Positions 1-64,000 of a DNA stretch of 64,000 nucleotides are shown in pieces. The notes under the pieces are model-generated. The model made no database searches and was not told the origin of the DNA. It saw only the letters and a program-made list of their open reading frames with translations. The stretch's first letter is position 1. Every line of letters starts with the position of its first letter. Origin of the DNA: Deinococcales bacterium (GTDB taxonomy: Bacteria > Deinococcota > Deinococci > Deinococcales > JAAFIG01); NCBI GenBank assembly GCA_013298595.1, contig JAAFIG010000020.1, forward strand, positions 1-64,000, in the 5' to 3' direction. Made by a program: the position numbers and the translations under genes.

Positions 1-1035
1 ATCATGTTAATTGATGTGATTCGCCCAGCCCAATTCCAAGCCCAAGGTTGGCTCGAGCCACTGGATAAGTACTTTGGTGGCGATGAGGATCGGGCAAATT
101 TTATCGAAGGGTATGTGCCTGGTCCTGTCAAAGCCACAACCTTTAATAACGAACTCTGGGCATTACCTGCCACCACCGATGTGCAATTTTTGTACTACCG
201 CAAGGATTTACTCGAGAAGTACAAAGCAGCCGTGCCTCGCACGTGGGAAGAACTAACCGATACTGCCCAAAAGATTTTAGCTGCCGAGAAAAACCCTGCT
301 TTGCAAGGTTTGAATTTTCAAGGCGCTCCGATTGAAGGAGCTGTTTGTATGTTCTTGCAACCTTTCTGGGCTGCGGGTGGCGATGTGATGCAAGGCGGTA
401 AGGTCAATGTCAATAACGAGTTTGGCAAAAAGGCGTTGAATTTATGGGTAGATTCGATTAACAAATCTAAAATCACCCCAGCTTCGATTGCAGAAGTTCG
501 TACCGACGATAGCCGCCGTTTGATGCAACAAGGCAATGTGCTGTTCGGATTGAACTGGGCATATGCTTGGGCGCATTTCCAAGGTAACGGTGGTCCAACC
601 AGTGGTCCAACTGCCGTCAAAGGCAATATTGGTGTGGTTAGATTACCTTCATTTGCTGGTTCAAAAGTCGGTAGTAGCACCTGCCAAGGTGGTGCTTCAT
701 GGGGTATCTCGAGCTTTAGCAAAAATAAGCAAAAAGCCTTCGATTTGATTCGCTACATGAGCGACACCAAAGCCCAAGAAGAATTCAGTATCAAAGGTGG
801 TTTCTTACCAGTGCGTAAAGCCTTGTACAACAATAGCAATGTCTTAAAAGCCAATCCGCACTACGCCGATCAATACCCAATTATCCTTAAAGCCCGTCCT
901 CGCCCAGTAACAGCCAATTACCCTAAGGTTTCCGAAATTATTCGCACCAATGTTAACGCGGTTGTAGCTGGCGCAAAAACCGTGGATAAAGCCCTCTTAG
1001 ACATGCAATCGGCACTCGAGCCACTCATCAAGTAA
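1..1035 (+). CDS. Sugar ABC transporter substrate-binding protein (5' end outside window)
   Basis: This is the C-terminal part of an extracellular solute-binding protein family 1 member. The reading frame is open to the window edge, so the signal peptide and start are missing. The visible part has the usual features of the family: a [10 protein letters not shown] segment followed by [14 protein letters not shown], the [10 protein letters not shown] region, and a C-terminal helix bundle ending PLIK. It is followed after 13 bp by two permease genes in the same direction, so it should be the periplasmic binding component of that importer. Substrate is inferred to be an oligosaccharide (maltose/trehalose class) from the family; the sequence does not settle which. 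No ATPase gene is present in the visible part, as is common for carbohydrate importers that share an MsmX/UgpC-type ATPase. Confidence 0.9.
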
Positions 1036-1048
1036 AGGAAACTGTGTT

Positions 1049-1984
1049 GTGGCAATGCCATCACCAACCACGCCCCGAGTTCATCGGGGCGTGACTTTCT
1101 GGACACGTTTAATCACAGGGCAACTGACCGAAAAAGAATTTGGTTGGTTGCTGCTGAGTCCAGCTTTTATATTGCTAATTGGAATTTTTTTATACCCGAT
1201 GGTCAATGTTTTGTTGTTAACCGTTCGGGTTCAAGAAATTGCCGATCCAAGCAAAGTCAGTACGAGTTTTGAAAATTACTCGAGGTTACTTAAAGACCAA
1301 GCCTTCATAGATGCTTTTTGGCGAACGTTGTGGTTTGGCATTCTGACTGTCTCGGGTTCGTTCCTGATAGGTTTGCCACTGGCACTACTGGCAAATGTCA
1401 AAACAGGGTGGCGTTGGGTGGTTCGTATTGCGTTGCTGTTGCCTTGGGCGATGCCGCAAGTGATTGCAGGTACAATGTTTGCATGGATGTTTAACTCGCA
1501 ATACGGTTTGTTCAACGACCTTTTGCTGCGTTTACAGATTATCGAACAACCGATTCGCTGGTTGTTACAACCAGATACCCAAGTGATTGCTTTTGTTGTT
1601 ACCACCATCTGGAAAACCTCGAGTTTTGTAGCGCTAATTCTGCTGGGTGGCTTGCAAAGCATTCCAATCGAACTCGAGGAAGCCGCTACCGTGGATGGTG
1701 CCAGTTCGTGGCAAATTTTTTGGCGCATCACCATGCCATTGCTACGCCCAGCCATCGCTGTTGCCCTGATTTTCCGCACCCTTTCGGCACTTCAAGTCTT
1801 TGATATTCCATATGCTTTTAAGCAAGCAGGAGCACTGAATCTCGAGACACTTGGCATGTACATTCAAAAAACCACAGTCGAATTTACGGATTTTGGCTAT
1901 GGAGCAACAGTCAGCCTAGGCTTATTTGTGCTGGCGCTGATTATCACAGCTTTGTATGTACGTTTTTTTAGGACGGATGATTAA
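1049..1984 (+). CDS. Sugar ABC transporter permease, MalF type
   Basis: Inner-membrane permease subunit of a carbohydrate importer, 311 aa with about six hydrophobic segments. The EAA loop that contacts the ATPase is visible as [19 protein letters not shown] followed by [10 protein letters not shown] take the GTG at 1049 as start because AAAGGA lies 9 bp upstream; an ATG at 1055 is an alternative. The gene is 13 bp behind the binding-protein gene and its stop codon abuts the next ATG, so the three genes form one operon. Family assignment (binding-protein-dependent transport system inner membrane component) is firm; the sugar is not known. Confidence 0.92.
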
Positions 1985-2812
1985 ATGCCAAATAAATCGA
2001 ATAAATTTTTTGTTGCATTTGCCCTGATTCTACTTGTGGTTAACGGCGTTTACCCAATGGTCTGGGTATTCTTAACCAGTTTCAAAAACGATATCGAATT
2101 GCAAACCACGCCGATTGGCTACTTGCCACAAAGTTGGGCGCTCACCAATTACCAACAAGTTTTTGTACAACAACCATTCCTGCAATACTTTTTTAACAGC
2201 GTTTTTGTATCAACCGTTAGCACATTTTTTTGTGTGATTATCGCAGCCCTTGCAGGGTACGCCATCGCTCGAGTCAACTTACCAAATCGGCGTTTAATTC
2301 AAACCCTGATTGTTGCTGCCAGTATTTTTCCTGTGGTCAGTTTAATTGTGCCGCTTTACCAAATGATGCGGTCTTTTGGTTGGCTAGGCACCTACTTATC
2401 CCTGATCGTGCCATATACAGCGTTTAGTTTGCCAATCAGCATCCTAACCCTGACAGCGTTCTTTCAAGGCATTCCCAAAGACCTCGAGGATGCCGCGATG
2501 GTCGATGGATGCTCGAGATTCGGTGCATTGTGGCGAATTATTGTGCCGCTAGCTGCCCCCGGTGTTGCCACCGCCAGTATTCTGGCTTTTGTCAATTCTT
2601 GGAACGAATTCTTACTCGCTGTTACCTTTGCCAGTAACCAAGCCACCCGTACCATCCCACCAGCGATTGCCCTGTACCAAGGCGAATTTAGTTTTCCGTG
2701 GGGCATTATCAGCGCCGCAATTACGATTGCCATCATTCCAATTATCACCATTATTTTGATTTTCCAACAAAAAATTATTTCAGGTCTAACCGCTGGTAGC
2801 GTCAAAGGCTAA
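1985..2812 (+). CDS. Sugar ABC transporter permease, MalG type
   Basis: Second permease of the importer, 275 aa, six predicted membrane segments. The EAA motif reads PKDLEDAAMVDGCSRFGALW, and the downstream part IIVPLAAPG is as expected for MalG-like subunits. The ATG directly follows the stop codon of the MalF-type gene with no gap, indicating translational coupling. The gene ends the operon; 16 bp downstream lies a GC-rich palindrome that may act as the terminator. Confidence 0.92.
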   Translation: MPNKSNKFFVAFALILLVVNGVYPMVWVFLTSFKNDIELQTTPIGYLPQSWALTNYQQVFVQQPFLQYFFNSVFVSTVSTFFCVIIAALAGYAIARVNLPNRRLIQTLIVAASIFPVVSLIVPLYQMMRSFGWLGTYLSLIVPYTAFSLPISILTLTAFFQGIPKDLEDAAMVDGCSRFGALWRIIVPLAAPGVATASILAFVNSWNEFLLAVTFASNQATRTIPPAIALYQGEFSFPWGIISAAITIAIIPIITIILIFQQKIISGLTAGSVKG

Positions 2813-2828
2813 CCCCTGAACCGTAATG

Positions 2829-2851
2829 CGCGAGGCATGACTCGCCCTGTG
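2829..2851. repeat. GCGAGGC palindromic repeat, copy 1 (terminator-like)
   Basis: The sequence GCGAGGCATGACTCGCC forms a short hairpin just after the permease operon. It is a diverged copy of the palindrome seen again at 31420 and 58269, each time just behind a gene 3' end. A role in 3' end formation is inferred from position only. Confidence 0.45.
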
Positions 2852-2881
2852 CACCTCGCCCAATATCTATAGGAGCAACCT

Positions 2882-3364
2882 GTGAATCTCGAGCAACGAT
2901 TAAAAACCCCAAACCTAGACGATTTTGAACGCGAATTGCTCGAGACAGTGCAAGAATTTGGTTGGCAAGTCACTTTGATACCCGAAGACGAAGAAGGTAG
3001 CGCATTTGCTTTCTCGATTGGTTTTTTTGCAACCCTCCAACACCCAGAAATTATTCTTTTTGGGTTGCAACTCGAGACGATGCACAGCCTGATAAACCAC
3101 ATTGGTGACAAAATAAAGGCAGGCTCGAGATTTAATCACGGGCAAGTCAGTACCGATATTCTCGAGGGCTACGAAGTGATGTTCGTTAACGTGCCTAAAG
3201 TGCAGTATCCAGAGTATTTAGGGGCTGCCAAATGGTTTTACGAATCCGATGATTTTCCTGTGTTGCAAATGATTTATCCAGATCGGTTGCACCGATTTCC
3301 GTGGGATGAAAATGCACATCCAAAATTCCTCGAGCAACAACCAATACTGGGAATTCTCGAGTAG
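2882..3364 (+). CDS. DUF4262 domain protein
   Basis: A 160-aa soluble protein that matches the DUF4262 pattern: an N-terminal helix, then GWQVTLIPEDEE, the segment FAFSIGFFATLQHPEIILFG, a conserved NHIGDKIKAG stretch, and a C-terminal YPDRLHRFPWD motif. No biochemical function is established for the family. The GTG at 2882 is chosen because AGGAGC precedes it. It stands alone between the transporter operon and a small antitoxin-like gene and carries five CTCGAG hexamers, so it looks like a long-term resident of this genome. Confidence 0.8.
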   Translation: MNLEQRLKTPNLDDFERELLETVQEFGWQVTLIPEDEEGSAFAFSIGFFATLQHPEIILFGLQLETMHSLINHIGDKIKAGSRFNHGQVSTDILEGYEVMFVNVPKVQYPEYLGAAKWFYESDDFPVLQMIYPDRLHRFPWDENAHPKFLEQQPILGILE

Positions 3365-3384
3365 GTTGTGTCATAGGTTTGGAG

Positions 3385-3390
3385 TAAACT
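3385..3390 (+). promoter_or_regulatory. -10 box of a leaderless promoter
   Basis: TAAACT ends 6 nt before the ATG at 3397 and there is no Shine-Dalgarno sequence, so transcription should begin at or next to the start codon. This matches the arrangement at many other genes of this window. Confidence 0.6.
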
Positions 3391-3396
3391 AAGATC

Positions 3397-3630
3397 ATGG
3401 AAAGTATTGAAATTTCTAATACTCAATATGAAATGCTCGAGGATCTGAGCCAAGGACAGAAAACTTCGATAAACTCTATTTTAAATTTGACATTGGAGCA
3501 ATTAGGTCTTTCTAAAAAATCGCGTCAAGCACTTTTGAAAATAAATTCTCGAGTTGCCGCTTTGACTCAAGAAGACACTGATTTAATTGATGAAATTGTT
3601 CGGGCTGTACGCACTGTGAAACGTGTTTGA
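3397..3630 (+). CDS. Small hypothetical protein, possible antitoxin
   Basis: A 77-aa, mostly helical protein that I do not recognise as a named family. It reads MESIEISNTQYEML, then a basic helical middle (GLSKKSRQALLKI) and an acidic/basic C-terminus (VRAVRTVKRV). Size, helical content and the tight overlap (TTGA) with a following truncated PIN-like frame suggest the antitoxin of a VapBC-like pair, but no classic DNA-binding motif is evident. It has its own leaderless promoter. Confidence 0.55.
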   Translation: MESIEISNTQYEMLEDLSQGQKTSINSILNLTLEQLGLSKKSRQALLKINSRVAALTQEDTDLIDEIVRAVRTVKRV

Positions 3631-3725
3631 AAGTTGGTATTGACCCTAAAGGTAAGTATGTTTCAGGTGCAGTTAATCGGGTGTGGTTATTTGATGCTTT
3701 ACTAGACTTTTATGGTTTTTTCTAG
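3627..3725 (+). pseudogene. Possible remnant of a PIN-domain (VapC-like) toxin
   Basis: A 32-aa frame starts with TTG overlapping the stop of the antitoxin-like gene. It begins MKVGIDPKGKYVSGAVN, which resembles the N-terminus of PIN toxins (MKVVIDTNVxVSGxxN) with the DTN catalytic triad lost, and it stops after FYGFF where a toxin would continue for about 100 more residues. I read it as a decayed toxin. The match is short and could be coincidence. Confidence 0.3.
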
Positions 3726-3740
3726 TTGAAAAGGATTTGT

Positions 3741-4865
3741 ATGTCTGAACTTGATTTCTTATGGTTTTGCGTTCTTCAACACGATGGTGAGTATCTTGGC
3801 ACCCGCGAATTGCCACCGCGTCAACCGTCACTTGAGTATATTTCTAATTTGATTGATACAGCTGGGGAAATGGGTTTCTCGAGTTTGTTAACAGCCACCA
3901 ATTTTCATTCGTATCACGAGAATTTTACAGTAGCGACAGCGGCGTTGGCTCGGAGCCGTAACGCTGGTTTGTTGGTCGCGGTTCGCACCGGTATGTTTGA
4001 TGCGGCGATGTATGCCAAAATGGTGTCTACATTGGCGAATTTGTTTCCTGGTCGGGTGCGAATTAATATTGTCACTGGCTCGAGTTTGGCAGAGAATGCG
4101 ATGTATGGTGATTACAGCCCGCATGAGATGCGGTATGAGCGGACGCATGAGTTTATGAAGTTGTTGCGGTTGTTCTGGGATTCTGAAGGCGTAATCAATT
4201 ACGAGGGTAAGCATTACAAGTACTCTGGGAGTGTTCTCGAGCCGAAACCGCCTTATCGGATTCCGTTGTACTTTGGTGGGGCTTCTGAGGCTGCTATGCG
4301 GATTGCGGCTGAACTTGCCGATGTTTATTTGCTGTGGGGCGAACCTAAGGCGATGCTCGAGACGCGAATTGCGCGGATGAATGAGCTTAGTCTCGAGTTT
4401 GGGCGTAAGGTGGCGTATGGTTTGCGGACGCATGTGGTGGTGCGTGAAACCGAAGCCGAGGCAATTGCGGCTGCCGAGCGTATGATTTCTAAGATTGATC
4501 CTCAGGTGCGAGAAAATTTTGTTAAGTCGTATACCAAAGTAGATAGCACTGGGCAGGGCAATCAAATTAAGATTTTGCAAGCGGCGCTCGAGAAAGGTGA
4601 TTTTTTTATCGAGGAGAGCTTGTGGGCTGGGGTTGGTATGGCTCGTAGCGGGGTTGGTGTTGCAATTGTCGGCAATCCGCAACAAGTGGCTGCCAAAATT
4701 CAGGGATATGTGGATATGGGTATCTCGAGTTTTATTTTTAGTGGGTACCCGCATACCGATGAGTGTCGCCGCTTTGGTGAGATGGTTATGCCTTTGGTTC
4801 GGGGTGCTAGTTTCTCGAGCGGAGATCGAAAGTTATTTGATGTTGATGTGGCTCCGACAATTTAG
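3741..4865 (+). CDS. ssuD: FMNH2-dependent alkanesulfonate monooxygenase (SsuD-like)
   Basis: A 374-aa luciferase-like monooxygenase. Diagnostic segments include SSLLTATNFHSYHENF, the LFPGRVRINIVTGSS flavin-site strand, the SPHEMRYERTHEFMKLLRLF helix, and IPLYFGGASEAAMRIAAELA. These follow the SsuD family, which releases sulfite from alkanesulfonates with reduced flavin. Length is close to that of the E. coli enzyme. I start at the ATG at 3741 (AAAAGGA 6 bp upstream) rather than the TTG at 3726. No flavin reductase or ssuABC transporter lies nearby, so the substrate is less certain than the family. The stop overlaps the stop of the convergent gene by 4 bp. Confidence 0.85.
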   Translation: MSELDFLWFCVLQHDGEYLGTRELPPRQPSLEYISNLIDTAGEMGFSSLLTATNFHSYHENFTVATAALARSRNAGLLVAVRTGMFDAAMYAKMVSTLANLFPGRVRINIVTGSSLAENAMYGDYSPHEMRYERTHEFMKLLRLFWDSEGVINYEGKHYKYSGSVLEPKPPYRIPLYFGGASEAAMRIAAELADVYLLWGEPKAMLETRIARMNELSLEFGRKVAYGLRTHVVVRETEAEAIAAAERMISKIDPQVRENFVKSYTKVDSTGQGNQIKILQAALEKGDFFIEESLWAGVGMARSGVGVAIVGNPQQVAAKIQGYVDMGISSFIFSGYPHTDECRRFGEMVMPLVRGASFSSGDRKLFDVDVAPTI

Positions 4866-5602
4866 CGGTTGTAAACAACACCAAATTTAATAATCCAAAC
4901 GATGGCTTTACCAGTGGTTTGAAAAATCCCAGCATTGGTTTGGATTGCCCAATTATTGGGCAGTGGTACGCGAATACCAGCGTATGCGTCGACTATACGA
5001 AAATCGTCCCAACGTGTATCCCATTCGACCAGTACCAAGGCATATGGTGTGACGCGCCAGACACCGCCTATATAGGTGTACAAACCGCCATACTCGAGTT
5101 TGGGAATAAAAATAATTTCTTGCTCGAGGGCAAAGTACAGTGTGAACACATCTACAATGCGCCAGCGTCCGTTGATGGATAAGAAATTATTAAAGAAAAA
5201 ACTTTTCTCAAAATTTGGCTCAAGCCTGAGCGTGGCAGATAAAGCGAGATCGTCTTTGTTGATAAAAGTGTATTTGCCATATATTTGTCCGCTGAGTCGT
5301 CCTGTGGTTGAAACGCCAATTTCATTGAAGCTATAGCCAATGCGAGCACCCAGTTTAAAAGCAGCAATAATTGGGGTTTCGAGTTGAGCATAGATACTTA
5401 ATGCCGATGGTGTGTTTAGCGGGGCGATATAAAACAAACCAAATTTAGCTTCTCGAGCCTCAGGTAATTGTAGAGTGTAATCTAAGCTTGCTCGTATCGA
5501 AAAAGCACTACTTTGTGGGAAGAAAACACCAAATGCCTCACCGCTGATCTGTGCACTGGCACTCGAGAACAATAAGTAAAGAAGTAAAATCAATTGTTTC
5601 AT
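4862..5602 (-). CDS. Secreted beta-rich protein, putative outer-membrane beta-barrel
   Basis: A 246-aa protein with a cleavable signal peptide (MKQLILLLYLLFSSASAQ). The mature part is a run of amphipathic strands of alternating hydrophobic and polar residues with many aromatic girdle residues (FGLFYIAPL, ARIGYSFNEIGV, GGVWRVTPYALVLVEW), ending in IKFGVVYNR. This is typical of small outer-membrane barrels. No named family is recognised. Start is the ATG at 5602, just before the signal peptide; the frame upstream is open but lacks a good start. Divergent from aroH with only 54 bp between the start codons. Confidence 0.65.
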   Translation of the reverse strand: MKQLILLLYLLFSSASAQISGEAFGVFFPQSSAFSIRASLDYTLQLPEAREAKFGLFYIAPLNTPSALSIYAQLETPIIAAFKLGARIGYSFNEIGVSTTGRLSGQIYGKYTFINKDDLALSATLRLEPNFEKSFFFNNFLSINGRWRIVDVFTLYFALEQEIIFIPKLEYGGLYTYIGGVWRVTPYALVLVEWDTRWDDFRIVDAYAGIRVPLPNNWAIQTNAGIFQTTGKAIVWIIKFGVVYNR

Positions 5603-5644
5603 TTGTCTAGCATACGAGGTTCTCGAGCTTGGTGCTGTTCGTGT

Positions 5645-5650
5645 TACACT
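5645..5650 (+). promoter_or_regulatory. -10 box of leaderless aroH promoter
   Basis: TACACT ends 6 nt before the aroH ATG at 5657 and is preceded by TGT, giving an extended -10 look. There is no Shine-Dalgarno sequence between box and start. Confidence 0.65.
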
Positions 5651-5656
5651 CCAACC

Positions 5657-6055
5657 ATGATTCGAGGGGTTCGTGGTGCGACAACAGTCTCTGAAAATAC
5701 GTCCGCAGCGATTTTTGCAGCAACGCAGGAATTGCTGGTTGAAATGTTGGCTGCAAATAATATTTGTGCTCAGGCGCAAACCCCAACCCTCGAGGAATTA
5801 GAAGTTGTTTGCAGCATTATGTTTACTGTTACCAGAGATTTGGATGCTGCTTTTCCCGCCGAAGCTGCTCGTAATGGTTTAGGCATGAAATATGTACCAC
5901 TTTTAAATGCCCTCGAGATTCATGTGCCTAATCGTCTTGAGCGAGCCATTCGTGTGATGATGCACATCAATACAGATAAACCACAACGCGAAGTGAAACA
6001 TGTGTATTTGCGTGGGGCTACAGTTTTACGCCCCGACCTCGAGAGCGCTCAGTAA
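5657..6055 (+). CDS. aroH: Chorismate mutase, AroH type
   Basis: A 132-aa monofunctional chorismate mutase of the AroH fold, converting chorismate to prephenate for phenylalanine and tyrosine synthesis. It starts with the family signature MIRGVRGATTV; the arginine of this motif is an active-site residue. It continues with FTVTRDLDAAFPAEAAR and the strand VPNRLERAIRVMMHINT, and ends near HVYLRGATVLRPDL. Size agrees with the Bacillus enzyme. The start is fixed by the family N-terminus and by a leaderless -10 box 6 nt upstream. Confidence 0.93.
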   Translation: MIRGVRGATTVSENTSAAIFAATQELLVEMLAANNICAQAQTPTLEELEVVCSIMFTVTRDLDAAFPAEAARNGLGMKYVPLLNALEIHVPNRLERAIRVMMHINTDKPQREVKHVYLRGATVLRPDLESAQ

Positions 6056-6104
6056 AATTTTTGTTTTGCATGGCTTTTAGCACCTCAGTATAAATTGGTG
6101 CTAC

Positions 6105-6135
6105 TTTACATTTTCGCGCTGCGTTACTTTATAAT
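6105..6135 (+). promoter_or_regulatory. Promoter of the M14 carboxypeptidase gene
   Basis: TTTACA at 6105-6110 and TATAAT at 6130-6135, with a 19-bp spacer. The -10 is a perfect consensus; the spacer is longer than ideal. The transcript would carry a leader of about 45 nt. Confidence 0.5.
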
Positions 6136-6187
6136 CGTGTCCGTAGTAACAATTTGTACCACTGTTGTTTATGACCAAGGGGGTTTT

Positions 6188-7870
6188 ATGAATCATTGGC
6201 GTAACTCGAAATCGTTGCTGGTGGCTAGTGTTGTTGTGGCTTTGCTGACAAGTTGTCAGAAAGGTTCAACCCAAACCGACGCTAATTTAACAGATGCAGA
6301 ACGCTACGCATTTGAACAAAACGAAGTGGTGATTAGCCGCGTGACTTTTGATGATGATGCAACAGCTCGTAAAATAGCCATTAGTTTCGAGCCTATCGAG
6401 ATCAATTACAAACAAGGCTATTTACTAACCGACCTTGGACGTGAAGATTTTGCTAAGCTCCGCGATCTCGAGCCAAGTATGGGGATTACAGTCGGTGTGG
6501 ATACACAATTAACTGTCCAGCAAAGCAATATCTTGCGCCAAATCGAAACTCAAGGTATACCAGCTTTAACCACGCAAAGCATCAGCGGTTTTGCTTGTTA
6601 CCGCACTGTCGAAGAAAGTTACACTACCGCACAGAATATCGTGAACAACAATCCAAATCTGGCATCTTGGTCTGATGTTGGCGATAGTTGGCTCAAAACC
6701 CAGAACCGTGGTGGTTACGATTTACGGGTACTTAAACTGACCAATAAAAACATTGCTGGTACAAAACCCAGAGCCTTTATTATGAGCGCAATCCATGCTC
6801 GAGAATATAGCACTGCTGAAACTGCTACACGGCTTGCCGAGTACTTAGTGAACAATTACGGAACAAACCCAGATATCACATGGATGCTTGACCATCAAGA
6901 AGTGCATTTATTATTACAAGCCAACCCAGATGGCAGAAAACGTGCCGAAGCTGGTGTTTTATGGCGTAAAAATAACAACACAACCTATTGTGCTTCAGGC
7001 AGTAAAAAAGGCGCAGACCTAAACCGCAACAGCAGTTTTGAATGGAACACAGGTGGCTCGAGTGCCAATCAATGCGATGACACGTACCGAGGTGCCAGTG
7101 CTGCTTCTGAACCAGAAACCAAAACAATTCAGAATTATGCTGCGAGTATCTTCCCAGATCAACGTGGTCCAAATACCACAGATGCGGCACCTGCCAATAC
7201 CAGTGGTATTTTTGTGACGTTACATAGTTACAGCCAATTGGTGCTTTGGCCTTGGGGTAATCGCAGTAGTGTGGCACCGAACGGTACCGCTTTACAAACC
7301 CTAGGTCGCAAATTTGCTTTCTTTAACAATTACACACCACAACAATCGATTGGTTTATATCCGACCAGTGGCACTTCCGACGATTATGTGTATGGCACAC
7401 TGGGCATTGCTTCGTATACCTTTGAACTTGGTACGTCGTTCTTCCAACCTTGCTCGGATTTTACTAATACTATCTTGCCAAACAACCTTGATGCCTTGCT
7501 GTACGCAATTCGTGTGGCTCGAGCACCATACCAATTACCTGCGGGTCCTGATGCTCTCAGTCTGGCAATTTCGGGTGGTACACTTAGCGCAACCATTAAC
7601 GATACACGCTTTAATAATTCCAATGGTACAGAAGCTACTCAAAATATTGCGGCTGCCGAGTATTACGTAGACACTCCACCGTGGGCAAGTGGTGCAACAG
7701 CCAATGCCATGACAGCCACAGATGGCAGTTTCAATGCCTCGAGCGAAGGTGCACGCGCTACCATTAGTACCGCAGGTCTGAGCGCTGGACGACATACAAT
7801 CTTTGTGCGAGGACGTGATACCAGCAACAACTGGGGTCCTGTCAGTGCTGTATTCCTAAACGTTCCATAA
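6188..7870 (+). CDS. Secreted zinc carboxypeptidase, peptidase family M14, lipoprotein
   Basis: A 560-aa M14 metallocarboxypeptidase. A lipoprotein signal ends in the lipobox LLTSC (residues about 19-23). Zinc ligands are visible in SAIHAREYSTAETATRLAEY (HxxE) and in the later TLHSY histidine; substrate binding is represented by QANPDGRKRAE and DLNRNSS, and the catalytic glutamate by SYTFELGTSFF. About 130 C-terminal residues after the catalytic domain form a beta-rich domain. It should trim C-terminal residues of peptides outside the cytoplasm. The ATG at 6188 has a strong AAGGGGG ribosome site; the ORF upstream of it is not part of the protein. Confidence 0.92.
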   Translation: MNHWRNSKSLLVASVVVALLTSCQKGSTQTDANLTDAERYAFEQNEVVISRVTFDDDATARKIAISFEPIEINYKQGYLLTDLGREDFAKLRDLEPSMGITVGVDTQLTVQQSNILRQIETQGIPALTTQSISGFACYRTVEESYTTAQNIVNNNPNLASWSDVGDSWLKTQNRGGYDLRVLKLTNKNIAGTKPRAFIMSAIHAREYSTAETATRLAEYLVNNYGTNPDITWMLDHQEVHLLLQANPDGRKRAEAGVLWRKNNNTTYCASGSKKGADLNRNSSFEWNTGGSSANQCDDTYRGASAASEPETKTIQNYAASIFPDQRGPNTTDAAPANTSGIFVTLHSYSQLVLWPWGNRSSVAPNGTALQTLGRKFAFFNNYTPQQSIGLYPTSGTSDDYVYGTLGIASYTFELGTSFFQPCSDFTNTILPNNLDALLYAIRVARAPYQLPAGPDALSLAISGGTLSATINDTRFNNSNGTEATQNIAAAEYYVDTPPWASGATANAMTATDGSFNASSEGARATISTAGLSAGRHTIFVRGRDTSNNWGPVSAVFLNVP

Positions 7871-7882
7871 GACTCGGGGATT

Positions 7883-7915
7883 ATAGAGGAGCACATTGTG
7901 CTCCTCTATTTTTTG
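7883..7915 (+). terminator. Intrinsic terminator of the carboxypeptidase gene
   Basis: A 12-bp perfect stem (ATAGAGGAGCAC / GTGCTCCTCTAT) with an ATT loop is followed directly by a T-run. It lies 12 bp after the stop codon. Confidence 0.9.
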
Positions 7916-7936
7916 ACACCATACGCCATTTTGCAC

Positions 7937-7966
7937 TTGCGTTTCACACGCTTTGCCGCTTACAAT
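7937..7966 (+). promoter_or_regulatory. Promoter of tRNA-Arg
   Basis: TTGCGT at 7937-7942, an 18-bp spacer, and TACAAT at 7961-7966, ending 14 bp before the mature tRNA 5' end. Confidence 0.65.
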
Positions 7967-7980
7967 TCTCGGGCGCTGAT

Positions 7981-8057
7981 GCACCCATAGCTCAGCCGGA
8001 TAGAGCAGCGAGCTTCTAACTCGCGGGTCGGGAGTTCGAGCCTCTCTGGGTGCGCCA
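7981..8057 (+). tRNA. tRNA-Arg (anticodon TCT), CCA encoded
   Basis: Cloverleaf can be folded by eye. The acceptor arms GCACCCA and TGGGTGC pair fully. The D arm is AGCTCAGCCGGATAGAGC. The anticodon stem GCGAG/CTCGC encloses the loop CTTCTAA with anticodon TCT, which reads AGA. The T arm contains GTTCGAG. Discriminator G is followed by an encoded CCA at 8055-8057. Confidence 0.95.
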
Positions 8058-8058
8058 A

Positions 8059-8090
8059 AAATCCCCTCGAGTTTTCGAGGGGATTTCTTT
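8059..8090. terminator. Bidirectional terminator between tRNA-Arg and the MerR gene
   Basis: AAATCCCCTCGA pairs with TCGAGGGGATTT around a GTTT loop, with T-rich sequence on both outer flanks. It can serve the tRNA on the plus strand and the convergent MerR gene. The stem contains a CTCGAG hexamer. Confidence 0.85.
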
Positions 8091-8913
8091 AATTTCCTTG
8101 GCTTTTACGACGAATTGGGATAGCAATTTCAGTACGATAACGACTTGGATCAGACACAGATAACGGATGCTCGAGATAAATCTCACGGACATGCCCAATG
8201 ATTTCATGATTTTGTTCAGCAATCCAAGCCACAAGTTTCTCGAGGGTTAAATTGATGCTGCTGTAATCGCCAATATGGACGGTGTAGGCAAGTTCAGCGG
8301 CTTCAAGTATTTCAACTTTTTCGCTTTGTTGTTTACCAAGAATGCTTTGTTGTTTACCAAGAATTGGGATACAACAACTGATCTCGAGGCTGCGTTTACG
8401 CCATGGAACAGGGTACATGCTAAATGGTGCGCCAGCCGTGGTGATCGTGTGCTCACGGACAAAATCCAGTACAGCATTGACAGATGAGGCAATGCTGCTG
8501 CGTTCTGCCCAGACAATCTGCTCGGAGCGTTTCAGTATCGGCTGAGCACTCGAGTACCGATACTGGACATCAAATTGATTTTGATGATTATTTTTTAAAA
8601 CACCATCAAGTACTTGTAGCATCACATGATGGTGTTTTAAACGTTGCTCTAAGTGCTGCCGATGCTTTAGCATACGCTGTTGGGCTTGTTTTGGGTCTTG
8701 CAAAACCACTTGGATATCATCGAGTGGCATTTCGCATTCACGTAATAATTTAATACGTCCGGCTGTGTCTAATTGCTCGAGTGTGTAATATCGATACCCA
8801 GTATCAGCATCTACAAGACTTGGTTGCAGTAAGCCTTCAGCGTTGTATAAACGCAAAGCGCGGATAGAAAGTCCTGTAAGACGAGAAAAACGTCCAATCG
8901 AGATGAGGTTCAT
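8089..8913 (-). CDS. MerR-family transcriptional regulator with effector-binding domain
   Basis: A 274-aa regulator. Residues about 1-70 form the MerR winged helix (SIGRFSRLTGLSIRALRLYN, then TGYRYYTLEQLDTAGRIKLL). A coiled-coil dimerisation helix follows (QAQQRMLKHRQHLEQRL), and the C-terminal half is a GyrI/BmrR-like effector domain. A perfect 21-bp tandem duplication at 8323-8364 adds a second ILGKQQS. The ATG at 8913 is selected because GAGGAGAAG precedes it. The target is unknown; no multidrug transporter is adjacent. Confidence 0.88.
   Translation of the reverse strand: MNLISIGRFSRLTGLSIRALRLYNAEGLLQPSLVDADTGYRYYTLEQLDTAGRIKLLRECEMPLDDIQVVLQDPKQAQQRMLKHRQHLEQRLKHHHVMLQVLDGVLKNNHQNQFDVQYRYSSAQPILKRSEQIVWAERSSIASSVNAVLDFVREHTITTAGAPFSMYPVPWRKRSLEISCCIPILGKQQSILGKQQSEKVEILEAAELAYTVHIGDYSSINLTLEKLVAWIAEQNHEIIGHVREIYLEHPLSVSDPSRYRTEIAIPIRRKSQGN
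8323..8364. repeat. 21-bp perfect tandem duplication inside the MerR gene
   Basis: GCTTTGTTGTTTACCAAGAAT occurs twice head to tail. It is in frame and repeats seven residues (ILGKQQS) in the effector-binding domain. Confidence 0.95.
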
Positions 8914-9074
8914 ACTTCTCCTCGGCGGAACATTACATCGCATAAAAGCGTTCTCCCGCTGTCTGCCGTCTTTAAATGTACCAGTGTTATGACATAATTA
9001 CAATTGTTTGAACTGTGTCTAAAAACGCTATTCAATGGGACATTCGAGAAAAACGCGCAAAATTTCCCAACTCG

Positions 9075-9083
9075 TGGTACACT
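9075..9083 (+). promoter_or_regulatory. Extended -10 promoter of the cold-shock gene
   Basis: TGGTACACT at 9075-9083 gives an extended -10 (TGN-TACACT); no good -35 is seen. The transcript would start near 9090 and carry a leader of about 105 nt. Confidence 0.5.
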
Positions 9084-9089
9084 CTGAAA

Positions 9090-9195
9090 GCTTGCTCGAG
9101 AGAACAACTCGAGACACCCCGTGAAATGCGGGGGTATCTTGGGAAGTTGTAGTCCTTGGCGCAGGTTTTACCCCCGATTTGGGGCAAGGAGTTTC
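9090..9195 (+). promoter_or_regulatory. Structured 5' leader of the cold-shock gene, possible RNA thermosensor
   Basis: The leader can form mutually exclusive helices. CGGGGGTA at 9129-9136 can pair with ACCCCG at 9116-9121, inside an outer stem ACAACT (9104-9109) / AGTTGT (9145-9150). Alternatively it can pair over 8 bp with TACCCCCG at 9169-9176. In the first state those C residues are free to pair with GGGG at 9181-9184, which touches the ribosome site AAGGAG. A temperature-dependent switch like that of cspA leaders is inferred from these pairings. Confidence 0.5.
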
Positions 9196-9402
9196 ATGGT
9201 TGAAGGTGTTGTTAAGTGGTTCAGTGCGGAAAAAGGCTATGGTTTCATCAGCGTCGAAGGTCAGCCCGACGTGTTCGTGCATTTCAGCGCGATCCAAGGT
9301 AACGGTTACCGTAACCTCGAAGAAGGCACTCGTGTCAAGTTCGAGATTGAAAGCGGCAAGAACGGTAAGGGTCCGCAAGCAGCGAACGTAAACCGCGCTT
9401 AA
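9196..9402 (+). CDS. csp: Cold-shock protein, CspA family
   Basis: A 68-aa single cold-shock domain that binds single-stranded RNA/DNA as a chaperone. Both ribonucleoprotein motifs are present: KGYGFISV (RNP1) and VFVHFSAI (RNP2). The N-terminal [12 protein letters not shown] segment is canonical. The ATG at 9196 follows CAAGGAG, and the long structured leader agrees with cold-inducible expression. A strong terminator follows 17 bp after the stop. Confidence 0.97.
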
Positions 9403-9419
9403 TACTCGAGACCTCAGTC

Positions 9420-9451
9420 GGGGCGAAGCATTTGCTTCGCCCCTTTCTTTT
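9420..9451 (+). terminator. Intrinsic terminator of the cold-shock gene
   Basis: GGGGCGAAGC / GCTTCGCCCC with an ATTT loop, followed by TTTCTTTTA. A 10-bp perfect stem. Confidence 0.92.
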
Positions 9452-9453
9452 AT

Positions 9454-11313
9454 TTAACGTCCTGCGCCACGTTCCATAGAGACAAACCATACAGGTGTGG
9501 CAAGGCTGGCATCAAAGTTGTAACGCCAATCCTTACCTGCACTGGCTCGAGTTCCGCCAACATCAAAAACCTGTCCATCTCGGTTAATACTTACAAATCC
9601 ATTGCTCGAGAATCCTGTTAAGCGTTGGTCATAGCTGCTGTTATCAAACAAAGCTGTGCTATCACGGCGGACTTGGAATTTCGATAACCAACTTGGCACA
9701 TTGATGTTCAAAGTAATTTGATCGCAAGAAATGGTTAATGCCAAACCTTGTCTTGGCGCAGCACTGGCGGCTTTTGGCATACAAGCACTGGGCGTTGGTG
9801 GCATTGCGCCCATCACAATCGGCTCGAGGTTGGCTTTAACTGTACAATTTTGCAAATCGTATTCGGCGGTTTTGGCAATACTCATGATGGCACTCGAGGC
9901 ACTGTAAACAATGTTAATCAGTTGCAATTGCGCCCAGTAACGGTATGCCTTATCTGAAATTCGTGCCGCTGCCGAAAAACCATTGCGGTAAGAAACTGGG
10001 TATGCTGCTCGTATCAAACGGTCTTGTTGCTCGAGATTTTGGGCTGCACTTTGACAAGCTTCTGGATTATCACTAGGGTAACGGTAGGCTTTTTTGAGTT
10101 CATCAAAACGTTGCTTTTCTGTTTGGCTAAACAATGCACCGCTCGGACCAGAATCAGCCACATCCAAGACCTCAACCAAGGTTTTTTCGAGCCACCAATC
10201 ACGTAATTCGCTAATAAGCGGTACCTTCTTCATTTGCTCGAGTTGCAAACGACTGGAACGCCGAGCTGGAGACAAGAATTGATTAGAAAACTCTGGACTT
10301 GTCACCAATTTGCCATTAAACGAGGCTTGGACTAGCGGCACAGATTCAGGAATTGGCGAGCTGATATCTGACGTTAAGAATTTCTGCTCGAGATCACGCA
10401 TTTGGTTTTGGTTCGCAGCAGAAAAATCGTTGCGCCACCATGCCTTATTTTGCCACTCGAGGGCTTCTTGGCAACGGTTTTGACTTTGCATTCCTATGGC
10501 AATTGCAAGGTTCATGCGCGGTTCGGACAAATTAGGATTGGCTGTCACCGCTAAACGCAGCACTTTTTCGGCTTCGGCATACCGTTGCAAACGCAACAAA
10601 GCATGACCTTTATTGGCATTGAGCATACCCGCCTCGAGTTTCCCACCAATTTTTTCTGCCCCTGCAATCAGCACCAGCGCTTCACGGTTCAAACCAAAAT
10701 AAATAGCAAGCGCAGTTAAATTCACTAAATGGGCTGCATTTTTTGGCTCGAGTTTGGCAGCCCGTAGCAACAAACCAAAACTCGCCGCTGGTTTGCCGTA
10801 CCACAACGCCACCAGTGCCGTCCGAGCCGCTAAACCAGCACTGCCAGCCTCGGCACTTTTCTCGAGGGCAGGAAGGCTGCCAGAGCCAACTTGCAGGCTT
10901 AAATCTTTGCGTAACTTTGCTAAGGTTTGCTCGAGATTCAGTGCTTTAGGCGGCTCAGGGGCTTTAGGTGCATTCGCCACCACATCCCGCAATTGCTTCA
11001 AACCCGCCTCGAGACTTGGACGGGCTGGATCATCTGGTTTCATGGTTTTTAATTCTGCCTCGAGCGATGCAATTTGTTCTTGTAACTGCGCGGTCAAGGC
11101 AGGCATTTGTTGTAACACACCTGTTGGATTACCTTGCATATCGGTGGAATCCGAATTGTTCATCCCTGCTAATTCGAGCTTCGGACACTCAGGATTCCCT
11201 TGTGTTAAATGATAATTTCGCCGCCCATCGGAAACCGCTGTCCACTGCTGGGACTGCGCCAAAATTGGTGTAATAACACCTAAAGCCAGCAGCGCAATAA
11301 CAATTTTTTTCAT
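9454..11313 (-). CDS. Secreted TPR-repeat protein
   Basis: A 619-aa exported protein with a Sec signal peptide (MKKIVIALLALGVITPILAQ). Residues about 75-120 form a coiled coil (LTAQLQEQIASLEAELKTM). Tetratricopeptide-like repeats follow at about 150-310 (GHALLRLQRYAEAEKVLRLA; ANPNLSEPRMNLAIAI). The C-terminal third is not recognised and contains several cysteines. It starts 10 bp after the stop of the modular secreted protein upstream, has a clear AAAGGAG site, and so is the second gene of the operon driven by the heptamer promoter at 12915-12950. Function is unknown; protein interaction at the cell surface is the likely role of the TPRs. Confidence 0.75.
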   Translation of the reverse strand: MKKIVIALLALGVITPILAQSQQWTAVSDGRRNYHLTQGNPECPKLELAGMNNSDSTDMQGNPTGVLQQMPALTAQLQEQIASLEAELKTMKPDDPARPSLEAGLKQLRDVVANAPKAPEPPKALNLEQTLAKLRKDLSLQVGSGSLPALEKSAEAGSAGLAARTALVALWYGKPAASFGLLLRAAKLEPKNAAHLVNLTALAIYFGLNREALVLIAGAEKIGGKLEAGMLNANKGHALLRLQRYAEAEKVLRLAVTANPNLSEPRMNLAIAIGMQSQNRCQEALEWQNKAWWRNDFSAANQNQMRDLEQKFLTSDISSPIPESVPLVQASFNGKLVTSPEFSNQFLSPARRSSRLQLEQMKKVPLISELRDWWLEKTLVEVLDVADSGPSGALFSQTEKQRFDELKKAYRYPSDNPEACQSAAQNLEQQDRLIRAAYPVSYRNGFSAAARISDKAYRYWAQLQLINIVYSASSAIMSIAKTAEYDLQNCTVKANLEPIVMGAMPPTPSACMPKAASAAPRQGLALTISCDQITLNINVPSWLSKFQVRRDSTALFDNSSYDQRLTGFSSNGFVSINRDGQVFDVGGTRASAGKDWRYNFDASLATPVWFVSMERGAGR

Positions 11314-11323
11314 GATTTCTCCT

Positions 11324-12898
11324 TTACTCGAGGTTTACACTTACGGTCAAAGAATCTGGTGTGATGAACGTAACAGTCTGCGTTTTCGCGGGTTTCTGCT
11401 GATTGCTATTGTTGAAAACATCCAAGAAAGTCCAAAATCGCCCTGTGGCAGTAACAATTTCAAGTGTCATTTTGTAGGTGCCAAGTTTTAAGCCCTTTAA
11501 CCTAAATTCAGTGACAGATTTTTGCATTGGCACGCTAAAGGTTTGCGCTTCGCCCTTTGAACCATCTACCAATGCTACAGGTTCTAAACGCATTTCCAAA
11601 GTGTAATTATCTGGAATGCTGGGATACCGATCGAACCCATAAGTGACAAAACGAATTTCGCTTTTGCGGGTATCGAAATTAAAATTCTGCACCGCACCAT
11701 CAGCACCAATCACTTCGTCGATTGCATCAAAATAATAACTATACGTCTTACCCGCAAAAGCTCCTTCGGCATTAATTCCAACATAAGAACCCAACACACC
11801 CTTAACATCAAACCGATAAAACCCTTTGGCATCGGTAAAAGTCGTTTTAACTTGCCCTCGAGACACGGTGCTGTACAAAATCACTTTGTAATTGGTAAGC
11901 GGACGACCACAAAAACCGTAAACATAACCTTTGTAAAACCCAACTTCTGCGTTTAAAGCAGGCAGTTTTGTTACTGGACAATTAGCAGTTGGAACAACAG
12001 GAATTTTACATTCCCAGTAGATATTGGTAATGCAAGAAAGCGCTGTAACAGCCCCTGTGCTCGAGGCAACTGGTGCAGTCGGTGCGACAGGTTTATTGAC
12101 CACAGGCAGTGTTAAACGGATCAGCGCATCAAAACTCGAGTCGCCTTTTTCAAGTTGTAAACTGATATTTGCAAGCGGTGGCGTTGCTAATGCGAGTTGA
12201 TTATTGACTCGAAATGGTGCGACTTCATCGGCGGCACTGAGATCGCTATCTTTATCAAGATCACGCCAAGCAATCAGCACATACGGAATTTTCTCGAGAC
12301 CACCAAGACTAAATCGCCCAGCCGCATCAATGTTGCCAGCTTTAGAACGAGCTTGCACATACTTACCATTTTCGTAGACAGCCGCAAAAATAACTGCACC
12401 GTTCAAACTCGAGCCAGCCAATGGTTTAACCATTCCAGAAAAGGCTAAACCACTCGAGGTAAGGGCTGGGGCTTGAGGTTGGTCGGCTTGGTCAAGCAGC
12501 GCGTCAAAATCGCCAGTAAATAAGACTAATTTCAGATCTATATTTTGCGCGGGAGGCACAACTTCGCTGGGTTTGCCATTTTTTTGATACACACCCAGTT
12601 CATCGCCAGAATCTACTTCTTGGCTGTTGTTTAAATCCCGCCAAGCCAGCATCAAATAATCCTTAGCTGCTAACCCAGCCACAGAATACTTGACACTCGA
12701 GCCGCTGCCTTGCACCTGAACCGCTTTGGTATTGGCTTCATCGCAAGAATCGTTAGCAATCTGACAAGCCACCACAAATAAGCCCTGCAAACTCGAGCCA
12801 GCTCGAGCAAAAACCGTACCAGAAATCGTTAAATTACTCTGTGCACTCGAGATTGTCAGCCCTACAGCAGCGATGAGAACCAAAACCAATTTTTTCAT
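11324..12898 (-). CDS. Secreted modular protein with repeated DSCD/GDELG domains
   Basis: A 524-aa exported protein. The signal peptide is MKKLVLVLIAAVGLTISSAQ. Two similar beta-sandwich modules follow (about residues 22-115 and 130-230), each with a GTVFARAGSSLQG-like opening and an Asp-rich loop (RDLNNSQEVDSGDELGVY; RDLDKDSDLSAADEV) that looks suited to Ca2+ binding. The C-terminal part has a carboxypeptidase-regulatory-like domain (YKVILYSTVSRGQVKTTFTD). The same module recurs in the proteins at 13618 and 15793. The ATG at 12898 follows AAGGAGG; the longer upstream frame runs through the promoter repeats and is not coding. Confidence 0.72.
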   Translation of the reverse strand: MKKLVLVLIAAVGLTISSAQSNLTISGTVFARAGSSLQGLFVVACQIANDSCDEANTKAVQVQGSGSSVKYSVAGLAAKDYLMLAWRDLNNSQEVDSGDELGVYQKNGKPSEVVPPAQNIDLKLVLFTGDFDALLDQADQPQAPALTSSGLAFSGMVKPLAGSSLNGAVIFAAVYENGKYVQARSKAGNIDAAGRFSLGGLEKIPYVLIAWRDLDKDSDLSAADEVAPFRVNNQLALATPPLANISLQLEKGDSSFDALIRLTLPVVNKPVAPTAPVASSTGAVTALSCITNIYWECKIPVVPTANCPVTKLPALNAEVGFYKGYVYGFCGRPLTNYKVILYSTVSRGQVKTTFTDAKGFYRFDVKGVLGSYVGINAEGAFAGKTYSYYFDAIDEVIGADGAVQNFNFDTRKSEIRFVTYGFDRYPSIPDNYTLEMRLEPVALVDGSKGEAQTFSVPMQKSVTEFRLKGLKLGTYKMTLEIVTATGRFWTFLDVFNNSNQQKPAKTQTVTFITPDSLTVSVNLE

Positions 12899-12914
12899 GA
12901 TTTCCTCCTTAATC

Positions 12915-12950
12915 AGTGTACTTTTCCTAGCGTGACTGGAGCGTGACTGG
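12915..12950 (-). promoter_or_regulatory. Heptamer-repeat promoter A (SARP-like box)
   Basis: Read on the minus strand: CCAGTCA, CGCT, CCAGTCA, 12 nt, TACACT. The -10 is at 12915-12920 and the heptamers at 12933-12939 and 12944-12950, period 11 bp. The ATG is 16 nt beyond the -10. There is no -35 hexamer; the heptamers occupy its place. Confidence 0.75.
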
Positions 12951-13062
12951 CATCCGAAGCACTGGAGCGTGACTGGCATCCGAAGCACTGGAAGCGTGGC
13001 TGGCATCCGAAGCACTGGAAGCGTGGCTGGCATCCGTATCCTTCGAGCGTGACTGCTGTTCG
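12930..13062 (-). repeat. 26/27-bp tandem array extending promoter A
   Basis: Upstream of the promoter-proximal heptamers, the unit CCAGTCACGCTCCAGTGCTT plus CGGATG (minus strand) is repeated about four times, with two copies carrying CCAGCCACGCTT variants. Shorter versions stand at 16552-16639 and 18320-18370. The repeats end at the terminator of the upstream gene. Confidence 0.85.
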
Positions 13063-13073
13063 AGTTCTCGAGC

Positions 13074-13105
13074 AATAAAAAACCTCCTGCTTCATCAGGA
13101 GGTTT
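13074..13105 (-). terminator. Intrinsic terminator of the PEGA lipoprotein gene
   Basis: On the minus strand AAACCTCCTG / CAGGAGGTTT forms a 10-bp stem with a 6-nt loop, followed by TTTTATT. It lies 17 bp after the stop codon at 13122. Confidence 0.88.
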
Positions 13106-13121
13106 GCAAACTCGAGAGAAT

Positions 13122-13568
13122 TTATTGACCTGTTTGACCAATAATAAAACCCTTATTTTTAAGAATTTTTGCTGCCCAAGCAGGAATTGGTTCGCTACTC
13201 ATGGCTTGCGGACTCAGCACCACACTAACATTGGTGGTATCAAGTTCAAACCACGCACCAGTAGCAGCATCAATCACCAAAGGAAACAAACCACCCAGTA
13301 CGTCTAAGACAATCCAAAGTGCGCCAACATGATTGGTTAGAATATAGGTTTGATTAGCAAAACCTGGTTTTTGAAAAGTAATGTTATAAGAACGATTGGT
13401 TTTCAACCGAGCTTGTGTTGTTGTTTGCCCAATTAAATTGCCATCAATGAACACATTGGCTGCGGTTGGATTAGAAGTAAATGTCACAGTGGCAGAATCG
13501 CCTTTGAATAACAAAGCGCAACTCGAGAGGGAAAAGGCTGCGAGTAATGCAATGAAGATGGTTTTCAT
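13122..13568 (-). CDS. PEGA-domain lipoprotein
   Basis: A 148-aa lipoprotein. The signal ends in the lipobox SLSSC. A PEGA-type domain follows, recognised by SNPTAANVFIDGNLIGQTTT and the basic KTNRSYNITFQKPGF turn. A hydrophobic stretch (GALWIVLDVLGGLFPLVI) may be a second membrane-associated segment. PEGA domains bind surface components or proteins; no enzyme function is expected. The ATG at 13568 follows an AAGGAAA site; the gene lies 49 bp behind the subtilase and is probably co-transcribed with it. Confidence 0.78.
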   Translation of the reverse strand: MKTIFIALLAAFSLSSCALLFKGDSATVTFTSNPTAANVFIDGNLIGQTTTQARLKTNRSYNITFQKPGFANQTYILTNHVGALWIVLDVLGGLFPLVIDAATGAWFELDTTNVSVVLSPQAMSSEPIPAWAAKILKNKGFIIGQTGQ

Positions 13569-13617
13569 GGTGTTTCCTTTCTGAAAGAGGGCGGTCATTT
13601 GTAATAGCAGTAAAGTT

Positions 13618-15693
13618 CTATTTTGCGCGATTACGGTATTTGAAATAGGCATTGAAATGCGTTTCAGTTGGCATCGAAGCGAGCTGCGTAATATTTTGCA
13701 ATAAACTCATACGAATACCAATATTACTGGCAGGAGGGCGAACAAAACCAACTGTGTAAACGCCAAGAAAATCGCCACTGTTAATATCGTTATTACCATC
13801 CACATCTTTACCTGCAAATACAATATAATTGCCATCTGACAAGTTAGAAATCGAATAATTGGCTTGTAAACCTGTACCATTCACCGTAATCTCGACTGAT
13901 TTATTAACATCGCAAGAATCTGTGGCTGCCACATAAAAACAAGCCAGTACACTCGAGCCATTGATACTGACTGCTTGGGTTGGTGCAGCGGTAACGGTCA
14001 ACGTTAATGTGGCTGTGCGGGTTAAACCCGCACCTGTGCCTTCAAAAACGATCGAGTATGAATCAGGTGCTACCGTCGCGGGCACATTGACCTGTACGGT
14101 CGAACCTGTCGCGGTTAACGTCACACCGCTGGGTGCTCCGGCAAAAGTAATAGCTACGGTGCTTAAATCAAACCCGCCCACTGCTTCGGCGGTAATGCTG
14201 ATATTGACACTCGAGCCTCGCACTACCCGCAGACTGGTTGGATTGACCCGCAAACTAAAATCTGGGGTTGGTGCATTACCCGGACTCAGGGCTTGCAGCG
14301 CCGCTTGGGCATCTATCAAACCTGCACCACAATCACTCGAGGTTTTTGCAGTGCCAGAACCCGTACATTTAGTCGGTGTTAGTTCCCTTGCAGTACGCTT
14401 TAAGACTTCTAAAGCTCGAGTCAGTGTCAAACTTGGATCACGGCTTTTCATCAAGGCAAGGACACCTGCTACATGTGGGGCTGCCATGCTCGTACCATTC
14501 TCGAAAATAAAATTGAAATTACCAGTTTGGTCATTTTTACCAAGACTTAACACGCCATCAGGTCGGGTATCATTGTTTAAATCTGCACTTACATCGCCAC
14601 CTGGAGCCACGACATCTATGCGCTGACCAAAATTAGAATACGGTGCTCGAGCACCAGCAAAATCGGTTGCACCAACTGTAATCACACCACTGCAACTGGC
14701 AGGTACAAAACTCGAGGCATCTTGATTAGAATTACCCGCTGCTACAACAATAATTTTACCAGCTGAATTCACCTGATCTATGGCTTCTTGATAGGCTGGG
14801 TTTTGTGAACATGCACCAGAGCCACCTAAGCTCATATTGATAATTGCGGCTGGGTTAGGGTTATTTGGCATGCCAGACACAGGTAAACCCGCTGCCCAAA
14901 CCATACCGTCCACAATATCTACAATGGTACCGCCACCTACACCTAAAACCCGTATAGGTAAAATCTTTGCTCCCCAACTGATACCAGCTATACCAATACT
15001 GTTATTGGTAGCAGCAGCAATTGTTCCAGCTACATGCGAACCATGATATGAACTTTGTCCACTTGGATTATCACCGGGATCGTTGGCATCGGCATCGCGT
15101 CCATCACCATCTCGAGAATTTCGTGCATTGCTGACAAAATCAAAGCCCCCAATAATCTTTCCAGCAAAATCAGGATGGGTTTTTAAGATACCCGTATCAA
15201 TTACTGCCACTGTCACAGGGTTAGAATCGCCTTTTTCGATATCCCATGCTTGCGGTAAGTTAATCGCAGGATAATGCCATTGAAAATTAAGAAATTCATC
15301 GTTCGACGTAGCTGCTTTTTGCAAAATATAATTTGGTTGCGCCCAAACAACATCTACTCGAGACGATAATTGCTCGGCAAGCACTCGTGCATCGCTGTTG
15401 GTGGTTGCGCGGAACAGACGCGTGTGCTCGAGTCCGACAGCTCGAGCCAGTGTTAAATTCGCACCTGCCACCGACAAATTAATGCTGTTCTGGGCAGTAA
15501 TACCGCTTTTGAATTTGACAATCACTTCGTTTTCGACAAATGGTGCTGTGGCACTGTTGGTGCTTGTGGCAAGGGTGATGGTACCACTAATTGTTTTATT
15601 ACTGGGTGGCGGTGGTGGGTTGGGGGTGCTACCGCCACATGCCACAGCAGCCATGAGTAACGAACAAGCAAAAACGTTTCTTAGAATATGCAC
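13618..15693 (-). CDS. Subtilisin-like serine protease (S8), lipoprotein with C-terminal modules
   Basis: A 691-aa subtilase. The lipobox is AAVAC, followed by a proline-rich spacer and a propeptide-like region with VIVKFKSG. The catalytic triad is in VAVIDTGI (Asp), SYHGSHVAGTIAA (His) and ENGTSMAAPHVAG (Ser), with the oxyanion Asn in VVAAGNSN. After the protease domain comes an Ig-like domain and then a DSCD/GDFLGVY module like those in the 11324 and 15793 proteins. It should act on proteins outside the cell. The start is GTG at 15693, after AAAGGAGG. No heptamer promoter is seen here. Confidence 0.93.
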   Translation of the reverse strand: MHILRNVFACSLLMAAVACGGSTPNPPPPPSNKTISGTITLATSTNSATAPFVENEVIVKFKSGITAQNSINLSVAGANLTLARAVGLEHTRLFRATTNSDARVLAEQLSSRVDVVWAQPNYILQKAATSNDEFLNFQWHYPAINLPQAWDIEKGDSNPVTVAVIDTGILKTHPDFAGKIIGGFDFVSNARNSRDGDGRDADANDPGDNPSGQSSYHGSHVAGTIAAATNNSIGIAGISWGAKILPIRVLGVGGGTIVDIVDGMVWAAGLPVSGMPNNPNPAAIINMSLGGSGACSQNPAYQEAIDQVNSAGKIIVVAAGNSNQDASSFVPASCSGVITVGATDFAGARAPYSNFGQRIDVVAPGGDVSADLNNDTRPDGVLSLGKNDQTGNFNFIFENGTSMAAPHVAGVLALMKSRDPSLTLTRALEVLKRTARELTPTKCTGSGTAKTSSDCGAGLIDAQAALQALSPGNAPTPDFSLRVNPTSLRVVRGSSVNISITAEAVGGFDLSTVAITFAGAPSGVTLTATGSTVQVNVPATVAPDSYSIVFEGTGAGLTRTATLTLTVTAAPTQAVSINGSSVLACFYVAATDSCDVNKSVEITVNGTGLQANYSISNLSDGNYIVFAGKDVDGNNDINSGDFLGVYTVGFVRPPASNIGIRMSLLQNITQLASMPTETHFNAYFKYRNRAK

Positions 15694-15792
15694 AATACCT
15701 CCTTTGGCTCGAGCCTAAAAATAGGATACACGGTCTGGTGTTACAACAGCGTCTCAGTCGGAAATGATGCGTTGGTAACGATAAATATCAAA

Positions 15793-16212
15793 TCAGTTTT
15801 GCTCGAGAATAGAAGATTGCAATTGCGAAGGAGCAATGATTACTTTGAGATTGGTATTTGGTGGTGAAATGCTAATAAACTTTTCTTGGGCATCAATTAA
15901 ACCACCTATTGCCTGCTCATTTTGATCTACCAAAACAATAAAATACTTACCAGGTTTAACATCTGTAATACTAAAAGAAACTTTTGTATCACCAGCTTTT
16001 GCGTTGATTGGAACACGTTTGGTATTGGCATTGGTTGGATCACAGCTATCATTGACCACAAAACAAGCACCAACGTCGAACCTAACGGCTGTATTAAATG
16101 CACTACCAGCAGGTAACTCGAGCGCACCTGAAAAGACATTAGGAGCACCAGCACCCGGACAAGCCGTGAGCACAGCCGTCAAGAAAGCCAAACCAAGAAA
16201 CACTTTTTTCAT
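15793..16212 (-). CDS. Small lipoprotein with a DSCD module
   Basis: A 139-aa lipoprotein (lipobox VLTAC) that consists of a single copy of the module shared with the subtilase C-terminus and the 11324 protein: GACFVVNDSCDPTN, then SFSITDVKPGKYFIVLVD. The Asp-rich loop is degenerate here (DQNEQAIGG). The ATG at 16212 is preceded by TGGAGG. Function unknown; it may be a stand-alone surface domain. No heptamer promoter was found upstream. Confidence 0.7.
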   Translation of the reverse strand: MKKVFLGLAFLTAVLTACPGAGAPNVFSGALELPAGSAFNTAVRFDVGACFVVNDSCDPTNANTKRVPINAKAGDTKVSFSITDVKPGKYFIVLVDQNEQAIGGLIDAQEKFISISPPNTNLKVIIAPSQLQSSILEQN

Positions 16213-16325
16213 AAAAACCTCCAAAAGCCACAAGGCTCGAGAACAAAACTACGTTGTTCCTCGAGCAACGGGGGAATGACTCGAGGAGTGGAGAAAAGGA
16301 GAGAAAGGCAAGTAAAATAGGTAAT

Positions 16326-16520
16326 TTATTCGATTCTGACAGGGTTATCCATCCAACTTAAATCAAATGGTTGATGAACATCCGTAATCACTTTCAGTAA
16401 AGCCTCAGGATTCGAGAAATGCTTTTTCTCGAGTGTTACCGAATCTGTCAGCGTAGCTCGCCATTGTTCGTTATCTGTCCAGACGCGCAAAATATACATT
16501 TGCTGAGTTTGCTGAGTCAT
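16326..16520 (-). CDS. Small protein with WRATLTD motif
   Basis: A 64-aa protein with an AGGAGG ribosome site and its own heptamer promoter, so I consider it real despite its size. It has a strand (YILRVWTDNEQWRATLTDS) followed by a helix (NPEALLKVITDV). This general pattern, (V/I)W....WR..L.D........F..L..LL..., recalls small hypothetical proteins of Chloroflexi and other phyla. That resemblance is from memory and untested. Confidence 0.6.
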   Translation of the reverse strand: MTQQTQQMYILRVWTDNEQWRATLTDSVTLEKKHFSNPEALLKVITDVHQPFDLSWMDNPVRIE

Positions 16521-16538
16521 GCCTGCCTCCTGTTAAGA

Positions 16539-16574
16539 ACTGTACAAAATGGTGCGTGACTGGAGCGTGACTGG
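16539..16574 (-). promoter_or_regulatory. Heptamer-repeat promoter B (SARP-like box)
   Basis: Minus strand: CCAGTCA at 16568-16574, CGCT, CCAGTCA at 16557-16563, 12 nt, TACAGT at 16539-16544. It drives the small gene starting at 16520. More diverged repeat units continue to 16639. Confidence 0.75.
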
Positions 16575-16659
16575 CATCCGAGCCACTGGAGCGTGAAGCC
16601 ATCCGAACATCGGGAGCGTGACTGGCATCCGAGCGATGGTTTAACTCGAGACAGCCCGA

Positions 16660-18258
16660 TCAGCACTGCGGACGGAGTTGTGCAGGGCTTTCTGGAACAG
16701 CAGGGGAGAACTGTGGTGATGGTGTGGCAGTGGGCATTGCAGGTGGTGACGATTGCCCACCGAGCAAACTTTTTTCGACCAGTGGAAAAAACCAAGTTGC
16801 ATAATAGTAAGAAACCCGTTTTCGAGTATTGACCGTACCAGCATATGGCGGGGTGAACGCAATTTTTAATTGACCAGCACCGCGTAAAAACTTTTGGTTT
16901 TTTGGATGTAAATCATCACCTGTCACTGTAACAAGCGCAAAACCATCAGCAATCTTATCGATATTCACAGGTGGCTCTGGGGTTTCACCAGGACATGGAA
17001 CATGGTTACTCGAGAATTTAAATGGTCCTGTGAATTTAAAAGCTTGACCAAAAGCATGTTTGGTCAGACTCGGTTTTAGTTCAGCATTGACATAAAGAGT
17101 TTGATCTTTGTCTGGAACAAGTTCGCCACGGTAATCATAGCTTTCGGTAAAAACTTCGGTAGCATTCTGACAAGGGCAACTCACTCTGGTGGTTTTATCG
17201 TAAGTCAAATAAACAATGCCTTCTTCTTTAATTGTTTTTAACGTCCCATGGGTCAGAAATTCTGGATAGGTATTACCCAGATACGTTGTTGTTGGAAAGT
17301 ACTCCGATGCCTTAGCAGTTTCGTATTGTCCAGACACAGATATGCCATATGTTTCAGAGTATTTTGCCCCAGAAATTTTTGAGTAATCATTGGCAACAAT
17401 GTTGACCCAACCCTTGGAATCCATAATTTGCACCGAGCTTTGATACGTTTGACTATTTGCCACTGCTTTAACCGTAACAATACTCGGACTTGGTTTTACG
17501 CTAGGAGCTGTGTACGTGGCTTTGGTCGCACTCGAGCTTTCCACTCGCCCAAGACTCGATGAACCACCAACGGTGTTATTAACCGACCAACTTTGCACCG
17601 CAGAAACACTGACACTGGCAAGATTCGAGGCATCGGTAGTGATTTGCGACAAGGCAAAATTGACACTATCACCAATTCGTACCGAAGCACGTCTAGGAAG
17701 CAAAGCAAACTTTGCCGCCAAAGCATAATCGCCTTGTTTTGTCACAGGAATTTTAATCACACGCAATTGCGATAATGGTCGAGGCAAAATCCGATTCGCT
17801 CGAGACACAACACTTGGCACAGCCGAAGCTGGCACGAGTGTAGGAGCAACTGCTTGCCAAGAACCATCCGCGTTTTGTTGACCAAAAACCAAATCCTCGA
17901 GATTCACTTCTTCTGGGTCAACGTTTAAGTATAAATCCAGTGGTGCAACCATGACCGCTGTTGGGGGATCAAAAGTAACCCGATAGGCTGTGTTAGAAAC
18001 AGCATTTGGCATGGTGTTTTCTATTGTAGAAAAAATAATTTTCACGCCAGTAACTGTGCCAAAAGGAGCACTCGAGCCAAATAAATAGCTTTTGTCAGCC
18101 TCACCGATAACTGTACCTTGGGGTGTCACCGCACTAGGCAAGGGTGTATCCAAAACAGGCACGTCGAAAGGTTGGTCAATAATGGGTGGTTTAACTCCAC
18201 CTGTACCACCACAAGCCAATAAACTTAGTAATAAACCAAAAACCAAGATTTGTTTCAT
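16660..18258 (-). CDS. Lipoprotein of unknown function, paralogue of the 18434 protein
   Basis: A 532-aa lipoprotein (lipobox LLAC at residues 13-16) with a proline-rich spacer. Three segments are shared with the neighbouring 18434 protein: an early TVIG strand, a central region with a two-helix motif before VRIGDSVNFAL, and an Ig-like segment with WSVNNTV and ATYTAP. The C-terminal 60 residues are rich in Pro, Ser and Ala, and the middle has CPCQ. No enzyme motif is seen. Driven by heptamer promoter C. Start fixed by the signal peptide and by GAGGA upstream. Confidence 0.7.
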   Translation of the reverse strand: MKQILVFGLLLSLLACGGTGGVKPPIIDQPFDVPVLDTPLPSAVTPQGTVIGEADKSYLFGSSAPFGTVTGVKIIFSTIENTMPNAVSNTAYRVTFDPPTAVMVAPLDLYLNVDPEEVNLEDLVFGQQNADGSWQAVAPTLVPASAVPSVVSRANRILPRPLSQLRVIKIPVTKQGDYALAAKFALLPRRASVRIGDSVNFALSQITTDASNLASVSVSAVQSWSVNNTVGGSSSLGRVESSSATKATYTAPSVKPSPSIVTVKAVANSQTYQSSVQIMDSKGWVNIVANDYSKISGAKYSETYGISVSGQYETAKASEYFPTTTYLGNTYPEFLTHGTLKTIKEEGIVYLTYDKTTRVSCPCQNATEVFTESYDYRGELVPDKDQTLYVNAELKPSLTKHAFGQAFKFTGPFKFSSNHVPCPGETPEPPVNIDKIADGFALVTVTGDDLHPKNQKFLRGAGQLKIAFTPPYAGTVNTRKRVSYYYATWFFPLVEKSLLGGQSSPPAMPTATPSPQFSPAVPESPAQLRPQC

Positions 18259-18303
18259 ATATCCTCCTCGAGAAAACCAGCCTTAGCAGGTCTGAACAGG
18301 TAA

Positions 18304-18339
18304 ACCGTACAAAAATCACCGTGACTGGAGCGTGACTGG
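18304..18339 (-). promoter_or_regulatory. Heptamer-repeat promoter C (SARP-like box)
   Basis: Minus strand: CCAGTCA at 18333-18339, CGCT, CCAGTCA at 18322-18328, 12 nt, TACGGT at 18304-18309. One more 26-bp unit continues to about 18365. The leader to the ATG at 18258 is about 40 nt. Confidence 0.75.
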
Positions 18340-18391
18340 CATCCGAGCAACTGGAGCGTGACTGGGAAACTCGAGCCAAAAGCTGAAAATA

Positions 18392-18425
18392 GCTTTTCTC
18401 GAGCTTGTCATGAACTCGAGAAAAG
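18392..18425 (-). terminator. Hairpin behind the 18434 lipoprotein gene
   Basis: CTTTTCTCGAG / CTCGAGAAAAG forms an 11-bp inverted repeat with a 12-nt loop, 9 bp after the stop. A second smaller stem (AAAAGCT / AGCTTTT) follows at 18378-18398. Both arms contain CTCGAG. Confidence 0.6.
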
Positions 18426-18433
18426 CGCATAGA

Positions 18434-19945
18434 TTAGTTAGTAGTGAAATTCCATGTTGCTGTCGTGACCCAAGTAGCAAATATTGTGCCATTGCTGCCA
18501 AGGTCTTCCCCTGTTTGTGTGGCACTACCCGAGATTGTGTCTGTGTTGATGTAAGAAAGTGGTGTATTAATCTGAGTACCGCCAAGTGTGCTTTGAATTT
18601 GTACATTGCTACCAACATTGCACTTCATCTCACCAAGTCCAGATATTGGGAACCGAAAAATATATGTTTTGTTAACTTCATCAAAAATTAGTGTTGCGTT
18701 TTCTGTTCCGCCTGTATTGGTAATTGGCGAGGCACTGCAAGTTCTACTCCCAACCTTAAAACTCGCATCTGACGTGATAGCGTTTGTACTCCCGTCGCTG
18801 TAATTAGGAACTCCATCTGTACGAATATTCCTAAAATCAAAAGTAGCCGTACCCTCACGAACTTGCACGCCGCCTTTGGCATAGGTATAAGTGGATTTAA
18901 AAGTAACTGTGCCACTTAACCTCTTTTTTCCATCTGTTAAGATTACAGACCCAATAATGCGGACTTTTTTGCTTGGATTTGCGTTATTGACACTGGTAAA
19001 CACCACCGTATCGATTCTCCCAACTGCCGAAGTCGCTGTTGGAGCGGTATAAATGGCATTGGCAACACCAGAAGCAGCAATACTACCCAGTCCAGCCCCT
19101 GATACACTCCAATTGCGGGTAAAACCAGATTTTGAATTTGTAAAAGGATACGGCTTAACAATGATCGCTGGCGTAAGTGGTACAAGTTCGTCATCATTAT
19201 CTATTGGTTTGGTAACTGGTGGAGTCGGTGAAGTGCTGACTGGTGTAAGCGGCACAAGTTCATCATCGTCATCGGTAACAGCTGGTTTAACCAGACCCGA
19301 CCGAGCCGACTGGCTTTTCTCCGAAATTGCAACATTTGCATAAGCCGTAAACGTTAAAGTCTTACCGATTTGCAACCGAGATACCGATGGTTTCAAATAA
19401 AAGCGTTCAATCCGAATAATATCCATTGGGTATAACTTATTGCCTTGTAATTGCAAACCTCTCGAGTAAGTGGTTGTTAAACTTGGCGGCACAGGCGAAA
19501 TTCGTGCCGACATTGTACGGTTCGCCGTATCCACACTGACTTTCCGACTGACGACCCAAGCACCATTTGGCAATCTGACAGCAATACCATAATTTTCAGG
19601 AGCAGCTAAATCTGTGGGGTACGAAAATTGTATTGTAATTGGTTGCGTCCAAACATCACCCGTTAAACGCAAACCCTGACCTGAACCATTCACGGTGTCG
19701 TTAATAGCTTGGACACTCAGACTCGAGCCATCTGGCATTGCCCCAGCGGGCACAACAACTTTTGCACCAGCACTAAGCACATCGGCACTACCACCAGTGG
19801 CTGTGATAGGAAGGGTTTGTACTGCACCAATGACAGTAGCCTCGGGAGTAATAAGTGTCTCGAGCCGTGCTGGTGGGATTGGTGCACCACCTCCGCACGC
19901 AACCAGAGCAAGGAACAGGGATGCAACGGGTATCAAAGTTTTCAT
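18434..19945 (-). CDS. Lipoprotein of unknown function, paralogue of the 16660 protein
   Basis: A 503-aa lipoprotein (lipobox ALVAC). The N-terminal half contains a ZU5-like stretch (KVVVPAGAMPDGSSLSVQAI), and the middle carries an internal duplication of DDELVPLTP separated by a Pro/Thr linker. An Ig-like segment (NWSVSGAGLGSIAA, then AIYTAP) aligns with the 16660 protein. The C-terminal domain ends in TATWNFTTN, which could be a beta-sandwich. No catalytic motif is seen. The ATG at 19945 follows AAAGGAG; heptamer promoter D lies 30 bp upstream. Confidence 0.7.
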   Translation of the reverse strand: MKTLIPVASLFLALVACGGGAPIPPARLETLITPEATVIGAVQTLPITATGGSADVLSAGAKVVVPAGAMPDGSSLSVQAINDTVNGSGQGLRLTGDVWTQPITIQFSYPTDLAAPENYGIAVRLPNGAWVVSRKVSVDTANRTMSARISPVPPSLTTTYSRGLQLQGNKLYPMDIIRIERFYLKPSVSRLQIGKTLTFTAYANVAISEKSQSARSGLVKPAVTDDDDELVPLTPVSTSPTPPVTKPIDNDDELVPLTPAIIVKPYPFTNSKSGFTRNWSVSGAGLGSIAASGVANAIYTAPTATSAVGRIDTVVFTSVNNANPSKKVRIIGSVILTDGKKRLSGTVTFKSTYTYAKGGVQVREGTATFDFRNIRTDGVPNYSDGSTNAITSDASFKVGSRTCSASPITNTGGTENATLIFDEVNKTYIFRFPISGLGEMKCNVGSNVQIQSTLGGTQINTPLSYINTDTISGSATQTGEDLGSNGTIFATWVTTATWNFTTN

Positions 19946-19974
19946 GGATTTGTCTCCTTTTGTAACTGCTGGGA

Positions 19975-20010
19975 AGCGTACAAAAAACAGGATGACTGGA
20001 GCGTGACTGG
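19975..20010 (-). promoter_or_regulatory. Heptamer-repeat promoter D (SARP-like box)
   Basis: Minus strand: CCAGTCA at 20004-20010, CGCT, CCAGTCA at 19993-19999, 12 nt, TACGCT at 19975-19980. Promoter D and promoter E are nearly identical over about 50 bp, including the stretch between heptamer and -10. Confidence 0.78.
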
Positions 20011-20046
20011 GAAACTCGAGCCATTGCAAAACAGTAGTGAATTTTC

Positions 20047-20084
20047 AAAAGCTCGAGAGGAGAACGTGCCTCTCGAGCTTTTTT
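20047..20084. terminator. Hairpin behind the delta-60 lipoprotein gene
   Basis: AAAAGCTCGAGAGG / CCTCTCGAGCTTTT, a 14-bp perfect stem with an 8-nt loop, 17 bp after the stop at 20101. A CTCGAG lies in each arm. Confidence 0.8.
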
Positions 20085-20100
20085 GATGCTAAGACTAGAA

Positions 20101-21891
20101 TTAGTATTTTACTCGAACATTGAAGTAGTTATATTGTGTGAAATCAGCATTCGCATTGACTCCATGAATTGTCATGACACTTCCGTTGATTGTAGCATGC
20201 CAAGCAATCAGGTTCACGTCTGAACCTGACCTTGGGATGGTTGCACGTCCTGCTGTACCAAAAGTTAAATCTGGCAGACCGTTGGGTTTGAATCGCTGCA
20301 TAGCAGCATCATTTGGGGCTTCAATATCACCAGTACCCAGGAGTACAAGTGAACCATCAGCAGCATAAGTACCACCGAAAGTACCTGTCCTAGAATTATT
20401 TAAATTTGTAATGAAGGAGGTGTTGGAATTTGTGACGAAGTAGATTTTATTATTGTATTCAAGCACTTCTACAACAAAATCAGGACCATTAACAAATTCC
20501 TGTATTCCTGTAACTGGATCAATTCGGATTCCATTAGAAGATCTATTGTACACCAAGACCGAACCATCACTGAGGACTTTGCCTGCTGCGTTGACTCGAG
20601 TGGATGAAACGTTGACTTGGATGCTAGATAACAGCGTACCGTTCGTACCAAACGCTGTATCAGGAGTTCCATCAACATTTAATTTTTGAAACATTGATGA
20701 AGAACCTGTCACAGTGCTACCTGCTAATATGAAGTTTCCTTCTCCAATAATCAGGATTTTTGCGTTCGGTAGTAAGACTGCACTAAAAAAGTTTTTGCTA
20801 TTACTTGGGTCATCTATTACCAATTTGCCATTTGTGCCAAAACTCAGTACAGGTGCTCCTGCTGAATTTATGCGCCAGAGAGTCAGTTTGAAAAATCCTG
20901 AAACCTCATTGCGGCTACTAATTAAATAATCACCATTGCTATTTCGTTGCATTGAAGTAACAGATTTTCCCGATGTAACAATAGTGGTTGTACCACCTGT
21001 ACCAAAAGTTGTATCAAGGGTGGCATCTGCATTCCAACGGGTTAAGGTCATGGTCTGGGTAACTGCTGGCAAAGCAGTTTCGTCTGTAAATGTGCCAAAG
21101 GCGACGAATTTACCATCTGGTTGTAGTATTGTCGAAAGCCCAGTATTACTGGCAATTGAATTGGTGCTGCGATTCATTGCGCCTATTACAGTACCCGGTT
21201 TTACAATGACACTTAGTGTTGCGCTCCAAGTCTCTTCAAATACTCCACTCGAGGTTGTTAGTGTTAATGGCACGCTGGCAGTGGTTTCGGGGGCTGTTAA
21301 ACTGGCGGTCAGAACCAAGTCGCCACTGGTGGTATTGGCTGGTATGGTCACACCACTCGAGTTTACACCTGTTGGTAAGCCTGTGAGTGTAACCGTAACG
21401 GGGTCGCTGTATCCTTGTGAACGACCAAGTAAAATTTTGGTTGTAATGCTTGTACCTGCTGCGATTACTAAATTAGAATCAAGTATCGTTGTTGTAAAAG
21501 GCAGCACCTGTCCTACCGTGTTTTTTGAAACCAAACTAGCACCACTCGAGGCTTGGATACCAATGGTGTTGGTTGTGCCAGGAGCGGCGGCTGTAAGAAT
21601 TTGGAGTGTGCCGCTGGTATCTGGGCTTCTAATAACAATTGGTGAGGCTGAAAATCCAAGAGTGCCTGTGTTTAATCCGACAGTAATATCGCCTGTGAAA
21701 CCTGCTAAACGTTGAACGGTAACTGGTAACGAAGCGCTGCTGTTGGGTCGGAAGACCAATTTGGATAAGGCAACATTTAAGTCAAACATTGCCGCTGGGG
21801 GCGGGGGTGGTGGTTTGACCTCTGGGGTTGGACATGCAACCAATGCTATTGCTAATGCGAGTAAGCCCGAAAAAACTTGGTACTTTTTCAT
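20101..21891 (-). CDS. Lipoprotein with Ig-like and delta-60 repeat domains
   Basis: A 596-aa lipoprotein (lipobox ALVAC) with a poly-proline spacer. Residues about 45-235 form two or three Ig-like beta domains (TVTLTGLPTGVNSSGVTIP). Residues about 240-590 are delta-60 repeats, recognised by the recurring LDTTFGTGGTTT, PDTAFGTNGTL and PDLTFGTAGRA, each about 60 residues apart, which should build a beta-propeller-like fold. It is a surface protein without visible enzyme motif. The ATG at 21891 follows AGGAGGAATT; heptamer promoter E lies 31 bp upstream. Confidence 0.83.
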   Translation of the reverse strand: MKKYQVFSGLLALAIALVACPTPEVKPPPPPPAAMFDLNVALSKLVFRPNSSASLPVTVQRLAGFTGDITVGLNTGTLGFSASPIVIRSPDTSGTLQILTAAAPGTTNTIGIQASSGASLVSKNTVGQVLPFTTTILDSNLVIAAGTSITTKILLGRSQGYSDPVTVTLTGLPTGVNSSGVTIPANTTSGDLVLTASLTAPETTASVPLTLTTSSGVFEETWSATLSVIVKPGTVIGAMNRSTNSIASNTGLSTILQPDGKFVAFGTFTDETALPAVTQTMTLTRWNADATLDTTFGTGGTTTIVTSGKSVTSMQRNSNGDYLISSRNEVSGFFKLTLWRINSAGAPVLSFGTNGKLVIDDPSNSKNFFSAVLLPNAKILIIGEGNFILAGSTVTGSSSMFQKLNVDGTPDTAFGTNGTLLSSIQVNVSSTRVNAAGKVLSDGSVLVYNRSSNGIRIDPVTGIQEFVNGPDFVVEVLEYNNKIYFVTNSNTSFITNLNNSRTGTFGGTYAADGSLVLLGTGDIEAPNDAAMQRFKPNGLPDLTFGTAGRATIPRSGSDVNLIAWHATINGSVMTIHGVNANADFTQYNYFNVRVKY

Positions 21892-21921
21892 AATTCCTCC
21901 TGTTGTTTGTAACTGTTGGGA

Positions 21922-21957
21922 AGCGTACAAAAAACAGGATGACTGGAGCGTGACTGG
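21922..21957 (-). promoter_or_regulatory. Heptamer-repeat promoter E (SARP-like box)
   Basis: Minus strand: CCAGTCA at 21951-21957, CGCT, CCAGTCA at 21940-21946, 12 nt, TACGCT at 21922-21927. It is the last member of the series; no further copy is seen upstream. Confidence 0.78.
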
Positions 21958-22102
21958 GATTTTGACCCTCGAGAAAACCGTCTATAACAACTTAGATTAA
22001 ATTGTGATTTCTAGCTTTCTCGAGAATGGCTTTGCAAACCAGATTACTTGTGAAAAAACTTTCTTGGTACTCGAGTGGTATACCTTACTAGGCATTCAGG
22101 GG

Positions 22103-22108
22103 TATAGT
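22103..22108 (+). promoter_or_regulatory. -10 box of the leaderless antitoxin promoter
   Basis: TATAGT ends 6 nt before the ATG at 22115; no ribosome-binding site is present. Confidence 0.65.
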
Positions 22109-22114
22109 ATTGCT

Positions 22115-22309
22115 ATGGTTGTCATACTCGAGCCTGAAAAAATTGATGCAAATGAACGACAAAAAGCCTTGCTGCTAACACAGGCAAGCTCGAGAATTGA
22201 GGGTTTGCAATCAGAAGAATTTGCCACTGATTTACTCAAGAAAAAAGCACTTGGCGAATTAACAACTGAGCAAGTCAAAATGGCATTGGATGCTCGTTAT
22301 AAACGCTAA
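22115..22309 (+). CDS. VbhA-like antitoxin of a Fic toxin
   Basis: A 64-aa antitoxin. It contains the inhibitory motif (S/T)xxxE(G/N), here SSRIEG at about residues 26-31, whose glutamate blocks ATP binding in class I Fic pairs. The C-terminal helix (ALGELTTEQVKMALDARY) also fits the VbhA family. The fic gene starts 5 bp downstream. The start at 22115 is fixed by a leaderless -10 box; a longer upstream frame has no support. Confidence 0.82.
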   Translation: MVVILEPEKIDANERQKALLLTQASSRIEGLQSEEFATDLLKKKALGELTTEQVKMALDARYKR

Positions 22310-22314
22310 GCATC

Positions 22315-23157
22315 ATGTCTTACACGAATAACAACGGTGTATTTAAAAATTTGCTCGGAATTTTAGACGCTAACGAATTACAATTGGCGGAAACTGCCTA
22401 TGTAGAGAATCGTTTGTTCGATTTACGAATCCGAAATTCACCAATGGGGAATTTTGATTTAGACCATTTGAAAGTCATTCATCATTTTTTGTTCCAAGAT
22501 GTGTACGAATGGGCTGGAAAAACTCGAGCTGAACAAACCATCATTGCTGGGCAATCATTCATGCCGTTACCTGTGCTGATAAAAGGAAGTTCAGTATTTT
22601 TATTGGCAGATCAAATTAAACCAGTTTTAGAACAGGCTTTTGAAGATTTGAAGTAGCAAAATTACTTTCGTGGTATGACTAGAGCAGATTTTTCTGTTTC
22701 GGCTGGAAATTTGTTGTGTACGCTTAATCATGCCCATGCTTTCAGAGAAGGTAACGGCAGAACCCAACGAGAATTTATTTCGCAATTGGCAACTTTTGCC
22801 AATCATCCGCTTGATTGGACTGTGGTTAGCCAAGAGCGCATGATAAGTGCAAGTATTGATAGTGTTAATGGCAATACCAGTCCTATGCAGCGCTTAATCG
22901 AGGAAATCAGTGACCCGCAAAAAACCACCGTGCTTGGTGACGCAATCGCATTCCTAGAAAGTCATGATATCAATTGGAATCAGCGTTATTTGGCAACGAC
23001 CATCGTAGGACTCGAGTACGAGGGTATATTGGTTAGTCATTCGGCAAAGCATTTTATTCTCATGACTACAGAACAGCAAATTATTATTGGGTTTCGTTCG
23101 GATTTACCAATGCCTCGAGTGTCAAATGCAAAGATTTATTTTAAGGCAACACGGTAA
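22315..23157 (+). pseudogene. fic: Fic-domain toxin (AMPylase) interrupted by an in-frame TAG
   Basis: The frame from 22315 to 23157 encodes a complete Fic protein of about 280 aa, except for a TAG codon at 22654-22656. Before the stop lie the N-terminal helices (FLFQDVYEWAGKTRAEQTII). Directly after it the same frame continues with QNYFRGMTRADFS and the active-site motif HAFREGNGRTQR, a near match to HPFx(D/E)GNGRxxR with Ala for Pro. Catalytic His and the GNGR loop are intact. A CAG or AAG codon mutated to TAG explains the break. The 3' part has an ATG at 22675 that could restart. The gene's 3' end overlaps the convergent regulator gene by 17 bp. Confidence 0.85.
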
Positions 23158-26100
23158 GCCCTTGATTTCTGGCTTCCTCGAGAATGGCGACATTGGTTAG
23201 GTTTTTACTAAGAAATGTTGTTTGGTACTCGAGGTCTAAGGTTTTTTGCTGGCTCTGAATTAACTCGAGCACAGTTTTTAAGGTTGTTAATGCAGTCGTA
23301 TCTTTTGTAGCGGTCTGTGCTTGGTAATGCGTCCATAAAATTTCTGCTATTGGAATACTCGAGCGAATTTCATCAGGGCTGTTTAGGGTTGCGGTTGTTA
23401 ACTTGAGGGCTTTTTGGGCTTGTCCTAGGCTCAGTAAGGCTTGGGCTAATTTGATATTGGCAGTGAGAATAATGCTGTTCATATTGAAGGGCTTGACTGT
23501 TTTTAACAGATTTTTGGCTGTTTCTTTGGCATCTGTGGGTGCTTGTAGGCTGCATAGGACAAGGTCAATGGTGCTGATGTCTTTGATCGAAGTGGTTTTT
23601 TGGCGTAACTGCATTAATTCAGCTTCAATCACATCGGTGGGTTGGTTTAAGCTTTTTTTGGTTATTGCTAATTCGCATAAATACATGTTGTAAAATATCG
23701 GTATTTCTTGTGCTTTTGGTAAAAAATCCTCGAGAATCAAAAGGGCTTGCTCTGGTTGTCCTAAACGTCTTAGAACAGCAGCGACTCGAGATTGTAACAA
23801 GGCAATTCGTTGTGGTACGGATTCTTCTGCAATTTTTAAGCCTTGGCGAGCGTGTCCCAAGGCAGATTGGTATTGCCCTAACACAACTTCGACACTGCTC
23901 AGGGTAGCAAGGGTGCCAGTACCGCCAAGTAACTTATTTGAAAACTCTTCGAGTATGTCTTTGGCTTGTAAGAAATACTGTTGGCTTTCGAGTAATTTGC
24001 CTTGATTGTATAAATTGATTCCTAAGTTCGATAATGCAGAAAATACGTGTTCACGTAACTCGAGTTGTTGCACCATCAGCAAGGATTCGCGGTGGAATTG
24101 CTCGGCTTTTTGGTGCATTCCTAGTTGATCGTTGATCGCAGCGGTGTTGCCCATAGAAACAGCTAATTGTTCTTTGGAAAGTCGTACTTCTATGGGTTGT
24201 AGATGCTGGTTTTTTTCGTATGCTTGTTTGCCAAGAGCTAATGAAGCTTCAAAGTGAATTGCTGCTTCTTTAATTTTATTTTGGTAATACAAAAACGAAC
24301 CCAAACTGGTTTCTATATCTTGCTGGACATCTAAGTCTTGGGCTACTATGGCGTGTTCTAAACCACGAAAGGCAGATTTTTCTGCAGCGGGTAGATCACC
24401 TTGAGCTGCAAATAAGTGGGCTTGTAAACCAAAAGCTCGAGCGCGCATATCTTCGGTATTGGCGTACAGGAAAAAAGTATCCACCAGTTTTTTCATGGAG
24501 TCTGTGCGTTGCAACGGCAGGTAGTGTTTGGCTGCCCACATTAGCGCGGTGCAGCCTTCTCGAGCATCGCCAAGGCGAAATTGGGCAGCAGCTATGGTTT
24601 CGTATGTTTGCCCTGCTTCGATAAATTTAAGCAATGAAGTAAAATAAATAGCGGCTTTCCAGAGGAACGGTATGGCTTTGCTATCTTCTTGTCCTTGCAG
24701 ATAATGCTCGGCAACTCGAATAGCACTGACATCACCAAGGTTTGCTGCTTCCAGAATTTGGGCAATTTGCCGATGTAAGTACCGTTGTAAACCTGCCCCA
24801 ATCGAGGTTTTGACTGTTTCAAAAATCAAGTCATGAACAAAGCGTTCTTGCTGCATCACTTGCGCTTGCTCGAGTTGCTGCATGGCATTGCTCAGGTCAA
24901 AAGGATTTTTCTCGAGAATCATCGCAGCACGATCCAACGTAAAATCTTGATTCATCACAGCCGCAATTTGGGTTAAGCGAGTGGCTTCTGGGCTAAGACT
25001 ACCAAGTCGCCCAGCAATCAATTGCTTAATTCGTGGCGCATCTTTTATATCAGCTCCAGTCTCGAGGGTGTGGCGTAGTGCCTCGAGCAAGTACAGTGGG
25101 TTGCCATTGGTATAGGTTTGTAAATCGGTGCTCGAGAAATCTTTGGCTAAAGCTAAGCTAGAAAGCAGTTCGGTGGTTTCGGAAGTCGAAAGTAGTTGTA
25201 ATTCGATTTTTATGGCTAAACCTGCGGTGATCGTCTGCTCGAGTATTTCGTTGGCTTCTACTCCAAGTTCATTTGGACGATAAGCAAGTATGGTGCGGAT
25301 ACCAGTCGGGTTGCCCCAATGGTTCTGGAAAACATGTTGAAACGCTGCAAAACTAGCTGTATCCATAAATTGTAAATCGTCTAAAGCAATGTGTTTCATA
25401 CCAGCCGCCAAGGCTAACTGACAGACTTCGCTTTTTGCTTGGTAGAAACGCAGAACATCGCTATCGTTACTCAGAGGCGCAAGCACATCCTGATCTGCGC
25501 GTAAACTCGGCAAAATACGGCTTAACTCGAGGCGCACCCAATCGGGTAAGATCACAGTGTACTTCTCGAGCATTTGCTGGTACGTGCGAGCACTGGTCGC
25601 ATATGATACCGTTGCATCACCTGGACGACCTGAGAAAATACTCGAGCTGGCTTTACTGGCGAGGAAATCCTCGAGCAAACGGCTTTTGCCGATGCCAGCT
25701 TCACCTGCTAGTAAAATTGCCTGACCAGCCGCCCAAGCGTTTTCCATTTGTTGCCAAGCAGCTTCACGTCCGACAAGTTTTTGTGGGCGTAACACCGACA
25801 ATGGTAATTCAACTCGAGTCTGTTGCACTGGTACTAAAGCCTGACTGCTCCTAATCTCTTCGAGTAAGGCAAGTGTGGTCGCTGATGGACGAACACCCAA
25901 TTCGTTTTGCAGCGTTTGCTCGAGTGTGCCAAATGTTTGAATGGCAGCCCCTCGATCTCCAAGTAAGTACTGCAAACGCATGACAGTTCGATACGAACTT
26001 TCGGCAACTTTATCGCGCTTGATGCTTTCGAGTGCCCAAAAAAGTGCTTCGCTAAACTGCTGATTTTGCTCGAGACGAGCAGCTTCTAAAACACATGCCT

Positions 26101-26548
26101 GAAGCGAAACTTGCCATAATCGTTCGCGTTGCAATGTTAACCATTCGTCAAAATCAGGGCAATCCTCGAAATCGTAACCCTCGAGTAAACGCAAATTATT
26201 TTTTGCTGCACTGGCATACTGACGATTAAACACTTGCGTCTCGAGCAAAACCACATCCACTTCGATATCCTCTAAACGCAAAGCGGAATCACCAAGAATC
26301 AGACTGTCTTGGGTGTAATCCTTAATTCGTTTCAAGGCTTGTCGTAAATTATTGCGAGCTGTGGCTTCGGTACTATCCGCCCAGAGTAAACCCGCCAATC
26401 TCGAGCGAGTCTGAGCACCCTCGAGTGCTAAAAAAGCCAGTAAGCCAGCTTGTTTACGCTCGAGCCGATCTTTACGAAATTGGTCGCGCTGCAAGGTTGC
26501 CCCACCAAGCAATTGCAATTGCCAGCGACTATCTACTTCACGTAACAT
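23141..26548 (-). CDS. Large BTAD/SARP-type regulator with ATPase and TPR domains (1)
   Basis: A 1135-aa regulator. Residues about 1-90 are an OmpR/PhoB-type winged helix (RKQAGLLAFLALEG, LLWADSTEATARNNLRQALK). A bacterial transcriptional activation domain (BTAD) follows to about 245. An AAA/STAND ATPase has Walker A GEAGIGKSR near residue 283 and Walker B IALDDLQFMD near 388. The rest is TPR superhelix. The order is that of AfsR/SARP-like and MalT-like activators. The ATG at 26548 follows a leaderless -10 (TAGAAT). Very similar to the next gene, so the two arose by duplication. Candidate activator of the lipoprotein promoters. Confidence 0.88.
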   Translation of the reverse strand: MLREVDSRWQLQLLGGATLQRDQFRKDRLERKQAGLLAFLALEGAQTRSRLAGLLWADSTEATARNNLRQALKRIKDYTQDSLILGDSALRLEDIEVDVVLLETQVFNRQYASAAKNNLRLLEGYDFEDCPDFDEWLTLQRERLWQVSLQACVLEAARLEQNQQFSEALFWALESIKRDKVAESSYRTVMRLQYLLGDRGAAIQTFGTLEQTLQNELGVRPSATTLALLEEIRSSQALVPVQQTRVELPLSVLRPQKLVGREAAWQQMENAWAAGQAILLAGEAGIGKSRLLEDFLASKASSSIFSGRPGDATVSYATSARTYQQMLEKYTVILPDWVRLELSRILPSLRADQDVLAPLSNDSDVLRFYQAKSEVCQLALAAGMKHIALDDLQFMDTASFAAFQHVFQNHWGNPTGIRTILAYRPNELGVEANEILEQTITAGLAIKIELQLLSTSETTELLSSLALAKDFSSTDLQTYTNGNPLYLLEALRHTLETGADIKDAPRIKQLIAGRLGSLSPEATRLTQIAAVMNQDFTLDRAAMILEKNPFDLSNAMQQLEQAQVMQQERFVHDLIFETVKTSIGAGLQRYLHRQIAQILEAANLGDVSAIRVAEHYLQGQEDSKAIPFLWKAAIYFTSLLKFIEAGQTYETIAAAQFRLGDAREGCTALMWAAKHYLPLQRTDSMKKLVDTFFLYANTEDMRARAFGLQAHLFAAQGDLPAAEKSAFRGLEHAIVAQDLDVQQDIETSLGSFLYYQNKIKEAAIHFEASLALGKQAYEKNQHLQPIEVRLSKEQLAVSMGNTAAINDQLGMHQKAEQFHRESLLMVQQLELREHVFSALSNLGINLYNQGKLLESQQYFLQAKDILEEFSNKLLGGTGTLATLSSVEVVLGQYQSALGHARQGLKIAEESVPQRIALLQSRVAAVLRRLGQPEQALLILEDFLPKAQEIPIFYNMYLCELAITKKSLNQPTDVIEAELMQLRQKTTSIKDISTIDLVLCSLQAPTDAKETAKNLLKTVKPFNMNSIILTANIKLAQALLSLGQAQKALKLTTATLNSPDEIRSSIPIAEILWTHYQAQTATKDTTALTTLKTVLELIQSQQKTLDLEYQTTFLSKNLTNVAILEEARNQGLTVLP

Positions 26549-26555
26549 GCTTTGA

Positions 26556-26561
26556 ATTCTA
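26556..26561 (-). promoter_or_regulatory. -10 box of leaderless promoter of BTAD regulator 1
   Basis: Minus strand TAGAAT lies 7 nt before the ATG at 26548. Directly upstream is a direct repeat CTTCATA-TTA-CTTCATA (10-bp period), which could be a binding site for this or a sister regulator. Confidence 0.6.
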
Positions 26562-26616
26562 TATGAAGTAATATGAAGAGTTTTGCAGAACAACTAATCA
26601 ACTCGTTACAGACAAG

Positions 26617-29600
26617 CTAAGTAAGATTCTTTAAATCGAGATTATTGGCTTTAGCCGCCTCGAGAATCGCTTTGTTGATTGGATTATTGGTTAAAAAACT
26701 TTCTTGATACTCGAGTGGCAATGCTTTGTGTTGGGATTTTATTAGCGTTAGTGCTTGATGCAGAGGCTTGAGAGCATTTGCAGTTTGGTTGGCACTTAAC
26801 ACTTGATAATGAATCAAAAGTATTTCTGCAAATGGAGTCTCTGAACTCATGCCATCTGGGATTTGTGTTGCTAAACGGCTGTACTCGAGGGCTTTGGAGT
26901 TGCGTCCTAGTGCTAATAGCGCAGCGGCAGCTTGGGCATGAGCCGCAAAATTAAAAGATTGTAATTGCTTTTCTTTTGCTTCGGTTATTGTTTTGAGTGC
27001 TTGCTCGAGAGCTTCGTGTGGTTTATAAATTGCACAGAGTAAAAGTTGGCTTTGTAAGCGCTGGTCACGAGGCAATGCTTGGAAGTCTTGTTGCTCAAGT
27101 TTTTGCAGTGTTGTTGGTTGTAACAGCCCTTGCCAAAGCTCTAGATAGCACTGCTCAAGGAGTAAATGATGTCCGAAAGATAGTTGTTTAAGTGTAGCTG
27201 CTTGTATTTGGTTTTGTGCTTCTGTGAATTGCCCAAGGTGACGTAAGCAACCAATGACTCGAGCTAAAGCAATTGGTACGACTTTTAGACTAAACTCTTC
27301 TGCTAAGGCAAGTGCTGATTTGGCAGTGTTTAAGGCAGGTGCATACATGCCAAGAACGGTTTGGACTTTGGCAAAACTAATGCGATGATGGGCTGCCGAG
27401 GTATGCAGTTCTTTGTTATTGACAACTAAACTATCTGCTTCAAATTGTATGTTATAGGCTTGTTGATAATTTCCTTGATCGCGCAGGTTGGTCGAGTAAT
27501 TACCCAGTGCTTTGTAAAGAAATATTTGGTGATTAATGGTTTTAAAAATGGTAATGCTGTCCAAGTGATATTGAGCAGCGATTTGGTAATTGCCAAGTTG
27601 GTCGTGACAAATAGCAATGCTCTGCATTGAAACGGCTAAATCTTGTTGAAATGATAGCGCATCTGCCGAAGTTTTTACTTCTGGAATTAAACTTTTATTG
27701 AGCGCTAAACTCCGCTCGAGGTAAGGAACGGCTAAATCGAGTTGATGATGATGCCAGTAAGCTGTACCAACGGTATTTTCGAGTTTTGCTTGTAAACTAA
27801 CAGAGTTGGTTAAATTTGCTTGGGTCAGTCCTGCTAAAGCAGCTTTGATGGCTTCTTGGTATGTACCTTGCCACACCAGAACGGTACTTTTAGCAATCAG
27901 TGCACTTGCATGTTGGATTGGTGTCAAAGCACAGTTTACTAATGCTTGCATAACTTCAACAAGTGTGTCACTGAGTCCTAATAGTGTCAGATTATCGTAG
28001 GCTTGCTCAAAGGATTGAAAAGCGGCATTGTTATCGCTGAATTCGACTTCGATTCTGGCTTTTTTGATATATAAATCGGCTGTTTCTTTCAGACGGTATT
28101 GACTGCTTGAGAACACGGCAGCTTTTTCGAGGAAACCTAGAGCTTTGTTATTCTCGCCACCATTGATGTAATGGTCGGCTATTCTCATTGCCCCTGCGTC
28201 ACCTAAGTTGGCTTGTTCTAAAACATGAGCAATTTGCCGATGCAAATGACGTTTAATACTAGGATTGATTGACGAAATGACAGCTTCAAAAATAAGGTCA
28301 TGAATAAATACCTCACCCTGCATCACTTGGGTTTGCTCGAGTTGCTCAAGGATATCTGCTAGTGCGAATGCGTCTTGCTCAAAAATTTTGCCACCACGCT
28401 CAATGGTAAAATCTTGGTTCATAATGGCAGCAATTTGTGCTAACTGCATGGTTTTTGCGGGCAGATTCTCGAGGCGTTGCGTTATCAGTTGTTTTATTCG
28501 AGGGGCGTGTTGTAATTCGTTGCCTGTCTCGAGGCAGTAGCGAATACTCTCGAGCATATAAAGTGGGTTGCCATTGGTGTAGGTTTGAACTGCACTCGGC
28601 TCGAGATCTATATCAAGTTCTAAACTTTCTATTAACGCTTGGGTTTGCTTGGTGTTCAGTGGCTCGAGTTCGATGAGTACAGCCAGATTTGCAGCGATGG
28701 CTTGCTCGAGTCCTGCTTGGATTTCGGGTGGTAGTGTGCCTGTGCGGTACGATACGATGTTTTGGACTCCGTTTTGGGTTCCCCAGTGTTGCTGCATGAC
28801 AAATTGGGATATTTCAAAACTGGCATTATCAATATATTGGAGGTCGTCTACGACAATGCAACGCATGCCTTTTTCGTGGGCAAGCCGAGTGTTTTCGGCA
28901 GCGGCTTGAAAGAATCGTAATTGATCGGCGGCTGATTCGAGGGGTTTTAAGCTGTCAGTTGCTTGGCGTAAATCTGGGATGACGCGGCTTAGCTCGAGTC
29001 TGACCCAATCTGGCATTTCGGGTTTATATTGACTAAGCAGGTTTTTGCAAGTGCGGGCAAAAAATGCGTATGGCAAGTTAAGATCGCCAGGACGACTACT
29101 AAAATCGGTATATTCACCAAATAGACTTAAAAAATCTTGAACTAATCTGGTTTTCCCCATGCCTGGTGAGCCTGATATAAAAATGGCTTTGTTTTCTGCC
29201 CAGGCTTGGTGCATGGCAGCCCAAGCGGTTTCGCGTCCAATCAGATGCTTGGGACGCAGTACTGATAAGGGTAATTCGGGTTTTTGTGGTGCAATCTGGG
29301 GTAATTCATGACTTTCAATCTGGGATTTTAAGTGTAGTGTTTCTTTGGATGGTGCAACCCCGAGTTCTCGAGCTAAGATTTCGCTACATAGTGTAAAAGT
29401 TTTTAGGGCGGCACTGCGTTGACCAAGTAAGTACTGTAATTTCATGATACGCCGATATGAATTTTCGGCGACATTATCGCGTTTTAAAGCATTCTCTGCC
29501 CATTCTAGCGCTTGATTTAATTCACCTGCTTGCTCGAGTCGAGCCGATTCTAAGGTGGCGGCTTTGATGCCTTCTTGCCAGAAGTACTCGCGTTTTAAGG

Positions 29601-30015
29601 CTAACCAATCGGCAAAATCTGGACAATCCGAGAAATCGTACCCCTCGAGTAATAAGCCTTGTGATGAAGCGGCTTGGCTGTACTCGCCCATGAAGATGTT
29701 GGTTTCGAGCAGCAGCGCATCTACGGTGGTGTTAATTAATTGCAAATTGTTTTCACCAACAATAATGGTTTTTTCGGTGAAGTTACGAATGCGTTTGAGG
29801 GTTTGTGAGAGGTTATTGCGGGCTGTGGCTTCGCTACTATCTGCCCAGAGCCAACCTGCTATTTTACTACGGGTTTGTTCGCCTTCGAGAGCAAGTAATG
29901 CCAGTAAACCAGCCTGTTTGCGCTCCAAGCCAGATCGCATTTGTTGCTGCCGACGCAGCACAGTAGTCCCTAGAATAGATAACTGCCATAAGGTTGCTTC
30001 GGCTTCTGATTGCAT
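26617..30015 (-). CDS. Large BTAD/SARP-type regulator with ATPase and TPR domains (2)
   Basis: A 1132-aa paralogue of the gene at 23141. The winged helix is the same (RKQAGLLALLALEG, WLWADSSEATARNNL), then BTAD, then an ATPase with Walker A GSPGMGKTR near residue 280 and Walker B IVVDDLQYID near 387, and C-terminal TPRs (SKALEYSRLATQ). Transcription activation after ATP-dependent switching is the expected mode. The ATG at 30015 has a GAGGGGAG ribosome site and a TATAGAAT box about 20 bp further upstream, so unlike its sister it is not leaderless. 68 bp separate the two genes. Confidence 0.88.
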   Translation of the reverse strand: MQSEAEATLWQLSILGTTVLRRQQQMRSGLERKQAGLLALLALEGEQTRSKIAGWLWADSSEATARNNLSQTLKRIRNFTEKTIIVGENNLQLINTTVDALLLETNIFMGEYSQAASSQGLLLEGYDFSDCPDFADWLALKREYFWQEGIKAATLESARLEQAGELNQALEWAENALKRDNVAENSYRRIMKLQYLLGQRSAALKTFTLCSEILARELGVAPSKETLHLKSQIESHELPQIAPQKPELPLSVLRPKHLIGRETAWAAMHQAWAENKAIFISGSPGMGKTRLVQDFLSLFGEYTDFSSRPGDLNLPYAFFARTCKNLLSQYKPEMPDWVRLELSRVIPDLRQATDSLKPLESAADQLRFFQAAAENTRLAHEKGMRCIVVDDLQYIDNASFEISQFVMQQHWGTQNGVQNIVSYRTGTLPPEIQAGLEQAIAANLAVLIELEPLNTKQTQALIESLELDIDLEPSAVQTYTNGNPLYMLESIRYCLETGNELQHAPRIKQLITQRLENLPAKTMQLAQIAAIMNQDFTIERGGKIFEQDAFALADILEQLEQTQVMQGEVFIHDLIFEAVISSINPSIKRHLHRQIAHVLEQANLGDAGAMRIADHYINGGENNKALGFLEKAAVFSSSQYRLKETADLYIKKARIEVEFSDNNAAFQSFEQAYDNLTLLGLSDTLVEVMQALVNCALTPIQHASALIAKSTVLVWQGTYQEAIKAALAGLTQANLTNSVSLQAKLENTVGTAYWHHHQLDLAVPYLERSLALNKSLIPEVKTSADALSFQQDLAVSMQSIAICHDQLGNYQIAAQYHLDSITIFKTINHQIFLYKALGNYSTNLRDQGNYQQAYNIQFEADSLVVNNKELHTSAAHHRISFAKVQTVLGMYAPALNTAKSALALAEEFSLKVVPIALARVIGCLRHLGQFTEAQNQIQAATLKQLSFGHHLLLEQCYLELWQGLLQPTTLQKLEQQDFQALPRDQRLQSQLLLCAIYKPHEALEQALKTITEAKEKQLQSFNFAAHAQAAAALLALGRNSKALEYSRLATQIPDGMSSETPFAEILLIHYQVLSANQTANALKPLHQALTLIKSQHKALPLEYQESFLTNNPINKAILEAAKANNLDLKNLT

Positions 30016-30194
30016 TTTCTCCCCTCGAGATAGATTATTCTATACGATGAGTGCTATTTGAGTGTGAATCTGGTTGTAAGAACAAACGTTTGCATCTTGT
30101 CAGTCTCGAGTATCTGGGGTTCAATCAATCAAGAATTCACCTCGAGCCTTGCCACTGAGTAAGGAACACCGCAATACAACACCCGCTCGAGGTG

Positions 30195-30200
30195 TAAACT
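30195..30200 (+). promoter_or_regulatory. -10 box of the citrate synthase promoter
   Basis: TAAACT 32 bp before the GTG start; a leader of about 25 nt includes the ribosome site. The 217-bp region between this gene and BTAD regulator 2 is a divergent promoter region and holds nothing else recognised. Confidence 0.45.
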
Positions 30201-30232
30201 AGCTTATTTGTTCCACCCCCGAAGGAGTTGTT

Positions 30233-31399
30233 GTGACACAAACCATGCAAGATGTGCAAATTAGTACTAAACCCGCTGTGATGGAAGGCTTAAAAGGCGT
30301 GGTTTTCACCGAATCGAAACTATCTTTTATTGATGGCGAAAAAGGCATCCTTAAATATGTTGGTATTCCGATTCAAGAACTCGCCGAGAACAGCACTTAC
30401 GAAGAAACCGCTTTTTTACTGTTCAATGCACGTTTACCCAGCAAATCTGAACTCGAGGCTTTTGATGCCGAGTTGCGCTCAAGACGGGTTATTCCCGCTG
30501 GTTTAATCGAACAAATGCGTTTATACCCAAAGGATTTGCATCCAATGCACGCTTTACGAACAGCCATCTCGAGTCTGGCGATGTTTGATCAGACAGCTGA
30601 TGACACCTCAGAAGCGGGTAAACTCGAGAAAGCTCTGAATTTAACAGCCCAAACAGCTACTATTATTGCGGCTTTGTTTCGTTTACAACAAGGTCTCGAG
30701 CCTGTGGCAGCTAAAACCACCTTGAATCATGCGGCTAATTTCTTGTATATGTTGCATGATGCCGAACCCAGTGCCGAACAAGCCCGTTTATTCGATATTG
30801 CTTTAATTTTACATGCCGACCATGGCATGAATGCCAGTACTTTCACGGGTATTGCCACTGCCAGCACTTTATCGGACATGTACTCGAGTATCACCAGTGC
30901 GATTGGAAGCCTTAAAGGTCCTTTGCATGGTGGTGCCAACGAAGCTGTGATGGATATGTTAGCGCAAATTGGTTCACCCGAAAATGCTGAAAGCTTTATC
31001 AATGCTAAACTCGAGAAAAAAGAGAAAATCATGGGCGTAGGACATGCGGTTTATAAATTCTTTGATCCTCGCTCTCGGGTTTTAAAAGAATATGCCGAAG
31101 TTGTTGCCAATAAACATGGTAAAAGCCTAGCTTACAGCACCCTCGAGAAAGTTGAAGAAATTGTGGTAGCACGCCTTGGTAGTCGAGGTATTTATCCTAA
31201 TGTGGATTTTTATAGTGGTGTGGTTTACTCCGATCTTGGTTTACCAAAATCGTATTTCACACCGATTTTTGCCCTTTCAAGAATCGCAGGTTGGACTGCC
31301 AGCATTATCGAATACACCAAGAAAAACAGTATTTTGCGTCCAACTGCTAATTACACTGGACCTTCAGATGCACACTGGATTCCGCTCGAGCAACGATAA
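30233..31399 (+). CDS. gltA: Citrate synthase
   Basis: A 388-aa type II-like (short form) citrate synthase that condenses oxaloacetate and acetyl-CoA at the entry of the TCA cycle. Active-site segments are visible: LILHADHGMNAS (first His), SLKGPLHGGANEAVM (second His), GVGHAVYKFFDPRSRVLKEY (third His and acidic site) and NVDFYSGVVY. The start is GTG at 30233 with GAAGGAG upstream. It ends with a palindromic terminator and is followed by pgi. Confidence 0.96.
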   Translation: MTQTMQDVQISTKPAVMEGLKGVVFTESKLSFIDGEKGILKYVGIPIQELAENSTYEETAFLLFNARLPSKSELEAFDAELRSRRVIPAGLIEQMRLYPKDLHPMHALRTAISSLAMFDQTADDTSEAGKLEKALNLTAQTATIIAALFRLQQGLEPVAAKTTLNHAANFLYMLHDAEPSAEQARLFDIALILHADHGMNASTFTGIATASTLSDMYSSITSAIGSLKGPLHGGANEAVMDMLAQIGSPENAESFINAKLEKKEKIMGVGHAVYKFFDPRSRVLKEYAEVVANKHGKSLAYSTLEKVEEIVVARLGSRGIYPNVDFYSGVVYSDLGLPKSYFTPIFALSRIAGWTASIIEYTKKNSILRPTANYTGPSDAHWIPLEQR

Positions 31400-31419
31400 C
31401 CTAATCAGAGAACTATATG

Positions 31420-31445
31420 GGCGAGGCTTGCCTCGCCTGTTTTTG
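31420..31445 (+). terminator. Terminator of gltA, GCGAGGC palindromic repeat copy 2
   Basis: GGCGAGGC / GCCTCGCC, an 8-bp perfect stem with a TT loop, followed by TGTTTTTG. This is the most symmetrical copy of a repeat also found at 2829 and 58269. It lies 11 bp before the pgi start. Confidence 0.75.
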
Positions 31446-31455
31446 AGAGGACACC

Positions 31456-33078
31456 ATGTCTACATTGACCACTTCCCCCGCTTGGCAAGCTCTCGAGCAG
31501 CACTACACAGAAATTCAAGAAACGCATTTGCGTCAGTTATTTGCTTCCGATCCGACTCGAGGCACACGTTTTTCACTCGAAGCAGCCGAGCTATACTTGG
31601 ATTACTCAAAAAATCGTGTCACCGATACAACCATAGCTTTGTTACTCGAGTTAGCCAAGGCAGCTGGATTAGAAAATAAAATCAAAGCGATGTTTAATGG
31701 TGAGAAAATCAATACCACCGAGCAGCGAGCTGTTTTACACACGGCTTTACGTGCCGCTCGAGATGCTGATGTGCGGGTGGATGGCGTTAATGTTATCCCA
31801 GAAGTCTATGCCGTACTGGACAAAATGGCAGAATTTGCCGAGAAAATCCGTACTGGGCAATGGCTGGGGCATACAGGTAAACGCATTAAAAACATTGTGA
31901 ATATCGGTATTGGTGGCTCGGATTTAGGTCCAGTCATGGCATATAAAGCCCTTGGGTTTTACTCGCAACGCAATTTGGTCTTTCGCTTTGTTTCTAATGT
32001 AGACAGCACTGATTTTATCGAAGCTACAAAGGATCTGCACCCCGAAGAAACCTTATTTATTATTTGTTCTAAAACCTTTACCACCCAAGAAACCATGCAA
32101 AATGCAGTTTCTGCCAGAGCATGGAGTTTAGCGGTCTTGCGCGACGAAACAGCGGTTTCAAAACATTTTGTGGCAGTCAGTACCAATGCAACCGAAGTCG
32201 CAAAATTTGGTATTGATACCAGCAGTATGTTTGGCTTCTGGGACTGGGTTGGTGGGCGTTACTCCATGACATCCGCTGTTGGTTTATCGTTAATGATAGC
32301 CATTGGACAAGCCAGCTATCATAATTTGCTCGAGGGTTTCCGTGCCATGGATACCCATTTTAGAACTGCGCCTTTTGAACAAAATATGCCAGTCATTCTT
32401 GGTTTACTGGGTATTTGGTATAACAATTTTTTTGGCGCTGCCAGCCATGCTGTGTTGCCTTACGATCATTATTTAACGTATTTTAGTGCGTATTTACAAC
32501 AACTCGATATGGAAAGTAATGGCAAAACCACAACACTTGTTGGCTCGAGGACAGATTATGAAACTGGGCAGATTATTTGGGGGCAGCCTGGTACTAATGG
32601 GCAACACGCTTTTTACCAACTCATTCACCAAGGTTCTAAATTGATTCCTTGCGATTTTATTGCCTTTAGTAAAAGCCTTAATCCACTGGGGCAGCACCAC
32701 GATCTACTGTTAGCAAATGTTTTTGCCCAAAGCCAAGCTTTGGCATTTGGTAAAACCCCCGAAGAAGTGATTCGAGATGGTGTTAAACCCGAACTTGTCG
32801 CCCATAAAGTCTTTGCTGGTAACAAACCAAGTAATACGATTATGGCAGCCGAATTAACGCCCTTTACCCTAGGTGCTTTGGTGGCATTATATGAACACAA
32901 AGTTTTTGTTCAAGGTGTTATCTGGGATGTCAATAGTTTTGACCAATGGGGTGTAGAACTTGGTAAGGTATTAGCACAAAATATTGCACAGCAATTAATC
33001 AATCATCAAACACCGCCACTCGAGCAAGATAGCAGCACCAACGCGTTGCTCGCACGGCACTGGCAACGTCAGAAATAA
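31456..33078 (+). CDS. pgi: Glucose-6-phosphate isomerase
   Basis: A 540-aa phosphoglucose isomerase interconverting glucose-6-phosphate and fructose-6-phosphate. Signature segments: [50 protein letters not shown], and the catalytic region with ESNGK and [15 protein letters not shown]. Length and motif order agree with the long (E. coli type) form. ATG at 31456 preceded by GAGAGG. Confidence 0.97.
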
Positions 33079-33107
33079 ACAGCATAAACTGCGCGAAGCC
33101 GTTTAAC

Positions 33108-35300
33108 TCAAGCTCGAGTTATTGAATATTGTTGTTTTAGGCGGCTTTGAAACCCCTGTTGCAATTCTGGGTATGTTTCAAGACTTTGGGTTAAATGCTC
33201 GAGCACTTGGTTGTACGGTTCTGCTAAGGCAATTCGTAGGGCAAGTTCTTCGAGACCTGTGACAGTAGGAAGCACTTTTTGCCCAGCAGCAAGATTTTCT
33301 TGAGTTGGCTCGAGCCGAATTTTTAAGGCTAAAATTCTTGTTGCAAATTGCTGATTGCCAGATAATTCCTCGAGAATTTCGCTTGGAATAGGTTGTTGCA
33401 ATTGCTCAAGAGCGATGGCTTTGGAGTACAAACTGGCTAAGCGAATTTCTTGGTTTGTATGATCTACAAGTAATTCCAAAATGTCTAATGATTGTTTGTA
33501 GTTGCCTTCGGCAAGCAGTAAATCTGCTTTTTGTAAATTATAATGACTTTGTAATTCTTGTAAACCTGTTGATTCCATGAGTTGTTTAGCTTCTGCTAAA
33601 TGATTCCAAGCTGCCACAAAATCACCAACCTGAGCCACATATTCAACTTGGGCTAGTAAACGTGCAACAAGCCCTCGAGTATCTTTGATTTTGCGGGCAC
33701 ATTCAATACCAGCTAAACCTGTTTCAATAGCAACCCCTAAGTTGCCACGTTGATAATGGGATATCGCCAGATTATTCAAAATTGAACCCTCAAGCACTGG
33801 GTTTCCAGTCACTCGAGCCACTTCGATGGCTTCCTCGAGGGTTGCAGTCAAAGCTGTGTTATCACCAAGATTGGCATAGACTTTAGAAATATTGACCAAC
33901 ACCATCGCCAGATTAATAGCGTTGTTGCTCGATTCGCATTCGCGTTTTGCCATCTCAAGCCACTCGAGTGCTTTCAGGTTCTCGCCGTCCATCATGGCAA
34001 AAATTCCTGCCATACTGAGGATTCCTGGGCGGTAAAATCGCTCGTCGGTATCTTGCAGCAGTGTTAAAGCAGTTTGATGTAAGGCTCGAGCTTCGCTGAT
34101 ATTGCCACGCTGCATTTCGAGTTGAGCTAAACCATAATGAGCATGGACACGTTCATTAATTTTTTGGATGGGTAGCAAATCCACGGCTTGACGAAAAGCG
34201 ATGTTCGCTTCGGCTAATTTACCAAGCCGCATGTTGCAAGCTCCGGAGACATACTGAGCTAAGCTCGAGGCTTCCTTAGACAGCAATGGATTGCGTAAGG
34301 CAGCTGTGGCGGTTTCTAAAGCTGCTGCAAAATTTTGTGTTTGGGTTAACCATTGGGCTTTTGTGACCAATGCTTCGCCCTCGAGTCGGGAGTCTCCTCG
34401 ACTGCATTGCTCTAATGCCAAAAGTTCTTTTTCGATTTCATCTACTTTAGACATCCGATATAACAATTCGATACGTTTTTTGTGCAAACCAGCTTTTTCA
34501 CTCGGAATTTTTTGTAATTGTAATGCATTACCAAAATGCTCAAAAGACGCTGCGTAATCATGTAATTGCTCGGCTTCGGCAGCCGCTGCTAAGCGAAAAG
34601 TAATCGCTTCTTTGCCACGCCCTAACCGCTCGAGCAACTTAGCGCTTCCTTCAGCATTGGCACTATCAGAAACCAAAAGTTGGGCAGTCTCGAGTTTAGG
34701 GGTTAAACCAATCTCGGCTAAACGCTGCTTAAACAAATCAAAAACCCGTTCGGCTTCGTCACGTTGTCCTTGGTTTAACAAACAACGCAATAAAGCTTGC
34801 GAATCAAAGTCAGATAAAGGCTCGAGCAACATAATTTCTTGATAAACAACTATCGCAGCGCTGACATCGGTTAACTCGAGTCTTGCTGCATGGTTTCGCA
34901 TTTGCTCGAGCCGTTTTTTACTCAAATCAAGTCGTTGCTGCTCGAGCCACGTTTCAAACTCGGGTGCGTCTGATAATTGCAGACCCTGTAAAAATTCACC
35001 AGCTTCGGAGAACACCTCGAGATCGGTTTGAAAAGCAAGCAATTGCACTGTGGTATTGGTAATCTCGAGAAAGTCTTTGATTTCCGTTTCGCGCAGCCGA
35101 TGCAATTCGCGGCGCAAATTCCCACTGGCATTACTGACACCACCCCAAAGCAATTCTGCTAGTGTTTGGCGTTGCACAACGCCCTCGAGCGCAAGGTACG
35201 CCAGTAAAGCTAAACTTTTTTTTGTCAATTTCACTTCACGTTTTTTTAGTAAAACCTGAGGAGTCCCCAACAGTTTTAACTCGAGTTTTTGCAGCTTCAT
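33108..35300 (-). CDS. BTAD-domain regulator with TPR repeats (no ATPase)
   Basis: A 730-aa regulator. The N-terminus is a winged helix (KKSLALLAYLALEGVVQR, LLWGGVSNASGNLRRELHRL), followed by BTAD (to about residue 215) and a TPR superhelix (HAHYGLAQLEMQRGNISEAR). Unlike the two larger regulators it has no Walker motifs, so signalling should be by protein binding only. It has the densest CTCGAG content counted here, 21 copies. A leaderless promoter fixes the ATG at 35300. It is the third BTAD regulator next to the lipoprotein cluster. Confidence 0.85.
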   Translation of the reverse strand: MKLQKLELKLLGTPQVLLKKREVKLTKKSLALLAYLALEGVVQRQTLAELLWGGVSNASGNLRRELHRLRETEIKDFLEITNTTVQLLAFQTDLEVFSEAGEFLQGLQLSDAPEFETWLEQQRLDLSKKRLEQMRNHAARLELTDVSAAIVVYQEIMLLEPLSDFDSQALLRCLLNQGQRDEAERVFDLFKQRLAEIGLTPKLETAQLLVSDSANAEGSAKLLERLGRGKEAITFRLAAAAEAEQLHDYAASFEHFGNALQLQKIPSEKAGLHKKRIELLYRMSKVDEIEKELLALEQCSRGDSRLEGEALVTKAQWLTQTQNFAAALETATAALRNPLLSKEASSLAQYVSGACNMRLGKLAEANIAFRQAVDLLPIQKINERVHAHYGLAQLEMQRGNISEARALHQTALTLLQDTDERFYRPGILSMAGIFAMMDGENLKALEWLEMAKRECESSNNAINLAMVLVNISKVYANLGDNTALTATLEEAIEVARVTGNPVLEGSILNNLAISHYQRGNLGVAIETGLAGIECARKIKDTRGLVARLLAQVEYVAQVGDFVAAWNHLAEAKQLMESTGLQELQSHYNLQKADLLLAEGNYKQSLDILELLVDHTNQEIRLASLYSKAIALEQLQQPIPSEILEELSGNQQFATRILALKIRLEPTQENLAAGQKVLPTVTGLEELALRIALAEPYNQVLEHLTQSLETYPELQQGFQSRLKQQYSITRA

Positions 35301-35305
35301 GCTGT

Positions 35306-35311
35306 ATTTTA
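35306..35311 (-). promoter_or_regulatory. -10 box of leaderless promoter of the third BTAD regulator
   Basis: Minus strand TAAAAT ends 5 nt before the ATG at 35300, without a ribosome site. Confidence 0.6.
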
Positions 35312-35340
35312 CCCATTTGCAATATTTGAAATCGAAACGA

Positions 35341-35414
35341 GCGTTACCAAGTTCAGGAATGGAATACGAAACACTATGTTTTTCCTTTCTAGGAAGCTAT
35401 TTTTTTGGTAACGC
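35341..35414. repeat. 10-bp inverted repeat with 54-bp spacing
   Basis: GCGTTACCAA at 35341-35350 and TTGGTAACGC at 35405-35414 are perfect reverse complements. They lie in the 348-bp gap between the third BTAD regulator and the Ig-like lipoprotein. No gene was found inside. Confidence 0.8.
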
Positions 35415-35434
35415 AAAAGTAACGCCCCTACTGT

Positions 35435-35490
35435 CAAACTAATAGCATCAAACAAGCAAAGAGGCTTGCTGGTTTGATGCTATTAGTTTG
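35435..35490. repeat. Perfect 19-bp inverted repeat forming a large hairpin
   Basis: CAAACTAATAGCATCAAAC (35435-35453) and GTTTGATGCTATTAGTTTG (35472-35490) pair perfectly around 18 nt, in which AAGC/GCTT can pair again. There is no T-tract right after it, so it is not a standard terminator. It is the most stable structure of the 35301-35648 gap. Confidence 0.9.
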
Positions 35491-35648
35491 TACAACATCT
35501 CGAGCAAAGGTATAGAAGAAACATTCACAATTTTGGCAAATCGGCATCCGTAGGGTGACTCAACCATCTCTGAGTAAGGTTTGGTCGAAAATGCCCTAAA
35601 GCAGCGGCAGAATGCAATTATCTGCACGCTTGAACCAAGGAGAATCAT

Positions 35649-36611
35649 ATGATTACCAAGAAAAGTACCAGTTCATTTATCGTAGCAAGTGTACTCTTGT
35701 CCATTGGCTTAGTGGCTTGCCCAGCCCCAGTGGTTGACACAGCACCACCTACGATTGTCAGTACCGTCCCAGCCAATGGTGCGACTGGAGTCGCAGCAGA
35801 TGCAAATATTGTCATCACATTTAGTAAACCCATGAACAAAATTGCCACGCAAAATGCTTATCAATCGGCAACTATTTTGCCATTGCTGGTACAATTTTCG
35901 TGGAACGCCAATGGCACGGTATTGACAATTGATCCAACAGGTAATCTCAACGTGGCTTCGGGTACAGACCCTGCCAATGTTGTCGCCACAGAATTTAGTT
36001 TCCAAATTACCAATGTCGCCTCAGATTTGGCTGGAAACGCACTGACAACAACAAGCTCGAGTTTCAAAACTGCACGCCGTATTTCCCAGACTATGCCAGC
36101 AAATAGTACGTTATCAGGCGATATTTTTGCCGATGGAACTGTTGCTCCTAGCTTTCCAGCGCGAGTTGGAGATTTTACCAATAATTCGCAATTTAAAGGA
36201 TTAGTAACTTTTAACATTGCTAGCCTCCCAACAGATATCGGCACCTTTGAAAAAGCAGATTTGATACTAACCCAAACATCAGTAGATGGAACGCCATATG
36301 GGAGCACTAATCTTGGAACAGTCAATCTGGAACATGTTGCCTTTGCTTCCTTTACAAAGCCCTTGGCTTATGATGCACCATCGCTAGGAACAACTTTTTC
36401 ACCAGATGCGATCTTTTCAACCAATACTGCTATTGAAGTGAAAACAAAAAGTGTGATACCTGCTGTGCTCAGCGACTACACCAACAGAACTAGTCGCGGT
36501 AATCGGTCACAGTACCGCCTTACCTTTACGACAGCAGCAACGTTTAATGGTATCCGAGATTCTGCTAGCTTCAGTAGTCCAGAACTCAAACTAACGTACT
36601 TGTTGCCGTAA
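35649..36611 (+). CDS. Lipoprotein with Big_5-type Ig-like domain
   Basis: A 320-aa lipoprotein (lipobox GLVAC). Residues about 32-140 form a Big_5 Ig-like domain (APPTIVSTVPANGATGVA, ITFSKPMNK, and ASDLAGNALT near the end). The C-terminal half (about 150-320) is a beta-rich domain ending KLTYLLP, which resembles DNRLRE-type stalk regions by the SLPTDIGTFEKADLILTQ segment. It is probably a surface adhesion or structural protein. ATG at 35649 after AAGGAG. Only one CTCGAG in 963 bp. Confidence 0.78.
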   Translation: MITKKSTSSFIVASVLLSIGLVACPAPVVDTAPPTIVSTVPANGATGVAADANIVITFSKPMNKIATQNAYQSATILPLLVQFSWNANGTVLTIDPTGNLNVASGTDPANVVATEFSFQITNVASDLAGNALTTTSSSFKTARRISQTMPANSTLSGDIFADGTVAPSFPARVGDFTNNSQFKGLVTFNIASLPTDIGTFEKADLILTQTSVDGTPYGSTNLGTVNLEHVAFASFTKPLAYDAPSLGTTFSPDAIFSTNTAIEVKTKSVIPAVLSDYTNRTSRGNRSQYRLTFTTAATFNGIRDSASFSSPELKLTYLLP

Positions 36612-36656
36612 GACACTGCCCCCTACATAGTCCCTGATCAGGACTCGACTGCACCA

Positions 36657-36694
36657 AATTACGGCGTGAGGCAAGCCTCCTTTACGCCGTAATT
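36657..36694 (+). terminator. Hairpin behind the Big_5 lipoprotein
   Basis: AATTACGGCGT / ACGCCGTAATT is an 11-bp perfect stem; inside lies a second palindrome GAGGC-AA-GCCTC. The inner part resembles the GCGAGGC palindrome family. Confidence 0.65.
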
Positions 36695-36734
36695 CGTTGT
36701 CTTGCTGAAAAAATACGCAAAAAAGGAGCAAGTT

Positions 36735-39320
36735 ATGAAATACCAATGGACGTTTCTTATTAGCAGTTTAGTTGCACTGATGGTCGCTTGTGGCGCACCT
36801 CCACCGCCTCCTGAAGTTTTTGTAGCCGAGAACGCTTGGAAAACTCCGATTCCAACCGATTCCCAAATTGTGAGTCCCGAGGAGTTCCGAAGTCGAGTCA
36901 ATTCAGGTGAACTCAGGGTTGTCAGTACCGAAGGAATTGCTGCCGAAAAAGCGTTCATACAAAAGCAGTACAACGACGATAAAGTGCTACTTCAAGGTAT
37001 AGCGAATAAATCTCCTGCTTTACAAGCTTTGCTCGAGGAAGCTGCTCAACAAACCAAAGCAGATGGTGATCGTACCCTTCAATTGCCTGATGGAAGCAAT
37101 GTAACGCTATTAGGATTAACCACGCAAATCCGAGAAGCAGTTGAAACGTATCAAACTTCGCAAGATGCTGGTAATGCTCTTGGTGTTTATAGCCTTAGCT
37201 ACTCATTACTACCTGCAAATGTCAAAGCGCTTGTTCCAACCCCTGCTAGCATGAATGGAAAATCTTTAACTGAAATAAACGCTGCTCTAAGTAATATGAA
37301 CCAAGCACTTGGAACTGCCTCGAGTGGCTTAAATACTGCGCGCTTAGAGCCAAGAAGTATTGCGCCATCTAGTGGGCAACTGCAAACACAATCATTTGCG
37401 TCTGGTAATGGCACTGATAATTCTGGAGCTTGCACACCCACCAACTACGTGGCAAAGTATTGGTTTCCACTGAAAAACTTTGTGAGTCCAGTCAAACAAC
37501 AAGGTAAGCGTGGAACCTGCTGGGCATTTACAGCTATTGGTGCAGTGGAGAGTCGTGAACGGGTTCAAAATAATAATCCCGCTGACCTTTCTGAACAGTT
37601 TTTGGTAAATAAAGTCAAAGAAGACTGGGATTCAAGTAAATACACAGACGCATATCAGTCAGAAAAAGCCTTAAATTTGGCGGTTGATAAAGGTCAAGCA
37701 TTTCCATCAGAAGGTAGTTGGACGTATAACCCTGCATATGGACGACCAGATACAAGCAAAGACGATGAAAACACCGAAAAGGCGTATGTTAATACTTGCA
37801 AAGATTACACTGGAATGTGTTCAGATACATCGCATCAAAGTCGGCGCACTTGTAGTACCTTTGTTGTTACTGTTTGTGCATACTCAACTGTTGGGTTCTC
37901 TGGATCTGGGGTGACGGCAAATCGAACACGTCAAATCTATTCAAGTTACTTTTTTCCAGTTATAGGTTTACCACTGAATCTTCTTCGTGCCTTACTTTCA
38001 CAAGGACACACCATTATGGCGTCTTTTCCTGTCTATACGGGATTTTCTAATGTAGGTAAAGACGGAATTGTCGGTAACTACGCAACCACTGGTTACGAAG
38101 GAGGTCATGCTGTACAAATCGTTGGGTTTTTGTCGAATAGTGAACTCTCAACTGCGGGGCAAAAAGTGAATGTTGGTGGCGGTGGTTATTTTATTGTTAA
38201 GAACTCTTGGGGGTGTAATAAGGGTGATGGCGGGTATTATTACATTCCAGCCGATTATGTTGCAGGCTATTTTTATAGATTAAGTGTGCTTGAATTTGAT
38301 TCCCGCCGCTCGAGTCAATGGAATAGTGCCCAACAAAACCCAGGTGGTGCTCCAACAATCAACACTGCAAATATCACAGCCAATTTACGAGCCAGCAAAG
38401 ATTTAGCAGATAGTTTTACCATCAGGCATCCGTATGCAAAGCAAGTTAGCTTAACAGTCACTTCTGATAAGGATGGGAAACTCTTTGAAGGAGGATGGAA
38501 TACGCAAAATGCCACGGTTCTTGCAAGGCAAACTCTTCCAGTTGTTTTTACAAGCCTAGGAGTACGAACCATTAGTCTGGTGGCAAAAAATGCTGCCTTT
38601 GAGGCTCGAGCCAGTTTTACTGTCAGTGTTTTTAATTCAAATCCGAATATTCGATTGTTATACAATGGCAATCCAAATCAAGGCGAGAATTTTGTGCTCA
38701 ATGCCATCATTTCAGATGATAACGAACCAGAGGGAACAACGCTTTGTGCGAATGCTACGTGGTCTGTAAGCGCACCAGATACCCTGAATACCAATACGGG
38801 TTGCTTGGTGCAAGTTAAATTTGGTACCACAGGTTCTCGGCAGGTTTCGGTTGTCACCAGAGATAGCGAAGGATTACCTTCACCAGTTAAAGTGGAGACT
38901 TTTCAAGTTTCGCCGCCACTGGCAAATCCTTATCCACGCATACTAGCTTCAGGTGTTTACTCACGAGAAGTAAGCGGAATTTGCCGCGATATTGCCGTCA
39001 GCAGCGGAAATCGTATTGACTTACGAGAATCGGGTTGTGGCGGAGCAGCCCAGCGTTTTTCGGCACAAGTGCAAGTCGAAAATCCGAGTGGAGAAAACCT
39101 AACATATGACTGGAAATTGTTTGTTCCAAACATAGACAGTGAGAGTGTCTTGATTGGTGGAAACACCAGTACTTTACCGTTATCGTTTAATAATAATGGA
39201 GAAGTTTATACTGTACCGTGTCGTGTGGAACTGACGGTTGGTGCTCCTGATCCTAGCCGTAGCAAAACCCAAACCGTTTGGATAGGTTCGTGCACATATC
39301 GAAACTTCGGACCAAACTAA
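36735..39320 (+). CDS. Papain-like cysteine protease (C1), lipoprotein
   Basis: An 861-aa lipoprotein (lipobox LMVAC, then a poly-proline stretch). A propeptide-like region of about 240 residues precedes the C1 peptidase domain. Catalytic residues are visible: Gln and Cys in VKQQGKRGTCWAFTAIGAVE, His in YEGGHAVQIVGF, and Asn in YFIVKNSWGCNKGDGGYY. A long insert rich in cysteine separates the first two. The C-terminal 300 residues contain two or more Ig/PKD-like domains. It should degrade proteins outside the cell. Only 4 CTCGAG in 2586 bp, well below its surroundings, which hints at later arrival. ATG at 36735 after AAGGAGC. Confidence 0.9.
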   Translation: MKYQWTFLISSLVALMVACGAPPPPPEVFVAENAWKTPIPTDSQIVSPEEFRSRVNSGELRVVSTEGIAAEKAFIQKQYNDDKVLLQGIANKSPALQALLEEAAQQTKADGDRTLQLPDGSNVTLLGLTTQIREAVETYQTSQDAGNALGVYSLSYSLLPANVKALVPTPASMNGKSLTEINAALSNMNQALGTASSGLNTARLEPRSIAPSSGQLQTQSFASGNGTDNSGACTPTNYVAKYWFPLKNFVSPVKQQGKRGTCWAFTAIGAVESRERVQNNNPADLSEQFLVNKVKEDWDSSKYTDAYQSEKALNLAVDKGQAFPSEGSWTYNPAYGRPDTSKDDENTEKAYVNTCKDYTGMCSDTSHQSRRTCSTFVVTVCAYSTVGFSGSGVTANRTRQIYSSYFFPVIGLPLNLLRALLSQGHTIMASFPVYTGFSNVGKDGIVGNYATTGYEGGHAVQIVGFLSNSELSTAGQKVNVGGGGYFIVKNSWGCNKGDGGYYYIPADYVAGYFYRLSVLEFDSRRSSQWNSAQQNPGGAPTINTANITANLRASKDLADSFTIRHPYAKQVSLTVTSDKDGKLFEGGWNTQNATVLARQTLPVVFTSLGVRTISLVAKNAAFEARASFTVSVFNSNPNIRLLYNGNPNQGENFVLNAIISDDNEPEGTTLCANATWSVSAPDTLNTNTGCLVQVKFGTTGSRQVSVVTRDSEGLPSPVKVETFQVSPPLANPYPRILASGVYSREVSGICRDIAVSSGNRIDLRESGCGGAAQRFSAQVQVENPSGENLTYDWKLFVPNIDSESVLIGGNTSTLPLSFNNNGEVYTVPCRVELTVGAPDPSRSKTQTVWIGSCTYRNFGPN

Positions 39321-39343
39321 ACACTGAACTGATTTTAGCTATA

Positions 39344-39378
39344 AATGACTCGAGGTATTAAAGTTCCCTTGAGTCATT
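39344..39378 (+). terminator. Hairpin between the protease gene and galT
   Basis: AATGACTC at 39344-39351 pairs with GAGTCATT at 39371-39378, with partial pairing (GAGG/CCTT) inside. It lies 23 bp after the stop codon. T-run weak. Confidence 0.5.
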
Positions 39379-39398
39379 CATGGTTTCGAGCCACCTGC

Positions 39399-39404
39399 TA
39401 GAAT
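39399..39404 (+). promoter_or_regulatory. -10 box of leaderless galT promoter
   Basis: TAGAAT ends 5 nt before the GTG at 39410. Its position inside the longer open frame argues against the ATG at 39380 as start. Confidence 0.6.
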
Positions 39405-39409
39405 ACATT

Positions 39410-40519
39410 GTGCATAAGAAAACCTTGACCAAACCCGACGGACGCGCTTTGCATCTGTACTCGAGCCATCCCATACCAGATGGCATTGTTGCGCCTAGTC
39501 CTGGTGCTGACCCGATTGTTGGTAATCCGCATATGCGCTGGCATCCGCTTCGAGGCGAATGGATTACGTTTGCAGCGCATCGGCAGAGTCGTCCGTTTTT
39601 GCCACCCCCTGATTATAACCCACTTGCCCCAATGACCAATCCAGAAGTGCCCACCGAATTGCCCGTTGGTGAGTACGATATCGCTGTGTTCGATAATCGC
39701 TTTCCCAGTCTCGAGGTGGATGCTCACGACCCACCAATGGCATTGGATGCTGGGCTTGTACCCACCACGGCTGGTATTGGTAAATGCGAAGTGGTGGTGT
39801 TTGATAAGGATGCCACCAGTAGCCTTGGGCGTTTGCCTTTAGCGCAAATCGAATTGCTGCTCGAGGTTTGGACAGATCGATACCGTGAAATTGGTTTGCT
39901 CGAGCAAATTAAGTACATCATGCCTTTCGAGAATCGTGGTGTCGAAATGGGCGTGACACTGCATCATCCACATGGGCAGATTTACGCTTACGATCATATT
40001 CCACCAGTTCCAGCCAAAGAACTCGAGTTGCAAAAGGTGCATTATGCAAAAACAGGTAAAGGTTTACTCGAGGAAGTTATTCAAGCTGAAATCGAAGCTG
40101 ATACTCGAATCGTAGTCAAAACTGAAACAGTGATTGCCTTTATTCCTGCTTTCTCGAGGTACCCATTTGAAACGTGGATTGCGCCAATTGCGCCTAAACC
40201 CAGTTTACTCGAGTTATCCGATGCTGAACGCAAGGATTTGGCTTTGGTCTTAAAAACGTTGTTACTGAAATTCGATCATATGTTTGATAATCGCCCGATT
40301 TTTCCGTACTTAATGGTTATGCACCAAGCTCCAACCGATGGATTACCGCACCCAGAAGCGCATTTGCATCTCGAGTTTTACCCTCCTTACCGCACCAAGG
40401 ATAAACTCAAGTACTTGGCGGGTACAGAACTTGGTGCTGGTTTGGTAGCAATGGATGTATTGCCTGAGCAAAAAGCTCCTGAGCTACGAGCTGTGGATGT
40501 GGCACACTTGATAAAATAA
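39410..40519 (+). CDS. galT: Galactose-1-phosphate uridylyltransferase
   Basis: A 369-aa Leloir-pathway enzyme that exchanges UMP between UDP-glucose and galactose-1-phosphate. The N-terminal lobe has [13 protein letters not shown], and the active site [20 protein letters not shown] contains the nucleophilic His of the HPH motif. The C-terminal lobe contains [15 protein letters not shown]. The first cysteine zinc site of some family members is not visible. No galK or galE lies nearby. The start is GTG 39410, supported by a leaderless -10; ATG at 39380 in the same frame is the alternative. Confidence 0.94.
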
Positions 40520-40586
40520 TTTTTTCGACTGCAATAAAGCCGTTAAGTAGAGTGGTTTTAATGCACTAAAGCTCGAGGAGTAGACT

Positions 40587-41525
40587 ATGAAGCTGGAGTT
40601 TGTTACTTTTCAACACTCGAGCCTTGAACATCACCAAGCTCGAGTCGATTTGACTAATATGATGTACAAGAATCATGTTTACACTGCCGAGCAGAGTTTG
40701 GCGGAAATGGCTGGTTTCATACCGAATGAGCAATCTTTGATGGAATTGGTTTTTCATGACGGTCGCTGCGTAGCTGCATTTGAAGCAAATCCGTTTCAAT
40801 CAGATTTGGCTGGGCAGGCATTTTTTCTAGACATTATTGTGCATCCCGAGTTTGTTCGGCAAGGCATTGGTACACAGGCAGTTCAGCGCATCGAGCAGCA
40901 TTGCGCCAAATGGGATGGATTGCTCGAGGTGCAAATTCGTGAGGATTGGCAAGCCCACCTCGAGTTTTATGGTGACAATGGTTTTATTCTGGAACCTGCA
41001 TTTTTGTGGTTTGCTTTCGAGCTCCAAATAGAGGTTCTGTCAGGTAGTTTTGGGCTTGCGAATGATCTATACTTGCAAACTTGGGCTGAGTTTCAAGATA
41101 CCATTGTTCATCGCACTGAAATTCTCGAGTTTCGTAATTCACTGGCAATGGAGTTTGCTCCGTCTATGCCAACGAAGATTCTAAGTCAACAGTACTTTGA
41201 TACAGAAGTACTTGGTGCGTTTGCTTTTAACCCAGAGTTTTTCTGGGTTGCTTTGTATAACAATAAAATTGTTGGTACATTACTTTGCACTGGCTATACC
41301 GATGATCCCACTTTTTTCTTTGAGTTTGGAGGAATCGCTGTTGAGCACAGACGTTCTGGTTTGGCAATTGCTTTGATTATTCGAGCGATGGGCACTGCTA
41401 AACAGCACGGTTTTCAATTGATTGAAGCACACGTAGACCCAAAGAATATTGGTGCGGCTCGGCTGCTCGAGAAACTTGGTTTTACCAGACGACCTGGCTA
41501 TATGTTGGCACGAAAGAAACTATGA
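40587..41525 (+). CDS. Tandem GNAT-domain acetyltransferase
   Basis: A 312-aa protein with two GNAT folds. The first has the acetyl-CoA loop VRQGIGTQAVQRIEQH near residues 90-105; the second has HRRSGLAIALIIRAMG near 254-269 and ends with the usual IGAARLLEKLGFTRRPGY. Substrate unknown. ATG at 40587 after GAGGAG. The stop overlaps the next ATG (ATGA), so it is co-translated with the amidase gene. Confidence 0.85.
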   Translation: MKLEFVTFQHSSLEHHQARVDLTNMMYKNHVYTAEQSLAEMAGFIPNEQSLMELVFHDGRCVAAFEANPFQSDLAGQAFFLDIIVHPEFVRQGIGTQAVQRIEQHCAKWDGLLEVQIREDWQAHLEFYGDNGFILEPAFLWFAFELQIEVLSGSFGLANDLYLQTWAEFQDTIVHRTEILEFRNSLAMEFAPSMPTKILSQQYFDTEVLGAFAFNPEFFWVALYNNKIVGTLLCTGYTDDPTFFFEFGGIAVEHRRSGLAIALIIRAMGTAKQHGFQLIEAHVDPKNIGAARLLEKLGFTRRPGYMLARKKL

Positions 41526-42178
41526 AAACCGCTTTATTTATTGTCTTGGCACTTTTTTCAAGTTTTGCATTCTCGAACGCTTTGAACATTGTGCAAAAAC
41601 CGATTTCGTTTTCGGCTCAGCGTCGGGCTTTAACGCTCGAGTACATCAAACAGCATTACGACCCTAATGCCTCGAGTATTGCAATTCAACCTGTGATGGT
41701 TGTAACGCATTGGACTGCTACAACCAGTTTGCAAGGTACATGGAATGGTTTTAATAATGAAATTTTATCGGGTAGAGCCGATATTGCTAGGGGCGGCAGG
41801 GTCAATACCTCAGCCCATTATCTGATAGACCGTGATGGCACGATTTACCAACTGATGCCTGAAAATATGATGGCTCGGCATACGATTGGTTTGAATCGAC
41901 GGGCTATTGGTATTGAAAATATTGGCTCGAGAACAGCGCCTTTAACCAAGGCACAACTCGAGGCTAACGCGTTTTTGATTGCTGATATTGCGAAGCGTTT
42001 CCCAATTCAATATGTGATTGGGCATCTCGAGTACGGGCGTTTTCGGCGGTCAGCCCTTTGGGAAGAAAAAGATCAAACGTATTTTACAGTCAAGGACGAC
42101 CCAGGCACCGATTTTATGGTTAAGCTGCGCTTGAGATTAAGGCTTATGGGTTTAAAATTTCTCGAGAAACCAAGTTGA
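41522..42178 (+). CDS. N-acetylmuramoyl-L-alanine amidase (Amidase_2), secreted
   Basis: A 218-aa exported zinc amidase that cuts between muramic acid and the peptide stem of peptidoglycan. It has a signal peptide (MKTALFIVLALFSSFAFSNA). Zinc-site segments are VVTHWTA (His), MMARHTIGLNRRAIGIENIG, and YVIGHLEYGRFRR with the C-terminal KDDPGTDFM. Coupled by a 4-bp overlap to the GNAT gene upstream; a joint function is not obvious. Confidence 0.87.
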   Translation: MKTALFIVLALFSSFAFSNALNIVQKPISFSAQRRALTLEYIKQHYDPNASSIAIQPVMVVTHWTATTSLQGTWNGFNNEILSGRADIARGGRVNTSAHYLIDRDGTIYQLMPENMMARHTIGLNRRAIGIENIGSRTAPLTKAQLEANAFLIADIAKRFPIQYVIGHLEYGRFRRSALWEEKDQTYFTVKDDPGTDFMVKLRLRLRLMGLKFLEKPS

Positions 42179-42296
42179 GGATGAGCAAAAGTATTAAGCT
42201 TCCCACATTTTTTTCACTTTAGGCTGCTGCGGTGGTTTACTCGGATTTCTCGAGGCTCAGCATTTTGGCGTACAGCGCTTCTTGTCAGTCAAGGCG

Positions 42297-42302
42297 TAAA
42301 CT
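42297..42302 (+). promoter_or_regulatory. -10 box of leaderless MFS transporter promoter
   Basis: TAAACT ends 6 nt before the GTG at 42309. No ribosome site is present. The rest of the 130-bp gap holds nothing recognised. Confidence 0.6.
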
Positions 42303-42308
42303 GTTTTG

Positions 42309-43481
42309 GTGCAAACCTCGAGTGTAAAATTAGCAGCTGCTTCTGGGACAACTATTGTGGCTGTGATGACGGCTAGTCATTTTATCAATGATAATTTCAC
42401 CAGTTTATTAACGCCTTTGCAACCTGCGTTAACCGAAAAATTTAATGTCACACTTGGCGATACTGGTACACTGATTGCCATTCTTTCGTTTGTCGGTAGT
42501 GTTTCGCAACCACTTTTTGGTGCACTTGGTGATCGTGTGGATCGTAGGTGGTTAGCCGCTGCGGGTCCGATTTTAGCGGCTTTAGGTATGACACTGATTG
42601 GTTATGCACCTAGTTTTTTTCTTGTGGCAGTGCTGATTGTACTCGGTGGTATTGGTAGTGCAGTTTTTCATCCAAGTGGTGCGGCATATGTCGCTCAGAA
42701 CAGTCAGCTCGAGAGGCGTGGTTTGTATGCCAGTTTATTTAGTGCTGGTGGTACTGCTGGTTTAGCCCTTGGTCCACTGACTGCGACGGCGTTGGGTCTG
42801 CATGGCATTGTTTGGTTGATGCCATTGGGCATTGCAATGGGTGTGGTGTCGTATATCTTGACACCCAGTAGCCGAGTCTCGAGTAAACCAATTGCCTTGC
42901 GTGATTATCTCGAGTTATTTCAAGGTCCGATTCGTAATTTGTGGGCAATGGGTGTGTTGCGTTCGCTCAGTACTGTGACGTATGCCAGTTTGTTACCGTT
43001 TGTATTAAAAGATAAAGAATCAGATTGGGTGATTGCAGGTTCTTTGTTTATGCTTTCGATTGCCAGTGCAATTGGTGGTATTGCTGGTGGGCAAATTTCG
43101 GATAAAATCGGACGTACCACGGTGCTACGCTCGAGTGTGCTTCTATTGATTCCTTTATTTGTGGTGCTGGTATTTGTCAGTCCCTCGAGTATTGGTATTG
43201 TGCCATTTTACATATTGTGTTTTGCCACAGGTGGCTTAGCTAATGCCACTATCCCAGTGGCTGTGGTGGCAGCTCAGGAGTTTGCACCTGGTAAAACAGC
43301 CACCACCAGTGCTTTGATGATGGGTTTTAGCTGGGGTACGGCTGGGGTGTTGTATAAACTTGTGGCAGAGTTTGCCGAGATCACTACGCCTCAGATTGCC
43401 ATGCTTTTAACCATCGCTTTATTGATTCCAGCTTGGTTGATTACCTTAAAACTACCTGAACCACCTCGAGCAACCTTTTAA
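42309..43481 (+). CDS. MFS transporter, fosmidomycin-resistance (Fsr)-like
   Basis: A 390-aa major facilitator protein with about 12 membrane helices. The loop 2-3 motif reads GALGDRVDRRW and the segment SAVFHPSGAAYVAQ is characteristic of the Fsr-type efflux subfamily; the second half repeats the fold with GGQISDKIGRTTVLR. Drug or metabolite efflux is expected, substrate unknown. The GTG at 42309 fits a leaderless promoter. Convergent with the binding-protein gene, only 1 bp apart. Confidence 0.85.
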   Translation: MQTSSVKLAAASGTTIVAVMTASHFINDNFTSLLTPLQPALTEKFNVTLGDTGTLIAILSFVGSVSQPLFGALGDRVDRRWLAAAGPILAALGMTLIGYAPSFFLVAVLIVLGGIGSAVFHPSGAAYVAQNSQLERRGLYASLFSAGGTAGLALGPLTATALGLHGIVWLMPLGIAMGVVSYILTPSSRVSSKPIALRDYLELFQGPIRNLWAMGVLRSLSTVTYASLLPFVLKDKESDWVIAGSLFMLSIASAIGGIAGGQISDKIGRTTVLRSSVLLLIPLFVVLVFVSPSSIGIVPFYILCFATGGLANATIPVAVVAAQEFAPGKTATTSALMMGFSWGTAGVLYKLVAEFAEITTPQIAMLLTIALLIPAWLITLKLPEPPRATF

Positions 43482-43482
43482 G

Positions 43483-44379
43483 TTATTTGTTTAGTTCTGG
43501 GTGCAAGGCTTTGCTTAACTCGAGCACAGCTTTACCGACCCTAGGCGAAAATCCGAGTAAGTAATTGCCTTCGTATGCCAAAATATTTTTGTTGCGTCCT
43601 GCGTTGGTATTGGCTAATCCTGGGAGTTTGAGGATGCCATCTATACCACCAACACCTGTTAAACCCAAATTGGTCATCAGTATCACATCAGGGTTGCTGG
43701 TCAGTGCGATTTCTTGTGAGAGTGGTGCGTACCCTGTATAACTTTGCATCGGGTTGATGCCACCTGCTAATTTGATGATTGCATCTGCGGCTGTATCGCG
43801 TCCTGAGACTGTAATTTTGCCATTTGAGCCACTGTACAAAAACATCACTTTGGGGCGGGTACGAATACTCGAGTAGACGCTTTTAGCGATAGCAATATCT
43901 TTTTTGAAAGACCGAATTATATCTTCGCCTTGGTTTTGCAAAGATAATGCTTGGGCAACGTAGCGGATTTTATTTTCAGCATTTTCGAGGCTGTCTTTAG
44001 CACTGATGACCACAGTTGGTACATTTAATTTGCGTAAAGCTTTGATGGTATCTGGTAGGGCAGTGTCTAGGGTTAAAACCAAACTTGGTTTAGCGTTTAT
44101 CACAGCTTCAACTGTGACGCTGCGGGCTGAAGGTAATTGCAACAGTTTTTGTGCCTCGAGTGGGTAATTGCTGGTGGCATCCACAGCGATTAAGCGCTTT
44201 TCGGCTTTTAAAGCATAGACAATTTCGGTCAGGCTCGAGCCAAGGGTGACAATGCGTGAGCTATCTTTAATTTCGATACGTTCGCCTGTGCTATCGGTGA
44301 CGATGGCAGGGCTATTGGCTGCTTGCACAGCAATTAGACTCGAGACGAATAGGGCTAGTATGGCGGCATTTCTTTTCAC
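43483..44379 (-). CDS. Haem/cobalamin-type ABC substrate-binding protein
   Basis: A 298-aa periplasmic binding protein of the TroA/BtuF helical-backbone class. A signal peptide (KRNAAILALFVSSLIAVQAA) precedes the SSRIVTLGSSLTEIVYAL segment; the central region PTVVISAKDSLENAENKIRY and the ending RVGKAVLELSKALHPEL are typical of haemin (HmuT) binding proteins. No permease or ATPase is adjacent. The GTG at 44379 is used: the TTG at 44409 would make a TTGACA the start of translation and shift the signal peptide inward. A -10 (TATCCT) lies 6 nt before the GTG. Confidence 0.82.
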   Translation of the reverse strand: MKRNAAILALFVSSLIAVQAANSPAIVTDSTGERIEIKDSSRIVTLGSSLTEIVYALKAEKRLIAVDATSNYPLEAQKLLQLPSARSVTVEAVINAKPSLVLTLDTALPDTIKALRKLNVPTVVISAKDSLENAENKIRYVAQALSLQNQGEDIIRSFKKDIAIAKSVYSSIRTRPKVMFLYSGSNGKITVSGRDTAADAIIKLAGGINPMQSYTGYAPLSQEIALTSNPDVILMTNLGLTGVGGIDGILKLPGLANTNAGRNKNILAYEGNYLLGFSPRVGKAVLELSKALHPELNK

Positions 44380-44385
44380 AGTTGT

Positions 44386-44391
44386 AGGATA
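44386..44391 (-). promoter_or_regulatory. -10 box of leaderless binding-protein promoter
   Basis: Minus strand TATCCT ends 6 nt before the GTG at 44379. A TTGACA at 44404-44409 lies upstream, with a 12-bp spacer that is too short for a normal -35. Confidence 0.45.
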
Positions 44392-44468
44392 CTTGAGTTC
44401 TTTTGTCAAGTAAAGAAGTGAACGCTTGTTTGCACAGTAACAACAGCAATTTGTTAGCCTCTGGAAAG

Positions 44469-45260
44469 ATGCGAGTTCTTTTTATTGGTGATATCTTCGG
44501 CAAACCTGGGCGGTTGTTGGTCTCGAGCCATTTGCCGCGTATCAAATCACAGTTTGATTTTATTATTGCCAATGGCGAAAATGCGGCTGGTGGACATGGT
44601 ATCAATAAAGATTCTTTTGATGCTTTGATCAAAGCTGGGGTGCATTGTGTAACACTGGGTAATCATGCTTGGGATAACAAAGAGGTTTTGCAACTCACCG
44701 ACGATCCAAGATTGATTCGTCCGCTCAATGCCTCTAAAGAAGCTGCTGGGCGAGGGTATGGCACATTTACAGTGGGTGCTGAAAAAATTACAGTGGTCAA
44801 TTTATTGGGGCGGGTTTTTATGCAGCCTTCGGATAATCCTTACGATGCCTTAGAAGCTGTGCTCGAGACCACTGATGCACCTGTATTTGTGGATTTTCAC
44901 GCCGAAGCAACCTCAGAAAAAACTTGTTTTGCCTACCATTTTGATGGCAGAATTGCAGCTTGTATTGGTACACACACGCATGTTGCCACAGCTGATACCC
45001 GTATATTACCAAACGGCACGTTGTTCCAATGTGATGTCGGTATGACAGGTGTGTTGCACTCGAGTATTGGTATGGGTTTAGAAGCCAGTACCTATAAATT
45101 ACGCACAGGTTTACCAATGAAAGTCGAAGTTGCCCAGGGTGCAGTGCAACTATCGGCAGTGGCATTTGATCTTGTGGATGGCAAAGTGACTCGGGCTGTG
45201 CGGTACTCTTTTCTCGAGACAGATGAAGCAGGTAAGTACGAAGGTGAGGTAAAAGTATGA
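44469..45260 (+). CDS. ymdB: YmdB-family metallophosphoesterase
   Basis: A 263-aa enzyme of the TIGR00282/YmdB family, known as 2',3'-cyclic-nucleotide phosphodiesterase. Metal ligands are seen in FIGDIFGKPGR (Asp), IANGENAAGGHGI (Asn-Glu), TLGNHAWDNKE (Asn-His), FHAEATSEK (His) and IGTHTHVATAD (His-x-His). The ATG at 44469 gives the canonical MRVLFIGDIFG start. Its stop overlaps the ppc start (ATGA), so the two genes form an operon. Confidence 0.93.
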   Translation: MRVLFIGDIFGKPGRLLVSSHLPRIKSQFDFIIANGENAAGGHGINKDSFDALIKAGVHCVTLGNHAWDNKEVLQLTDDPRLIRPLNASKEAAGRGYGTFTVGAEKITVVNLLGRVFMQPSDNPYDALEAVLETTDAPVFVDFHAEATSEKTCFAYHFDGRIAACIGTHTHVATADTRILPNGTLFQCDVGMTGVLHSSIGMGLEASTYKLRTGLPMKVEVAQGAVQLSAVAFDLVDGKVTRAVRYSFLETDEAGKYEGEVKV

Positions 45261-47845
45261 CTTCGGCAGATTTATTTGCAGATGCAGTTGCTCCTCGAGA
45301 TGCGTTATCACGCGATGTGGATTTGCTAGGGCGTTGCCTTGGGGCGGTTTTAATCGAACAACAAGGACAAGAATTTTTTGATCTTGAAGAAGAGGTTCGT
45401 GAACTCACCAAACGTGCTCGAGCTGGAGATTTAGCTGCACCTGAGCGTTTAATGAAAATCGCAGCTGACATTGGTTTATCCGATGCCGAAGCTTTAATTC
45501 GGGCTTTTACGCAATACTTTCATTTAACCAACCTCGCCGAGGAACGCCACCGTGTGCGTTGGCGTGACACCCGTAGCTCGCAACTCGAGCCGCGCAAACA
45601 AAGCCTGCACGATGCAATACGGCAACTTAAAAATCATGGCATGAATGCTTTACAAGTGCTTCAATTACTCGAGCGCATCGAATTGGGTAGCACGTTCACA
45701 GCTCATCCAACCGAATTGCGGCGGCGTACAGTGCGGGCGCATCTCGAGCATATTTCTGAAGAACTCAGTTACTTAGAATCTGAATCTGATCGGGCAGCCG
45801 CTTTAGAGCGTGTGATGGCTCGAGTCGAGGTGTTGTGGGGTACGCTTGAGTTACAAGCCCGTAACCCAACTGTGCATGACGAAGTGGTTAATGGTTTACA
45901 CTATTTTACTTCGATTGCTACGGCATTACCTGCTTTACAAGCCGATTTACAAACAGCCATGCAGCTCGAGTTTGGGGCTGGTCAACCCGAAGTGCTGTTA
46001 CCATTAAAATTTTATAGTTGGATTGGTGGCGACCGCGACGGCAATCCCTTTGTGACACCAGAAGTGACTGCTGAAACACTCGAGTACCATGAAACCTCGG
46101 CTCGGGAAGCTTTGCGTAGCGATGTTAAACAATTGTTTGCGGTCTTGTCGCAACACCGCGAACGTGTGCATGTGCATTTAGATTCGACCGCCCCAGAACC
46201 GTGGCGGGCAGAACTCGAGGCATTATATATTCGTTTAAAAACCGAAAGTGTGGATGCTGTACCGATTTTATTATCAGTGCGTGATTCCTTAGTTGCTGCT
46301 GGGCAAGACCGAGCCGCTAAAGTATTTGTTGAACCTGTTTTGGTACGGGCACAAATGTTTGGTACGCATTTAGTGGCACTAGATATCCGCGAATTCTCGG
46401 GCAAACTCGAGATTGCAGTGGCTCAACTTTTACAATTGGGTGGTGTGACCAGCGATTACTTAACTTTAGCTGAACCTGAACGTATGGCATTACTCGAGCA
46501 CGAACTGGCTACCCGCCGTCCGCTTTTACCAATTGGTGAACCCATCTCCGAGGAATTGCGAGCTGTCCTCGAGCCTTTACGGGTGATGCGAGCCAAACTC
46601 GAGACCAACCCTAATGCCTTTGGGCGCTATGTGATTTCGCATGGCGAAGCAGCCTCAGATGTGCTGGAAGCCTTGATTCTTGGGCGCGAAGCAGGTTTCT
46701 TGACCCTTGATGTCTCACCGCTTTTTGAAACACCTCACGATCTCGAAAATTGCCCAGAGGTAATGAAAACTTTACTCGAGTCTACAGTTTATCGGGCTTA
46801 CCTTGGTATGCGTGTGCAAGAAGTGATGCTTGGCTACTCGGACAGCAACAAAGAAGCGGGTTTCTTAGCAGCAAACTGGGCACTGTACAAAGCCCAAGAA
46901 AGCCTTGCCAAATTATTCACGGCTGCCGCTGTACCATATCGTTTCTTTCATGGGCGCGGCACAAGTATCGGGCGTGGCGGTGGACCAGCAGCTCGAGGCA
47001 TCATGGCGCAGCCTCCAGGCACCATTGGGGCTGGTTTGCGTTTAACCGAACAAGGCGAAGCCCTCGCTGACCGTTATGCCAGCCCAGAAATGGCAAAGCG
47101 TAACCTTGAGCAACTTCTATACGCCATTATTGTTGCGGCTGCCCAAAACGAACAACCTGTACCACTCGAATGGCGCGAAGCTTTGGATGCCGCTGCCACT
47201 GCCTCGAGCCAAAAATACCAAGCACTGGTCTTCCATAAAGATTTTCTTGAATTTTTTGAAGCGGCTACACCGATTAACGAAATTGCCAGTTTACGCATTG
47301 CTAGCCGCCCTGTGCGTCGCCCTGGTAAACCAACCCTCGATAATTTACGAGCGATTCCTTGGGTGATGAGTTGGACTCAAAACCGCGCCACCGTTCCAGG
47401 TTGGTACGGAATTGGCACTGGTTTAGCAGTACTCGAGCAAATCGAAGTTGGATTAAGTGCCAAACTTTACAAAGAGTGGGCTTTTTTTCGCAGCTTACTG
47501 GATAATGCCCAAATGAGTTTAGCTAAGTCCGATATGGGTATTTTTGCTCGGTACGCAGCTCTATCGGATCAAATAAACCTTCGAGATGCAATTATGAGCG
47601 AATACCAACAAGCTGTCAAATTGGTTCGAGCTGCCATTGGCACAGATTTACTCGAGTCAGAGCCGCGCTTAAAACGCAGTATCGAAGTGCGTAACCCTTA
47701 TGTAGACCCAATTCATATCGTGCAAGTCGAACTCTTACGCCGATACCGTTCCACCCCAACTGAAGCGGCTGAACGTGTCACCCTCGAGCGAGCATTGCTG
47801 CTGAGTATTCAAGGAATTGCAGCAGGTTTAAGAAATACAGGCTAA
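45257..47845 (+). CDS. ppc: Phosphoenolpyruvate carboxylase
   Basis: An 862-aa enzyme making oxaloacetate from PEP and bicarbonate, an anaplerotic supply for the citrate synthase at 30233. The catalytic His lies in STFTAHPTELRRRTV (near residue 151). GYSDSNKEAGF (near 525) and FHGRGTSIGRGGGPA (near 565, the glycine-rich loop) are complete. It starts within the stop of the YmdB gene. Its stop overlaps that of the convergent HupE-like gene by 4 bp. Confidence 0.97.
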   Translation: MTSADLFADAVAPRDALSRDVDLLGRCLGAVLIEQQGQEFFDLEEEVRELTKRARAGDLAAPERLMKIAADIGLSDAEALIRAFTQYFHLTNLAEERHRVRWRDTRSSQLEPRKQSLHDAIRQLKNHGMNALQVLQLLERIELGSTFTAHPTELRRRTVRAHLEHISEELSYLESESDRAAALERVMARVEVLWGTLELQARNPTVHDEVVNGLHYFTSIATALPALQADLQTAMQLEFGAGQPEVLLPLKFYSWIGGDRDGNPFVTPEVTAETLEYHETSAREALRSDVKQLFAVLSQHRERVHVHLDSTAPEPWRAELEALYIRLKTESVDAVPILLSVRDSLVAAGQDRAAKVFVEPVLVRAQMFGTHLVALDIREFSGKLEIAVAQLLQLGGVTSDYLTLAEPERMALLEHELATRRPLLPIGEPISEELRAVLEPLRVMRAKLETNPNAFGRYVISHGEAASDVLEALILGREAGFLTLDVSPLFETPHDLENCPEVMKTLLESTVYRAYLGMRVQEVMLGYSDSNKEAGFLAANWALYKAQESLAKLFTAAAVPYRFFHGRGTSIGRGGGPAARGIMAQPPGTIGAGLRLTEQGEALADRYASPEMAKRNLEQLLYAIIVAAAQNEQPVPLEWREALDAAATASSQKYQALVFHKDFLEFFEAATPINEIASLRIASRPVRRPGKPTLDNLRAIPWVMSWTQNRATVPGWYGIGTGLAVLEQIEVGLSAKLYKEWAFFRSLLDNAQMSLAKSDMGIFARYAALSDQINLRDAIMSEYQQAVKLVRAAIGTDLLESEPRLKRSIEVRNPYVDPIHIVQVELLRRYRSTPTEAAERVTLERALLLSIQGIAAGLRNTG

Positions 47846-48900
47846 GAAAATAAGGCACGTTCAAAAAACCAGAATAAACCTGCACAGACTGCAAAAAACG
47901 AGATACTCTGCCGAACTCGAGCTTCCCACGAAATGCGTTTAAGCAGTTGTAACAAAGCAAAAGCGGGTATCACTACAGCTAACTGTCCAATTTCCACACC
48001 AAGGTTAAAACCAAACAAAGACAATGCCACATTGGTTTGTGGTAAACCAATATCCTCGAGTACACCAGCAAACTCTAAGCCATGAATTAAACCAAAAGCA
48101 AAAGTTAACCCCCAACGGCTGCGGGTCAGTGCGGTTGTGTCTTTACGCAATAAATTCTCGGCAGCAACAAAAGCAATGGTAAGTGCAATGCCGCTTTCGA
48201 CAAATCTCGAGGGTAAATGCACAATGTTTAAAGCGGCTAAGGATAAACTGATGGAGTGTGCCACGGTGAAGGCCGTAATCACTTTAAGTAAATAGGGTAA
48301 TCCGCCACCCAGCATCAGTAAGGTTAGAACAAACAACAAATGATCGTAGCCTGTCAGAATATGTTCAATACCAAGTTTGATAAAGCCAAAAAAATCGGTG
48401 GAATCTGTTTTTTCGGCAAGCGCAAATTCGCGGCTATCAGGGCGAAAAACAATTTCTCGAGCTTCGCCGTTATACAGTAAAGTAGCGACACAACTGGCAG
48501 TCGAGACACCTTCAACAAATAAATTGTAATTGATACGAAAATCTTTTGTGTCACCCAGTAATGCAAATGTCAGTACCACGGTACTATGGGTATTGGCTTT
48601 TGGTCCAAGATTTTTTTGTGGAGCAGACTCGAGCCTAAAATTGGCACTTTGTGCGCTCGAGAAGACCTGAATTTTTTGTTTAAAAAAAACTTGTAAAGCA
48701 GCGTTTTGACTTTCGACTTCTTGGCTCGAGAGCACTCCGTTTTTATCTGTGTCAAATTGTTCGGTTAAACGTGTAGGAAAGGTCAGTGTCAGTTGTGCAC
48801 TTTTTCCCCCAAGCACTATTTCGGCGGCACTTAAATCCGACCAGTGAGCAAAAACGTTATTGCTTATTAAAAAGAAAAATAGAATTAAAAGCTTTTTCAT
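47842..48900 (-). CDS. HupE/UreJ_2-family membrane protein with EF-hand-like loop
   Basis: A 352-aa membrane protein. A signal peptide (MKKLLILFFFLISNNVFA) is followed by a periplasmic domain with an EF-hand-like loop DTDKNGVLSSQEV near residue 50. From about 170 on there are six or seven membrane helices beginning with the family signature GIEHILTGYDHLLFVLTLLM and including SRWGLTFAFGLIHGLEFAG. The family is proposed to transport metals such as Ni or Co, which is family knowledge and not shown here. The next gene upstream (TPR) and a DUF4331 remnant are typical partners. Confidence 0.85.
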   Translation of the reverse strand: MKKLLILFFFLISNNVFAHWSDLSAAEIVLGGKSAQLTLTFPTRLTEQFDTDKNGVLSSQEVESQNAALQVFFKQKIQVFSSAQSANFRLESAPQKNLGPKANTHSTVVLTFALLGDTKDFRINYNLFVEGVSTASCVATLLYNGEAREIVFRPDSREFALAEKTDSTDFFGFIKLGIEHILTGYDHLLFVLTLLMLGGGLPYLLKVITAFTVAHSISLSLAALNIVHLPSRFVESGIALTIAFVAAENLLRKDTTALTRSRWGLTFAFGLIHGLEFAGVLEDIGLPQTNVALSLFGFNLGVEIGQLAVVIPAFALLQLLKRISWEARVRQSISFFAVCAGLFWFFERALFS

Positions 48901-48914
48901 AATATTCCCCTGTC

Positions 48915-50240
48915 TTAATTTGTGTTGTTCTCGAGCTGAGAAATACGCTCGAGCGTTGGATTGATTTTCTTGGCTTTAGCAAACCAAGCATCGGCTTCTT
49001 GTTTGTTCCCTAATGCAATTTCGATTTGCCCTATACGCTGCATCAGCGCAGCATCTTGAACACCAAAACGCAGAGCACGTTGCAGTGTGGCTCGAGCTGC
49101 CAGTGCATTACCAGCCTCGAGTTGCGCCCATGCCAAGACATACAAGGTTTGGCTGTCCGAACGAATGGTGCTTTCATGGGTAGCAAGTTTTAAAGCTTCT
49201 GCTATCTCAGATTTTTGCCCAGCTTCAAGGAGCAACGCTGCTAATTCTCGAGCGTGTCCAAAAGCACCAGTTTTTAATTCTGCCCGCAATGAATCCTTAG
49301 CTTGTTGCCATAACGCACGGTCTTCTTGCCCGCGTAAGCGTTTGACTCGAGCCATGCCTCGTAAGGCAGCATGATTAAAAACAGTGATGGTTTTTTGCGA
49401 ATCTTGCTCGAGTTGCTGGTATAAAGTCATGGCCGCATCGAAATTACCTAGTTGAACTTGTGTATCGGCTAAAAGCAAAATAGCTTGTGAATCATTAGGA
49501 ACAATGCGGATAGCTTCAAGTAGCAAATCTCGCGCTAAAGGCAATTGCCCATTTCGCAAATACCAACGGGCTAAATAGGTTCTGGCTCGAGCTGAACCGA
49601 CGAGGTCATCGGCTTCTTCGAGTTGTAAGGCTGCTTCGTAGTCGGTTTTAGCGTCTAAACCTTGGGCTTCATGAACCAATCCAGCTAGCAGTACATGCCC
49701 CATCGAAGGCGCACCTTGCATCAGAATTTGTACGTTCTTAGCCGCAGCAGGAACATGACCTAAAGCCAAATCTATTGTGGTTTGTAAAGACAGCACAGCA
49801 GCGCTTTGTGGTGTGATTTTCTTAATCCGCTCGAGTAAAGCTTGGGCTTGTGTAAATTGATGCTGTGCTAAAGCCACTTCTGCCAGTACCAATAAAGCAC
49901 CGGCATTGAGTATCGGTAACGCTACTAAACTGCGTTCAGCTGAATTTTGTGCCAACAAATACCAACTGGCTTCTCCAGAAACTCGAGCGCGTTGCAGATA
50001 TGTAGCAGCCAGTGCTGCACGGTCTAAACCATCGTTAGGATTGCGCTGAATGCGGGTTAAATAAAAAGCAATTTCTTGCTGATACAACCCCGACCTCGAT
50101 TTGGCTCGAGACTCAAGCAAATGATTAAATCGGTACTGCAACGCTTGAGGTAAAGCCTGTCTGGAATTCATCCATAAAAATACAGCTAGAAAAAGGAAAA
50201 TCGGAATTAGCAAAAAGCGTTTATCGTAACGAATCATCAT
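48915..50240 (-). CDS. Membrane-anchored TPR protein
   Basis: A 441-aa protein with an N-terminal membrane anchor (FLLIPIFLFLAVFLWM) and TPR repeats from residue 50 to the end (SQAILLLADTQVQLGNFDAA; MQRIGQIEIALGNKQEADAW). Two start ATGs stand in tandem at 50240 and 50237 after GAGG. It lies 14 bp upstream of the HupE-like gene and shares its operon. TPR/HupE pairs often accompany DUF4331 genes, and a remnant of one lies directly upstream. Confidence 0.75.
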   Translation of the reverse strand: MMIRYDKRFLLIPIFLFLAVFLWMNSRQALPQALQYRFNHLLESRAKSRSGLYQQEIAFYLTRIQRNPNDGLDRAALAATYLQRARVSGEASWYLLAQNSAERSLVALPILNAGALLVLAEVALAQHQFTQAQALLERIKKITPQSAAVLSLQTTIDLALGHVPAAAKNVQILMQGAPSMGHVLLAGLVHEAQGLDAKTDYEAALQLEEADDLVGSARARTYLARWYLRNGQLPLARDLLLEAIRIVPNDSQAILLLADTQVQLGNFDAAMTLYQQLEQDSQKTITVFNHAALRGMARVKRLRGQEDRALWQQAKDSLRAELKTGAFGHARELAALLLEAGQKSEIAEALKLATHESTIRSDSQTLYVLAWAQLEAGNALAARATLQRALRFGVQDAALMQRIGQIEIALGNKQEADAWFAKAKKINPTLERISQLENNTN

Positions 50241-50293
50241 AGTGCAACCTCGAGTCTGGGCGTAGCGCACTACGCCCAGACGAATAAGAAGTT

Positions 50294-50425
50294 TTAGTTA
50301 GGTTCGGCTAAGAATGGGAAATTCTCGAGCAATGGTTTATGTTTTGTCCCACCAGCATTTGGATCATCAAAGGAAACATTATCGCCTTCTGGGTATACGT
50401 TTGAGAATTTGTGATTGGATGACAT
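50294..50425 (-). pseudogene. C-terminal remnant of a DUF4331 protein
   Basis: A 43-aa frame (MSSNHKFSNVYPEGDNVSF ... ENFPFLAEPN) looks like the C-terminal end of DUF4331 proteins, which close with a GDxV...FPYLxxP pattern. The rest, expected to be several hundred residues, is missing. There is no convincing ribosome site. It lies upstream of the TPR and HupE-like genes in the order seen in DUF4331 loci. Truncation by deletion is inferred. Confidence 0.45.
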
Positions 50426-50576
50426 TTGGAAATACTTTGCTTTTGTTTTAGTCAAAAGCTGCAAGAAATTGCGACATCCAATTTATCGAACAGCCACGTA
50501 TACCTTTGTAGGAAGTACTTCCAAATCTTTCGCAGCTTGAGATGACATGGATCTCGAGCCAACTCTTGAGGTCACT

Positions 50577-51206
50577 ATGAATGTGGATAAAGTCTCGACA
50601 CGACGTAATTTCTTAAAAGTATTGGGTGTGGCTGGGGTAAGTGCTGGTTTGGTTGGGCATTTAGGGGATGTAGCGCTTGCACAAAGTAACAGTGGCATCA
50701 CCGATGTTGATATTTTGCAACTAGCTTTAACTGCTGAGTACTTAGCGACTGATGTATACCAAAAGGCACTGATGGCGAAATTCCCAGGAGGTATTAAAGA
50801 CTATCTCGAGGAAGCTTTAGCACAAGAAGAAACACATGTAAAAGCTTTAACCGACACAATTAAAGCTTTTAAAGCAATGCCTGTTGCTCGACCCAAATTT
50901 ACTTATGGTGGTTTGCAATTTGTTGAAGCAAACCAAATGAAGATTCTCGAAACGATGATTGCTCTTGAAACTGCATTCACAGGCGCGTATCTTGGCGCAA
51001 TTCCATTGATTCAAAATAAAGATGTTTTATCGGCTGCGGCTGCGATTGCAATGAACGAAGAAAGCCATTTGGCTACGTTGCGTGGCGGCTTAATTGCTTT
51101 GGGCGGTATGGTGAGTGGTAGACAAGTACCAAACGGACGTGCTTTTGGTCTGGCGATTACACCTGCTCAAGCTACTGCTGCTGTAACAAGTTTCATTGCT
51201 AAGTAA
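50577..51206 (+). CDS. Tat-exported ferritin-like protein
   Basis: A 209-aa protein with a twin-arginine signal (STRRNFLKVLGVAGVSAGLV). The mature part is a four-helix ferritin-like domain (PF13668 type). Metal-ligand residues are in ALTAEYLATDVYQ (Glu), EALAQEETHVKALTD (Glu, His), ALETAFTGAYL (Glu) and NEESHLATLRGG (Glu, His). Export by Tat suggests that the metal is bound before or during folding. ATG at 50577 after GAGGTC; ends with a strong terminator. Confidence 0.87.
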   Translation: MNVDKVSTRRNFLKVLGVAGVSAGLVGHLGDVALAQSNSGITDVDILQLALTAEYLATDVYQKALMAKFPGGIKDYLEEALAQEETHVKALTDTIKAFKAMPVARPKFTYGGLQFVEANQMKILETMIALETAFTGAYLGAIPLIQNKDVLSAAAAIAMNEESHLATLRGGLIALGGMVSGRQVPNGRAFGLAITPAQATAAVTSFIAK

Positions 51207-51263
51207 ATTACACTGCCAACTTTAGAGTGGAACCTCCTATATCTGCTCTAAAGCAATCCTTTG

Positions 51264-51297
51264 AACAAACCGAATTTTTTCGGTTTGTTTATTTTGC
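51264..51297 (+). terminator. Intrinsic terminator of the ferritin-like gene
   Basis: AACAAACCGA / TCGGTTTGTT, a 10-bp stem with a 6-nt loop, followed by TATTTTG. Confidence 0.88.
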
Positions 51298-51342
51298 TAA
51301 AAAATACTCTGGTAAAAGAAGAAATTTATTTTTACTAAGTAC

Positions 51343-51376
51343 TTGACAAATCCTAGAAAATATGTGTAAATACACC
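51343..51376 (+). promoter_or_regulatory. marR promoter with overlapping operator
   Basis: TTGACA at 51343-51348 is a perfect -35. The operator TGTGTAAATACACC at 51363-51376 covers the -10 region (TAAATA at 51367-51372) and ends 1 nt before the ATG. It matches 12 of 14 bases of the palindrome at 51860-51873, so autorepression is likely. Confidence 0.7.
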
Positions 51377-51377
51377 T

Positions 51378-51842
51378 ATGGCAATTGAAATCCCAATTCA
51401 AATGCGCCAAGCCGTCCAACGCAACTCGAGTCGTTGTGCTGCCACAAATATACGCAAAGCCAGTCGAGCTATCAGCCAATTTTACGACCATGCCCTCGAG
51501 CCAAGCGGCTTGAAATCCACGCAATTCACCATGCTTGTTGCGGTTGCTTGTCATGCCCCAATCGCACTGACCTTGTTGGCAGAACGTATGGTCATGGATC
51601 GCACAACACTAACCCGAGATTTACAACGCCTTGAGGAACAAGGTTTACTCGAGATCAGCCCAGGAACAGATCGGCGCTCGAGAATTATTGAATTAACCAA
51701 AGCAGGACAAACAGCTTTATTGGCAGCTGTACCACTAAGAGCCAAAGCCCAAGCTCATATTGTTGAACACATCGGCGAGGAACGTTTAAGTAGCTTGCTC
51801 GAGATCATCGAAGAAGTGGTAGTGGCTGTGAAATCTGATTAA
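51378..51842 (+). CDS. MarR-family transcriptional regulator
   Basis: A 154-aa winged-helix repressor. The recognition region LTLLAERMVMDRTTLTRDLQ and the wing TDRRSRIIELTKAG are typical. Its promoter overlaps a palindrome, and a second copy of that palindrome stands between this gene and the MBL-fold gene, so it probably controls itself and the two genes downstream. The ligand is unknown. ATG at 51378; the first codon directly follows the operator, so the mRNA has little or no leader. Confidence 0.9.
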   Translation: MAIEIPIQMRQAVQRNSSRCAATNIRKASRAISQFYDHALEPSGLKSTQFTMLVAVACHAPIALTLLAERMVMDRTTLTRDLQRLEEQGLLEISPGTDRRSRIIELTKAGQTALLAAVPLRAKAQAHIVEHIGEERLSSLLEIIEEVVVAVKSD

Positions 51843-51858
51843 ATTTTTTTATAGATAA

Positions 51859-51874
51859 ATGTGTATATACACAT
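51859..51874 (+). promoter_or_regulatory. MarR operator, 16-bp perfect palindrome
   Basis: ATGTGTATATACACAT is fully symmetrical. A -10-like TAAACT follows at 51883-51888, so the operator would cover the -35 region of the promoter for the MBL-fold gene. A weaker half-site, TGTGTAAACAACAC, lies at 51930-51943. Confidence 0.75.
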
Positions 51875-51981
51875 AAATAAAATAAACTCGTAAATATCAA
51901 AACCTATAACCCGAAATTAGAAATCTCTATGTGTAAACAACACTTTGAATGACACATCAAATCGAACCTATCGTAACTTAC

Positions 51982-52003
51982 AAGGAGGGGTATGAAATCC
52001 TAA
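51982..52003 (+). other. Strong ribosome site followed by a 3-codon ORF
   Basis: AAGGAGGGGT is followed by ATG AAA TCC TAA at 51992-52003, in the leader of the MBL-fold gene and 63 bp before its start. It could be a regulatory mini-ORF or the relic of a lost gene. Confidence 0.35.
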
Positions 52004-52066
52004 CCAAATCTCGAGACAACCAAGGTATTTCAGCTACTCGTTAAGAAACGCAGTCAAAGGAAAATT

Positions 52067-53107
52067 ATGAAAAATACAAATGTACAAATTATTAAACCTG
52101 AAGTCTCGAGACGCGATGCTCTGCGCTTACTTGGTATGGGCGGACTAGCCCTTGGTGGATTATCTGCACTCAGCCCAAATACCCTTGGACAAAGTGCCAC
52201 AACGCCAGCCGAAACCACAGGGCATTATCGTGTCAAAATTGGTGATTTTGAATTATTTGTCATTTACGAAGGCACAATCACTTTTCCTATCCAAGCTTAC
52301 GGCATCAATGTACCTGTTGCCCGTATCGGACAATTATTAACCGATAATTTTCTGGCAGCAGGAGCAACTGTCAGCCAACCAATCAATTGTTTAGTGATTA
52401 AAACACCGCAAGGCAATGTCCTTGTGGATGCTGGAACAGGTGGCAAAGCAGGCGTAGCCGATGGCGGACGACTGATTGGTAATCTCGCAGCTATTGGTAT
52501 CAAACCGAGCGATATTAACTATGTCATCATGACGCATTTACACCCAGACCACATTGGTGGACTCTTTGAAGGTGGGGCTGCCACTTTTTCTAATCAACTT
52601 ATTTTTAAGTACGCTGAACATGTCATCACCAAACGCGAATGGGATACCATCGATAACCCAAGCCCAGGAGCACAAGCCAGACCAGCTGCCATCCAACCAT
52701 TCTTTACTACCGTATTACAATCTGCTAAAGCAGCCTTGACCAACAAAATCCGATTTGTACAAGCAGGTGACCAAATCATCCCAGGTATAGAAATCATCAG
52801 CACACCAGGGCATACCGCAGGGCATATCTCGGTCAGAATAAGCTCGGGTAACCAAGAACTGATTCATCTTGTAGATTCTGTCACCCATCATGTCCTAGGA
52901 TTTGCCCAAGATTTACGTCTTCTATTTGACGAAGACGCACCTACAGCCGCTGCCACTCGAGCCAAAATCCTTGACCGAGTTGCCACTGACCGCAGCTTAG
53001 TGATGGGTTATCACTTTCCGTGGCCCGGACTCGCTCACATCCGCAAAATCGCCACAGGTTACGAGTGGGTACCCACTGCTTGGGACTGGGCAGCCCAAAC
53101 AAAATAA
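52067..53107 (+). CDS. MBL-fold metallohydrolase, Tat-exported
   Basis: A 346-aa metallo-beta-lactamase-fold hydrolase with a twin-arginine signal (SRRDALRLLGMGGLALGGLS). The metal-binding motif HxHxDH is THLHPDHIGG near residue 165; further ligands lie in STPGHTAGHIS and in LVMGYHFPWPG near the C-terminus. The domain resembles the lactonase/quorum-quenching branch, but the substrate is not known. Predicted to be under control of the MarR regulator upstream. ATG at 52067 after AAAGGA. Confidence 0.85.
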   Translation: MKNTNVQIIKPEVSRRDALRLLGMGGLALGGLSALSPNTLGQSATTPAETTGHYRVKIGDFELFVIYEGTITFPIQAYGINVPVARIGQLLTDNFLAAGATVSQPINCLVIKTPQGNVLVDAGTGGKAGVADGGRLIGNLAAIGIKPSDINYVIMTHLHPDHIGGLFEGGAATFSNQLIFKYAEHVITKREWDTIDNPSPGAQARPAAIQPFFTTVLQSAKAALTNKIRFVQAGDQIIPGIEIISTPGHTAGHISVRISSGNQELIHLVDSVTHHVLGFAQDLRLLFDEDAPTAAATRAKILDRVATDRSLVMGYHFPWPGLAHIRKIATGYEWVPTAWDWAAQTK

Positions 53108-53151
53108 ATAATTACGCGGATCAAAAAATTCAATTCACCAAGGAGAAAATT

Positions 53152-53601
53152 ATGAATATTCCAACTTTAAAAATGCAGTACGGCACCACCTATGGCAACA
53201 TTCAAAAAGCCCTCGAGAAATTTAATACCAGCACCGCCCAAATCGAATTTGCAGATGGTGGCAGTGCAAATTGGCTGATTGCACACATGATCGCCTCGAG
53301 ACAAACACCAATCTTGTTATCAGGTGGTAAAACTATTTGGGAAACCCCAAAACTCCAACGCTGGGGACGCAATGCTGTCGCCCTCAGCAAAGATGAAACC
53401 CTTGATTTCGAGCAATTAAAAACCGATTTAACCACCTCGCAAGAAGCCTTGATGACCTACCTCTCGAGCTTGAACGAAGCCGATTTAGCCAAAGAAACAC
53501 CACTTGGAACGGTTGGTGGAATGCTGGCATTTTTATTGATTCACGAAGCACAACACGTTGGGCAATTGCTATCGTTACCAAGATTGCTGAAACTTTTATA
53601 A
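53152..53601 (+). CDS. DinB-family protein
   Basis: A 149-aa four-helix DinB/YfiT-like protein. Possible metal-binding His residues are NWLIAHMIASR near residue 43 and LLIHEAQHVGQLLSL near the end. Many relatives are thiol transferases or of unknown function. It follows the MBL-fold gene by 44 bp with an AAGGAG site at 53152 and is probably in the same MarR-controlled operon. Confidence 0.82.
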   Translation: MNIPTLKMQYGTTYGNIQKALEKFNTSTAQIEFADGGSANWLIAHMIASRQTPILLSGGKTIWETPKLQRWGRNAVALSKDETLDFEQLKTDLTTSQEALMTYLSSLNEADLAKETPLGTVGGMLAFLLIHEAQHVGQLLSLPRLLKLL

Positions 53602-53611
53602 GCTCGAGACA

Positions 53612-53645
53612 TAAGAATCCCCGCCGTCATTCGCGGGGATTCTTA
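53612..53645 (+). terminator. Hairpin behind the DinB gene
   Basis: TAAGAATCCCCGC / GCGGGGATTCTTA, a 13-bp perfect stem with an 8-nt loop. No T-run follows, so termination efficiency is uncertain. Confidence 0.7.
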
Positions 53646-53714
53646 CTGCCCAAAACCTCAAAGATGCGCTCGAGAAAATCCGATACTTTGACAAACAAGG
53701 ATAGAACTCGAGTT

Positions 53715-54581
53715 CTATTCTTGTTTAAAGGAATAGCCTAGAAATCTGTTAACCACACAAAAACCACAAGATTCGTAAAAATCACGATTTTTTATACCAG
53801 CAAAGACTTCTGCGGTTTGCGCTCCTAAAACCTGTAAGCGCCTGAATCCCTCGAGAATAACAGCCCTTCCCAAACCTTGCCGCCTAAACGCTGCTTGAGT
53901 TCCTACAGGTTCAAAATAACCAACACCACCAGAAAGCCAAATAACACAAAAGGAAGCCAATTCGTTTTCTGGTGTTGAAACCACCAAATCAAGTTCGGGG
54001 TTATACCCAAACATCGAGCGAACTCGAGCATACCGTTGTAACGTAAATTTTGTTGAATTAAACGCGTCCTGGTGAGTATTGACTCGTTTTTCAAATTCAG
54101 TCTCGAGAACATGACGTGCTTGGAAACCTGATGGCAATTCTACGGTTGGAATTTTTGTTGTTAAGTCAAAATGAAAAAGAAAATTTTCGTCATTGTTTGG
54201 TGTAAATCCACTTGACTCGAGAACCCGAATCAACCTTGAATTCTCAGCAAAGCAGTCTGTAAATATTTCTGTTGAACAAGCACTTTTTGCCCAATCAACA
54301 ATTTCTCGAGCAAGGTTGTCAAAGTCGGCATCATTCAGATTTGGATGCGACTGAATTTCAAAGTGTCCAGCAATCAGCCAACCTAAACCAATCAGTTTTT
54401 CTGATTCAAACCATAAGTGAAGCAGGTGTTGTTCGAGTTCATTACGCCCGAAGCGCCACCAAACATCACCAGCGTGAAGAAAGCCTCGGTTGTTACTAAC
54501 CAAATCTCGAGCTTGATCAAAAAATGCAGTGATGCTCGGTAAATCAGTAATTCCAATAAAATCCCTGCTTGATACGGTCAT
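53715..54581 (-). CDS. GNAT-family acetyltransferase
   Basis: A 288-aa acetyltransferase. The C-terminal GNAT domain has the acetyl-CoA loop FRRQGLGRAVILEGFRRL near residue 235, preceded by the strand GVGYFEPVG and followed by the usual NRDFYESCGFCVV. The N-terminal half appears to be a degenerate GNAT domain, since NSRLIRVLESSGF resembles the motif that ends such a fold. Substrate unknown. ATG at 54581 is fixed by a leaderless -10; an upstream ATG at 54602 lies before the -10 box. Confidence 0.83.
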   Translation of the reverse strand: MTVSSRDFIGITDLPSITAFFDQARDLVSNNRGFLHAGDVWWRFGRNELEQHLLHLWFESEKLIGLGWLIAGHFEIQSHPNLNDADFDNLAREIVDWAKSACSTEIFTDCFAENSRLIRVLESSGFTPNNDENFLFHFDLTTKIPTVELPSGFQARHVLETEFEKRVNTHQDAFNSTKFTLQRYARVRSMFGYNPELDLVVSTPENELASFCVIWLSGGVGYFEPVGTQAAFRRQGLGRAVILEGFRRLQVLGAQTAEVFAGIKNRDFYESCGFCVVNRFLGYSFKQE

Positions 54582-54586
54582 ACTCG

Positions 54587-54592
54587 AGTTTA
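54587..54592 (-). promoter_or_regulatory. -10 box of leaderless GNAT promoter
   Basis: Minus strand TAAACT ends 5 nt before the ATG at 54581; the spacer overlaps a CTCGAG. Confidence 0.6.
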
Positions 54593-54728
54593 AAGCGTGC
54601 AAGATGACTCGAGTATTGGCACAATAGCTTAGGCGACTTCAAAGTATTTTTGGAAGTAGTGGCTCGAGATAAGAAAGCATGAGAATCAAAAGCTTTTTAA
54701 GGTTTTAGTTCACATAGTGTTACTATCG

Positions 54729-54734
54729 TATAAT
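54729..54734 (+). promoter_or_regulatory. -10 box of the leaderless ATPase/HNH operon promoter
   Basis: A perfect TATAAT ends 6 nt before the ATG at 54741. No ribosome site is present. A consensus -35 is not evident. Confidence 0.7.
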
Positions 54735-54740
54735 CAGATC

Positions 54741-56051
54741 ATGTACATAGACGAATTGCACATTGAGAATTTTAGATGTTTTGCTAAACAGACTGTGCGG
54801 TTCATGCACCCCGATTCACCTCGAGCCGAAGGGGTAAGATTTCCGAATGTTAATGTTGTGCTTGGTGCGAATGGCGTGGGCAAGACGACATTGCTTAGAG
54901 CGGCAGCTTTGGCAACATTAAACCCAATGATGGGACAATCTGGGTTTCGACCATATACATTAATACGTCGAATTCAAAAAGGAGAAGAAAAATACTATAA
55001 ACCAATACGTGAAAGAAAAACGTTATTTAATAGTTCTCTTATGCTTCATAAAGAAGTATCTTTTGATGGTGCCACTTATATTGATAATTTGAAATCTAAA
55101 TTTGCAATCCGTGAGGGTCATCAAGAAGAATTTATTAGCCCAATAGATGTAACTCCATCTTTATATATTTTCAATAATCAAGTGGACTCATCATATATAA
55201 TGCAGTACGCTTTTTTTGCTGTTTCCTATGGTGCAATGCGTCGAGTAGAGCGCCTTCCGAGCTATGAACTCGAGGATCAAAATAAACAATATTCTTATCG
55301 TTACTCGAGAATGGCGAATCTTTTTGATAGTCGAGTTGTTTTAACGCCACTTGTCACTTGGCTTCCGCAACTCCCGAAACGTGAGAAAAAACAAATTCTC
55401 GAGATTTTTTCTTCACTCATGCCCGCAAAACTCGAGTTCAGCGATTCTATTGATGGACGCGAATTCAACTTTTATCACAATAAAATCCTTGTTCCGTTTG
55501 ATGCGCTTGCTGATGGACACCGCAGTTATATTGGTTGGATTTCGGATTTGCTTTATCATTTACATCGGGCGAATCCTAAGAATATTTTGGATGTTCACGG
55601 TGTGGTGCTAGTGGATGAAGTGGATTTACTGGCGCATCCAACTTGGCAACGTACGCTTGTACCAACTCTTTCTAAAACCTTTCCTAAATTGCAGTTTATC
55701 CTCACAACGCACAGCCCAATTGTGGCTGCTAGTGTTGAGATGGCAAATCTTTTTATTCTCGAGCCAGCCCGTAATGGCACAGCAAAATTAACTCGCCCAG
55801 ATGCCGAGGTCTATGGTTTGAATGCCCAGCAAGTGCTGCATGAGGTTTTTGGAATGGATAGCACTCGAGCTGAGGGTTTTGATAAGTATTTGCGTTCTTT
55901 GATGAAAAAAAGTCGTACTGGGGACAGGGTAGCGGCTCGGGCTTTAACGCAAGGCTTGGCGTTTGGAGCTGGTGAACCTTTGATGCTTGAGGATGATTCA
56001 GAATTGGCAGGTATTCAAAAAGCAGCTCAGGAATTGCTCGAGAAGGCATGA
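54741..56051 (+). CDS. AAA ATPase of a Septu-like defence operon (PtuA-like)
   Basis: A 436-aa SMC/RecF-like ATPase. Walker A is LGANGVGKTTLLRAAAL near residue 50. Walker B is HGVVLVDEVDLLAHPTWQ near 292, followed by the His switch FILTTHSPIVAASVE. The N-terminal IENFRCF strand is typical of AAA_15/AAA_21 and OLD-like proteins. In Septu, PtuA binds nucleotide and licenses the HNH nuclease PtuB. The gene overlaps the HNH gene by 4 bp (ATGA), as expected for such a pair. The assignment rests on this architecture and not on a search. Confidence 0.8.
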   Translation: MYIDELHIENFRCFAKQTVRFMHPDSPRAEGVRFPNVNVVLGANGVGKTTLLRAAALATLNPMMGQSGFRPYTLIRRIQKGEEKYYKPIRERKTLFNSSLMLHKEVSFDGATYIDNLKSKFAIREGHQEEFISPIDVTPSLYIFNNQVDSSYIMQYAFFAVSYGAMRRVERLPSYELEDQNKQYSYRYSRMANLFDSRVVLTPLVTWLPQLPKREKKQILEIFSSLMPAKLEFSDSIDGREFNFYHNKILVPFDALADGHRSYIGWISDLLYHLHRANPKNILDVHGVVLVDEVDLLAHPTWQRTLVPTLSKTFPKLQFILTTHSPIVAASVEMANLFILEPARNGTAKLTRPDAEVYGLNAQQVLHEVFGMDSTRAEGFDKYLRSLMKKSRTGDRVAARALTQGLAFGAGEPLMLEDDSELAGIQKAAQELLEKA

Positions 56052-56926
56052 TTCGGATTTGTTTACCAAGTGGGAAGTCACTCGAGGATGTGATAGACGA
56101 GTTTAACCCAAGTTGGCGTGCTGATAATGTTGTTTGGGATGGTGCCAGTAGCCCGTGGTCTGATATTAAAGAGGTTTTTGCGTCTTTGCAGGGTTGTAAG
56201 TGTGCCTACTGTGAACGTGTTTTGCAGGGTACGCCCTCTGAGAATAAGGTCGAATCAGACATTGAGCATTTTCGTCCAAAGAAAAAAACAGTTGTAGGAC
56301 GTGGTGAAATACCAGCTAAATCGGGTCGAGCAGATGGTTATGCTTGGTTAGCAACTAATGTCGCAAATTATTTGTTGTCTTGTAAAACCTGTAATTCGAG
56401 TTTGAAGAAAAATTTCTTTCCAATTTCTGGTTCGGTGGGTTTGAAGAATCAATCTGTGCCTAAGTTGAATGCTCGAGAAAAACCAGTGTTACTGTATCCG
56501 ATTGGTGAATTCGATACTGACCCAGAGGATTTGATTGACTGGGAAGGCTTTACACCTGTAGCTAAAATCTCTGTGGCGACAGATGCGTTTGCCAATGCTC
56601 GAGCTGAACGAATTATTGCGTTTTTTGGGTTAGCTCAACGTCAAGATATTCAGCGAGGTTGTGCAGAGCAAATTATTAAGGTTTGGAGAGCTTTTCAACT
56701 GCGAAACGACCCTGAAGAAGGTTTGAGTACATCAGATTTTTTGCGGCGTTGTCAAAGTGAACATACTGAAGTTCATGCGGCTTGTACAAGAGCCTTTTTA
56801 CGATTGGTTGCAACAGATTCTCATCAAGCTAGGATTGAAGTGCGAAAAGCAGAGAAGTATTTAGCGGAACTCAAAAATCTGTATCAGTTACCAAAAAAGC
56901 TAAAGCGTTCAAGGAAAATACCCTAG
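56048..56926 (+). CDS. HNH nuclease of a Septu-like defence operon (PtuB-like)
   Basis: A 292-aa HNH-type nuclease. The zinc and catalytic core lies at residues about 55-125: CAYCERVLQ, then SDIEHFRPKKK (catalytic His), YAWLATNVANYLLSCKTCN and NFFPI. This arrangement is that of PtuB/TIGR02646-type nucleases, found in Septu and in some retron loci. No reverse transcriptase or ncRNA-like region is seen next to it. It is translationally coupled to the ATPase gene. The C-terminus is basic (KKLKRSRKIP). Confidence 0.8.
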   Translation: MIRICLPSGKSLEDVIDEFNPSWRADNVVWDGASSPWSDIKEVFASLQGCKCAYCERVLQGTPSENKVESDIEHFRPKKKTVVGRGEIPAKSGRADGYAWLATNVANYLLSCKTCNSSLKKNFFPISGSVGLKNQSVPKLNAREKPVLLYPIGEFDTDPEDLIDWEGFTPVAKISVATDAFANARAERIIAFFGLAQRQDIQRGCAEQIIKVWRAFQLRNDPEEGLSTSDFLRRCQSEHTEVHAACTRAFLRLVATDSHQARIEVRKAEKYLAELKNLYQLPKKLKRSRKIP

Positions 56927-56972
56927 ATTGCCTTGGTAATTTCAGCTTATTGCTCCAACTGTCTCGAGCCAG

Positions 56973-56978
56973 TAAATT
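56973..56978 (+). promoter_or_regulatory. -10 box of leaderless DHFR-family promoter
   Basis: TAAATT ends 6 nt before the ATG at 56985. Confidence 0.55.
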
Positions 56979-56984
56979 CTTGGT

Positions 56985-57503
56985 ATGCAGATTTCAGTTT
57001 TTATCGCCACCAGCTTAGATGGTTTTATCGCTCGAGACAATGGTGCGTTGGATTGGTTGCCACAAGACCAAACCGAAGATCATGGGTACAATGCGTTCTT
57101 CTCGAGCATAGATACAATGCTGATGGGGCGTAAAACCTATGAAACGATTCTGGGGTTTACCCCCTTTCCATATGAGGGTAAACGTGTTGTGGTTTGTAGT
57201 CGCACCCTGACCGAAGTACCAACGCCTTTACAAAGTAAACTTGAGATTCGGGCTGAGCCTTTGCCAGCATTACTGAAAATACTCGAGACCGAAGGTACAA
57301 AACATCTTTATGCCGATGGCGGTCAGATCATCACGGCTTTGCTCGAGTTAGGCGTGGTAAACAAGTTGGTGTTGACTCGAGTACCTGTTTTGCTGGGTGC
57401 AGGTATTCCTCTTTTCGGACGATTAAGCGCAGATATTGTTTTGCAACACCAAGAAACCAAGACTTTTGCTAGTGGTTTGGTGCAAAGTATTTATTTGGTT
57501 TGA
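56985..57503 (+). CDS. Dihydrofolate reductase family protein (RibD C-terminal type)
   Basis: A 172-aa NADPH-dependent reductase fold. Visible motifs are SVFIATSLDGFIARDNGALD, TMLMGRKTYETILGF (nucleotide loop), VVVCSRTL and LYADGGQIITALLE. These place it with the RibD-like/YyaP branch and not with true FolA; substrate unknown. The ATG at 56985 has a leaderless -10. Confidence 0.87.
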   Translation: MQISVFIATSLDGFIARDNGALDWLPQDQTEDHGYNAFFSSIDTMLMGRKTYETILGFTPFPYEGKRVVVCSRTLTEVPTPLQSKLEIRAEPLPALLKILETEGTKHLYADGGQIITALLELGVVNKLVLTRVPVLLGAGIPLFGRLSADIVLQHQETKTFASGLVQSIYLV

Positions 57504-57568
57504 GCAGATAAACTCGATTTGCTTTTCAAAGCGCATTCCTCAGTACCAATCATCAATCTTGTCTCGAG

Positions 57569-57574
57569 TAGAGT
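57569..57574 (+). promoter_or_regulatory. -10 box of leaderless DsbA-like gene promoter
   Basis: TAGAGT ends 6 nt before the GTG at 57581. Confidence 0.6.
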
Positions 57575-57580
57575 GATGGA

Positions 57581-58219
57581 GTGATTACAGTTTTTTATGA
57601 TTTTCTCTGTCCATATGCGTGGCGTGGTCTTGAATTGTTAGCTGCCCTCGAGATTCCGTTTGTGCATAAACATTATAGTTTGGTGCAAGGGAATCACCCT
57701 GATAATGCGGGTTTGCCGCGTCATCTTCCCAAGTGGCAATTGGTTACACAAACCCTTGGTGATACAGCCAATGCGGGTTTGCCAGCCTATTTAAATGTGG
57801 ATGGTAGCCTTGAAGCGTTTCTGGCTGCTCGGGCGGCAATGCAGCAAGGCAATGCAGCATATTTGCGATTTGCTCTCGAGTTATTTCGGGCACGGCATCG
57901 GGATAAAAAGGTTTTGAATGCCGAAACTGCATTGGAAGCTGCCAAGGCTGCCAATCTGGATATTAATGCTTTTACTGTGGCTCGAGCCGATGTTGTAGCT
58001 CGAACAGTTGAACTTGGAGCTGATCTCGAGGAAGCTGGGCAGTTAGGGGTGTTTGGTACGCCAACCATTCAACTTGAAAGCGGTGATATTGCTTATTTTC
58101 GGTTTGAGCATTTACCGCAAACCCAAGCAGCAAAACTCGAGGCTTGGCAAATTTTTGAGCGTGCAATGCTATCTGAGGCAGGGATTGCAACCATTAAACG
58201 AGCAAAACCATCGGTTTGA
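57581..58219 (+). CDS. DsbA-family thioredoxin-fold protein (FrnE-like)
   Basis: A 212-aa DsbA-like protein with a helical insertion. The active-site motif is VFYDFLCPYAWRG, so the second cysteine of CxxC is missing (CPYA). This argues against a normal thiol oxidase and toward the isomerase/glutathione-transferase-like branch of the family. The cis-Pro loop is seen as VFGTPTIQLE. No signal peptide, so cytoplasmic. Start GTG at 57581 by a leaderless -10. Confidence 0.82.
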   Translation: MITVFYDFLCPYAWRGLELLAALEIPFVHKHYSLVQGNHPDNAGLPRHLPKWQLVTQTLGDTANAGLPAYLNVDGSLEAFLAARAAMQQGNAAYLRFALELFRARHRDKKVLNAETALEAAKAANLDINAFTVARADVVARTVELGADLEEAGQLGVFGTPTIQLESGDIAYFRFEHLPQTQAAKLEAWQIFERAMLSEAGIATIKRAKPSV

Positions 58220-58268
58220 ATGGTCAGTAAATCCGAAATAGATAGTTAAAAGTTGGTTGAGCCGTAGG

Positions 58269-58290
58269 GGCGGGGCTTGCCTCGCCTGTT
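58269..58290 (+). repeat. GCGAGGC palindromic repeat, copy 3 (terminator-like)
   Basis: GGCGGGGCTTGCCTCGCC followed by TGTT. It shares 17 bases (GGCTTGCCTCGCCTGTT) with the copy behind gltA at 31420 and stands 50 bp after the DsbA-like gene. The rest of the 252-bp gap to mfd shows only the mfd promoter. Confidence 0.7.
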
Positions 58291-58436
58291 CAGTACGACA
58301 TTTTTTAACAATCTGCGTATAGGTCAATCGGATTGTGCTGTTGTGTCTAAATCCGTGCCCTATTGACTCGAGGGTCATCAACAGTATTCTCGAGCTGTCT
58401 TGTAGGGGAGAGGCATGCGTCGTTTAGTTACGCCAC

Positions 58437-58464
58437 TTGCAGAAAGCCTCGAGTGCGGTATACT
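58437..58464 (+). promoter_or_regulatory. Leaderless mfd promoter
   Basis: TTGCAG at 58437-58442, a 16-bp spacer and TATACT at 58459-58464. The GTG at 58472 follows after 7 nt. This arrangement lies inside the longer frame that opens at 58415. Confidence 0.65.
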
Positions 58465-58471
58465 GCTTGGC

Positions 58472-61400
58472 GTGACGCGACGTTCCGCACAAGCGGCGGG
58501 GTCGTCGGGCGTTTTACAACCAGTCAGCAAACCAACAGCTAAACCTGCTGCTGGTGCTGCGCGGTTGCTTGCCCGCGCCCAAATCGCCATTGAATCTTTA
58601 ACACCACTCGAGACTGGCTTATACGCTGGGCTACCACAAGTGGCAAGGTTGATGTTGTTTGCCAGGGATAACCATGCTGTGCTTGTAACCACACCTGAAC
58701 GGATGCGTTTGTACAAGGATTTACCTGTACTTGGACGCAAAGCCAGTATCAATCCTGGGATTGCAGATTGGTCTGAACTCGAGCAACATGTGGTACTTGA
58801 TATTGCCACTGCACTCGAGGATTTTCCTTCTGAACCAAATTTGTTTCGGCTCGAGTTGCGGGTTGGGCAAACGTACACCCGAGATGATTTTCTAACCAGT
58901 CTTGAAGGTTTGGGCTATGAACGCGAAGAGAATTTAGATAAGGCGAGTTTCGAGAAAACTGATGGGTATTTTAAGGTTTTAGGCGATACTCTCGAGATTG
59001 TTATTAACCGCTCTGGGCAGGATAAAACCAAACGTGAAATCCGAGCTGAGTTTTTTGGTGATACCCTTGAAACGCTTAAACTTAATAACGAGAAAGTCAA
59101 TCATTTTTCACTAGCACCACTGGGCGATTATGTACCCGAAGTGGCATGGGATAGCACCCGTCTCGAGCGAATCGGTGGGCGAGTTTATCTGGATTCACCT
59201 GAATTCTTTGAAGGTTATTTAACCACCAAGCAAAACCAGCGTCTTTGGGCGCACCTCGAGACTCGAGATATTGTTTCTTTTGGGGCTACTAAATTGGCAC
59301 TCGAGACCAAGCAATCTGCTCTTGAACCAATGGCGTTTTATCGTGCCAGATTAAAAATGTTCGCCGAGGATGCCAAGCGTTGGCTCGAGGAAGGCTACCG
59401 TATTCAAGTGCTTTTAAAGCACGAACGTACTGGTGTGTATTTGCAAACCAATGTGCTTAATGCCGAAAGCGGTGTGCCAGTGGTTTGGGAATGGCGTGCT
59501 GAACCACAAGTTGGCAAAGTGACTTTAACCTTGGGGACTGCCGAAGCTGGTTTTATTGATCGGGCGAGTAAACTGGTGGTTTTAACCGAAGATGCCTTGT
59601 ATGGCTTTACAGGTGGTGCCAGTCTGCGAATGCGGAAGTTGCGTGGTAATCCTGTCTCGGATACGATGGCATTAACAGTTAACGATTATCTGATTCACCC
59701 CGAGCATGGTATCGGACAATTCCTCGGACTCGAGGCGCGGTTAGTGCTGGGTGTGATGCGAGATTACATTCATTTGCGTTACGCTAACGATGCCCGAATT
59801 TACTTACCAGTCGAACAATTGCCATTCCTCAAACGCCACCCTGGAACAACCGACGACCCACCACGCCTCAGTACCCTTGGTACCAACGATTGGGCAAAAG
59901 CTCGAGAAAAAGCTCGCAAGAACGCCGAGGAATTGGCACAAAAACTTTTGGTACAATACGCAGCTCGCCAAGCCACTTCGGGTATTTCTTATCCAAGTGC
60001 GCCAATGGAATGGGATGACGATTTTAATAAAAACTTCCCATTTGAATTCACCAAAGATCAAGGCAGAGCGGTTAAAGATGTCTACAGAGACCTCGAGCGT
60101 GCCATGCCGATGGATCGGCTTGTTTCGGGTGATGTAGGCTTTGGTAAAACCGAAGTGGCAGTCCGAGCCGCTCACCGAGTGGTTGCTAATGGCAGACAAG
60201 TTGCCATTCTGGTACCCACGACACTCTTAGCCGAACAGCACCTCGAGACGATTCGTAAGCGCTTTGATGGCACACCCGTGATTGTGGCTGGGCTAAGCCG
60301 CTTTACGCCGAACAAAGAAGTCGAAGGGGTTTTTAAGCATTTACGTGAAGGCAAAATAGATATTGTGGTTGGTACACACCGCTTACTTGCCGAACAACTT
60401 TCGTTTAAGAATTTGGGCTTACTGATTATTGACGAAGAACACCGTTTTGGTGTGATGCAAAAAGAAAAACTCAAAGCCCTCAAAGCAGGTGAGTTATCGC
60501 TCTCGAGTTTTAAAGATGTCGAACTTGATATCGAAAAAAATGCAAAACCCAAAGCCCGTAAAGCAGGCACAAAAACCGCACAAGTCGCCTCCGATATCGC
60601 TCACGATCTCTCGAGCATTATGGGCAATGTGATTGGTGTTAAACGCGAACGCAAAGTCGAATTGACCGAACATGCCATAGATGTTTTAACCCTGTCTGCT
60701 ACGCCAATACCACGAACCCTGTACATGAGTATGGTTGGTCTGCGCGATATGTCGCATATTGCCACGCCACCAGCGGGACGTAAACCAATTCAAACAGTTC
60801 TCTCGCCATTCGACCCATTTACTGTCCGAGATGCAATACTTTACGAAATGGAACGCGGCGGCAAATGCTTTTACATCCACGACCGCGTTGCCAGCATCGG
60901 TAGGCGTGCCCAGTACTTACAAACCCTGATACCAGAAGCACGAATTGCTGTGGCACACGGTCAAATGCCAGATGGTGAAATCGAAGAAATTATGCAAGGC
61001 TTCGAGGAAGGTGCTTTCGATGTGCTGGTTGCCACCACCATTGTCGAATCGGGTTTAGATATTCCAGAAGCCAATACCATCTTAATAGAACGCTCCGATA
61101 GGCTTGGATTAGCCCAATTGTACCAATTGCGAGGACGTGTTGGACGCAGACAAACCGAGGCATTCGCCTACTTTTTCTACCCTCCACGCTTATCCGAAAA
61201 TGCTGAACGTCGCCTCTGGGCAATTGCCGATTTAACCGATCTTGGTAGTGGGCATTTACTCGCCGAAAAAGACATGGAAATTCGTGGTGTTGGAAATATC
61301 CTTGGTGCAGAACAACACGGACACATCCAAAACGTATCACTCGAGGTTTACACCGAATTATTAGGCGAAGCAATTTCTAAACTCAAAGGCGAAGAAAAAA

Positions 61401-61843
61401 TTATCCCACCACGCCTTGCCATAGACCTGAAAGTCAATGCCCGTCTCGAGCCAAGTTATATTCCCGAAGAACTTGAGCGTATCGAATACTACGGGCGTTT
61501 ATCCGAAAGTACCAGTTTAGGTGAAATCAGCCGAGTTGAACGCGAAATGAAATCCAAACATGGTGCATTACCGCTTGAGGTGCAAAATTTCCTCGAGTTA
61601 GCCCGTTTACGCGTGATAGGAACAGCTAAAGGTGCAATGAGTGTTGGTGAAACCATGACGCAACTGGTGGTGCAATTTGCGCCCAACCGAGGCAACCTTG
61701 ATTACGATGCTAAAGCAGCTAAAAACCATCCGAATAAGTTATTGGTAACCAAATACCCACCTGGTTTTACCCTCGAGAAAAAAGGTTTGAAACCCGATGA
61801 GTACGCAAGGGCAATCCTCGAGGCGCTGTACGCGTTCGCTTAG
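58472..61843 (+). CDS. mfd: Transcription-repair coupling factor Mfd
   Basis: A helicase-like translocase that removes stalled RNA polymerase from damaged DNA and recruits UvrA. The RNA polymerase interaction domain is seen in [19 protein letters not shown]. Motor motifs are [19 protein letters not shown] (Walker A, near residue 553), [19 protein letters not shown] (motif II, near 655), [16 protein letters not shown] (motif III), [16 protein letters not shown] and [11 protein letters not shown]. About 65 extra residues lie between motif II and motif III. The leaderless promoter supports GTG 58472 (1123 aa); ATG 58415 would add 19 residues. Confidence 0.94.
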
Positions 61844-61945
61844 ATTTTTTTAGGACTTGCACTATAGTATCAGTCGGCTTGGTATACGGAGCGCTGCGTG
61901 AATTCGTTCCTTCTTGTATCGCTAAAAAACTGGAAAAGGTTTCTT

Positions 61946-62218
61946 ATGGAAAGAGATATTTGGCAAGAAGTTTTAGACAGTGCCATAGAAATTAAAACAG
62001 GTCGCGGCAAGCGCCTTACTGTCCTACCTGATAACTTAGTAGCGCGAACTCGAGTTCAAACAAAGTTGAGTCAGTCCGAATTTGCTGCTTTACTCGGCGT
62101 ATCTAAACGTACTCTCGAGCAATGGGAGCAAGGTCGGCGTGAACCAAGTGGTGCAGCAAAAACATTGCTTCGGGTAGCACAAAATCATCCAGAGGTTTTG
62201 CGTGAATTGGTTATTTGA
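61946..62218 (+). CDS. Helix-turn-helix protein, orphan HigA/NadS-like antitoxin
   Basis: A 90-aa protein with an XRE-type HTH in the C-terminal half: LSQSEFAALLGVSKRTLEQW followed by EQGRREPSGAAKTLLRVA. The sequence is close to antitoxins of HigBA/NadTS-type modules, where the toxin gene normally precedes. No toxin is present between mfd and this gene, so it stands alone. ATG at 61946 after AAAAGG; the longer frame from 61898 is unlikely. Confidence 0.8.
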   Translation: MERDIWQEVLDSAIEIKTGRGKRLTVLPDNLVARTRVQTKLSQSEFAALLGVSKRTLEQWEQGRREPSGAAKTLLRVAQNHPEVLRELVI

Positions 62219-62283
62219 ACCTTTGCCACCATTCTTCGTGCCAGCGCACTGTGATTAAAACCTAAATCCTCGAGAATAGCTTG

Positions 62284-62904
62284 GTGAATACGCTTATCGT
62301 TGGTGCAACTGGTGGTATTGGTGAGGCACTGGCTCGAGTTTTGCCTAAACCGCAGATTCTGGTGGCTCGAGATGCTCGAAAATTGTTTTCCTTGGCGCAG
62401 GAATTGGGTGTTTTTGCGGTGCCTGCCGATGTGACCAACGAACTCGAGTTGCAAGCTTTGGCTTTGGAAGTACAGGATGTCCAGACCCTTGTGTATGCAG
62501 TTGGTGATGTGGCACTTGCACCGCTCGAGGGGTTTTCGGTGGCGGATGCGACGCGGATTTGGCAGGCGAATGTGTTGGGTTTTCAATTGGTTTGTAAGCA
62601 TCTCGGCTCGAGGTTATTGCCGAATGCTCGAGTGTATGCGATTGGGGCACGCCCCGAGTTGGTGACGTACCCTGGCTTTGCTGCGTATGCCAGTGCTAAG
62701 GCTGCATTAGCGGTGTCTTGTCGAATTGCGGAACTCGAGTTAAAACGTTCTGTGACATTGGTGTTACCGCCTGCGGTGAATACGGCGTTTTGGCAGCGTT
62801 TGGGTAAACCCGTGCCGCGCAATGCGGTTCAACCAGAAACTATTGCTGCTGGTATTCTCGAGGATTTGGCTCGAATGCCGAGTGCCGAATTGCGAATTGG
62901 TTAA
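62284..62904 (+). CDS. Short-chain dehydrogenase/reductase (SDR)
   Basis: A 206-aa Rossmann-fold oxidoreductase, shorter than the usual 250. The cofactor loop TLIVGATGGIGEALARVL fits the TGxxxGxG motif, and the catalytic YxxxK is YASAKAALAV. The N-A-G-type motif is replaced by YAVGDVA. Substrate unknown. The GTG at 62284 is taken; a TTG at 62281 in the same frame is the alternative. Convergent with smc, the two stops overlapping by 4 bp. Confidence 0.82.
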   Translation: MNTLIVGATGGIGEALARVLPKPQILVARDARKLFSLAQELGVFAVPADVTNELELQALALEVQDVQTLVYAVGDVALAPLEGFSVADATRIWQANVLGFQLVCKHLGSRLLPNARVYAIGARPELVTYPGFAAYASAKAALAVSCRIAELELKRSVTLVLPPAVNTAFWQRLGKPVPRNAVQPETIAAGILEDLARMPSAELRIG

Positions 62905-64000
62905 TCTGCGGCGGCTGCGGCAACGGCTGCTTCTCGAGTTTCGTTTTTGATGCTGTAAACCCGAGAAATTCCGCCTGTGTCGGTGGTGACTCCCCAAAGT
63001 GCATCGGCGATTTCCATTGTGGCTTTTTGATGGGTGACTAAAATAAATTGGGTACCTTGGTCGGCAAGTAAGCGCAAAAAATGGGTAAAACGGCGAATAT
63101 TGGCTTCGTCGAGGGGTGCGTCTACTTCGTCTAAGGCAGCAAATGGTAAGCCTGCATGTCCTTCTGGCGCTCGAGAGAGGGCAAATAAAAACGCAAGGGC
63201 TGCCATGGTGCGTTCGCCTGCGCTGAGTAAGTGCAAGGCTCGAGTGCGTTTGCCTTTGGGTGTGACTCTCAGGGCTAAGCCTTCAAGTGCGCCTGCTTCA
63301 TCACGAACAATTTCCAGTTCGCCTTCGCCGCCAAGTAATTCGGTGCTGTATTCGCGGAAAGCATTGGAAACTCGAGCGATACTTTCGCGCAGTCTGGCAG
63401 TCACATCGCGCTCGAGTTCGTCTAAGGCTGTCTCGAGTTCTTGAACAGCAGCTAATGAATCGGCGGTGCCTGCTTCGAGATCTTGTAAACGTGCTTGTTC
63501 GCGCAAAAATTCTTCGGCTGCTAACATGTTGACTGCGCCTATTTCTTCGATGTGGTTGCGGAGTTGGTTGGCTCGAGTTGCCCAGGTGCGTTGTGTGCCT
63601 TCTGGGTCTGGTAATGCCAGTAGTGTCTCGAGAATGGTGGCGCGGGTTTCTTCGTCTGGTTCTTGGCTTGTTTGTTGCCCTTTGCCATCGGCTGTCAGTA
63701 ATTCGGTTTCGATGGTTTCCAGATTGGTTTCACGGCGAGCAATGGCAAGGCGTGTATTTTCGATACTTTCGCGTTCTGCCGATAATTTTCGGGTGGTGTT
63801 GCTGAGTTCTGTTTCGAGGTGTTTACGGGTGGTCTCGAGGGTGTCTATTTCGGTTTTAGCTGCGTTCACACCAAGGTTTTCGGCTTGTTGCTCGAGTTGC
63901 ATAATTTCTGGGTTGGTGCTGTCTAAACGGTTTTGAATCTCGAGTTCTTGTAAATGAATACTTTCAAGGCGTTCGCGGATGCGTTCGGCACGGTTTTGAT
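62901..64000 (-). CDS. smc: Chromosome segregation protein SMC (C-terminal part, 5' end outside window)
   Basis: The frame is open to the window edge. It contains the end of the coiled coil (ETELSNTTRKLSAERESIE) and the C-terminal ATPase head. The ABC signature is LHLLSAGERTMAALAFLFAL, Walker B is LPFAALDEVDAPLDEANIRR, and the His/switch is FILVTHQKATMEIAD. SMC condenses and segregates the chromosome with ScpAB. The LSAGERT form of the signature (LSGGE in most) reminds me of Deinococcus-Thermus members. Confidence 0.95.
   Translation of the reverse strand, partial: QNRAERIRERLESIHLQELEIQNRLDSTNPEIMQLEQQAENLGVNAAKTEIDTLETTRKHLETELSNTTRKLSAERESIENTRLAIARRETNLETIETELLTADGKGQQTSQEPDEETRATILETLLALPDPEGTQRTWATRANQLRNHIEEIGAVNMLAAEEFLREQARLQDLEAGTADSLAAVQELETALDELERDVTARLRESIARVSNAFREYSTELLGGEGELEIVRDEAGALEGLALRVTPKGKRTRALHLLSAGERTMAALAFLFALSRAPEGHAGLPFAALDEVDAPLDEANIRRFTHFLRLLADQGTQFILVTHQKATMEIADALWGVTTDTGGISRVYSIKNETREAAVAAAAAD

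Follow-up and report, generated by a model that had tools for sequence, protein, structure and literature searches.

Five similar elements in a 64,000-nucleotide stretch of a Deinococcales genome (contig JAAFIG010000020.1, positions 1 to 64,000; below, the window) are likely to be operator-promoters of the SARP type, served by one or both of two neighboring regulators, A and B; binding, activation and the transcription starts are inferred. The window regulon is one case of an order-wide pattern, in which other clades of BTAD proteins go with other versions of the repeat.

All five elements lie on the minus strand: site 1 (12915..12950) is CAGTCACGCT-C-CAGTCACGCT-N8-TACACT, site 2 (16539..16574) is CAGTCACGCT-C-CAGTCACGCA-N8-TACAGT, site 3 (18304..18339) is CAGTCACGCT-C-CAGTCACGGT-N8-TACGGT, and sites 4 (19975..20010) and 5 (21922..21957) are both CAGTCACGCT-C-CAGTCATCCT-N8-TACGCT. 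An earlier note, made without database searches, had described five minus-strand elements with identical spacing, each consisting of two CCAGTCA heptamers upstream of a TAC(A/G)(C/G)T box, and all five are present as it stated. The heptamer itself has to be extended: the linker CGCT is invariant too, the unit is better read as a 10-mer, and the stretch common to all five window sites is the 18-mer CCAGTCACGCTCCAGTCA. The flanks of the sites are not alike; sites 4 and 5 have 54 nt in common at 98%. An observation absent from the earlier note, and unexplained, is the presence of 26-bp units on the same strand upstream of sites 1-3, namely an array of 26-27-bp units (CCAGTCACGCTCCAGTGCTTCGGATG and variants; 12951..13063) of unknown role 5' of site 1, degenerate 26-bp units 5' of site 2 (16575..16632), and a single extra unit 5' of site 3 (18340..18372).

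The genome containing the window (4.58 Mb, 68 contigs) has seven exact copies of CCAGTCA-N4-CCAGTCA-N12-TAnnnT, the five in the window and two on another contig (C45), compared with none in the reversed control and a chance expectation of about 3e-4 perfect copies per genome (first-order Markov estimate). When up to three mismatches to the 36-bp pattern were allowed, the seven perfect copies were followed by none with one or two mismatches and by 15 with three, the reversed control giving 11 with three. The -10 boxes of the seven copies are TACACT, TACAGT, TACGGT, TACGCT, TACGCT, TAGTGT and TAAGGT, all after N12, so that the TAC(A/G)(C/G)T box holds for five sites and TAG or TAA in the two additional ones widens it to TAnnnT. 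The genome-wide scan that the earlier note had proposed thus added two unlinked members, and every copy precedes a gene: all seven are oriented towards a gene and stand at one exact distance from TAnnnT, and no copies away from promoters were found genome-wide with at most two mismatches outside the arrays. The 18-bp core, including the linker, is exact in all seven. Operators are not ordinarily conserved to this degree, and it is likely that copies made recently within this genome contribute to the invariance.

The genes behind the sites, all on the minus strand, encode mainly exported proteins. Target 1 (11324..12898) is a secreted protein with a signal peptide and a CarboxypepD_reg domain; 10 nt behind it on the same strand lies a gene for a TPR protein with a signal peptide (9454..11313) which, judged from sequence alone, is likely to be co-transcribed with it. 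Target 2 (16326..16520) is a small protein of 64 amino acids without a signal peptide, and its gene is followed by those for a lipoprotein and an S8 peptidase (S8 peptidase lipoprotein, 13618..15693). The target 2 family recurs beside BTAD genes, and a homologue stands behind an equivalent site on the contig listed as loci L125 and L195. Targets 3 (16660..18258) and 4 (18434..19945) are lipoproteins without a Pfam match, and no relatives of target 3 were found in genomes G001-G003; target 5 (20101..21891) is a lipoprotein with a DUF5122 beta-propeller. The two sites on C45 precede an RCC1-like lipoprotein gene and a 65-aa ORF. The putative regulon would thus consist of seven promoters, serving lipoproteins and secreted proteins, the conserved 64-aa protein, and the unlinked RCC1-like lipoprotein and 65-aa ORF. 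The suggestion that all five window targets are surface lipoproteins held only in part, since the genes starting at 18258, 19945 and 21891 encode lipoproteins, the one at 12898 has a signal peptide only, and the one at 16520 encodes the 64-aa protein lacking it.

A first scan, of 20-kb regions surrounding the other BTAD genes of this genome, revealed further repeats that share the 11-bp period and the position and stand before secreted-protein or lipoprotein genes: TTGTTGCG before several secreted-protein genes next to the BTAD gene on C3, TTTTGACGGT on C11, TTGAGACGCT on C33, ATTTCAGACC at the far end of C13, and TTGGAACG on C21. A fixed register was defined in which a 10-mer repeated with period P ends 8 nt before TAnnnT and an ORF with a Shine-Dalgarno-like sequence lies at most 200 nt away. 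Over all DNA scanned, this register gave 26 matches for period 11 and 0-5 for other periods. Outside the window, BTAD neighborhoods of the same genome contained 18 period-11 matches (other periods, 0-5), the window contained six, and a similar amount of non-BTAD DNA of the genome (398 kb) contained three; in the BTAD neighborhoods of the family member G003 there were nine (other periods, 0-2). For about half of the BTAD genes, or more, no period-11 site was seen nearby. Part of the data served to tune the repeat criteria, and the related genomes are not independent.

In the fixed register the window unit is the 10-mer CAGTCACGCT, and most units across the loci contain ACGC. The register of a heptamer at 12 nt from the -10 was rejected and the 10-mer/8-nt register adopted because the clades align in the latter. 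The conserved unit is therefore a 10-mer with the common core ACGC that ends 8 nt before TAnnnT, which is the published SARP spacing, the -10 itself being inferred from the sequence. The earlier statement that a 12-nt gap sets these sites apart from known SARP sites has failed; the figure arose because the repeat was taken to end after CCAGTCA. Literal co-occurrence of CCAGTCA-N4-CCAGTCA was observed in only one of 100 related genomes (a variant in G093), which seemed contrary to a conserved regulon and was resolved by redefinition of the half-site from other BTAD loci.

The association of such sites with BTAD genes extends over the order. ACGC-N7-ACGC-N9-TAnnnT occurs 300 times in 101 genomes, compared with 31 occurrences of the reversed pattern. 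BTAD positions were available for 18 genomes; of the 119 sites in these, 26 are no more than 5 kb away from a BTAD gene, where 3.8 would be expected, and outside the family of the window the corresponding numbers are 16 and 2.2. The genomes examined encode from 3 to 27 BTAD regulators, mostly AfsR-like.

Three BTAD regulators are encoded in the window, all on the minus strand and all with a Pfam BTAD match. Regulator A (23141..26548) has the AfsR architecture, a winged helix followed by BTAD, AAA_16 and TPR parts, and its paralogue B (26617..30015) has the same architecture; AAA_16 and TPR matches, the NTPase and TPR additions of large SARPs, are found in both. These two proposed cognate regulators are 54-55% identical over the N-terminal 250 residues and their recognition helices, EATARNNLRQALKRIK and EATARNNLSQTLKRIR, are almost the same. 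Upstream of 30015 no site was seen that would indicate autoregulation of the pair. The third regulator (33108..35300) belongs to a different clade and is not assigned to the window sites. Since the genome has 23 BTAD genes in total, adjacency alone says little about assignment, and assignment on that basis was rejected: the contig with the two unlinked sites has no listed BTAD gene, and the third neighbor is of another clade.

An AlphaFold2 model of the N-terminal 252 residues of regulator A, built from 15 aligned sequences, reached a pLDDT of 90.9; a model from three sequences was poor (pLDDT 56) and was not used. In a Foldseek search with the better model, the AfsR activation complexes 8k60 and 8hvr (E 4e-9, TM 0.71) and EmbR (2fez) ranked first, the matches to AfsR and EmbR spanning about 250 residues. 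Regulator A is thus predicted, from Pfam and the model fold, to have the OmpR-type winged helix and following BTAD domain that define a SARP. A sequence search against solved structures yielded TPR designs only.

The assignment to A and B rests on the correlation between regulator clade and operator. In a phylogenetic tree built from 66 BTAD proteins of four genomes, A and B group with the BTAD protein of G001 contig C60 (support 99/96), four proteins of G003 are the next to join (89/83), and the third window BTAD falls elsewhere. At the G001 clade locus, GTGTCATGCTCCAGTCACGCA precedes the homologue of the 64-aa protein; in G003, locus L097 has CAGTGACGCTCCAGTGACGCT, and loci L091 and L099 each have GCGT(T/C)ACGCTCCAGTAACGC twice. 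In G093, a member of another family, two clade BTADs are accompanied by three such sites, among them CAGTCATCCTCCAGTCATCCT and CAGTCACGCTCCAGTCACGCC, and the CATCCT variant is common to this genome and window sites 4 and 5. A search of the named genomes with regulator B alone found nothing; the search with the clade profile found a further set of Meiothermus loci. CAGTCAT-type sites at N8 before TAnnnT occur in Meiothermus hypogaeus, M. granaticius, a Meiothermus MAG and two loci of Meiothermus SKYG110, mostly before lipoprotein or secreted-protein genes. GGCTAACGC and AGGnAACGC accompany proteins of Calidithermus and Trueperaceae whose recognition helices are different.

Window-type sites are present at 11 of the 15 loci of the window clade, those of cultured Meiothermus species among them, and at one of 73 other BTAD loci (Fisher p 5e-10), and at none of 20 non-BTAD stretches; the p value is a guide only, because the loci share ancestry and had been inspected before the criteria were fixed. 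In this tally L195, on the contig of L125, and L198, on the contig of L097, were each counted once with their counterparts. No strict site was found at the remaining four clade loci, those of M. rufus (L196), G003 (L095), a 4.4-kb contig (L115) and G099 (L189), the last of which carries the variant CGGTAACGC. Co-variation was also measured for 32 BTADs with sites, using the five variable bases of each half-site and excluding the ACGC core. BTAD pairs scoring at least 400 have 5.54 of 10 variable positions in common, compared with 3.50 in permutations, exceeding all 5000 of these (maximum 4.44). The clade sites common across genera are GGCTACGC, GAGCAACGC, TTGGAACG, TTCAGACC and ATAACGC, and where related regulators occur in other genera and families, the same sites are retained in front of other genes. 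Operator sequence thus tracks the BTAD clade across genera and families. Since window-type sites go with the clade of A and B, the regulon is assigned to these proteins and not to the third BTAD, and the earlier proposal that one of the three adjoining BTADs is the activator is narrowed to the two paralogues, the third lying elsewhere in the tree.

SARPs are known mainly as activators of antibiotic clusters in actinomycetes. The closest characterized system is AfsR of Streptomyces coelicolor, which shares the winged helix, BTAD, NTPase and TPR layout and gives the best fold match (PDB 8k60, 8hvr), at a low sequence identity of 16-19% to the window regulator. AfsR binds two 11-bp repeats at -40 to -19, overlapping the -35, and in SARP sites the 3' repeat is 8 bp from the -10 (PMC10936776). 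The elements described here resemble the afs box in that two direct repeats of 11 bp cover the -35 and the 3' one lies 8 nt from the -10, but differ in sequence (CGTT(T/C)ATCGNN there, CAGTCACGCT here); the phylum is another one, the AfsR target is afsS whereas the targets here are surface proteins, and binding has been shown for neither window regulator. The sites of DnrI and ActII-ORF4 are likewise heptameric direct repeats, often with a 4-nt spacer, overlapping the -35 (PMC10972967). In contrast to those regulators, which sit in antibiotic gene clusters, the window has large SARPs beside lipoprotein genes, in a genome with 23 BTAD genes.

Within the same phylum, BTAD/SARP domains are found in DnrS of Thermus thermophilus, which is required for activation of denitrification promoters (PMC5748679), and in Deide_19260 of Deinococcus deserti, the targets of which are stated as unstudied (PMC3564903); both differ in domain layout (GAF or receiver), and the relevant passages of these papers report no repeat-type binding site for either. 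The SARP-family GSU1771 of Geobacter sulfurreducens, also outside Actinobacteria, differs in carrying a receiver domain; its deletion affects lipoprotein and cytochrome genes, and no operator is described in the relevant passages (PMC10599522). No operator of this kind from the phylum was found in the open-access literature searched, in agreement with the earlier statement that no description of the motif was known; subscription papers were mostly outside the search. What is new is an expanded set of large SARPs whose operators differ from clade to clade and serve surface proteins, binding being inferred. Genome comparison thus yields operators and probable regulator pairs for many unstudied SARPs, in another phylum and with surface-protein targets.

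In the proposed mechanism, two protomers of an AfsR-like regulator would lie side by side on CAGTCACGCT-C-CAGTCACGCT repeats covering the -35 region and would hold RNA polymerase containing the main sigma factor on a TAnnnT promoter that otherwise lacks a -35, in the manner published for AfsR. The regulator would be A and/or B, and the signal would be sensed through their NTPase and TPR parts. Binding, the dimer, NTPase/TPR control and starts just after TAnnnT are all inferred by analogy, and activation rather than repression by homology to AfsR. Of the features expected of a SARP-type operator, direct repeats with an 11-bp period are present, and the position of the 3' repeat over the -35, about 8 bp from the -10, is met for the -10 deduced here. 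Binding by a SARP protein has indirect support from the co-variation, with no binding data. In the AfsR complex, sigma region 4 is held on the two SARP protomers, and T-38 and T-27 are contacted (PMC10936776). If the -10 is assumed to occupy -12 to -7, the window half-sites occupy positions -41 to -32 and -30 to -21, which puts their T at -38 and -27; this possible correspondence depends on a -10 inferred from sequence alone and may be a coincidence. The SARP-type regulon of the earlier note is therefore supported by the period-11 sites, the co-variation and the AfsR-like model, with binding and activation unproven.

An alternative explanation is that a response regulator of the PhoB/OmpR type binds the repeats and the BTAD genes are mere neighbors. 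PhoB boxes (CTGTCA repeats) look very similar: their period is likewise 11 bp, they reach over the -35, and they end about 11 nt upstream of the -10. Geometry alone cannot separate PhoB-type from SARP sites, and competition of PhoP with AfsR for one box is known from Streptomyces (PMC10972967). This explanation is nevertheless unlikely, as the sites cluster at BTAD genes order-wide (the 26 against 3.8 expected) and their variable part tracks the BTAD clade. The scanned window proteins yielded no response regulator, unlinked ones being outside the comparison.

According to a second alternative, the element is a dispersed, minisatellite-like 26-bp repeat copied between genes without regulatory meaning. 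It is favored by the tandem 26-bp units at sites 1-3, the identical 18-bp core everywhere and the 54 nt common to sites 4 and 5. It is contradicted by the seven of seven copies facing a gene at the exact TAnnnT distance with differing flanks, by the retention of sites before other genes in other genera and families, and by zero copies off promoters outside arrays at up to two mismatches, and is very unlikely. Equally improbable is recognition by an alternative sigma factor with a long -35 and TAnnnT, which would fit the fixed spacing and the conserved element at the -35 position but not the direct repeats with an 11-bp period, nor the variation by BTAD clade beside an unchanged sigma-70-like TAnnnT, with many versions per genome.

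The SARP reading also has a bolder form, toward which we lean only slightly: the clades may be parallel one-protein switches, in which the 5-nt code of each clade before the ACGC core runs a private set of surface lipoproteins, often together with a conserved small protein. If so, many orthogonal SARP circuits would govern the cell surface, and their protein-DNA recognition code would be readable. The many clades offer natural material for deciphering the SARP recognition code and for the design of orthogonal promoters. Since such pairs are found in cultured Meiothermus species, the assignment is directly testable. Two paralogues of the window clade are found also in G093 and, on separate contigs, in Meiothermus SKYG110.

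In several Thermaceae-like genomes an ATAACGC-type site is conserved before lipoprotein genes (genomes G077, G095, G037, and G075; loci L185, L188, L192, and L193). The BTAD proteins (SARP/AfsR-like regulators) accompanying these sites are related to one another and carry the helix RRNLRQELFRLK. Together, the sites and these proteins represent a further putative regulon, suitable for testing.

A family of small proteins of about 53-70 amino acids, with the pattern YILRVWxxxxxWRASL...FxSPEAL, recurs next to BTAD genes throughout the order. Its BTAD neighbours belong to different clades, and its genes often lie immediately downstream of a predicted operator site. Members are encoded at 16326-16520 of the window (minus strand) and at the compared loci L125/L195 (a single contig), L074, L090, L127, L183, L186, L187, L191, L199, L206, and L207; those members that were scanned gave no Pfam or NCBIfam match. 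At L206, from the Trueperaceae genome Ww127, one BTAD gene is surrounded by several AGGnAACGC-type sites within 13 kb, one of which precedes a member of this small-protein family.

GCATTAC/GTAATGC repeats with an 11-bp period, lacking the ACGC core of most operator units, were observed at two loci of the window's own genome: on contig C9 (L076) they precede one gene for a BTAD protein and another that is universal-stress-like, and on contig C8 (L081) they precede two genes.

Upstream of predicted sites 1-3, tandem 26-27-bp units (12951-13063, 16575-16632, and 18340-18372) contain one and a half operator repeats. A length of 26 bp does not correspond to a whole number of 11-bp periods, so these units would occupy a different face of the DNA.

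The palindrome CTCGAG is highly iterated in the window (386 copies versus 12 expected). Counts covered the whole window and the loci of G000-G003, Meiothermus, Calidithermus, and Trueperaceae: within the window's family, four genomes had a density of 5.9-6.5 copies per kb, irrespective of G+C, and in other families the density was lower, at 1.9-4.1 per kb. The iteration is comparable to cyanobacterial HIP1, although the word differs. In 13 window ORFs, 98 of the 158 copies occupy codon phase 0.
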